A DNA stretch of 30,440 bases from a virus, in IMG/VR virus record IMGVR_UViG_3300032083_002353, positions 1 to 30,440 of that record. One strand, given 5' to 3'. Below are positions 1 to 30,440 of this stretch, piece after piece. Both the position numbers and the translations under genes were made by a program. The notes beneath the pieces are model-generated. The model had not been told where the DNA came from. It was given only the letters and a program-made list of their open reading frames with translations, and did not search any database. Each line of letters begins with the position of its first letter. Position 1 is the first letter of the stretch.

Positions 1-619
1 AAACAATAATTACCTTGGTGTTTTTACCAGACGAGATAGTAGGATAAACAGAGGCAAAGAATTGGTCAGCAATATGATTTGGGATGAAAGCAAACTCATC
101 AAGAAAAATAATATTATAAGAACCACCACGAACAGCAGATGCAGATGTAGATGCGGCTATAATTTTAGATCCATTCTCCAATTCTAATGATTGTTTATTC
201 CAAGAAACAATACCCTGTTGCATCCACTTTGGTAAATTTTCATATGCAAGTTGCAATCTTCCAAGAAGATCCTTTGCAGTAGCTGCTTTGTTTGCTAAGA
301 TAGCAATATTAACATTGTCATTAAAGACTGCATAATGAAGTAGATAAGACACACATGTTGTAGACTTACCAGTCTGACGTGGCATCTTACAGATGTTGAA
401 TCTATTCTTATGGAAATTCTTTACAAGTTTTTCTTGGAACTTGTACATCTTAAATGGTACAAGACCCTCATCTAGAGAAACAATTTTGATATAATTTCTA
501 GCAAAATATACAGGATCTTTTTTACACTTCAAGAATTCACGAATATCATCTTCAGAAAATTGAATCTTTGTATTCGCTTTTTTTAGATTGGGATTACCAA
601 GATAAATGCTTTCACTCAT
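1..619 (-). CDS. gp17: Terminase large subunit, N-terminal ATPase part (partial, runs off window)
   Basis: This is the DNA-packaging motor ATPase, which docks at the portal and pumps DNA into the prohead using ATP. I translated it by hand from the ATG at 619; 206 codons are open to the window edge, so the rest of the ATPase and the whole nuclease domain are missing. Residues 78-88 hold the Walker A loop, CKMPRQTGKST, matching the T4 gp17 style P-loop with an Arg before the Gln. Residues 171-179, IFLDEFAFI, are Walker B with catalytic Asp174-Glu175. The preceding region (PVYFARNYIKI, FKMYKFQEKLV) is the usual adenine-binding N-terminal part. The ATG lies 14 bases after the upstream stop codon; only a weak ribosome site is visible (AT-rich spacer), so translation may depend on coupling to the upstream gene. 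The identification is seen directly from the motifs and supported by the adjacent gp16. Confidence 0.96.
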   Translation of the reverse strand, partial: MSESIYLGNPNLKKANTKIQFSEDDIREFLKCKKDPVYFARNYIKIVSLDEGLVPFKMYKFQEKLVKNFHKNRFNICKMPRQTGKSTTCVSYLLHYAVFNDNVNIAILANKAATAKDLLGRLQLAYENLPKWMQQGIVSWNKQSLELENGSKIIAASTSASAVRGGSYNIIFLDEFAFIPNHIADQFFASVYPTISSGKNTKVIIV

Positions 620-632
620 AATAATTATTGTT

Positions 633-2918
633 TCAGCAATTCCAGGCTCTTAGTGATTTTGACAAACGATCATCGCCTGTGTTGTTAGAAGGTTTTTGTC
701 TCTTACGCATTCCTTTCATCCTTGCACAGAATGATGCTCTTCTCTTATTACCAACTTTCTTAGAAGGTGCTTTCAGATCAGAACCAGGATTCTCTCTTTC
801 ATAAGACTTACGTCCTTTCTCATTGAGACCACCCTCACTGTTCTGACCAGACTTCTTAGTCCATGATGCACCTTCTGGCATGAATTGTCCAAAAGTTTTA
901 ACACCTTCTACAGTTACAAGCGGTTCACTTTCAATACGATCTCTTTCAAAGAAATTTACCAATACAGCTTCAGGAAAAATTTTTCTGAGTTGAATTAATA
1001 CATCTTCTCTAGAAGGTCTCTTTGATGTTGGAAAGAAAAATTGAAGTGATTTATACTGACCTCTAAAGGTAAAGAACATTGTATAAGTTCTTCCCATTTT
1101 TTGGATTCTTTCATATTTTTCTTGAACATACTCTTCATTTGATGGAGTAACAGAAGCAATATTAAATGTATTTTTTGATCCAAGCGCAACAGGACTTGAA
1201 TTCATATCCCAGTTTTTTGGTCCATATGAACATTCTTCTCTGGTTTCATTCTTCTCACATTGAGGGCAATAGCGAACATTTCCCATACCTTCTACGTGTA
1301 ACTTAATATTATCACTAATATTTACATCTTCTTTTTTTGTTTTCTTAACACAGTTTGGATATCTCTTTCCAAACATGGTCTTCATACCTTTCTTCTCATA
1401 ACCTTTCCAACACTTTTCATCCAATATATCCCTTAAATCTGTAAAGGAGTTTCTCATTAGTGCTCTGCCACCTGAAGAAGATGTAGTTCCTCTTGACAAT
1501 GTGCTGCCTCCAGTTCTTGATCCAGTTCTGGATGCACTTGGTCTTGTCTCAGATCCACCACCACTTCTCAATCTTGAGCCGCCACCGCCGCCAGATCCAC
1601 CTCTGTTGCGGCCACCGCCACCACCACTACTTGGTTTGTTTGGTTTTCCTGGATCTCCATGTCCTACATCTTTTTTCTTAAGAACTGGTTTTTTCTTATC
1701 TTTCTTATCCTTATTTTTCTCTTTCTTCTTATCACCACCTGAGCTGTAACTCATGCTATAGTTTACACCTACTTTATTTTCTCTTTTTCCTTTCTCCGAA
1801 GATGCAGAATGACTAGTTCCAGGTTTTGCAAGTGCTTTACTTACTGAACTTTTGATGGAATCATCAGTTGCCTTAGCAGGAACAGCTTTGCTACTAAAAG
1901 TAACACCACCAGAATGAGATGTTTTCTCTTGCATTTCAAATTCTTCAGACTTATTTCCCCAGTTTGCAGCACCAGCCTTACGACACTTTACCAAAGCACC
2001 AGAAGCATAAGCAGAGGGCCATACAGAATAACGAGACTTGACCTTATGATAACAAGCGTCTTTTGTTCCACTACCTTTACTTTTTTTATCTTTTGCTTCT
2101 GAAACTGATAGTAGTTTTTCTTCCTTCATTTTCTTTTTGTCAGTAGGAACGTAAGTTGGTTTTGCTGCACTAGATTTTTGTTGTTGGCCAGGATCTGCTG
2201 CTTTTTTTCTTCTTTGAGCAGAAAGTCTTTCTGCTTTACTCATACTTGATCTTTTTTCTGAAGAAACACACTTAGGAGTTCCTTCTCCAGGTTTATCACT
2301 TGCACAGGTTCCACCTGTTACAACATTAACCCATCCACCTTTGCCACCTTTTGATTTAGATTTACCAAACCAATCACGTAGCCCTTCTTCACTTACAGCA
2401 CCACCATTTCCGTTGCTACCATTACCATTGGAACCATTTCCATTTCCACCATTACCATTCTTTTTATTACCTTCAGTTTCCTTTTCGTCCTGATGTTCAT
2501 TATCCCGCATCAAATATCCACTGGACATTACATGATAACCTTTAGGAATTTTCTTGCATTTTTTGGAGGTATTACAGTAGTAATAACCCCTTTTACAACT
2601 CTTAGATTCCTCAGAGAGATCGCTTTGTAAATTGTTCATTACTTGCTTCCGATTTCTTTCGTCCATTATTTTTACAAATCTATTAGAAGATTTGACCATG
2701 TTATCAATATTTTTCATTGACAATCTTGAGACTGGGTATACGTTGGAAAATCTCCATTTATTTAATCCAGATTCATCAGGTGTTTGAAAATCTTGATCAA
2801 CAGCATAATTCCATAGTTTAGAGTCAAAACCAGCTTGAGATAGTGATGCACCCCCTGAGGAATAACCACCATCACCTACAGACATATTCGGTATTTCTTC
2901 TTTGAAAAACCTATTCAT
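633..2918 (-). CDS. Mosaic Cys-rich, low-complexity protein between the terminase genes (DUF5872/DUF6321-like modules)
   Basis: This 761-aa protein has no assignable function. It is a string of short modules. Residues 1-100 are an unrecognised head. Residues 108-130 form a Cys module (Cys108, 115, 121; YYYCNTSKKCKKIPKGYHV). Residues 153-173 are an Asn-Gly repeat. Residues 176-250 contain GGWVNVVTGG, Cys205/Cys217 and KAERLSAQRRKKAADPGQQQ, resembling DUF5872-type modules. Residues 287-320 contain DACYHKVKSRYSVWPSAYAS and Cys312. Residues 396-480 are Lys-rich, then Gly/Arg/Ser-rich. Residues 503-523 hold CWKGYEKKGM...PNC. Residues 551-563 are a CxxC...C cluster. Residues 600-670 look like a compact alpha/beta fold. 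Residues 683-761 resemble DUF6321 (SFCARMKGM, ending AWNC). These modules occur in marine phage proteins, as I recall them; their role is unknown. The ATG overlaps the gp16 stop (ATGA), implying translational coupling. The high Lys/Arg and Gly content suggests nucleic-acid binding, but that is inference. Confidence 0.85.
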   Translation of the reverse strand: MNRFFKEEIPNMSVGDGGYSSGGASLSQAGFDSKLWNYAVDQDFQTPDESGLNKWRFSNVYPVSRLSMKNIDNMVKSSNRFVKIMDERNRKQVMNNLQSDLSEESKSCKRGYYYCNTSKKCKKIPKGYHVMSSGYLMRDNEHQDEKETEGNKKNGNGGNGNGSNGNGSNGNGGAVSEEGLRDWFGKSKSKGGKGGWVNVVTGGTCASDKPGEGTPKCVSSEKRSSMSKAERLSAQRRKKAADPGQQQKSSAAKPTYVPTDKKKMKEEKLLSVSEAKDKKSKGSGTKDACYHKVKSRYSVWPSAYASGALVKCRKAGAANWGNKSEEFEMQEKTSHSGGVTFSSKAVPAKATDDSIKSSVSKALAKPGTSHSASSEKGKRENKVGVNYSMSYSSGGDKKKEKNKDKKDKKKPVLKKKDVGHGDPGKPNKPSSGGGGGRNRGGSGGGGGSRLRSGGGSETRPSASRTGSRTGGSTLSRGTTSSSGGRALMRNSFTDLRDILDEKCWKGYEKKGMKTMFGKRYPNCVKKTKKEDVNISDNIKLHVEGMGNVRYCPQCEKNETREECSYGPKNWDMNSSPVALGSKNTFNIASVTPSNEEYVQEKYERIQKMGRTYTMFFTFRGQYKSLQFFFPTSKRPSREDVLIQLRKIFPEAVLVNFFERDRIESEPLVTVEGVKTFGQFMPEGASWTKKSGQNSEGGLNEKGRKSYERENPGSDLKAPSKKVGNKRRASFCARMKGMRKRQKPSNNTGDDRLSKSLRAWNC
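1479..1670 (-). repeat. Gly/Arg/Ser-rich low-complexity tract
   Basis: This stretch encodes residues about 417-480 of the 761-aa mosaic protein, including runs such as SSGGGGGRNRGGSGGGGGS. On the plus strand it reads as CCACCGCC-type triplets (around 1574-1632), the most GC-rich spot in an otherwise AT-rich window. Such tracts are expected to be disordered linkers and may be unstable in length by slippage. Confidence 0.85.
2400..2462 (-). repeat. Asn-Gly tandem repeat
   Basis: The segment encodes residues 153-173 of the mosaic protein, an (N-G-x) run: KNGNGGNGNGSNGNGSNGNG. At DNA level it is a 6-9 base repeat of GGTAAT/GGAAAT-like units. It is a likely flexible linker between the first Cys module and the DUF5872-like module. 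Confidence 0.85.
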
Positions 2919-3328
2919 TTCTGACTCTTAAGAAATTTTGCTAACTCTGCTGTAGATCCTACAAATAATGAATTATTTGTAATAGATTTTGGACCAGAGT
3001 CCTCATCTTTATTTAGTTCCTTCATTTTTTTCTGCAGATCTATAAGTTTATCAGTTGTATCTGCAACACTTTTTATAATCTGTCCAGCAACTTCATATGC
3101 TCTAGGAGAATCTGACTCCTGAGCTAATTCCATAATTCCATTTAAACTTTCTTGACCTTTTTCAATTAAAGAATAAAGATTTCCTCTCGTATATTCATAG
3201 TCTTTCTTAGACTGTTCAATTCTTTCATCAGAAACAATAGGAATAATTTCAGATTCCTTGGGAGTGACATCTATAATATCAGTTTCAGTATTCAGAGAAT
3301 CGCTAATTTTATCGAATGATTTTGACAT
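2915..3328 (-). CDS. gp16: Terminase small subunit
   Basis: This 137-aa protein is the small terminase, which forms the ring that regulates gp17 and helps recognise DNA to be packaged. The central helical region, DYEYTRGNLYSLIEKGQESL at residues 43-62 followed by PRAYEVAGQIIKSVADTTDK, matches the conserved core of T4 gp16. It is predicted to form the oligomerising coiled coil, continuing through LIDLQKKMKEL. The acidic N-terminal region (residues 1-40) and the Lys-rich C-terminus are typical of the family, and the length is slightly shorter than T4 gp16 (164 aa). It lies 8 bases after gp15, and its stop overlaps the start of the 761-aa mosaic gene by ATGA. In T4 genes 16 and 17 overlap; here a 2.3-kb gene separates them. 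Confidence 0.93.
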   Translation of the reverse strand: MSKSFDKISDSLNTETDIIDVTPKESEIIPIVSDERIEQSKKDYEYTRGNLYSLIEKGQESLNGIMELAQESDSPRAYEVAGQIIKSVADTTDKLIDLQKKMKELNKDEDSGPKSITNNSLFVGSTAELAKFLKSQK

Positions 3329-3336
3329 GACATTAA

Positions 3337-4134
3337 TTATGAATCAGTTCCTGAGGCTGGATTAAATGACTTACTATCACTAAACATTTCTATCGTTTCA
3401 CTGAATCCAAAGTCATCTCCAGGACTAGCATCAATGGGATCAGGAACAGCGGTATATCTCATTTCACGTTTAGCGGTATCTGTATCAGTTTGAGTGTGAT
3501 AATCAACTTGAACCTTACGAATGAGTCCATCAGTGCTTTCTGCAATAGGACCAAATAGATATGTGTTAGCAGTAAACGTTAAATTATAAATTAAAGCTCT
3601 CCTTGTTTGGAAATTTCCTTCATATTCATCTTGCATATTGATATTATTTAATGCAATGGCAATATCTCTCTTTTCTCCTATTGAACTCACTAAATCAACA
3701 GTAACTTTAAAAGATGGTTGAAAGTATGGTAAAATTTGCTCTATAATTTGTAGAGCGTCTTCATTTAGTTTTGAATATATTGATAGTTGAAATTCTACGT
3801 TATAAGGAACAGGAAGAAATACTTTTTTTAGGTTCTCACCATCTACTGCTTTGAAAGTTTTAGTTACATTTGACTTTCTAGATGCATCATATGTAATTCC
3901 CAACATTTCAAATGACATTCGTGGTAATGTTATTGCCACTGATCTATCGAAATCAGGGTTTTGCAACAATCTTGCAAGAAACTTTTGTTGGGGTGCATAT
4001 GCTAAAGGAACTTTTATGTCACTAATTGTTCCAGAGTCATCACTTGTATGTCTTATATGAATATCATTGAATATAGTACCAAAGGCAACAATTGTCTTTC
4101 GTAATATTTCGTGATAGTAATAAGTTCCTAACAT
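3337..4134 (-). CDS. gp15: Tail sheath stabiliser / tail completion protein
   Basis: This 265-aa protein is close to T4 gp15 (272 aa), the ring that caps the tail tube and sheath and joins the tail to the neck. The N-terminus MLGTYYYHEILRKTIVAFGT, followed by FNDIHI, KVPLAYAPQQKFLARL and ITLPRMSFEMLGI, is the conserved gp15 pattern. The middle (residues 115-180) holds the expected beta-rich core, with PVPYNVEFQLSIY. The C-terminal 40 residues are acidic and probably variable. The start overlaps the gp14 stop as TAATG, so the two are probably translationally coupled. Order and neighbours (gp14 upstream, gp16 downstream) are as in T4. Confidence 0.94.
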   Translation of the reverse strand: MLGTYYYHEILRKTIVAFGTIFNDIHIRHTSDDSGTISDIKVPLAYAPQQKFLARLLQNPDFDRSVAITLPRMSFEMLGITYDASRKSNVTKTFKAVDGENLKKVFLPVPYNVEFQLSIYSKLNEDALQIIEQILPYFQPSFKVTVDLVSSIGEKRDIAIALNNINMQDEYEGNFQTRRALIYNLTFTANTYLFGPIAESTDGLIRKVQVDYHTQTDTDTAKREMRYTAVPDPIDASPGDDFGFSETIEMFSDSKSFNPASGTDS

Positions 4135-5513
4135 TAGTATGTACCAAAGGGATTCGATTCTGTAAAGTCTACGATATCGTCAGCTAAGTTTTCAATTTCT
4201 TCATTTTGAGCATATGCTATTTCAATTCCAGGGTCTGAATTAAATGTAGAAACTGTATGCGTGGCGTTAGATGTAGCGCCAACAACATCTTCTCCAGCTG
4301 TGAACGTACCACTATTTATGTACACGTCTAGGGTCTTGGCATCTTTATCGTATTTCTTGACTCTTGCTGTAGCACCAGATAGACTTCCAGTAACAATTTC
4401 ATTACTAATAAAGATTCCAGTTCCAATTGATGGTGCTGTAGAAATCCCCACAGTTGGTGCCACAGTATAACCAAAACCAGCGTTTCTAATTCTCATTTCA
4501 GTAATAGTTCCACCAGTTCCAATTGTAGAAATTACTTCAGCAGAAGAACCAATTGAAGTATTTGCTGAACCAGCTAAAGTTACTATAGGAGCATTGACAT
4601 AAAGTGATCCAGGGTTTGTAATGGTAAGTGTTTGAACAGATCCATCACCAAGAATTGCTGTTGCAGCTGCTCCAACACCACCGCCACCACTAAACGTTAT
4701 GGTTGGAACCTCTGTGTATCCTGCACCAGCATTTGTGATAAGAACTTCCAAGATGGAGTTTGATGTTGTTATAGCAACAGCTGTTGCATTTGTTCCACCT
4801 ACAGGTGCAGTTGAAATTGCAACCGTTGGTGCTGATGTATAGTTATATCCATCATTATTAAGTTGAACTTTTCTAACTGATCCAGTTAACGCAATGCCAG
4901 CAGTTGCAGTAGCATTTACACCAGATCCTGTAAGATTTATTGTAGTAATATACCCTTCATCAACAACTCTATCATCAATTGCCTCAATACCAGTATCGAT
5001 AATTTCATCTTCAAGTCTAAGAAGTTCACAACTTATCTGATAAACATAATTTTTACCTAATTGGTAAAATGGTTTTTCTTCCTCAACAAATTTAATTTCA
5101 TAAAGTCTTTCACCAAGAGGGAAGAAAATGACATCACCTTCTCTAGGCCTAGAATCTAATATAATTTCACTAGCATCTTGTTCTTTTAAATCTTTTAAAA
5201 ACTCTACGATATAAGTCTGAAATCTTTCTGCTGAAATTGTTAATGATATTTCATTTCTAAGTTCAATACCAAATTTTGACATGATATTGACATTATCACC
5301 ATATCCTTGATAATTATCAAGATATGCTTCGATGATAAAATTATCATCTAACTTAGACATTGTAACTTCTTTAGAAATTTTTTCAGTGCCAAGAATTTTT
5401 CGTGGGATATAATATACATCTATCCCATATATTTTTAACTGCTCATTAATCAAATCTTGAAGTAAATACTGCTCTTGACTTGATCCTTGTAGAAAATAAG
5501 AATTTCTTGCCAT
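4134..5513 (-). CDS. gp14: Neck protein gp14 with an internal repeat insertion
   Basis: This is the neck protein that closes the filled head and provides the docking site for the tail. Residues 1-175 follow the gp14 core: MARNSYFLQGSSQEQYLLQD, DVYYIPRK, EAYLDNYQGYGD, FGIELRNEISLTISAERF and REGDVIFFPLGERLYEIKFV. T4 gp14 is 256 aa; this one is 459 aa. The excess is a block at about residues 190-420 made of about 40-aa beta repeats (GYNYTSAPTV, GAGYTEVPTI, GSLYVNAPIV, GFGYTVAPTV) and a GATARVKKYD...FTAGEDVVGATS module. After it the acidic C-terminal tail resumes (EIENLADDIVDFTESNPFGT). The insertion is in frame and leaves both ends of the ordinary protein intact. It probably forms a surface-exposed decoration on the neck (inference). 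Start and stop overlap both neighbours by TAATG. Confidence 0.93.
   Translation of the reverse strand: MARNSYFLQGSSQEQYLLQDLINEQLKIYGIDVYYIPRKILGTEKISKEVTMSKLDDNFIIEAYLDNYQGYGDNVNIMSKFGIELRNEISLTISAERFQTYIVEFLKDLKEQDASEIILDSRPREGDVIFFPLGERLYEIKFVEEEKPFYQLGKNYVYQISCELLRLEDEIIDTGIEAIDDRVVDEGYITTINLTGSGVNATATAGIALTGSVRKVQLNNDGYNYTSAPTVAISTAPVGGTNATAVAITTSNSILEVLITNAGAGYTEVPTITFSGGGGVGAAATAILGDGSVQTLTITNPGSLYVNAPIVTLAGSANTSIGSSAEVISTIGTGGTITEMRIRNAGFGYTVAPTVGISTAPSIGTGIFISNEIVTGSLSGATARVKKYDKDAKTLDVYINSGTFTAGEDVVGATSNATHTVSTFNSDPGIEIAYAQNEEIENLADDIVDFTESNPFGTY
4430..4855 (-). repeat. Four-copy GxGY beta-repeat block inside gp14
   Basis: Four units of about 120 bases each carry Gly-x-x-Tyr, a Ser/Ala-Pro and a TVxI-type strand. 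Their cores lie near 4830, 4705, 4590 and 4455. Between cores the pattern is small residues, G-x-x-A-x-A-x-A, then IxxLxITNxG. The same unit recurs in gp8, the DUF4815 protein and the giant gp7-position protein, so it is a shared mobile cassette of this phage's virion proteins. Confidence 0.85.
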
Positions 5514-6352
5514 TATCCTATCATGTCCATGGGTGGTAATTCATAATAACTAGCCATCTTATCTTCTATTTCTCTTATTTCTGCATTTCCATCTTCATAA
5601 TATTGTCTACCATTAAGTTCAACACCTCCAGGTAGTTTGGTTCCACTAAATTTCATCATGTTCGCACCCCACTGTCTTTTGATTAAAGAAGTTAAGTATC
5701 TTTTTACCCAAGTATCATTATATATTTTATTAAAATCTGATGGATTTAAAGCACGAATACAGTCAATAACAAGATAATCACCAGCTGTCTGAGCAGTCCA
5801 ATCAATATCTAGATACAATCTACCAGATCTCTTTGAAAATCTAACTTGCTTATCTGTAGTTAATAAGAAATCAATATCTTCTAGATATCTTTTTGTCATT
5901 GAATAATTTAGAAGATCCACACTACTGAAGTAGTATAGATCATTTAAAAATAGTTGATATTTAATACTAAACATGCCACCAGAAATAGAACTAGTGTCAA
6001 ATTTAAAAATTTTATTGATTCCTATAACAGAATCTGGTACTTTAATATAATTGTTGTTCTCTTCAAAAGAAAATTCTGTTGTCAATCCAACAGATTCTGT
6101 TACTGTTGTAGTTGAAATTCCAGTGCTTGCAGAACTACCTGGACCCCTTCCCCTATCAATATCATCTTGTGTAATTTGATATTTTAGAAATGTTTTTTCA
6201 GATCCATCAAAATGACGTTCTTGAAAATATTGAATGGTATCATCAACCAAATCATCTATCTGATCATCATCCACGTTGATTTCTAAAACTGGCGCACCAA
6301 GTTTTCGTAGAGAGTAATCTATTAATTCTTGTCTTGTAGATGGTGATGCCAT
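5513..6352 (-). CDS. gp13: Neck protein / head completion protein
   Basis: This 279-aa protein is close in length to T4 gp13 (309 aa). That protein binds the portal after packaging and, with gp14, prevents DNA leakage and connects to gp15. The N-terminus MASPSTRQELIDYSLRKLGA, then PVLEINVDDDQIDDLVDDTI and QYFQERHFDG, is the conserved gp13 head. The C-terminal half has LDIDWTAQTAGDYLVIDCIR and a helical end (TWVKRYLTSLIKRQWGANMM) typical of the family. A Gly/Ser-rich loop with repeated Thr (residues 73-90) is probably disordered. A good ribosome site, GGAGTAAA, sits directly before the ATG. The stop overlaps the gp14 start as TAATG. Confidence 0.94.
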   Translation of the reverse strand: MASPSTRQELIDYSLRKLGAPVLEINVDDDQIDDLVDDTIQYFQERHFDGSEKTFLKYQITQDDIDRGRGPGSSASTGISTTTVTESVGLTTEFSFEENNNYIKVPDSVIGINKIFKFDTSSISGGMFSIKYQLFLNDLYYFSSVDLLNYSMTKRYLEDIDFLLTTDKQVRFSKRSGRLYLDIDWTAQTAGDYLVIDCIRALNPSDFNKIYNDTWVKRYLTSLIKRQWGANMMKFSGTKLPGGVELNGRQYYEDGNAEIREIEDKMASYYELPPMDMIG

Positions 6353-6363
6353 TTTACTCCAAA

Positions 6364-6498
6364 CTAATTATTCAGTAAAATTTTTACAGATTTGCTGGTA
6401 TCATCAAGAGATGAAACTGATTTATCAGTCCTATTATTTAATAAAACTGTAGTTACAGTAGAGCTATTCTCAGTTGTGACTGTAGTTATTCCAGCCAT
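6364..6498 (-). CDS. Small 44-aa ORF upstream of gp13
   Basis: I found this ORF by reading the gap between the 118-aa gene and gp13. It starts at an ATG that overlaps the preceding stop (TAATGG) and ends with TAG 11 bases before the gp13 start. The product begins MAGITTVTTENSSTVTTVLL and ends KSVKILLNN; it is Thr/Ser-rich with no signal peptide or membrane segment. The position, the stop-start overlap used by most genes here and the lack of any other content make it likely to be translated. I do not recognise a function; a small virion or assembly protein is possible. Without it the 145-base gap would be the longest non-coding stretch in the window. Confidence 0.7.
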   Translation of the reverse strand: MAGITTVTTENSSTVTTVLLNNRTDKSVSSLDDTSKSVKILLNN

Positions 6499-6854
6499 TA
6501 TCGGGTAATTCCAGGATTGACAATCGCGGAACCTTGAACAACTCTAAGTGTTGTAGAAATACCACTCACAGTGTCTATCCCACTATTAATTACAACATCA
6601 TAAACATATCTACCACTTTTTATGGCAGATGTTTCCGTTGCACCTAAAGAAATACGAACATTTCCACCACTATCACTTGTCACTGTTGAAATGAAAGTGT
6701 GTTTTGAAGATGACGTTGGAGTCTTTCTTAATTGAGCACTAACAGCATATCCAACCAAACTCTTGGGTGAGTTTGTTGACGCATCTTCAATGGTGAAATT
6801 TTTAGTAAAATCAGCACCCTGATTGATAATCAAGTTGTGTGAATATACTGCCAT
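6498..6854 (-). CDS. Hypothetical virion-associated protein (118 aa)
   Basis: This protein begins MAVYSHNLIINQGADFTKNF and reads as an alternating beta-strand protein. Its pattern is NQGADF, a hydrophobic strand (VGYAVSAQLRKT), SGRYVYDVVI near residue 82 and a final VVQGSAIVNPGITR. The 'NQG(A/S)DF...SGRYxYDV' layout is shared by small phage tail or baseplate proteins with an Ig-like or jelly-roll fold. That makes a structural role plausible, but I cannot name a family with certainty. The gene is the first after a candidate late promoter (6881-6888). The start has only a weak ribosome site (TTGTAAGATG). Its stop overlaps the 44-aa ORF start, so the two are probably co-translated. Confidence 0.85.
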   Translation of the reverse strand: MAVYSHNLIINQGADFTKNFTIEDASTNSPKSLVGYAVSAQLRKTPTSSSKHTFISTVTSDSGGNVRISLGATETSAIKSGRYVYDVVINSGIDTVSGISTTLRVVQGSAIVNPGITR

Positions 6855-6879
6855 CTTACAAGTTCATCAGGGCTCTTGA

Positions 6880-7092
6880 CTATTTATTATTATTCTCAAT
6901 GAGAGTCTTCAATATCCCCTTGATTTCAGAGAGTTCATTTTTAAGTTGATCAATCTCTTCATTTTTTCTTTCTTTTTGCCTTTTTAATTTCATGTAGTTT
7001 GCATAAGCTTGATCATCTACATTGATCACACTCCCAGTTTCTAAGTTTTTATACAAACTGGGATCTTGATCTACTTTAATATATTCAGACAT
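6880..7092 (-). CDS. Small coiled-coil protein (70 aa), conserved type in cyanophages
   Basis: This is a small protein between the DUF4815 gene and the 118-aa gene. Residues 1-30 (YIKVDQDPSLYKNLETGSVI) form a short beta-like head with a 'DPSLYKN..TGSVIN' pattern. Residues 33-68 are a continuous charged helix with heptad spacing (MKLKRQKERKNEEIDQLKNE, then LSEIKGILKTLI), a predicted coiled coil that probably oligomerises. The ATG lies one base after the upstream stop (TAAAATG), indicating coupling with the tail-protein gene. A role as a chaperone or connector for the adjacent giant fibre protein is inference. No membrane segment is visible. Confidence 0.85.
   Translation of the reverse strand: MSEYIKVDQDPSLYKNLETGSVINVDDQAYANYMKLKRQKERKNEEIDQLKNELSEIKGILKTLIENNNK
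6881..6888 (-). promoter_or_regulatory. Candidate T4-like late promoter AATAAATA
   Basis: The minus strand reads AATAAATA, one mismatch from the T4-type late element TATAAATA. It overlaps the stop of the 70-aa gene. Its downstream edge is 27 bases from the ATG of the 118-aa gene, exactly the spacing seen at the gp8 promoter. The stretch is also coding (Asn-Asn-Lys-stop), so chance is possible. Confidence 0.45.
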
Positions 7093-7093
7093 T

Positions 7094-10000
7094 TTATGCT
7101 AATGCAATGGTTCTAAGATCATTCATTCTAGGAGCGAGACACTCATTTGTTCCACTAAACACAATCTTTATCTGATATGCAGTAAATGGTGGCAATTCAT
7201 CAATACTGAATTGGTACTCCCTCATTTCATCAACTGTTACAGAAATAACTTGCTGATCTGGTTTACCAGAATTTTTAGATGGATCTATGACTTGATCGCC
7301 AAAATTATCACCATCAGTATCAGTTAAGTTATCAAATCCAGGGAACAGAACAAATGATGGATTTGTGTTTCCACTATCAACTGGGAATGTTCTGAAGAGT
7401 GCTCTGATGTCTGCAGTGGGATCAACATAAGCTGCTGTGAACAACTTAAGTGAAGTTGCAGGGTTTTTCAGATCAATCCTATCAGAAACGTAGATTGCAG
7501 CATGAGGATCATCTTGTATGGAATTTACTCTAGAATCGGTTGTATAATCACTAATTGGATTATCAACTCTAGATCTATCAAAGTCAATAGAGCAGTTATT
7601 AAGATAGATAAATGGTGAATAATTACTATCTGTACTCTGCAAATCAACTTCAACTGTAAATGATTTGTTTCTTGGTAGACCTGTTACATTTGCTTCTTCA
7701 TTTACTTTTGAACAAACCATTTGAGGTTGGCCAAACAATAAAGTTGCATTTGGTTCAGTTGACAAGAACCCTTGATCAACGAAAGATGCTTCATTACCAC
7801 CAGCACTAGTTCCAGAAATTGTTCTCACGCGAGTTTCAATTTTGGTCTTCTTAGGAGTAACAATGTCAAGTCTGCAGTTTAATCTGTCATACTGAATGTT
7901 ACCAGAAGCAAATACTTCATCACCACCAGCAATAAATTCACTTGCAAAATTCAACATGTTTGGACCATCTCTCCTATTACCCCTATCAATTTCAATATAG
8001 TAGGTATCAATAGTTTTATTTGCTTGGAAAACTACTGCAGAAGGAATGTTATGGACTTTGTTAATTTGAGTCAGTGAAATGTCATTGAATTCATATGGAT
8101 ATACTTCGTCTCCAGCTGCATGTCTAACGGCCGTGGTTCCTTCTGCGCCTCTTGTGGCTATTCCAAGAGTGCCATTACCAATGCTGTTGTAATACATGAC
8201 TTCATTATCAACCAAGATATATCCAGCAGAAGTAGTTATACCTTGGAATGTTCCATAAGGTGAAGTGTCAGCAACTCCAATAGATGTTACAGTGGCGTTA
8301 ATATCCACATTTAATTCTGAAGGAATTCTTGTTGGATCTACGTTATAGATGTCAACAACATTACGAGTATCTTTCAGTGCATGATTTGGATGAAGAACTT
8401 CAATTACATTTCCTGAATGCAATTCATCAGAAACAATAGAAGTTCTAACTGCTGTTGTAACACCAGTATTCAAAGTTTGTGCATTTCCACTATCATCATA
8501 GTAAACTAGTGGATCATCAACAACAAGGTGTTCACCTCTGACATTTGTAAGATAAAGTGTATCAACACCATCAATCGCAGAAATTGATATCTGAGCACCA
8601 GTACCTTTAGTCACATCTGCTGTAGTAATGCCAAGAGACTCTCCAGCAATATAACCAGTTCCAGTATTTGCAATTGACGCTGAAGATAAAACACCATTAG
8701 CAATTGTTACTATACCTGTTGCTCCAGATCCATCACCAGATAATGAGAAGAAGTTTACATTACTGTAAGTACCATCAGAATATCCAATACCAGGCAAATT
8801 AGCTTTCAGGGATTGGATAGTTCCACCAACATTACCAATTACACCAGTAACAAGTGATCCAGTTCCGACCTTTCTACCAATCTGTAGAACATCCTTCATC
8901 CCTTGTGTCAATACAGTTGTAATACCAACATCAAGTTGTCTTGGTAGAGACTTAATTGGATCTTCTGGCATATCAGGAAGTTGATCACCATCTCTATCAA
9001 TATCTGGATTATGGAATGTAACAGTTCCGTTATCAACTAAGAAACGACACTTATTAACTCGGAACTTCATGTCTTCAAACTGACATGGTGTCCAAATAGA
9101 ACCGTTCTGTGACTTATACAGTGAACCAGAACCATACTGTCTAGTATATTGCTGTGATTCAGGCCCAGATAGTTCTGCAGTGTTTACAGTTTTCTCTCCA
9201 AGTTTTGCAATCCAAGCATTATACTTGATCGAAGTTGGTGCTAGAAGTACAATACAATATTCAGTTTCTGGTTCAACAGGAATTGGTGCTGAGAAAGTAA
9301 CTCTAGTAGCAACACTAGCATCATCAGAAATATTCACTTGTGATGGTTGAAGAACAACTTGAGCTTCTTGAGAAACAACTTGTAGTGTTGGTAGACCCAA
9401 TTCAATTGTTCTCAATTCAACAGTCAATGGTGCTTTGTTGTCTTTTGTTGCCATATAAATGTCAACAGAAGAAATGAATGCACCTTTCTTATCTGTTGTG
9501 AATGACTGTGCTAGAGGATCTCTCCTTCTTACTCTAATAATACGAGTTCTATTAATGACTATCCTACGCACAATAATTTGTGGAGGTGGAAGCTTTTGCA
9601 TCCTAAAGACATTAGTTTTAGTTACAGTCGTAACCGCATTCTTCGTGGTTGTTACCAGTTTTTTGATTGTTGTTGTTATTGTAGTTCTGATAATTGTCCC
9701 TGAAGAGGTGAATGGAGCTTCTGCATCAGAATGCGTGAGTGCTCCAGGTAACGGATCTGTATCCTTATTATCATTAGTTATTTTGAATATTTTGGTTCCT
9801 GTCTTAAATCTTCTATTCTTATTTTTTCGACCAGCAAATGCAATGTTTCCATACAAACTTCCAACACCATCACTTACCAATCTCTTTCGTTGTACTTGTG
9901 CAACTGCACCACTGGTTCTACCGATAATTACAAAATTTGACCAGAAGTTTCCAAAGAACTTACCTTGTTGTTGACGAGACATTCCAAGTGTATCTAAATT

Positions 10001-13000
10001 CAAAAATGTAGAAGAACTATTGTAAGTGGTTAACTTACTAATGTCTTGAGTTCTATCATATGGATTAAAAGTATATATCTGGTCTGGATTTTTAATCTTT
10101 CCAGTCTTGTGATTTGGTTGAGCAAGTCTAACAACAGCTCTTCTACGAGCCTTCTTAAACTTCTTACCCTTAGGATCATCTACAACGTCATCAAACTTAT
10201 CTTCAACTTTTAGATTACCTACACCATCAACAAATTTTAGAGATTTTTTATTCCAAATTTCGCAAATTTCGCCAACTTGGAAAGATCCTTGAACATTGTC
10301 AATTTCGACCAATTTGGGAAGAACTCTTACTTTTTTGGATCCATCATAGAAACCATAATATCTTGTAAAAGGTTTCAATGTTTCAGCAAAGAATGAGACG
10401 TTTCTGCGTCTCATATACTTAGCTTGACTAGTCTTTGACTTAATTTTTGTAGAAACGTTGGTAATTTTAGTATCTTTTGACTTTGTTACTTTTGTTTTCT
10501 TCTTGGTATTAGTCTTCATTGAAGACGGACCATTTTTTGGTTTCCCAACCTTGAATTTATTAACAACGTTTGTACTTTTTTTGTTTACAGTCTTGAACTT
10601 TTTCTTAACTACCTTTTTATTCTTAACCTTAGTTTCTGTCCAAGTATCTTGTGCTGGTTCTAATTTAATAGTACCAATATAATCAATAACACTGAATGGG
10701 TTTACATTTTCAACTCTAGTTGCAAATGCTTGCTTTAGATATTCAGTCTCTTCATATTTTAGACTTACAACATTTCCTGTTTTTTGGCAATTTGTATCTA
10801 ACAATGGATCATCAGATGATAGATCTAGAGTATTAACATCATCTTGTTTTTGATACTGCAACTGTGGAGTTAAAGATACTTGGAAAGCTTCACATGAAAG
10901 TTGTTCGATACCAGGATCCACAACCATTGTTGTTAATTCTTCATCGAATAAGTCATCATTTGTGAAATCATCAGCAAAGAACCCAGTTTTGAATCTATTC
11001 AACCCATCAGCATCTGTAATTTGTAAAGATCTGGTATCATTTTCAAGTATTGAAAGAGACACGGTATCTTCAAGATTTTCAATTCTATCTTCAAGAGAAC
11101 CGATATCTCTCATTGTGAAACGCTTATTATCAACGAGAGTTAGTTCAGTATCTTCAACGTCATAAACATATGGTGGAGACTCCAATGTTGCCAAAGTCAT
11201 AGAGTCTTCGACAACTGAAGGTACTTGTGGATCGTCAGATGGAGTACCCGTAACAACTTCAATTTCACCCTCTGGAGTTAGAATGATTCTATCCATTCTA
11301 CCCAAATAATACTCATAACTAAGGAAAGAACTTTCAGAGTCTTTTGGAATCAATGGTGAAGAAGAACCAGTACCTGAGAAATCTCTAGAATCATAATCAA
11401 ATGGTGATTTTCCAGCTTCAGTTCCGAAAGGAGCAACTCTTGGTCTAAAGTCTAATGTATCTGACGCTCTCGCAAAACTAAATTGATTGAAATTATTTGG
11501 TTCAAAAATATCTGGTATATCATTCTTGAATCTATCTGCACCATAAGATAATACAGTAAAAGCATCACCATCATCACTATCTGGGATAGTATAATGATTG
11601 AAAATAACTAACAATTGTTTTGTTGGAACTTTATTTTCAACTCTAACCAATCTTGAATAATCAGAGAAATCTGGTCTTTGACCATCATCAAGAACATATT
11701 GCTCAGTTAGATCTACATACCTACCATCAATGACTGACTGAATAGTTGCTTCAATTGTAGATTCTTGAAATGTGAGAGTTTCGCCCACAGAGAATCTCTC
11801 ATCATTCAGATATACAACTTCAACTTTAGTTGGTGATACTCTTGTAACTATTTGTGCTACAGCAGTATTATTTGGTCCAAGAAGAAATTCTCCAACAATT
11901 GAGTTGGTGTCCAATCCAAGTCCAGTTTCAAATGTCAATGCATCTAATGTTGGAGCTACTGATGTTTTTGATTCATATACAGCAAGAATTTGAGCAACAT
12001 CAGGAAAATTCAGTGAAATTTCTTCGTCTTCAACTCTAAGTCCATAGAAAGCGTTATGGGTCATTCCATTCACTGTTCCTGTAGTGATTCCAGAACTCCT
12101 TAACTTAGACTTGTCTACAGTTAGTTTTGTACTTCTTTTCCACTCTTTTAATTTTGATTGCAATCCTTTCTTTTTAGCTGTTACCAGAACAGTAACATTA
12201 CTTTCACTTTTGTTTAGACCTGTAAAAGAGACAATAGTTCCATCACGATTAATTGTAACCTGTTCAGATCTCAGTCTTTCGGTAGATCCATCTGAATATG
12301 TTATTACATATCTTTCACCATCAAAGGCATCAAAAAATGAACTTGTTACACCAACATTACTAATGTTGATGGACATTTCACCTAGGGTATTTGTTGATTG
12401 TGCAAGTATTTGCTCATAAATTGTAAGATTTGATTTAGAAATATCAACGGATGCAATATTTACCTGATCTAATGGTAAAAATAATGATCCACCATTATCA
12501 CCTTGATCAAATCTTGTCTCACCAATTCTAAATCCAGTTTCAATTGTACCAGATGGTAGAGTTCCAGTAACAACACCAGCGACCGTTGGTACGGCCACAA
12601 TTGTCATTGAATTTCCATCAGCAGCAACTGCACTTACACGGTTGAATACAACTTCATCATATTCTGGATTTTGATATCTAATAATTGAATTAGTTGCAAT
12701 TCCAGTAAACTTATTACCTGGAGAGGTTACAGTTCCACCACTTGTAATTTGAATAGTATCTCTTCTAGTAAATTTAGGAGCGACTCTACCTCTCTGAAGT
12801 GTATCTGCAACAAAATCAGCAGTTAAACCAAGAGTTGATGCATTCTGATATACAGATTTTACTGAATTAATATCATAAACTATCATATCTTTGATAGTTC
12901 TTGGAAATTCATTTGTACCATCAATACTGATAGTTTCACCTTCAGCAAAAGTTCCAGAAGTTTGATGAAGTTTTACTTTATCACCACTTGACCAAGCTTC

Positions 13001-14488
13001 AGCAGCATATCCACTAGCACCACTACTATTTCCTTTGAAATAAGTACCTTTAGAGTATTGATATACCTCATTCAGAGTCAATTCAGTGTAAGTCTGAATA
13101 TCATATAATCTTAGTTCCCAATTACTATTATTATTGGAATATGAATTTCTTGGAGCAAAAGAATATAATCTAGCTTCACCAACTTTTTCACCAGTACCAG
13201 CAGTAGTACTATTTCTTCTTTGATCATAAAGATCAATTACATGAGTGGAATCCTTATCAAGACCGATTACTGGTGTACCATGTACATTTTCTACTAATAG
13301 AACTGAACCAAGATCAAATGAAACTAAAGAATCATCAACTTTCTTAGTCGCTCTTGGTTTGGGAATATCAATAACTCTTGATCCAGTTATATCAATGTCA
13401 TATCCACTTACATATGCCTTACCAGGACCTACTGTAAGGCACATTAAATCGTCTGAAGGGATATTCCCATCTCTAGTGGTTTGAGTACGCTCATAGACGC
13501 CATCATTACCCTGTTCATCGTTTAGACACTCATCCATAGTGAGGTCCATAGGGACTACAACGTAATCACCAGATTCCTCATACGTTCTTTTTGCGAGATA
13601 ATCTCTAATTTTATTATATTGAGTTTTTGGTTCTGCTTGATCAGGTTCACCACCATCGAGTCTTAAAAGTTCTACAAATGATTTGTCATCTGTATCAGTT
13701 AATAATTTTTTGGCAAGTTGTAATTCAAACTTGAATCTATCTGCTCCAGGAGCTGAGAAATTATTAAATCCAGCGGCATTGTCAAATAGTTTTGTATTCT
13801 CATTTGAGTTTACAGTTGTTTCAATAATTTCTAGACCAACTCTATATGTTGGAGTGTTGGTATATTGATCTAGTAAAATAGTTTGTGCAGATACGTTTAC
13901 AAAGAATCCACGAATAAAATAAACACCATCAGCGATAGAAATTGCTGATCCAATAGAATCTGCATCTTGTGCAACAACCTGAGCAAAGGGAGCTCCCTGG
14001 GAAATAGTTGTATTTCCATAAGTTACATCCTCTTCTCCAAGAAGGAGTTCACTTTCAGAAAATGTTGAGAAAGCACCATCTTCACTAGAGTTTAAATATT
14101 TGACATATAATGTCAGTTGATTATCGACTGAATCTTCTTCAAATAGTACATTTACAACAGATGCAGTTACTCTAGAAGTTTGTCCTAAAATTTCCGTGCC
14201 AATAAAGTTTCTAGCATATGCTGAAACTGAAACACCAAGATATTCTGGATTAATCTTTATCGCATAATATTCACTATCGTATGTAAGTCCACCAGGAATT
14301 ACAACAGAACCATCCTTGAAAAAATGATCTCCAAATTGTTCAATTTGATTTTGGAGAATAGACTGTGCATTATTTAACTCTCGGGCCTGAACTGGAAACC
14401 CTGGCTTAAACAGAACCTTATAGAAATTATCGTTTTCGTTAAAATCGTCAAAATATGGGGTTGTGTTTAGATTTGTCTTTTGTGCCAT
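7094..14488 (-). CDS. Giant DUF4815 tail/baseplate-peripheral protein (2,464 aa)
   Basis: This is a very large virion protein, probably a baseplate-attached fibre or gp10-region counterpart. The N-terminus (TNLNTTPYFDDFNENDNFYK, LFKPGFPVQARELNNAQSIL, DGSVVIPGG) is the DUF4815 signature of marine T4-like phages. Later parts include a Lys-rich segment (residues about 1286-1358) and an RRRDPLAQSF motif near residue 1655, followed by a conserved galactose-binding-like region (PVEPETEYCIVLLAPTS). Acidic DIDRDGDQLPD near 1830 resembles a calcium loop. A GxGY cassette lies at about 1900-1980, a 'VDNEVMYYNSI...ATRGAEGTTAVRHAAGD' module at 2090-2132, and the end reads APRMNDLRTIALA. It follows gp8 by 4 bases. 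T4 genes 9, 11, 12 and wac have no recognisable counterparts here, so this protein may take over part of their role (inference). Confidence 0.9.
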   Translation of the reverse strand: MAQKTNLNTTPYFDDFNENDNFYKVLFKPGFPVQARELNNAQSILQNQIEQFGDHFFKDGSVVIPGGLTYDSEYYAIKINPEYLGVSVSAYARNFIGTEILGQTSRVTASVVNVLFEEDSVDNQLTLYVKYLNSSEDGAFSTFSESELLLGEEDVTYGNTTISQGAPFAQVVAQDADSIGSAISIADGVYFIRGFFVNVSAQTILLDQYTNTPTYRVGLEIIETTVNSNENTKLFDNAAGFNNFSAPGADRFKFELQLAKKLLTDTDDKSFVELLRLDGGEPDQAEPKTQYNKIRDYLAKRTYEESGDYVVVPMDLTMDECLNDEQGNDGVYERTQTTRDGNIPSDDLMCLTVGPGKAYVSGYDIDITGSRVIDIPKPRATKKVDDSLVSFDLGSVLLVENVHGTPVIGLDKDSTHVIDLYDQRRNSTTAGTGEKVGEARLYSFAPRNSYSNNNSNWELRLYDIQTYTELTLNEVYQYSKGTYFKGNSSGASGYAAEAWSSGDKVKLHQTSGTFAEGETISIDGTNEFPRTIKDMIVYDINSVKSVYQNASTLGLTADFVADTLQRGRVAPKFTRRDTIQITSGGTVTSPGNKFTGIATNSIIRYQNPEYDEVVFNRVSAVAADGNSMTIVAVPTVAGVVTGTLPSGTIETGFRIGETRFDQGDNGGSLFLPLDQVNIASVDISKSNLTIYEQILAQSTNTLGEMSINISNVGVTSSFFDAFDGERYVITYSDGSTERLRSEQVTINRDGTIVSFTGLNKSESNVTVLVTAKKKGLQSKLKEWKRSTKLTVDKSKLRSSGITTGTVNGMTHNAFYGLRVEDEEISLNFPDVAQILAVYESKTSVAPTLDALTFETGLGLDTNSIVGEFLLGPNNTAVAQIVTRVSPTKVEVVYLNDERFSVGETLTFQESTIEATIQSVIDGRYVDLTEQYVLDDGQRPDFSDYSRLVRVENKVPTKQLLVIFNHYTIPDSDDGDAFTVLSYGADRFKNDIPDIFEPNNFNQFSFARASDTLDFRPRVAPFGTEAGKSPFDYDSRDFSGTGSSSPLIPKDSESSFLSYEYYLGRMDRIILTPEGEIEVVTGTPSDDPQVPSVVEDSMTLATLESPPYVYDVEDTELTLVDNKRFTMRDIGSLEDRIENLEDTVSLSILENDTRSLQITDADGLNRFKTGFFADDFTNDDLFDEELTTMVVDPGIEQLSCEAFQVSLTPQLQYQKQDDVNTLDLSSDDPLLDTNCQKTGNVVSLKYEETEYLKQAFATRVENVNPFSVIDYIGTIKLEPAQDTWTETKVKNKKVVKKKFKTVNKKSTNVVNKFKVGKPKNGPSSMKTNTKKKTKVTKSKDTKITNVSTKIKSKTSQAKYMRRRNVSFFAETLKPFTRYYGFYDGSKKVRVLPKLVEIDNVQGSFQVGEICEIWNKKSLKFVDGVGNLKVEDKFDDVVDDPKGKKFKKARRRAVVRLAQPNHKTGKIKNPDQIYTFNPYDRTQDISKLTTYNSSSTFLNLDTLGMSRQQQGKFFGNFWSNFVIIGRTSGAVAQVQRKRLVSDGVGSLYGNIAFAGRKNKNRRFKTGTKIFKITNDNKDTDPLPGALTHSDAEAPFTSSGTIIRTTITTTIKKLVTTTKNAVTTVTKTNVFRMQKLPPPQIIVRRIVINRTRIIRVRRRDPLAQSFTTDKKGAFISSVDIYMATKDNKAPLTVELRTIELGLPTLQVVSQEAQVVLQPSQVNISDDASVATRVTFSAPIPVEPETEYCIVLLAPTSIKYNAWIAKLGEKTVNTAELSGPESQQYTRQYGSGSLYKSQNGSIWTPCQFEDMKFRVNKCRFLVDNGTVTFHNPDIDRDGDQLPDMPEDPIKSLPRQLDVGITTVLTQGMKDVLQIGRKVGTGSLVTGVIGNVGGTIQSLKANLPGIGYSDGTYSNVNFFSLSGDGSGATGIVTIANGVLSSASIANTGTGYIAGESLGITTADVTKGTGAQISISAIDGVDTLYLTNVRGEHLVVDDPLVYYDDSGNAQTLNTGVTTAVRTSIVSDELHSGNVIEVLHPNHALKDTRNVVDIYNVDPTRIPSELNVDINATVTSIGVADTSPYGTFQGITTSAGYILVDNEVMYYNSIGNGTLGIATRGAEGTTAVRHAAGDEVYPYEFNDISLTQINKVHNIPSAVVFQANKTIDTYYIEIDRGNRRDGPNMLNFASEFIAGGDEVFASGNIQYDRLNCRLDIVTPKKTKIETRVRTISGTSAGGNEASFVDQGFLSTEPNATLLFGQPQMVCSKVNEEANVTGLPRNKSFTVEVDLQSTDSNYSPFIYLNNCSIDFDRSRVDNPISDYTTDSRVNSIQDDPHAAIYVSDRIDLKNPATSLKLFTAAYVDPTADIRALFRTFPVDSGNTNPSFVLFPGFDNLTDTDGDNFGDQVIDPSKNSGKPDQQVISVTVDEMREYQFSIDELPPFTAYQIKIVFSGTNECLAPRMNDLRTIALA
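10414..10632 (-). repeat. Lys/Thr/Asn-rich low-complexity segment of the DUF4815 protein
   Basis: About 71 residues (positions about 1286-1358) contain 26 lysines in short K-K-x and K-x-T patterns, for example KVVKKKFKTVNKK and NTKKKTKVTKSKD. It ends just before MRRRNVSFF, where ordinary sequence resumes. No stop or frameshift interrupts it. A strongly basic, probably disordered or collagen-like linker in the middle of a virion protein is unusual. Confidence 0.8.
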
Positions 14489-14492
14489 TGTT

Positions 14493-16055
14493 TCAGAATT
14501 CCAGTACTACTTTAATGTCTTCTTTTTGACGAGAGTTTCTCGCAATTGTTGGCCTATTATCTAGATATATTATTTCACCTGACCTCTTATTTATCTGAGA
14601 GTCTGCGATTCCATCTGTAAAATTAACTCCTAGATTGATAACGTTGTTACCAATGATTGTTGTAATTCCAGTAAATGTGGTGTCAACAGATGCTGAGAAT
14701 CCACCGTCTGTTGTGATAGATTCTGCAGATGATTCAAAATTAGCATATTTTGATTCAGAAGTAACACCAATATAATCGCGTTGGGTCCCAGTGGTCTTAT
14801 TAAAGTAAAGTGTTCTATCTTGAATATATTTAACTATATTTGTTTCTTCATCAAAAGATGCAACGTATGCAACAGCTGTTGTGGTTCCTACAATTTGCTT
14901 AATCGTATTACCAACAACTAAACTGCCAGATGGATTTACAACTTTAATTTGACCTGTTGCACTAAAGTCATTAGAAGAAAAATTAGATGTAGATCCAAGA
15001 GATGTTGGATTTTTTACAATACCAACTTGTGCAAATTGAGTATCTGTTGGAAAGTTTTTAGTTGAATCATCAAAACGTGTATAAACTAAAACTTTTTCTG
15101 CTCCAAGTTCTTTATATATGTCATATCCATGACCTTTAGATGGTGGAATAATTGGAATTAATTCAGCAAATTCAGTTAAACTACCACTTTGAATAGGACC
15201 AAGATCAATAACACCGTAACTATATCCCTTACCACCAGCAGATATTTGAGCATTAGTTATTCTTCCACTAGTATCAGTGGAAACAACAACTTTTCCTCCA
15301 GATCCATCACCAAGAACATCTAGTTCAACATCAAGACCTAGACCATAACCGAATCCAGCATTCTTAATTGAAACTGTTTTTAACTGATTGTTATTTATTT
15401 CAGAATCACCATTATCACGAATAACTGAAATTTGTGGATCAATGCTAGTTAACCAATTTGGTGGCAAAGTAATATATTCAGTTGAGTCAAATTTAATAAT
15501 ATCTGCTGGGGCAACTGTAAACAGATACTTCCAAACATAACCGTCACCACTATTACCAGCCCTAGTTGGTTCTAGATCTGTGAAATTTGGTTCATCTTGG
15601 GATGAATTTCCAGCTGGATTTGAAGGCACTGCTCCATTTTCAATACAAATATAAACTCTGAAATCAGAATTCATTACATAATATCTTGCATCATAAAGTC
15701 TGGTTGATCCAGTTGTTGGTGTTAGATTATTTACACTATAGTCATGACGATATTGTTCATATACATTACCTTGTTCCCAATCAACTCTTCTAATAACTCT
15801 ACGAATATTGGCAGGAGTAATTTTTCTACCAAACAGCATCGTATCATAAGCATGATTGCTGTAATTAAAATTATCAATTGGACTAGGAGGACCAGCAGTG
15901 TTGGTATTCCAATCAGATGTTCTACCATACCCAACAAGTAAAGTTGGATTTGGTAGAGATGTAAAGATATAATATGAATTATTAGAATTCTCAACGGAAT
16001 CAATAAAATTATTGACATTTAAGATTCTAAACTGATCCGTTACAATAGCCGCCAT
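14493..16055 (-). CDS. gp8: Baseplate wedge protein gp8
   Basis: This 520-aa protein is a baseplate wedge component; T4 gp8 is 334 aa. The N-terminal part, MAAIVTDQFRILNVNNFIDS, then NSYYIFTSLPNPT, GRTSDWNTNTAG, FGRKITPANIRRVIRRVDWE and YRHDYSVNN, is the typical gp8 of cyanophage-type myoviruses. It continues with GYVWKYLFTVAPADIIKFDS. The extra length comes from a GxGY cassette at about residues 225-280 (IKNAGFGYG, ISAGGKGYSYG) and a further beta module near 365-420 (NPSGSLVVGNTIKQIVG). The C-terminus (IIYLDNRPTIARNSRQKEDI) recovers the conserved gp8 end, KVVLEF. A ribosome site, AGGTAG, precedes the ATG, and a consensus late promoter sits 27 bases upstream. Confidence 0.92.
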   Translation of the reverse strand: MAAIVTDQFRILNVNNFIDSVENSNNSYYIFTSLPNPTLLVGYGRTSDWNTNTAGPPSPIDNFNYSNHAYDTMLFGRKITPANIRRVIRRVDWEQGNVYEQYRHDYSVNNLTPTTGSTRLYDARYYVMNSDFRVYICIENGAVPSNPAGNSSQDEPNFTDLEPTRAGNSGDGYVWKYLFTVAPADIIKFDSTEYITLPPNWLTSIDPQISVIRDNGDSEINNNQLKTVSIKNAGFGYGLGLDVELDVLGDGSGGKVVVSTDTSGRITNAQISAGGKGYSYGVIDLGPIQSGSLTEFAELIPIIPPSKGHGYDIYKELGAEKVLVYTRFDDSTKNFPTDTQFAQVGIVKNPTSLGSTSNFSSNDFSATGQIKVVNPSGSLVVGNTIKQIVGTTTAVAYVASFDEETNIVKYIQDRTLYFNKTTGTQRDYIGVTSESKYANFESSAESITTDGGFSASVDTTFTGITTIIGNNVINLGVNFTDGIADSQINKRSGEIIYLDNRPTIARNSRQKEDIKVVLEF

Positions 16056-16081
16056 TACTACCTGTTAAAAGGAATTTTTTT

Positions 16082-16089
16082 TATTTATA
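16082..16089 (-). promoter_or_regulatory. T4-like late promoter TATAAATA upstream of gp8
   Basis: The 41-base gap between the giant gene and gp8 contains a perfect TATAAATA on the minus strand, 27 bases before the gp8 ATG. This is the consensus late element recognised in T4 by the gp55 sigma factor with the sliding clamp, and the same motif is used by cyanophages. It would start a late transcript covering gp8 and the downstream tail, neck and packaging genes. Confidence 0.8.
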
Positions 16090-16096
16090 CGTTGAG

Positions 16097-19000
16097 TTAT
16101 AGGAAGATAATTTTACTTAGACTACCAGTGTTTCTAAGTCCCAATCCACGTCTTGATATTGAAGAGAAAGTTGTTAACCCAACATCAACAGTATTTCCGC
16201 TTACGGAAATTGAAATTGGAGTATCTCCTCTAGTAAATCCAGAGAGTTTACCCCAAGAGAATTCACCAATATTTGCACCAAAGGTTTGAGCAATTGCTAT
16301 AACGTTTGTGTCAGATTTAATATTACAAGTAATAATACCTGTATTACCTTCAATGTTAAATGCGTTTACTGTATAGATGTTATCTAACAGATTTGTTCCG
16401 ATTCCAACTATATCAGAATCATCCACATTAACTGATGTAACTCCAGATCCAGTAACAGTACCCTTAACAAAAATTGGATAACCTTCTAGTAAAGTTGGCA
16501 GTAAAGATACAGGGCCAGAATCATTCAAATCAACTTGAAGTTTAAGTGCAAGAGGATGACCACCAGTTCCAGTTGTTGTACCGATTCCAGTAATAATGCC
16601 TGCGTAACCAAGAATGATATCTGAATTGCTAATAGATTCAGTTTCAGAAGCAGGGAATTCTACAATTGCTTTTGGTGGATTAGTAGGATCATAACCTAAT
16701 CCCTCATTAGTGAGTGTTACTGAAGTTAATATGCCACCTGATGCACTGCCAGTTGCAATTGCAGTAGTTCCAACTCCAATAATTCCATATTTTGAATTGT
16801 CAACTTTTGAAGGATTTGCAATAGAAACTTCGACAGGTCCATCAGCATATCCAGAACCAGCACTTGCAATAGTTAATGATGTAATTGTTCCACCAACTGA
16901 TACTGATGCTGTAACTGCGGCCGCAACGGGATCGTTATATTTAACAATAAGACCATCTGCAACAACTAGACCAGTGTTTCCTTCATCTTGCTCATATCTG
17001 AAGAGATCTGAACTCTCAAGGAATATTTCAGATCCACTTAAACCAAGGTCTCCAATGATTTTACTCGTTGGCATGACTTGTGCCTCAAGTGTTTCTCTGA
17101 TTTTTGGTTGAATTTGTTCAGAGATGATAATATCTTTCTTCTGTCTGGTAAAGGAGATTGGTCTGAAGACGTTTGGCTCAATACCTTGATCTCTATAGAC
17201 ATTTGTTTCAATATCTGTAGAGTCCTTAATAGAGAAGATTGTTCTTTCATTCTGAGTGATAGTGTCAGTTCCATCAAACTTCTTAAGTCCAACTTGATCT
17301 CCAGGTTTTACAGTTTCAAATACTGTAACGATGAAACTATCAGTTCCTCTAGTTCCTCTATAGAAATAGATTGAAATTACATCAAATGGCAATGGTGGTG
17401 AGGTAAAGTTGAAGTTGAAACTTGTACCACCTTCAAAGAAGTAATCTTTTTTGGGCACCTGAACAACACCATTGACGAAGATCAGGAGAACAGAATCCAA
17501 GTCAATCTCAGCTGATCTTTGATTTGTAGGATCTGTTTGGAAACTTAGGGGGATTCCATTCAAGTTAAGTGGGAATCTAGTTCTAACTCCATCTTGAAGA
17601 CTTTGGATTGAGTCAATATAATCAATTTGTCCAAAGTTCCATGAAGAGAACGTGTCACTAATAATTTCAATAACTTCCAAATTGAATTGTGAATATTCAG
17701 TTATTATTCCTGCTGCAGTAACAAGTCCAACTGGAGTAAAGATATCACCTCGTTTGAAGGAGAATCCAGGACTGGATAATTGATAATTAACAATTCCAAA
17801 GAGATCTGTTCCAACCCCAACAGTAGCACCAGATCCAACTACACAATCAACGTTTAAACCTAATCCAGTTTCTGTTGTATTACCAATGCCAGGTCTACTA
17901 ACACCTTGAATTGAAAGATCAGAGTATGATGGTGTTTCAATTTGAATTGTTGGATTAGTATATCCAGATCCCCCACCTGTAATTGCAAATTCTAAAATAC
18001 CACCTGTTGAATTTGATGAAGTTCCAACGTTAACAGTAATCTTGGTTGCCGTTGGTGTGGTAAGAACTGTAAGAGCTACTCCAGATGCTGGATCTGTAGA
18101 ACGTGGATATGGGTGTACGGTTTGATGGCTGTCTTGAGCACATGTGAATACTATTGAACCATCTGCAATTTCAATTGAATTTGAACTTGCGGTTAATCCA
18201 TGTGATCCAGTAAATGTTATTGTAAGGATTCCAGTTACAGGATCATAATCTGAATCACTTACTGTTAGTGTTCCACCAATACTTCTAGTAACGCCATCAG
18301 CAGAAGCAGAGACGAATCTATGCTCGTTATTTGGAATTATTGCTGTGACTGTCGCAGCAGCGCCAGAATGACCTTCCTCTTCAACTACAACATCTACGGT
18401 ATTGAAGTAACCAGAACCGAATGTCAAGTAATTGTATTTTGCAGCCTCAGGATCTACACCACCTTTTCTTCTATTTGGAACAAATGTGTGTGCAAATCCA
18501 ACTTTAAATACATCAACTATAAATTTGGTAGGTGATACTACAGTATCGATTTCGTATGGTCCAACTGATTTAACACCAAACACAATTCCATGATCATCAT
18601 AGTTGTGATCAATTGTTGAAACTCCTACATTAGTGATAATTTTATTAGCAGCAGGAAGACCAAAGATTTTAAATTCAAATCCTTGAGTTCCATCTGGGAA
18701 AATAGTTGTGGTAACACCACTGTGAGCCGAGCCACACGTTAGTGCAATTCCAGATAGATTAATTACATCTCCAATGGCAAGACCACTGTAATTTTTCTTA
18801 GTAGTAATGGTTGAGAAACCTGTAGTCTTATCATATTCAAAGTTCTCAATTGCATAAGGTGTTCCTCTATTATCGGGGAACCTAGTTGTGGTAAATCCAG
18901 TATCAACTGTGCCACCACCAACATAAGTATTTGCATATCCAAGAGGATTAACATTTGTCACAAATGTTGTTGGTCCAACAACAGACTGAACAAGATAACT

Positions 19001-22000
19001 ATCGGCGTATGTTACACGATTGAGGAATCCAGTATGATCAGTATAATTGTGAGCAATAGTTGATGGACCAACATTAACTGTCATTTGTGTGGATGAAACG
19101 GCCGTGACTTCAAATTCGTCAAAGAAATTAAGATCTCCAGCCTTAGCAATGCCTGGGAAGATAGTTGTTGTGATACCAGATCCACCAGGACAAGTGAACG
19201 CTAATCCAGATAGTCTTACGAAAGAACCAACACCAACATTATGAGTCCCTTTCGTGGTAATGGTAGCGACACCTATGGATTCAGTATAATTAAATCCTGT
19301 TATACCCCACTGAATTCCTAAATCACTTGAGAATTTATTAGTGGTAACACCAATTTCTACGCCAGCTGAACCTACGTTGATTCCAATATGTGGAATGGTG
19401 GATAGTCCTACTTGAGTCTCAAACTCTGTATTGCTGAGTCTAGTTACAATATTAAAGACTCTACCATTTGTTCCATCTGGGAAGAATGTTGTAGTGACAC
19501 CAGCATGAGGAGCGGCACAAGCAAACTCAAAGTTCTCAAGTTTTACTTGCATATCAGTGTTTAATTGATGAACTGTTGAAGTGGTAACTGTCAAGATACC
19601 AACAACATTGTTATACACAAATGTGCTAACTCCACATCTCTTATTGTACACGCCAGTAGGACAGATAAACTCTAGATCATCAAACTGAACTCTCATGTCC
19701 TTATTGAGGCCATGATTAGTAGATGTAGTAACGGTCATGATTCCAGACACGTTATCATAATCAACAGTAGAAACACCAACTAAAGTATCAAATCCCTTAG
19801 GACAATCGAATTGAATATTTCGCATATCAACGAAATCATTACTAGTAAATCCATGAGGAGATGCAGTAGTTACTGTTCCAATACCACTTGTTCCATCATA
19901 GATAAAATCAGTGATGGTTGTATAAGTTCCTACAGTATCAATACCAATAATATTAGTAATACTACCACCAGCACCAACCTCAGCAATGACTTTAGCTCCA
20001 ACTAGAGGTGCTACTCCAATTCCACCAGAAGATCCAATAGCAATAATTGCACCACCAACTGGTAATTGATTTTTAATAGCATCAAGTTCGCTAATGTACT
20101 GTTCACCTGTTATCAGTTTAGTTCCACTGAATAATACTTCTACATCATCTTCGTTAGTTACGATTGAATATACATTTAGAGGGTTGTTATCAGTTGACTG
20201 ACCCTGGTGAACACCATTAATAAAGAGTAGTCCACTTCCACTAGAAGTATCTAGACCAACAGGATAATTTCCACCATTAACACTTAGTGCAAATGTTCTA
20301 CCAATACCAGTGAATTCAGTTGAAATATCATCATAAAGTTCATTCGTAGTGTAATCATTTCTCAGATAAACACGTCCATTAAATTCAGATCTAGTAAGTA
20401 GTAGTCCTCTATCATCGGTAATGAAATCACCACCAGCACCTTTAGGTGTGTCAACAAAGTGAATGTCACTTTCTACAATATTATATGCCCCTCTGTGGAC
20501 AATTGTTGTTTGATTGCTTTCGTGAGCAACTTCTGTTGTTCCAACAAATCCTCTAGCAACATTTACAAGTTGGAAAGTACCAATACCAGTAATTGGGCCA
20601 AGTCCTGTTGTACCAAGTCCAACATTCAAAATGTTCATCATCTCATCACCAATTTTTAAAATGTAATCGGGAACAAGAGTTGAGATACCAGATAATGCGA
20701 TAACTGTTCTACCAACAGCAATTGGTTCAATAGTCTCATGTGTCACTAGTGTTCTAGAAATAGGATCTTGAACAACACCGTCAAGAACAATCAATGATTT
20801 TTCAAGTTTTTTGGTAGTATCAATTAGGTGATTATTACCTGCACCGATACCTGTTGGTGTAATTCCAAGACCTTTCAGAGCAAAGTCTCTCTTAGTAGCA
20901 AGTTTAATGTTATTATTATCAATTCTAATTACGAATAGATCCTCTGGTAAAATATTTGTGGTGAATCCAGAGAAGTAAGACTGTCTGCTCGTAGTTGCTG
21001 TAGCCACAGCGGACATTGTAATACCAATACCAAGTCTCTCAGAATAGTATGTACTGCCAACACCAACTGGAACATTATTTGCAACAGTAAGTTGTTGTAC
21101 ACCAATAGCAGTAACAGTTCCAAATCCAGTTTCTGTAACAAGTTCACGAATCGTGTCACCAATAGCAATGACTGTGGTATTTGCAATTCCTGTAATAACT
21201 TTAGTTCCATCAGAATCTCCAAGGAAGAATCTGAATGTGTTGCCAATACTTACAATCGTAGCAGCTGCTGCAACACCAGGTCCAAAGAACTCATCACCAA
21301 CAGAGATGCCTAAATTGGTGCTTGCTGAAGAAACAATATTTGATCCACTTCTAATATCACCAATTACGCCACCACCACCAGCAGTTGTAGATCCAATAGT
21401 AATTGATTCTGAATTAATTCCAATAATAGTTGATCCAGGTTTATACTTGATATCCTGGCCATCGTTCATAAAATGATTTTCTAAGAAAATGTTTCCTGTT
21501 GTCTGATTGAATACTGAAGTATTTGAAGGATTAAATCTTCTTGCAAAAATTGGATAACCTTCATACTCTAAAGTAAAATTAGTTCTGTCTTCTGGAGTGT
21601 ATTTTGCCTGTACAACAACTTCAATAGCAGTTCCAAATCCAAATTCAGGAATTTGATTGATGTTTGTATCTAGATCACTATAAACAATCTCACTAAATTC
21701 TTCAATTCTAATTTCATCACCAACATATTCTGTATCAGGTAAGAAAATTAACTCACAGAAAGTTCCATTATATTGAGCACTAAATGTTCCAAGACCAATT
21801 GCTGTGTTTATACCCAATTGTGGATATTCGAGAACAAAAGCATCCTTTTGAGAAGACTCCTGAGCAAATAAAACTTGGCTTAATGACTCGGTATTTCCAC
21901 TAGAAACTCTAATAACTGATTTTGCAAAGCGATCAGTGAGTGATGTGATTCCAACAACTGTAATGCCATAACCAGCATTAGCAGTTTCTTGAATTACATT

Positions 22001-25000
22001 AGATTCTATTCTTGCTGTTCTTTCTGTGCCATTTTCCTGTGTGGGGAGTTTAAAGTGTTCTGATCTCAATCCAACATTGGTGGTTGTGAATCCAATAACA
22101 TTTGCTTTAATTGTGGCAGTATTTGTGCCATCATTATGGAATTCTAATTTTAGAACATCATTTACTATATTTGCACCAAATGTACCGATAGGTGAGAAAC
22201 TTAGCAATCTTTCACTACTATCAAATCCATATTGACCAAGATATGCGTTGACCCCATCATGAAGAACAGTTATTTCTGCATATTCTCTTTCAGAAGTTGT
22301 ATTATCTGTAACTTCAACATATGCAAAGATTGAATTGAATTCGCTACTAGCAAGTCCAACAATTTGATCTGTAGATCCAGCTCCAATTACAGTTGTCAAT
22401 CCTATTATATTTGTGTCACCAATAATGTTGGTTCCAATACCACTGCTTCTTGAATCAAATAATTGACGGAAAGCTTTTATATCATAAGTTTTTGCCTGAT
22501 TTGATGGAGTAAATCTTAGAGCAATTGTTCCATTTAACTGAATAAATTCTGTAGTAAACTCTCCTAGACTTTCTTTTTCACTTTCAAGATCTACTTGTTG
22601 TTGGGCATTAGATTTAATATTCGCTTTTTCTAATAGGAATGTATTATCATTACCATCAGAAATAATAATTAAATCATAAATTTGAAATGATGTTTGATCA
22701 ACAACGTCAGTTACTACAATTGTAAATCTAGAATATCCTGTTCCACTGGGGTAATTTATAATATCTTTAAAATTACCAACTAAGTTTTCTCTATCAATGA
22801 ATGATCCACTGATATCATCAATACTCAGAACTCTATTAGTTAAACATTCAATAAAGTTGGTGAGTTTTTTAGTTCCAAATTTAATTGAATTTGTAGAAAG
22901 TTGACTAAAATTAGTTACACTCTGTTCAACATCAGTATCAACTGCAAAATCAAAGAAATTATTAGTTGTTACGTCTGATTCAGAGAATAAGTCAATAACT
23001 ATAGATTGTGTACCATCATCAATAAAGTTAGTAGAAGCAACAGCTACTGAAGTTATTTCAGTATCAGCAAAATTCTTTGTACCTGAAATATGTGCCAAAC
23101 GATTGACTGGACCAATCAAATCCTCAAATTTAACAGGACTCTTAATACTGTATGCTAATTTTTGATAATAATTATTATCTGATATAACTTGAGTATCATC
23201 ATTTAATACTCCTTTATTTGTCAACCAACCAAAGTTAATTGTAGATCCATATCCAACATTGTAAAATCCATCAAAAGATTTAGATTCTACAACAGTTCCT
23301 CTAACTCCAGAAACTGAACCAAGAAGTACATTACCAATATTTACTTCTAGATCACCTCTAGTTTTGAGAGTTGAATTATCAGAAGAATCTACTGTTAGAG
23401 TTGTTTTAGTTAGATTACCTGCTTGATTTACCAAGAGTATAGGTTCATTATCAATAAAATTAGTTTCGAGAATTTCTACGGAGAATGTTGGATAAGATTC
23501 TTTCTTGACAATAGATCCAAAGTTAACATTAGTAACAGCAACTCCAGGAGATCCTGTTCCTATTCCACTTAGATCAATTGTAACTTGAGCAGGGTTGATA
23601 CCACCATTAAATGCAGTTACCTCAAAGAATCTAAATCCATAATTTTTAGAATTAAATCCATCGCCTTCTCCAGTATATTCCTGAATACCATCAACAAATA
23701 CTTCATCGCCTGCTTGTAATGGACTTGTTGAGAATCCTAATACGGGAGTTACAACAGTCAAAGTCATAATTCCAGTTTGAACACTATCAGCCTTAGTAAT
23801 ACTTAAACCATTATCATTAATTAAACTGTAAACACTGTGACCAACACCCTGAAGACCACTTCCAGGATTTACAACAACTACTTTATCAATACTTCCAGCG
23901 TCTAATTCTGCAATGAGAACTACCTCATCAACTAAAGTATTATTTGATGAATTTACAAGAACTAGATTTGGAGGAGTAATAAAGTTTCTTCCACCATAGA
24001 CTGGTGAGACATTACCAGTAGTAAAGTAATTTGTAAGTTCATGTATTGCTGGAATGTCAGCTACTGGTTTTAGAGTTTTATCAGAAGGAAAGTCAAATCC
24101 AGGTTTCTCAACTTCAGTTCTATCTAATAAACCAATATTGGTTGATTTTGGAGCAATTTCAGCATTAACTCCCAATCCTGAGGTGATCGTTGATATTCCA
24201 GGAAGTTTATCATAATTAGTTCCTTTAGATAAGATATTAAGTTTGGAAATTCCACCGATAGCAGTAGTTGATTTTGTAGAATATTCTAACTTATCAACAT
24301 CAGAAGAAGTATAGGAATCTTTTTCAGGTTTTTCTGGAAGATTGACTAAGAATGTTGTAACTACAGTTCCTAATCCAACGACAGTTGTGTTTTTAGAATA
24401 CTCACTATCAATATATAGAATTCTTGAGAAATTATTTGCTGAAATATCAGATTCTACAAGAGTGTTATTTGAAGTTTTTTCTAAGTTATAATATAGTTGC
24501 TCTGGCAAATATTCGTTAAACTGAATGGTAACACTGGCAGTTCCCATTCCAACAGTTCCAATTCCAGTTAACTCAAATGTTTCAGAACTTCCAGTTCCTA
24601 CAAGTTCATTTCTATAATCAGAATCATAGAAAATTTTAAAATTATAACCAGATAAGGAACTATCTGATACATCAAATTTAATATTATTATTTCTGGTTAC
24701 TTTTATTTGGGGATTTACTTTAGATATTGTATGTGAAGTTCCACCAACTTTGGTAAAGGTAACTAATCTAATGTTTTGTCCCTGAAGATCAATTTTAGTT
24801 TCTGCAAATGAGAATAGATCTGGATCATCAGAAAATACAAAGTATTTTCCAGTATCAATACCAACTGTTTCGTTCGCATCATAAAATACTAAGTCACCAG
24901 TAACTAATCCATGACTTGGAATAATAAATTTAGAGCTTGAAAGACCGACTGAAGATGAACTAAATCCAATTGGATCAATAACAGTATTTTGAGTAAACTC

Positions 25001-28000
25001 ATTAAATACAACTCTTACTGCTGTTGATGTTCCAATACCAACTGTCAGATTTGGTTTTACTGTAAATGAAACTTTATCATTTTTTTGAAGACCATGAGAA
25101 GATGCTGTTGATACTCTTGCAGATAACCTTTCTACTTTACCAGTTACCTGCTTATATGCTGATGTGATTTGATATTGATAATCATTTGTATCACAAGAAC
25201 GGAAATTAATTTCTGCAGTATCTAAAGACGTTTTAATACCAATGATATTTGGACCTTTATTAACAGCATATACTAGTTGTTCATTTCCAGTTAAAGGAAG
25301 AGTGAAAGTATAAGCAGCACCAACTGTAGATACTGAAATAGCATTACCACTTGCTGGTTTTACAATCTTAATAGGTTGGTTATCGGTAAATGGATGATCT
25401 TCAAGATAGATTGAGTATGTTGGGATACTTCTATCAGTTGTTATACCGCCAATAGCATAATCTGTATCAATTGCTATACCTAGAGTAGTTCCAAATCCAA
25501 CTGCTTCTATTGGGTTGAAATATACAATATCATTTACTTTGGAATCTAAAGTTGGACCATTAAAACTAAATGTTATTTGGCTGGATTTTACTGTTATAGC
25601 AGCTCCAACAGTGTGACCAGATCCAGAGGTTCCTCTTACTGCTCTAAGGATGTTATTAAATCTACCAGCAATATTTAATGGTTTGTAAACATTAAGAACT
25701 GTAAGAGTCTCATCATTAATTTCAATTTCAGAGTTTGGTCTTAAAAACTCTGGAATATTTGAGATTGGGAGATCTGTAGTCATACCACCAACAGCTTCTG
25801 CTGCTACGTTGTCAGTTAAACTGAAGTTGTCGGTTGGAACATTAATAACAGCATCACCAGACAAATTAGCAACATAAGTTGAAAGACCAGAAATTTTGAT
25901 AATATTTTCAGGTTCTAAATCATGATATGTTGAAATAAATCCAGTTACCTGATTTCCATTAATAGTTTCAAATACAAATTTATCATATGTCAAAAATTCT
26001 TTTGTTATGCTAACAATATTATCTCCAGTAACTTCTGATATCTGAGCCGATACTGCTCCACCAGTTGTTTCACTATTATCAAATACAATATTATCACCAA
26101 CTTTATAGTTTATTCCTTTCTTAACAATAGAAATACCATCTAATCCACCTGTTGATCTAGATTTTATAACGACTCTTTGATCATCAAAATTATAAGGTTG
26201 AGTAAAGAAATTATAATCAGCACCAACTTCTGAAACGTTGTACGGGAAAGTATTTCTAATTAATTCATTTGCAATAAAATCAAAATCTTGAGTTAATGAT
26301 ACTGAAGATCCTGCAAGATTTTCTTCAATAACATTTGACCTATATGAATCACCTACAAAATATGGGAAAATAGATGTAAGATCTCCAGTTAGTGGATCTA
26401 GTTCTAATGTTGCAAAGTATGCATAAGTTCCATTTGGAAACTCTGGTGTTTTAGTAAATTTGCCATTGTGCTTATCTAAGTCACCAGCATCAGTAAACAA
26501 ATAATCTTCAACAAATAATCCAGATTCAAATCCATCTGGTCTATTGAAGACATTACTGATATTGATAACATAACCAGATTCAATTAGTTTAATGGCAGAA
26601 GTTTCATCATTTGAATCTGTATAACCAAAACATCCATAAATTGGATTTCCGTCATATGCCCATCCAATTAGTGGTGAGTGTTTGGTATTATCAGTATCTT
26701 GAAAATCTGTCTGTAATTTTGGACTATACCCAACAACAGCATATTGTAAACCGTTTTCACCTTTATCAATTATAGCCTCACCATTATAATCTTTAAATCT
26801 TGCTCTGCTGTTAAGAGTTAAACTTCTAATAGATGAACTTAGAACTGCTCTGTCGCCTCTTGATACTGGTTTAACATTAGTGTTTGAAGCCACATAGTTA
26901 TTACCACTCGCGATAACAACTACATCTATAACTTGACCACTTGCGTTAGTAACTGCTCTTGCTACACAACCACTTCCAGATTCACTAATCACACTAATAT
27001 TAGGTGGAGAAAAATAGTTGTTTCCTGGTTGTGTTACTAGAATATCAATAATCTTTTTATCAGAAATTACCGCTCTAAATTCTGCTCCAGATCCTGTATC
27101 AATACTTACAGTTGGTCTATTGTGAAAGTTTAAAACTTTAGAACCATATGATGTTCCACTATCATAAAGAAGAGCATCTTTTATACTACCTAATACAACA
27201 GGAGTAGCTGTTATTACACCTACAGTATTTGCAATGGATACTGAAACATCAACGGTGATTGCTGGATAATTGAATACATGAAGACCAGTTCCAATCCCAG
27301 TAATTTTTTCAGTTAATCCTCTATCAAAATTAGTAGAACTAGTTCCTGCAATACCAGCATCTGAAATTCTGAAATTATTATCATCTACCTTGATGACATA
27401 ATACTGATTAGATATTGATAAATCTGGAATTGCATCACCAGTAGAACTATATGTGATTAACTCACCTGTAGAATAACCATGATTTTTAAATGTGAATGAA
27501 TTATTGGATGTTGAAATACCTGTTGTTTGAATAGCAACTTGTCTATTTTCATATCCAAATCCACTATCTAGAACATTAACCCCAGTTAATTGCTTGGTTG
27601 ATTTTGCGGTTCTAAATTTATGGATACCACTAGTAATATTACCAGTACTAAAACCGACCGTGTTTATACCACTATTAAAATCTGATTCATTTTCATATAA
27701 TCTAAAAGATACTGGATCGATAATTTCGCTAAAGTATTTACCACCAGTTTCTAAGAAATTACCAGTAACGTTAGTTTCCCCAAATCCAGTAACCCCTAAA
27801 GATCCATTACCATTTGGATCATATACAATTTCTTGACCATTTCCAAAATTATGATTATTAATTGTTCTAATAAAATCACCATAAACAGAGACGCCACCAC
27901 CATCAGAGGCATTTTTACCATTAAATCCAACTTCCCTAAATCTATCAATTACAATTGGTTCGACTAAAGCCCCAAATCCATTACCACCACTTACACTGAT

Positions 28001-30394
28001 GTTTATAACTCGATCAATATCAAAGTCTTGTGGATCAATAAGAATATCTTTAAGGGTTCCTACTACGGCAACATTTGCCAGTGCAGTATTTCCAGAATTA
28101 TCTGAATCTGAAATGACACATTTTGGTGGATTGACTACATCATAATCAGATCCAGAATTGAAAACGTTAATTTTTTCAATTGGTCCAAAAAATATTTTAT
28201 CATCAATTTTATAGTTTGTAATCTCTACACCATTTTCAAGAATACCAGTAGCTCCAGCAATTGTACTGGTTTCACTACCAGTATCTAATGATCTTATTAA
28301 TGAAAACTTCTTTAGAACCTTTTGTGGTGAAATCTTCTTATCAACTTGCTCTGCTAATGAAAAGAAGTGAGATCCAGTATTTCCATCATCAGGAACATTT
28401 AGTTTTATATTAGTACCACTACTAATAAATGATCTGGCAACGTAAAGTTTAATTTTATTGTTGGGTGATTGAACTTCAACAAAATAACTTCTACCAAACT
28501 CCAAACCTTTAATTGGACCAGTTGCAGTTCCAGCAGAATAAACTATCTCATCACCAGTTATAAATGGAACAGTATCAGAAAATGAAATATTATTATAAGT
28601 ACCAAGACTATCTTGATCATCAATAGTTCCAGAAGATGTTGATGCTTGAGCAATTGAAACCTGAACTTGATTTAGATCAATATTATAATCAGGTAAAGAG
28701 TTTGATGCAACATAAAGAGTACTACGATCTTTTGAAATATATGTGTTTAACACATTTGACACTAAAGTGTTATTTCCATAACTCAATTCAATTCCAGTAC
28801 TAGATGCCTTTTTAATTTGCCTTCTAATATCATATGATATACCTTGCACCAAATCGGAAATATTACCACCAGATAATACAACTTGCTTATCACCAGTGAT
28901 TGAAGCCGTAGTTAATCCAACAACAACATCAAGATCTCCTCTATTGACAATTTCTACATTATCACCATCACGAAGATATGCATCATCCAAACTTCTTTCT
29001 AGAACAAATACAGAACCATTAAAACTTTCAACTTTTATACTTGATGCAGTATTATATTTCCAAGAGTTGAATGAAATTTCTTCGTAAGTTTTATTACTTG
29101 CAGGATTTAAAATTTTTGCACCAATTGATTTGGTTCCAAAAACTTCACCTATGTTTGAATTATAGATATCTTCCTGTGGATCAAATTCTGTTATTACGCC
29201 AGTTAACCTAAGTTCAACTTTTTCATTGGTATCGCTTGTATATCCATATACAACATCATTGGTTCTGATATTTGTAACAGGTGCAATGTTTGAATCAATA
29301 CCAGAACAACTTAAGAATTGATTAATGGTTTTATCAGTATAAGTAATTTCATCACTACCATTTCTTAATACACCACTCTTGGGGAATCCAATTGTACTAT
29401 CTACTAAAATTACATTATCACCAATGAGAGTATCCCCAATAGTTTTTGAACTTGGTGTTATAGAAAAGTTTCCATCAAAACCAGGAGATGGTTCTTGATA
29501 CCTTTGGAATAGATAAATCGTATAATATGTAACTCCACCTCTAACACTTGCCTCTACTTCAGAGATAGGAGCTGAAGCACCATTAATATCTGGATTATTA
29601 CTATTATTATCCTGAAATAGTGTTTGACCAGATAATTTGGATGGATCTCCACCATCAACCTTTTCAGTCAATAATACTAGTCTTTTTCTGAACGATGCTT
29701 CAGAAGGCTCAAATAAAGATTCAGATTGTTTTTTAACTTTTGAGTTCTGCCCAAATAATATTGAGATTAATGTATTGATTGATTCGGAAGTACCTTTAGA
29801 TTGATAAAATGATTTTAAGTTCTTAACTAGATTATTTACATCAATATCAGAATCAAAAGACTCGTCCTCAAATCCAGGTGCATATAATACTTTTAAATTT
29901 CTAAAATATTCACGCAAGAATAACGTACTGAGATTGGTCACACCAATCCCTATAGTATGATCTTTAGCTGTAGTACTATTAAATACAACCTCACCATCAT
30001 TATATTCACTGATACCACTAAATCCACGAATACAACCCGTAAATGAATTGGTTGTGATTCCACTATAATAAATTATCTCATCATTAATTTTAAATATACC
30101 GTCTCTATTTGGATATCCTTTTGTGGATAAAACATTAACAACTGTATCACTACTAGACACATCTGATGTCAGAGTAGTAATACCAGAAACTACTTCTGGA
30201 GTTATATTATCAAATTTTAAATATTGATCTAAATTGTCAATTAGATCTGCAGGAGAGCCCTGAGAATCTTGTGATTTATAATACTGCTTCAGAAAGTCAA
30301 TCGCCTTTGGGGTTTCTACTGAAACATAAGACGGTAATTGACTTTCTACAATTTGATTGACTTTTACTCTTGTATCAAATCCAGTTTCTATCAT
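16097..30394 (-). CDS. Giant modular baseplate/tail structural protein, gp7-position (4,765 aa)
   Basis: One uninterrupted reading frame of 4,765 codons sits where T4 has gene 7, a baseplate wedge gene (T4 gp7 is 1,032 aa). Residues 1-245 (VESQLPSYVSVETPKAIDFL, YYKSQDSQGS, LREYFRNLKVLYAPGFEDES, LFEPSEASFRKRLVLL) are the conserved head of such proteins in marine T4-like phages and probably anchor it to the baseplate. Beyond that it is a chain of beta modules: 'DEI.Y...RG..G' units, HGL units, GxGY units (near 1070-1175 and 4500-4590), a degenerate YHYH-like domain (1239-1327) and a six-copy array (3495-4105). A conserved fibre-like region follows (4256-4465, IDLDSVLLIFVNGVVQVPKK). GIGT/GVGS motifs recur throughout. 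A ribosome site, AAGGTAAG, precedes the ATG, one base after the upstream stop. Assignment to gp7 is by position only; parts may act as host-contact surface. Confidence 0.88.
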   Translation of the reverse strand: MIETGFDTRVKVNQIVESQLPSYVSVETPKAIDFLKQYYKSQDSQGSPADLIDNLDQYLKFDNITPEVVSGITTLTSDVSSSDTVVNVLSTKGYPNRDGIFKINDEIIYYSGITTNSFTGCIRGFSGISEYNDGEVVFNSTTAKDHTIGIGVTNLSTLFLREYFRNLKVLYAPGFEDESFDSDIDVNNLVKNLKSFYQSKGTSESINTLISILFGQNSKVKKQSESLFEPSEASFRKRLVLLTEKVDGGDPSKLSGQTLFQDNNSNNPDINGASAPISEVEASVRGGVTYYTIYLFQRYQEPSPGFDGNFSITPSSKTIGDTLIGDNVILVDSTIGFPKSGVLRNGSDEITYTDKTINQFLSCSGIDSNIAPVTNIRTNDVVYGYTSDTNEKVELRLTGVITEFDPQEDIYNSNIGEVFGTKSIGAKILNPASNKTYEEISFNSWKYNTASSIKVESFNGSVFVLERSLDDAYLRDGDNVEIVNRGDLDVVVGLTTASITGDKQVVLSGGNISDLVQGISYDIRRQIKKASSTGIELSYGNNTLVSNVLNTYISKDRSTLYVASNSLPDYNIDLNQVQVSIAQASTSSGTIDDQDSLGTYNNISFSDTVPFITGDEIVYSAGTATGPIKGLEFGRSYFVEVQSPNNKIKLYVARSFISSGTNIKLNVPDDGNTGSHFFSLAEQVDKKISPQKVLKKFSLIRSLDTGSETSTIAGATGILENGVEITNYKIDDKIFFGPIEKINVFNSGSDYDVVNPPKCVISDSDNSGNTALANVAVVGTLKDILIDPQDFDIDRVINISVSGGNGFGALVEPIVIDRFREVGFNGKNASDGGGVSVYGDFIRTINNHNFGNGQEIVYDPNGNGSLGVTGFGETNVTGNFLETGGKYFSEIIDPVSFRLYENESDFNSGINTVGFSTGNITSGIHKFRTAKSTKQLTGVNVLDSGFGYENRQVAIQTTGISTSNNSFTFKNHGYSTGELITYSSTGDAIPDLSISNQYYVIKVDDNNFRISDAGIAGTSSTNFDRGLTEKITGIGTGLHVFNYPAITVDVSVSIANTVGVITATPVVLGSIKDALLYDSGTSYGSKVLNFHNRPTVSIDTGSGAEFRAVISDKKIIDILVTQPGNNYFSPPNISVISESGSGCVARAVTNASGQVIDVVVIASGNNYVASNTNVKPVSRGDRAVLSSSIRSLTLNSRARFKDYNGEAIIDKGENGLQYAVVGYSPKLQTDFQDTDNTKHSPLIGWAYDGNPIYGCFGYTDSNDETSAIKLIESGYVINISNVFNRPDGFESGLFVEDYLFTDAGDLDKHNGKFTKTPEFPNGTYAYFATLELDPLTGDLTSIFPYFVGDSYRSNVIEENLAGSSVSLTQDFDFIANELIRNTFPYNVSEVGADYNFFTQPYNFDDQRVVIKSRSTGGLDGISIVKKGINYKVGDNIVFDNSETTGGAVSAQISEVTGDNIVSITKEFLTYDKFVFETINGNQVTGFISTYHDLEPENIIKISGLSTYVANLSGDAVINVPTDNFSLTDNVAAEAVGGMTTDLPISNIPEFLRPNSEIEINDETLTVLNVYKPLNIAGRFNNILRAVRGTSGSGHTVGAAITVKSSQITFSFNGPTLDSKVNDIVYFNPIEAVGFGTTLGIAIDTDYAIGGITTDRSIPTYSIYLEDHPFTDNQPIKIVKPASGNAISVSTVGAAYTFTLPLTGNEQLVYAVNKGPNIIGIKTSLDTAEINFRSCDTNDYQYQITSAYKQVTGKVERLSARVSTASSHGLQKNDKVSFTVKPNLTVGIGTSTAVRVVFNEFTQNTVIDPIGFSSSSVGLSSSKFIIPSHGLVTGDLVFYDANETVGIDTGKYFVFSDDPDLFSFAETKIDLQGQNIRLVTFTKVGGTSHTISKVNPQIKVTRNNNIKFDVSDSSLSGYNFKIFYDSDYRNELVGTGSSETFELTGIGTVGMGTASVTIQFNEYLPEQLYYNLEKTSNNTLVESDISANNFSRILYIDSEYSKNTTVVGLGTVVTTFLVNLPEKPEKDSYTSSDVDKLEYSTKSTTAIGGISKLNILSKGTNYDKLPGISTITSGLGVNAEIAPKSTNIGLLDRTEVEKPGFDFPSDKTLKPVADIPAIHELTNYFTTGNVSPVYGGRNFITPPNLVLVNSSNNTLVDEVVLIAELDAGSIDKVVVVNPGSGLQGVGHSVYSLINDNGLSITKADSVQTGIMTLTVVTPVLGFSTSPLQAGDEVFVDGIQEYTGEGDGFNSKNYGFRFFEVTAFNGGINPAQVTIDLSGIGTGSPGVAVTNVNFGSIVKKESYPTFSVEILETNFIDNEPILLVNQAGNLTKTTLTVDSSDNSTLKTRGDLEVNIGNVLLGSVSGVRGTVVESKSFDGFYNVGYGSTINFGWLTNKGVLNDDTQVISDNNYYQKLAYSIKSPVKFEDLIGPVNRLAHISGTKNFADTEITSVAVASTNFIDDGTQSIVIDLFSESDVTTNNFFDFAVDTDVEQSVTNFSQLSTNSIKFGTKKLTNFIECLTNRVLSIDDISGSFIDRENLVGNFKDIINYPSGTGYSRFTIVVTDVVDQTSFQIYDLIIISDGNDNTFLLEKANIKSNAQQQVDLESEKESLGEFTTEFIQLNGTIALRFTPSNQAKTYDIKAFRQLFDSRSSGIGTNIIGDTNIIGLTTVIGAGSTDQIVGLASSEFNSIFAYVEVTDNTTSEREYAEITVLHDGVNAYLGQYGFDSSERLLSFSPIGTFGANIVNDVLKLEFHNDGTNTATIKANVIGFTTTNVGLRSEHFKLPTQENGTERTARIESNVIQETANAGYGITVVGITSLTDRFAKSVIRVSSGNTESLSQVLFAQESSQKDAFVLEYPQLGINTAIGLGTFSAQYNGTFCELIFLPDTEYVGDEIRIEEFSEIVYSDLDTNINQIPEFGFGTAIEVVVQAKYTPEDRTNFTLEYEGYPIFARRFNPSNTSVFNQTTGNIFLENHFMNDGQDIKYKPGSTIIGINSESITIGSTTAGGGGVIGDIRSGSNIVSSASTNLGISVGDEFFGPGVAAAATIVSIGNTFRFFLGDSDGTKVITGIANTTVIAIGDTIRELVTETGFGTVTAIGVQQLTVANNVPVGVGSTYYSERLGIGITMSAVATATTSRQSYFSGFTTNILPEDLFVIRIDNNNIKLATKRDFALKGLGITPTGIGAGNNHLIDTTKKLEKSLIVLDGVVQDPISRTLVTHETIEPIAVGRTVIALSGISTLVPDYILKIGDEMMNILNVGLGTTGLGPITGIGTFQLVNVARGFVGTTEVAHESNQTTIVHRGAYNIVESDIHFVDTPKGAGGDFITDDRGLLLTRSEFNGRVYLRNDYTTNELYDDISTEFTGIGRTFALSVNGGNYPVGLDTSSGSGLLFINGVHQGQSTDNNPLNVYSIVTNEDDVEVLFSGTKLITGEQYISELDAIKNQLPVGGAIIAIGSSGGIGVAPLVGAKVIAEVGAGGSITNIIGIDTVGTYTTITDFIYDGTSGIGTVTTASPHGFTSNDFVDMRNIQFDCPKGFDTLVGVSTVDYDNVSGIMTVTTSTNHGLNKDMRVQFDDLEFICPTGVYNKRCGVSTFVYNNVVGILTVTTSTVHQLNTDMQVKLENFEFACAAPHAGVTTTFFPDGTNGRVFNIVTRLSNTEFETQVGLSTIPHIGINVGSAGVEIGVTTNKFSSDLGIQWGITGFNYTESIGVATITTKGTHNVGVGSFVRLSGLAFTCPGGSGITTTIFPGIAKAGDLNFFDEFEVTAVSSTQMTVNVGPSTIAHNYTDHTGFLNRVTYADSYLVQSVVGPTTFVTNVNPLGYANTYVGGGTVDTGFTTTRFPDNRGTPYAIENFEYDKTTGFSTITTKKNYSGLAIGDVINLSGIALTCGSAHSGVTTTIFPDGTQGFEFKIFGLPAANKIITNVGVSTIDHNYDDHGIVFGVKSVGPYEIDTVVSPTKFIVDVFKVGFAHTFVPNRRKGGVDPEAAKYNYLTFGSGYFNTVDVVVEEEGHSGAAATVTAIIPNNEHRFVSASADGVTRSIGGTLTVSDSDYDPVTGILTITFTGSHGLTASSNSIEIADGSIVFTCAQDSHQTVHPYPRSTDPASGVALTVLTTPTATKITVNVGTSSNSTGGILEFAITGGGSGYTNPTIQIETPSYSDLSIQGVSRPGIGNTTETGLGLNVDCVVGSGATVGVGTDLFGIVNYQLSSPGFSFKRGDIFTPVGLVTAAGIITEYSQFNLEVIEIISDTFSSWNFGQIDYIDSIQSLQDGVRTRFPLNLNGIPLSFQTDPTNQRSAEIDLDSVLLIFVNGVVQVPKKDYFFEGGTSFNFNFTSPPLPFDVISIYFYRGTRGTDSFIVTVFETVKPGDQVGLKKFDGTDTITQNERTIFSIKDSTDIETNVYRDQGIEPNVFRPISFTRQKKDIIISEQIQPKIRETLEAQVMPTSKIIGDLGLSGSEIFLESSDLFRYEQDEGNTGLVVADGLIVKYNDPVAAAVTASVSVGGTITSLTIASAGSGYADGPVEVSIANPSKVDNSKYGIIGVGTTAIATGSASGGILTSVTLTNEGLGYDPTNPPKAIVEFPASETESISNSDIILGYAGIITGIGTTTGTGGHPLALKLQVDLNDSGPVSLLPTLLEGYPIFVKGTVTGSGVTSVNVDDSDIVGIGTNLLDNIYTVNAFNIEGNTGIITCNIKSDTNVIAIAQTFGANIGEFSWGKLSGFTRGDTPISISVSGNTVDVGLTTFSSISRRGLGLRNTGSLSKIIFL
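18085..19915 (-). repeat. Six-copy beta-module array in the giant protein
   Basis: Residues about 3495-4105 contain six related units of the form '(Y)D..(T)GI.TITT...HGL...V.(L)...FTC'. They begin near 19910, 19765, 19620, 19300, 18845 and 18260. Four carry a second half G(V/I/F)TTTxFPxx (near 19485, 19165, 18880, 18700) followed by a TxxNVGxSTIxHxY strand. The 19471 and 18688 copies are also close at DNA level (ttccatctgggaa..gttgt.gt.acacca), suggesting recent duplication. The final unit has FTCAQDSHQTVHPYPRSTDP. Confidence 0.85.
26395..26680 (-). other. YHYH-like domain within the giant protein
   Basis: Residues 1239-1334 contain HSPLIGWAYDGNPIYGCFGY, then about 60 residues later DLDKHNGKFTKTPEFPNGTY and AYFATLE. 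This layout (H-S-P-(L/I)-x-G-(W/F)-A-x-D-G-x-P-I-Y-G, then D-L-D-x-x-N-G) is that of the YHYH family. The name-giving Tyr-His-Tyr-His strand is replaced by YAYF, so the presumed active or metal site would be lost. Confidence 0.7.
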
Positions 30395-30395
30395 C

Positions 30396-30440
30396 TTACC
30401 TTGTTAATTTGCCGTTTGAGTAACTTGAAGTAACTGGGAA
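30396..30440 (-). CDS. C-terminal end of the upstream gene, probably baseplate wedge gp6 (partial)
   Basis: The last 14 codons of a gene entering from the window edge read FPVTSSYSNGKLTR, followed by TAA. The stop is one base before the ATG of the giant gene, matching the tight packing elsewhere. In T4-like gene order the gene before this position is gene 6, so the fragment is probably the gp6 C-terminus. The sequence is too short to recognise on its own. Confidence 0.5.
   Translation of the reverse strand, partial: FPVTSSYSNGKLTR

Follow-up and report, generated by a model that had tools for sequence, protein, structure and literature searches.

What kind of protein does a cyanophage encode between its two terminase genes, and where does that protein act? 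In the 30,440-base virus record analysed here (the window, meaning the whole stretch), ORF scanning and translation gave an intact ORF of 761 aa with an ATG start at 633..2918 on the minus strand. Its start overlaps the stop of gp16, the small terminase gene (2915..3328, minus strand; phrog_445, E 2.5e-53; PF11053), by 4 bp (ATGA). On its other side lies gp17, the large terminase gene, of which the N-terminal 206 aa are present (2..619, minus strand; PF03237; open at the contig end). The host phage is a T4-like cyanophage near Tamkungvirus S-T4. A first-pass annotation had described a Cys-rich gene between gp16 and gp17, coupled to the former by an ATGA overlap, and the sequence bears out both statements.

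The same annotation had raised the possibility that an assembly error had joined two genes. The protein recurs at its full 761 aa on two other metagenomic contigs (L092 and L093), identical at 760 of 761 residues, with gp16 upstream and gp17 downstream; the single difference, N151K, lies in a linker. Hence an assembly-made join is ruled out. Both contigs have the same gene DNA, 2 bases away from that of the window, and come from IMG/VR samples with close numbers; they may therefore represent one lineage and count as one witness.

Against Pfam the only family found in the window protein was DUF6321 (PF19846), at residues 692-759 with E 1.5e-20 and 74.1 bits versus a gathering cut-off of 28.5. 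The suggested DUF6321-like tail is thus real, whereas DUF5872, proposed for the same profile search, gave no match at E up to 1. The latter family is named in literature on an algal virus, in the part of it that was accessible. No mention of DUF6321 or PF19846 was found in the open-access literature searched, nor, in the accessible part of the P-SCSP1u structure paper, for the terms tried. Among the PHROGs profiles 11 families matched, led by phrog_727 (E 6.7e-115) and phrog_3477 (E 1.5e-86), none of them with a function annotation. NCBIfam held no family for the protein, and PDB sequence searches with the whole protein, its DUF6321 part and a podovirus DUF6321 gene returned nothing notable (best E 0.75, for the whole protein).

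Both by profile match and by its place between gp16 and gp17 the window gene belongs to the T4-GC119/phrog_727 family, with which it shares the module types, mostly the same module order, the C-terminal DUF6321 and mostly the location; it differs from other members in its fused N module and a basic linker of 162 aa. The Pfam family as such is broader. In two T7-like cyanophages DUF6321 is not the C-terminus of a longer protein but a gene of its own, of 71 or 84 aa (L168:4950-5204 and L169:4980-5195). The DUF6321-only gene of P-SCSP1g directly follows the major capsid gene, and that of S-TIP37 stands after the capsid-assembly (scaffold) gene and before the capsid gene.

The protein was described at first pass as mosaic, Cys-modular and basic, and this was confirmed (computed pI 9.84, net charge about +64). 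All the Cys residues named there are present, and Cys731 and the C-terminal Cys761 come in addition. Reading from the N-terminus, with all positions on the minus strand, the N module (residues 1-100; 2619..2918) also occurs as a free-standing ORF, for example SSM2_108 (T4-GC 1207), and is fused here. M1 (101-140; 2499..2618) contains C108, C115 and C121 and is predicted to form hairpins (block pLDDT 73-85). It is followed by a linker rich in Gly, Ser and Asn (141-175; 2394..2498). M2 (176-272; 2103..2393) resembles phrog_3477 and phrog_12753 and carries C205 and C217, and M3 (284-325; 1944..2069; CYHKVKSRYSVWPSAYASGALVKCRK) carries C289 and C312. The long basic linker of 162 aa (326-487; 1458..1943) separates these from M4 (488-532; 1323..1457; C503 and C523) and from M5a (533-590; 1149..1322; C551, C554 and C563), which is less conserved. 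M5b (591-681; 876..1148) is a domain with a confident beta-beta-alpha-beta prediction (block pLDDT 88-95) and is homologous to a small neighbouring protein. M6 (682-761; 636..875) is the DUF6321 part with C731 and C761. M5 was scored as a whole in the module scans and was split into M5a and M5b only later; some apparent module reorderings may therefore be partial M5 hits.

The Cys residues are nearly invariant among the distinct relatives, which were chosen by similarity and include the window protein: 48/48 at the three positions of M1, 81/81 and 80/80 in M2, 49/50 and 50/52 in M3, 75/75 and 74/74 in M4 and 82/82 at both positions of M6. Conservation in M5a was lower (23/31, 28/31 and 28/32). 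In 99 of 103 ORFs the stop codon comes directly after M6; in three it comes one codon later and in one at 228 nt. A DUF6321 tail that closes the protein with a terminal Cys is a trait seen here and absent from the Pfam definition; the window protein has it. Queried alone, the tail gave 519 places in 519 phage records, one per record. A scan of genome contigs gave 33 loci, nearly all of them on contigs from MAGs or single cells, where phage DNA may be present, and one in an isolate (Nonlabens).

Place and module combination had both been thought unusual, and neither view is supported. The region between gp16 and gp17 is a published hyperplastic region of cyanophages, which the accessible part of PMC2984593 credits to Millard et al. 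2009 and which also appears in that of PMC3037559, and in which the gene is known as T4-GC 119. It lies downstream of gp16 in S-SM2 (SSM2_109) and Syn19 (Syn19_101), and Bellamy gp123 and SSCSM1_29, in the same place, are relatives by homology and position. S-T4, S-CREM2 and ACG-2014f have counterparts, all downstream of gp16. Syn19 and S-SM2 annotate T4-GC 119 as hypothetical, and Syn19 annotates T4-GC 402 as structural. In all nine accessions common to the tail and gp16 match lists, the DUF6321 tail stands 0.8-2.1 kb downstream of gp16. Members also occur elsewhere: P-SSM4 has its own at a distance from gp16, with a few genes between it and a cytidyltransferase gene, and the best module places in P-SSM3 and S-SSM7 are about 49 and 73 kb from gp16, with two further places in S-SSM7. 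The window gene is one more representative of a cyanophage family that is common but uncharacterised, in a region already known to vary.

How regularly the modules occupy this site depends on how the loci are drawn. Among the 83 loci holding both gp16 and TerL, 47 had modules between the two, 35 had a gap of <=600 bp without modules and one had 2 kb of other sequence. The contigs fetched with P0001 are biased toward modules, and we therefore quote a gp16-centred subset (the best 80 of 579 matches, 52 of which held both gp16 and enough TerL). The neighbourhood survey that had been suggested finds modules at the gp16-gp17 site in 16 of these 52 loci and none there in the other 36. This bears on the proposed packaging-associated role. 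A core packaging factor would hardly be missing from the site in 36 of 52 loci, although those phages could carry the gene at another site; with no support from homology or structure either, we set this idea aside.

The commonest architecture found was M1-M2-M3-M4-M5-M6, with 32 ORFs and five more that add the N module (the window and duplicate records included). Module order and number vary among relatives. A DUF192 domain between M2 and M3 was confirmed with Pfam in L026 and L036, and a DUF192-like insert was seen by eye in the alignment of L022, L023, L032, L038, L041, L054 and L074.

The modular gene is a mosaic. The contig L087 matches the window DNA at 100% in gp15 and the 5' portion of gp14 and at 97% in gp16; the N module is absent there, and identity falls to 76% in the part of M1 that aligns, to 85% in M2 and to 88% across 70% of M6. 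In L095 the relation is reversed: gp15 is 78% identical but M5b and M6 are 95-96% identical. Where the window has the 162-aa linker, L087, L088, L090, L094, L095 and L097 have 12 bp, yet L104 keeps it at 95% identity although its gp16 is only 82% identical. In six loci the N module stands as an ORF of its own, and in the window and in L090-L094 it is fused, a distribution that might suggest a fusion made by chance or in assembly and without a function of its own. We regard this as very improbable, since in the near relatives L090, L091 and L094 the N module is likewise in frame, at 98%, the near-identical gene recurs in the two contigs described above, and the Cys residues are near-invariant.

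Is the protein part of the virion, as had been proposed? The evidence comes from relatives. Mass spectrometry detected S-CREM2 ORF137, a DUF6321 protein whose gene lies between gp16 and gp17, by 4 unique peptides covering 4.1% of it (PMC10665884). S-SCSM1_29 is labelled a virion protein in the GenBank record MK867354. The accessible part of the S-SCSM1 paper gives 45 virion proteins by mass spectrometry (PMC9602691), and in the record (L180-L184) we counted 48 virion labels. Up to three labels, possibly including that of ORF29, may thus lack a basis in mass spectrometry, and we take the label of S-SCSM1_29 as strong but not certain evidence. The relative S-SZBM1_192 was not among the 30 virion proteins detected in that phage (PMC9146016). 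Virion association of relatives hence finds support in two of three published proteomes, S-CREM2 and S-SCSM1 but not S-SZBM1; the two supporting ones are from CsCl-purified phages, and proteomics of this kind is blind to head versus tail. For S-CREM1 a 14-protein proteome is reported in the part of the source that was accessible. S-SZBM1_195, which is abundant in the virion and adjoins gp16, had been expected to be a DUF6321 protein; its sequence is not DUF6321. This protein of 87 aa (L174:378-641) has the third-highest emPAI in the virion table, where it is given no function.

The low peptide count in S-CREM2 and the undetected relative in S-SZBM1 leave room for a different explanation, namely a non-structural late protein that binds DNA or RNA, with a function in the nucleoid, in packaging or in host take-over, and that is a mere contaminant of virions. 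The basic character, the mostly low-confidence structure prediction and the position between the terminase genes would all suit such a protein. However, relatives were reported for two CsCl-purified phages, and we consider a contaminant rather unlikely.

A possible route into the head is suggested by N-terminal sequences. T4 IPIII needs nothing beyond its first 10 residues, of which positions 4 and 7 serve targeting and positions 8 and 10 processing (PMC9026906, accessible part), and the T-even internal proteins are diverse, with only the capsid-targeting sequence conserved (PMC3012670, likewise in part). T4 ipII and ipIII start with MKTYQEFIAEA and ipI with MKTFKEFTST. The free-standing N-module ORFs start similarly (MKTFKQFVSE in L012, MKTLKQFLKE in SSM2_108), as do S-SZBM1_192 (MKTFKQYITEA), which contains M6 plus, by eye, an M1-like Cys stretch, and its neighbour S-SZBM1_191 (MKSFKSFLSES). 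A targeting pattern was built on the T4 positions after review of the T4 literature and before the test on S-CREM2; the module N-termini and the S-SZBM1 proteins had already been seen by then. It matches five of six free-standing N-module ORFs as well as S-SZBM1_192; L084 (M1-M4) and L157 (M1) match too, from an offset start. Altogether 8 of 91 distinct module-ORF N-termini match, versus 0.04 expected from shuffles; S-SZBM1_192 had been added to this set by hand, and without it the count is 7 of 90. The other 83 of 91 fail, and many of them start directly with a module.

Within the same loci, 12 targeting-like starts were found in 162.7 kb of island versus none in 660.8 kb of flank. As contigs are related (L001 and L103 are one phage), we also give the number of distinct island peptides, which is 7. 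Those whose family was checked belong to free-standing N-module ORFs and to the small protein homologous to M5b (E 7e-6, probability 84%), which has a capsid-targeting-like start.

The pattern was then compared with the virion proteomes. In S-CREM2 the strict form matches 5 of 219 proteins, four of which were detected (SAM hydrolase, ORF13, an APH/ChoK-like kinase and cytidylyltransferase); with a looser form 5 of 10 were detected (p 0.06). ORF137 itself has no canonical capsid-targeting start. The strict matches in S-SCSM1 are NMNAT, with a virion label, and SSCSM1_30, with none, and those among the annotated starts of S-SZBM1 are only _191 and _192, neither of which is among the 30 detected proteins. 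Taking the three proteomes together, 5 of the 9 proteins that match were detected in or labelled as part of the virion versus 122 of 710 others (Fisher p 0.011; 0.012 if the 48 S-SCSM1 labels are used). For S-CREM2 and S-SCSM1 together p was 0.004, which weakened to 0.011 once S-SZBM1 was added. The nine do not include a 56-aa frame without annotation within SSCSM1_231, nor two matches in S-SZBM1, of which one is at an internal start of _14 and the other in a frame within _147 that is likewise unannotated; the detected S-SZBM1 cytidylyltransferase (MRFRQFIIEA) needs a shift of one residue to fit and was excluded from the matches. In S-CREM2 (L176, L178) the virion table has four proteins of regulation or DNA metabolism, SAM hydrolase, kinase, cytidylyltransferase and Cas9, and each has a T4-like targeting peptide at or near the N-terminus, that of Cas9 being FASFMAEA at residue 19. 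In the open-access literature searched, no description of capsid targeting in cyanophages was found.

The window protein itself starts with MNRFFKEEIPN and fails the pattern; by eye this start resembles that of an N module minus two or three residues. Cleavage by gp21 follows the consensus (L/I)xE|(A/S/G). No site of the type [LI]xE[ASG] occurs in the window protein, with 0.74 expected. As its start fails and such a site is missing, we do not class it with the T4-type internal proteins. It resembles IPI, IPII and IPIII of T4 in being basic and lineage-specific and in that some of its relatives and neighbours have matching start peptides. In contrast to them it is four to eight times longer and Cys-modular, its start is degenerate, it has no gp21-type site, and its location in the head is putative. 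A second comparison is with S-CREM2 ORF154 and S-SCSM1_91, the cytidylyltransferase/NMNAT proteins, which are non-structural virion cargo, as the window protein may be, and in P-SSM4 the two families lie close together; these, however, are enzymes with a canonical capsid-targeting-like start.

A location at the tail must be weighed against the head. The island could be a hot spot of adhesion modules, the Cys-paired modules being stabilised by disulfides on a fibre-attached protein that faces seawater. Tail-fibre-like genes do occur in the same island of S-SM2, S-SCSM1 and Bellamy, divergence module by module suits host-range genes, and detection of one relative in virions would fit a tail protein. 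But Pfam finds no fibre or lectin domain in the window protein, which is strongly basic, the targeting-like starts on its island neighbours point to the head, and the DUF6321-only gene of the two T7-like cyanophages stands right after the major capsid gene or between it and the scaffold gene. We judge a tail- or fibre-associated protein to be unlikely.

The most likely role of this T4-GC119/DUF6321 protein, which we put forward tentatively, is that of a cargo protein inside the head. The protein, a basic and largely disordered chain of small modules with paired Cys, would be made late and drawn into the prohead core, would stay in the full head, touching the DNA, and would be delivered with the DNA into the host. 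The N module of the window protein, despite its degenerate start, would still target. This placement is drawn from relatives and neighbours and not from membership in a targeted class, because the protein's own start fails, many module ORFs start with a module, and S-SZBM1_191 and _192 were undetected.

A wider interpretation is possible, though we hold it doubtful. The gp16-gp17 island could in part be a locus of capsid cargo, with the T4 targeting code conserved in cyanophages and marking non-structural virion proteins such as SAM hydrolase, kinase, cytidylyltransferase/NMNAT and perhaps Cas9. The modular Cys-rich proteins would then be recombining cargo fusions delivered to the host, where M5b, a small fold with a weak likeness to T7 Gp2 and RNAP epsilon, might act on host RNA polymerase. 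If cargo it is, a simple sequence rule would tell which proteins of abundant ocean viruses enter the head and arrive in the host along with the DNA, and this would help to explain recurring enzymes in cyanophage virions, for example cytidylyltransferase. The main worth of the family and its neighbours is that they expose a capsid-targeting pattern that can be tested.

Outside the M1 hairpins, M1-M3 were predicted with low confidence, and Foldseek against the PDB gave no match better than E 1.3. The VIA-align list for M5b, a small domain, was headed by T7 Gp2 and RNAP epsilon in a tie at low Z of about 5, which may merely reflect a common arrangement: the match to 4lk0_M (Z 5.2, rmsd 2.5, 49 aligned) is tied with an archaeal ribosomal chain (Z 4.9), and we take it as no more than a lead. 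A BFVD search returned mostly phage DUF6321 proteins, the S-SCSM1 virion protein first; its name repeats the GenBank label and is thus not separate evidence. One BFVD protein named DUF5872 aligned 49 columns with the M4-M6 model (rank 27, E 5e-3). Elsewhere in the window, a 2464-aa phrog_358 protein is encoded at 7094-14488, and a single ORF of 4765 aa (16097-30394, minus strand) takes up almost half of the window.
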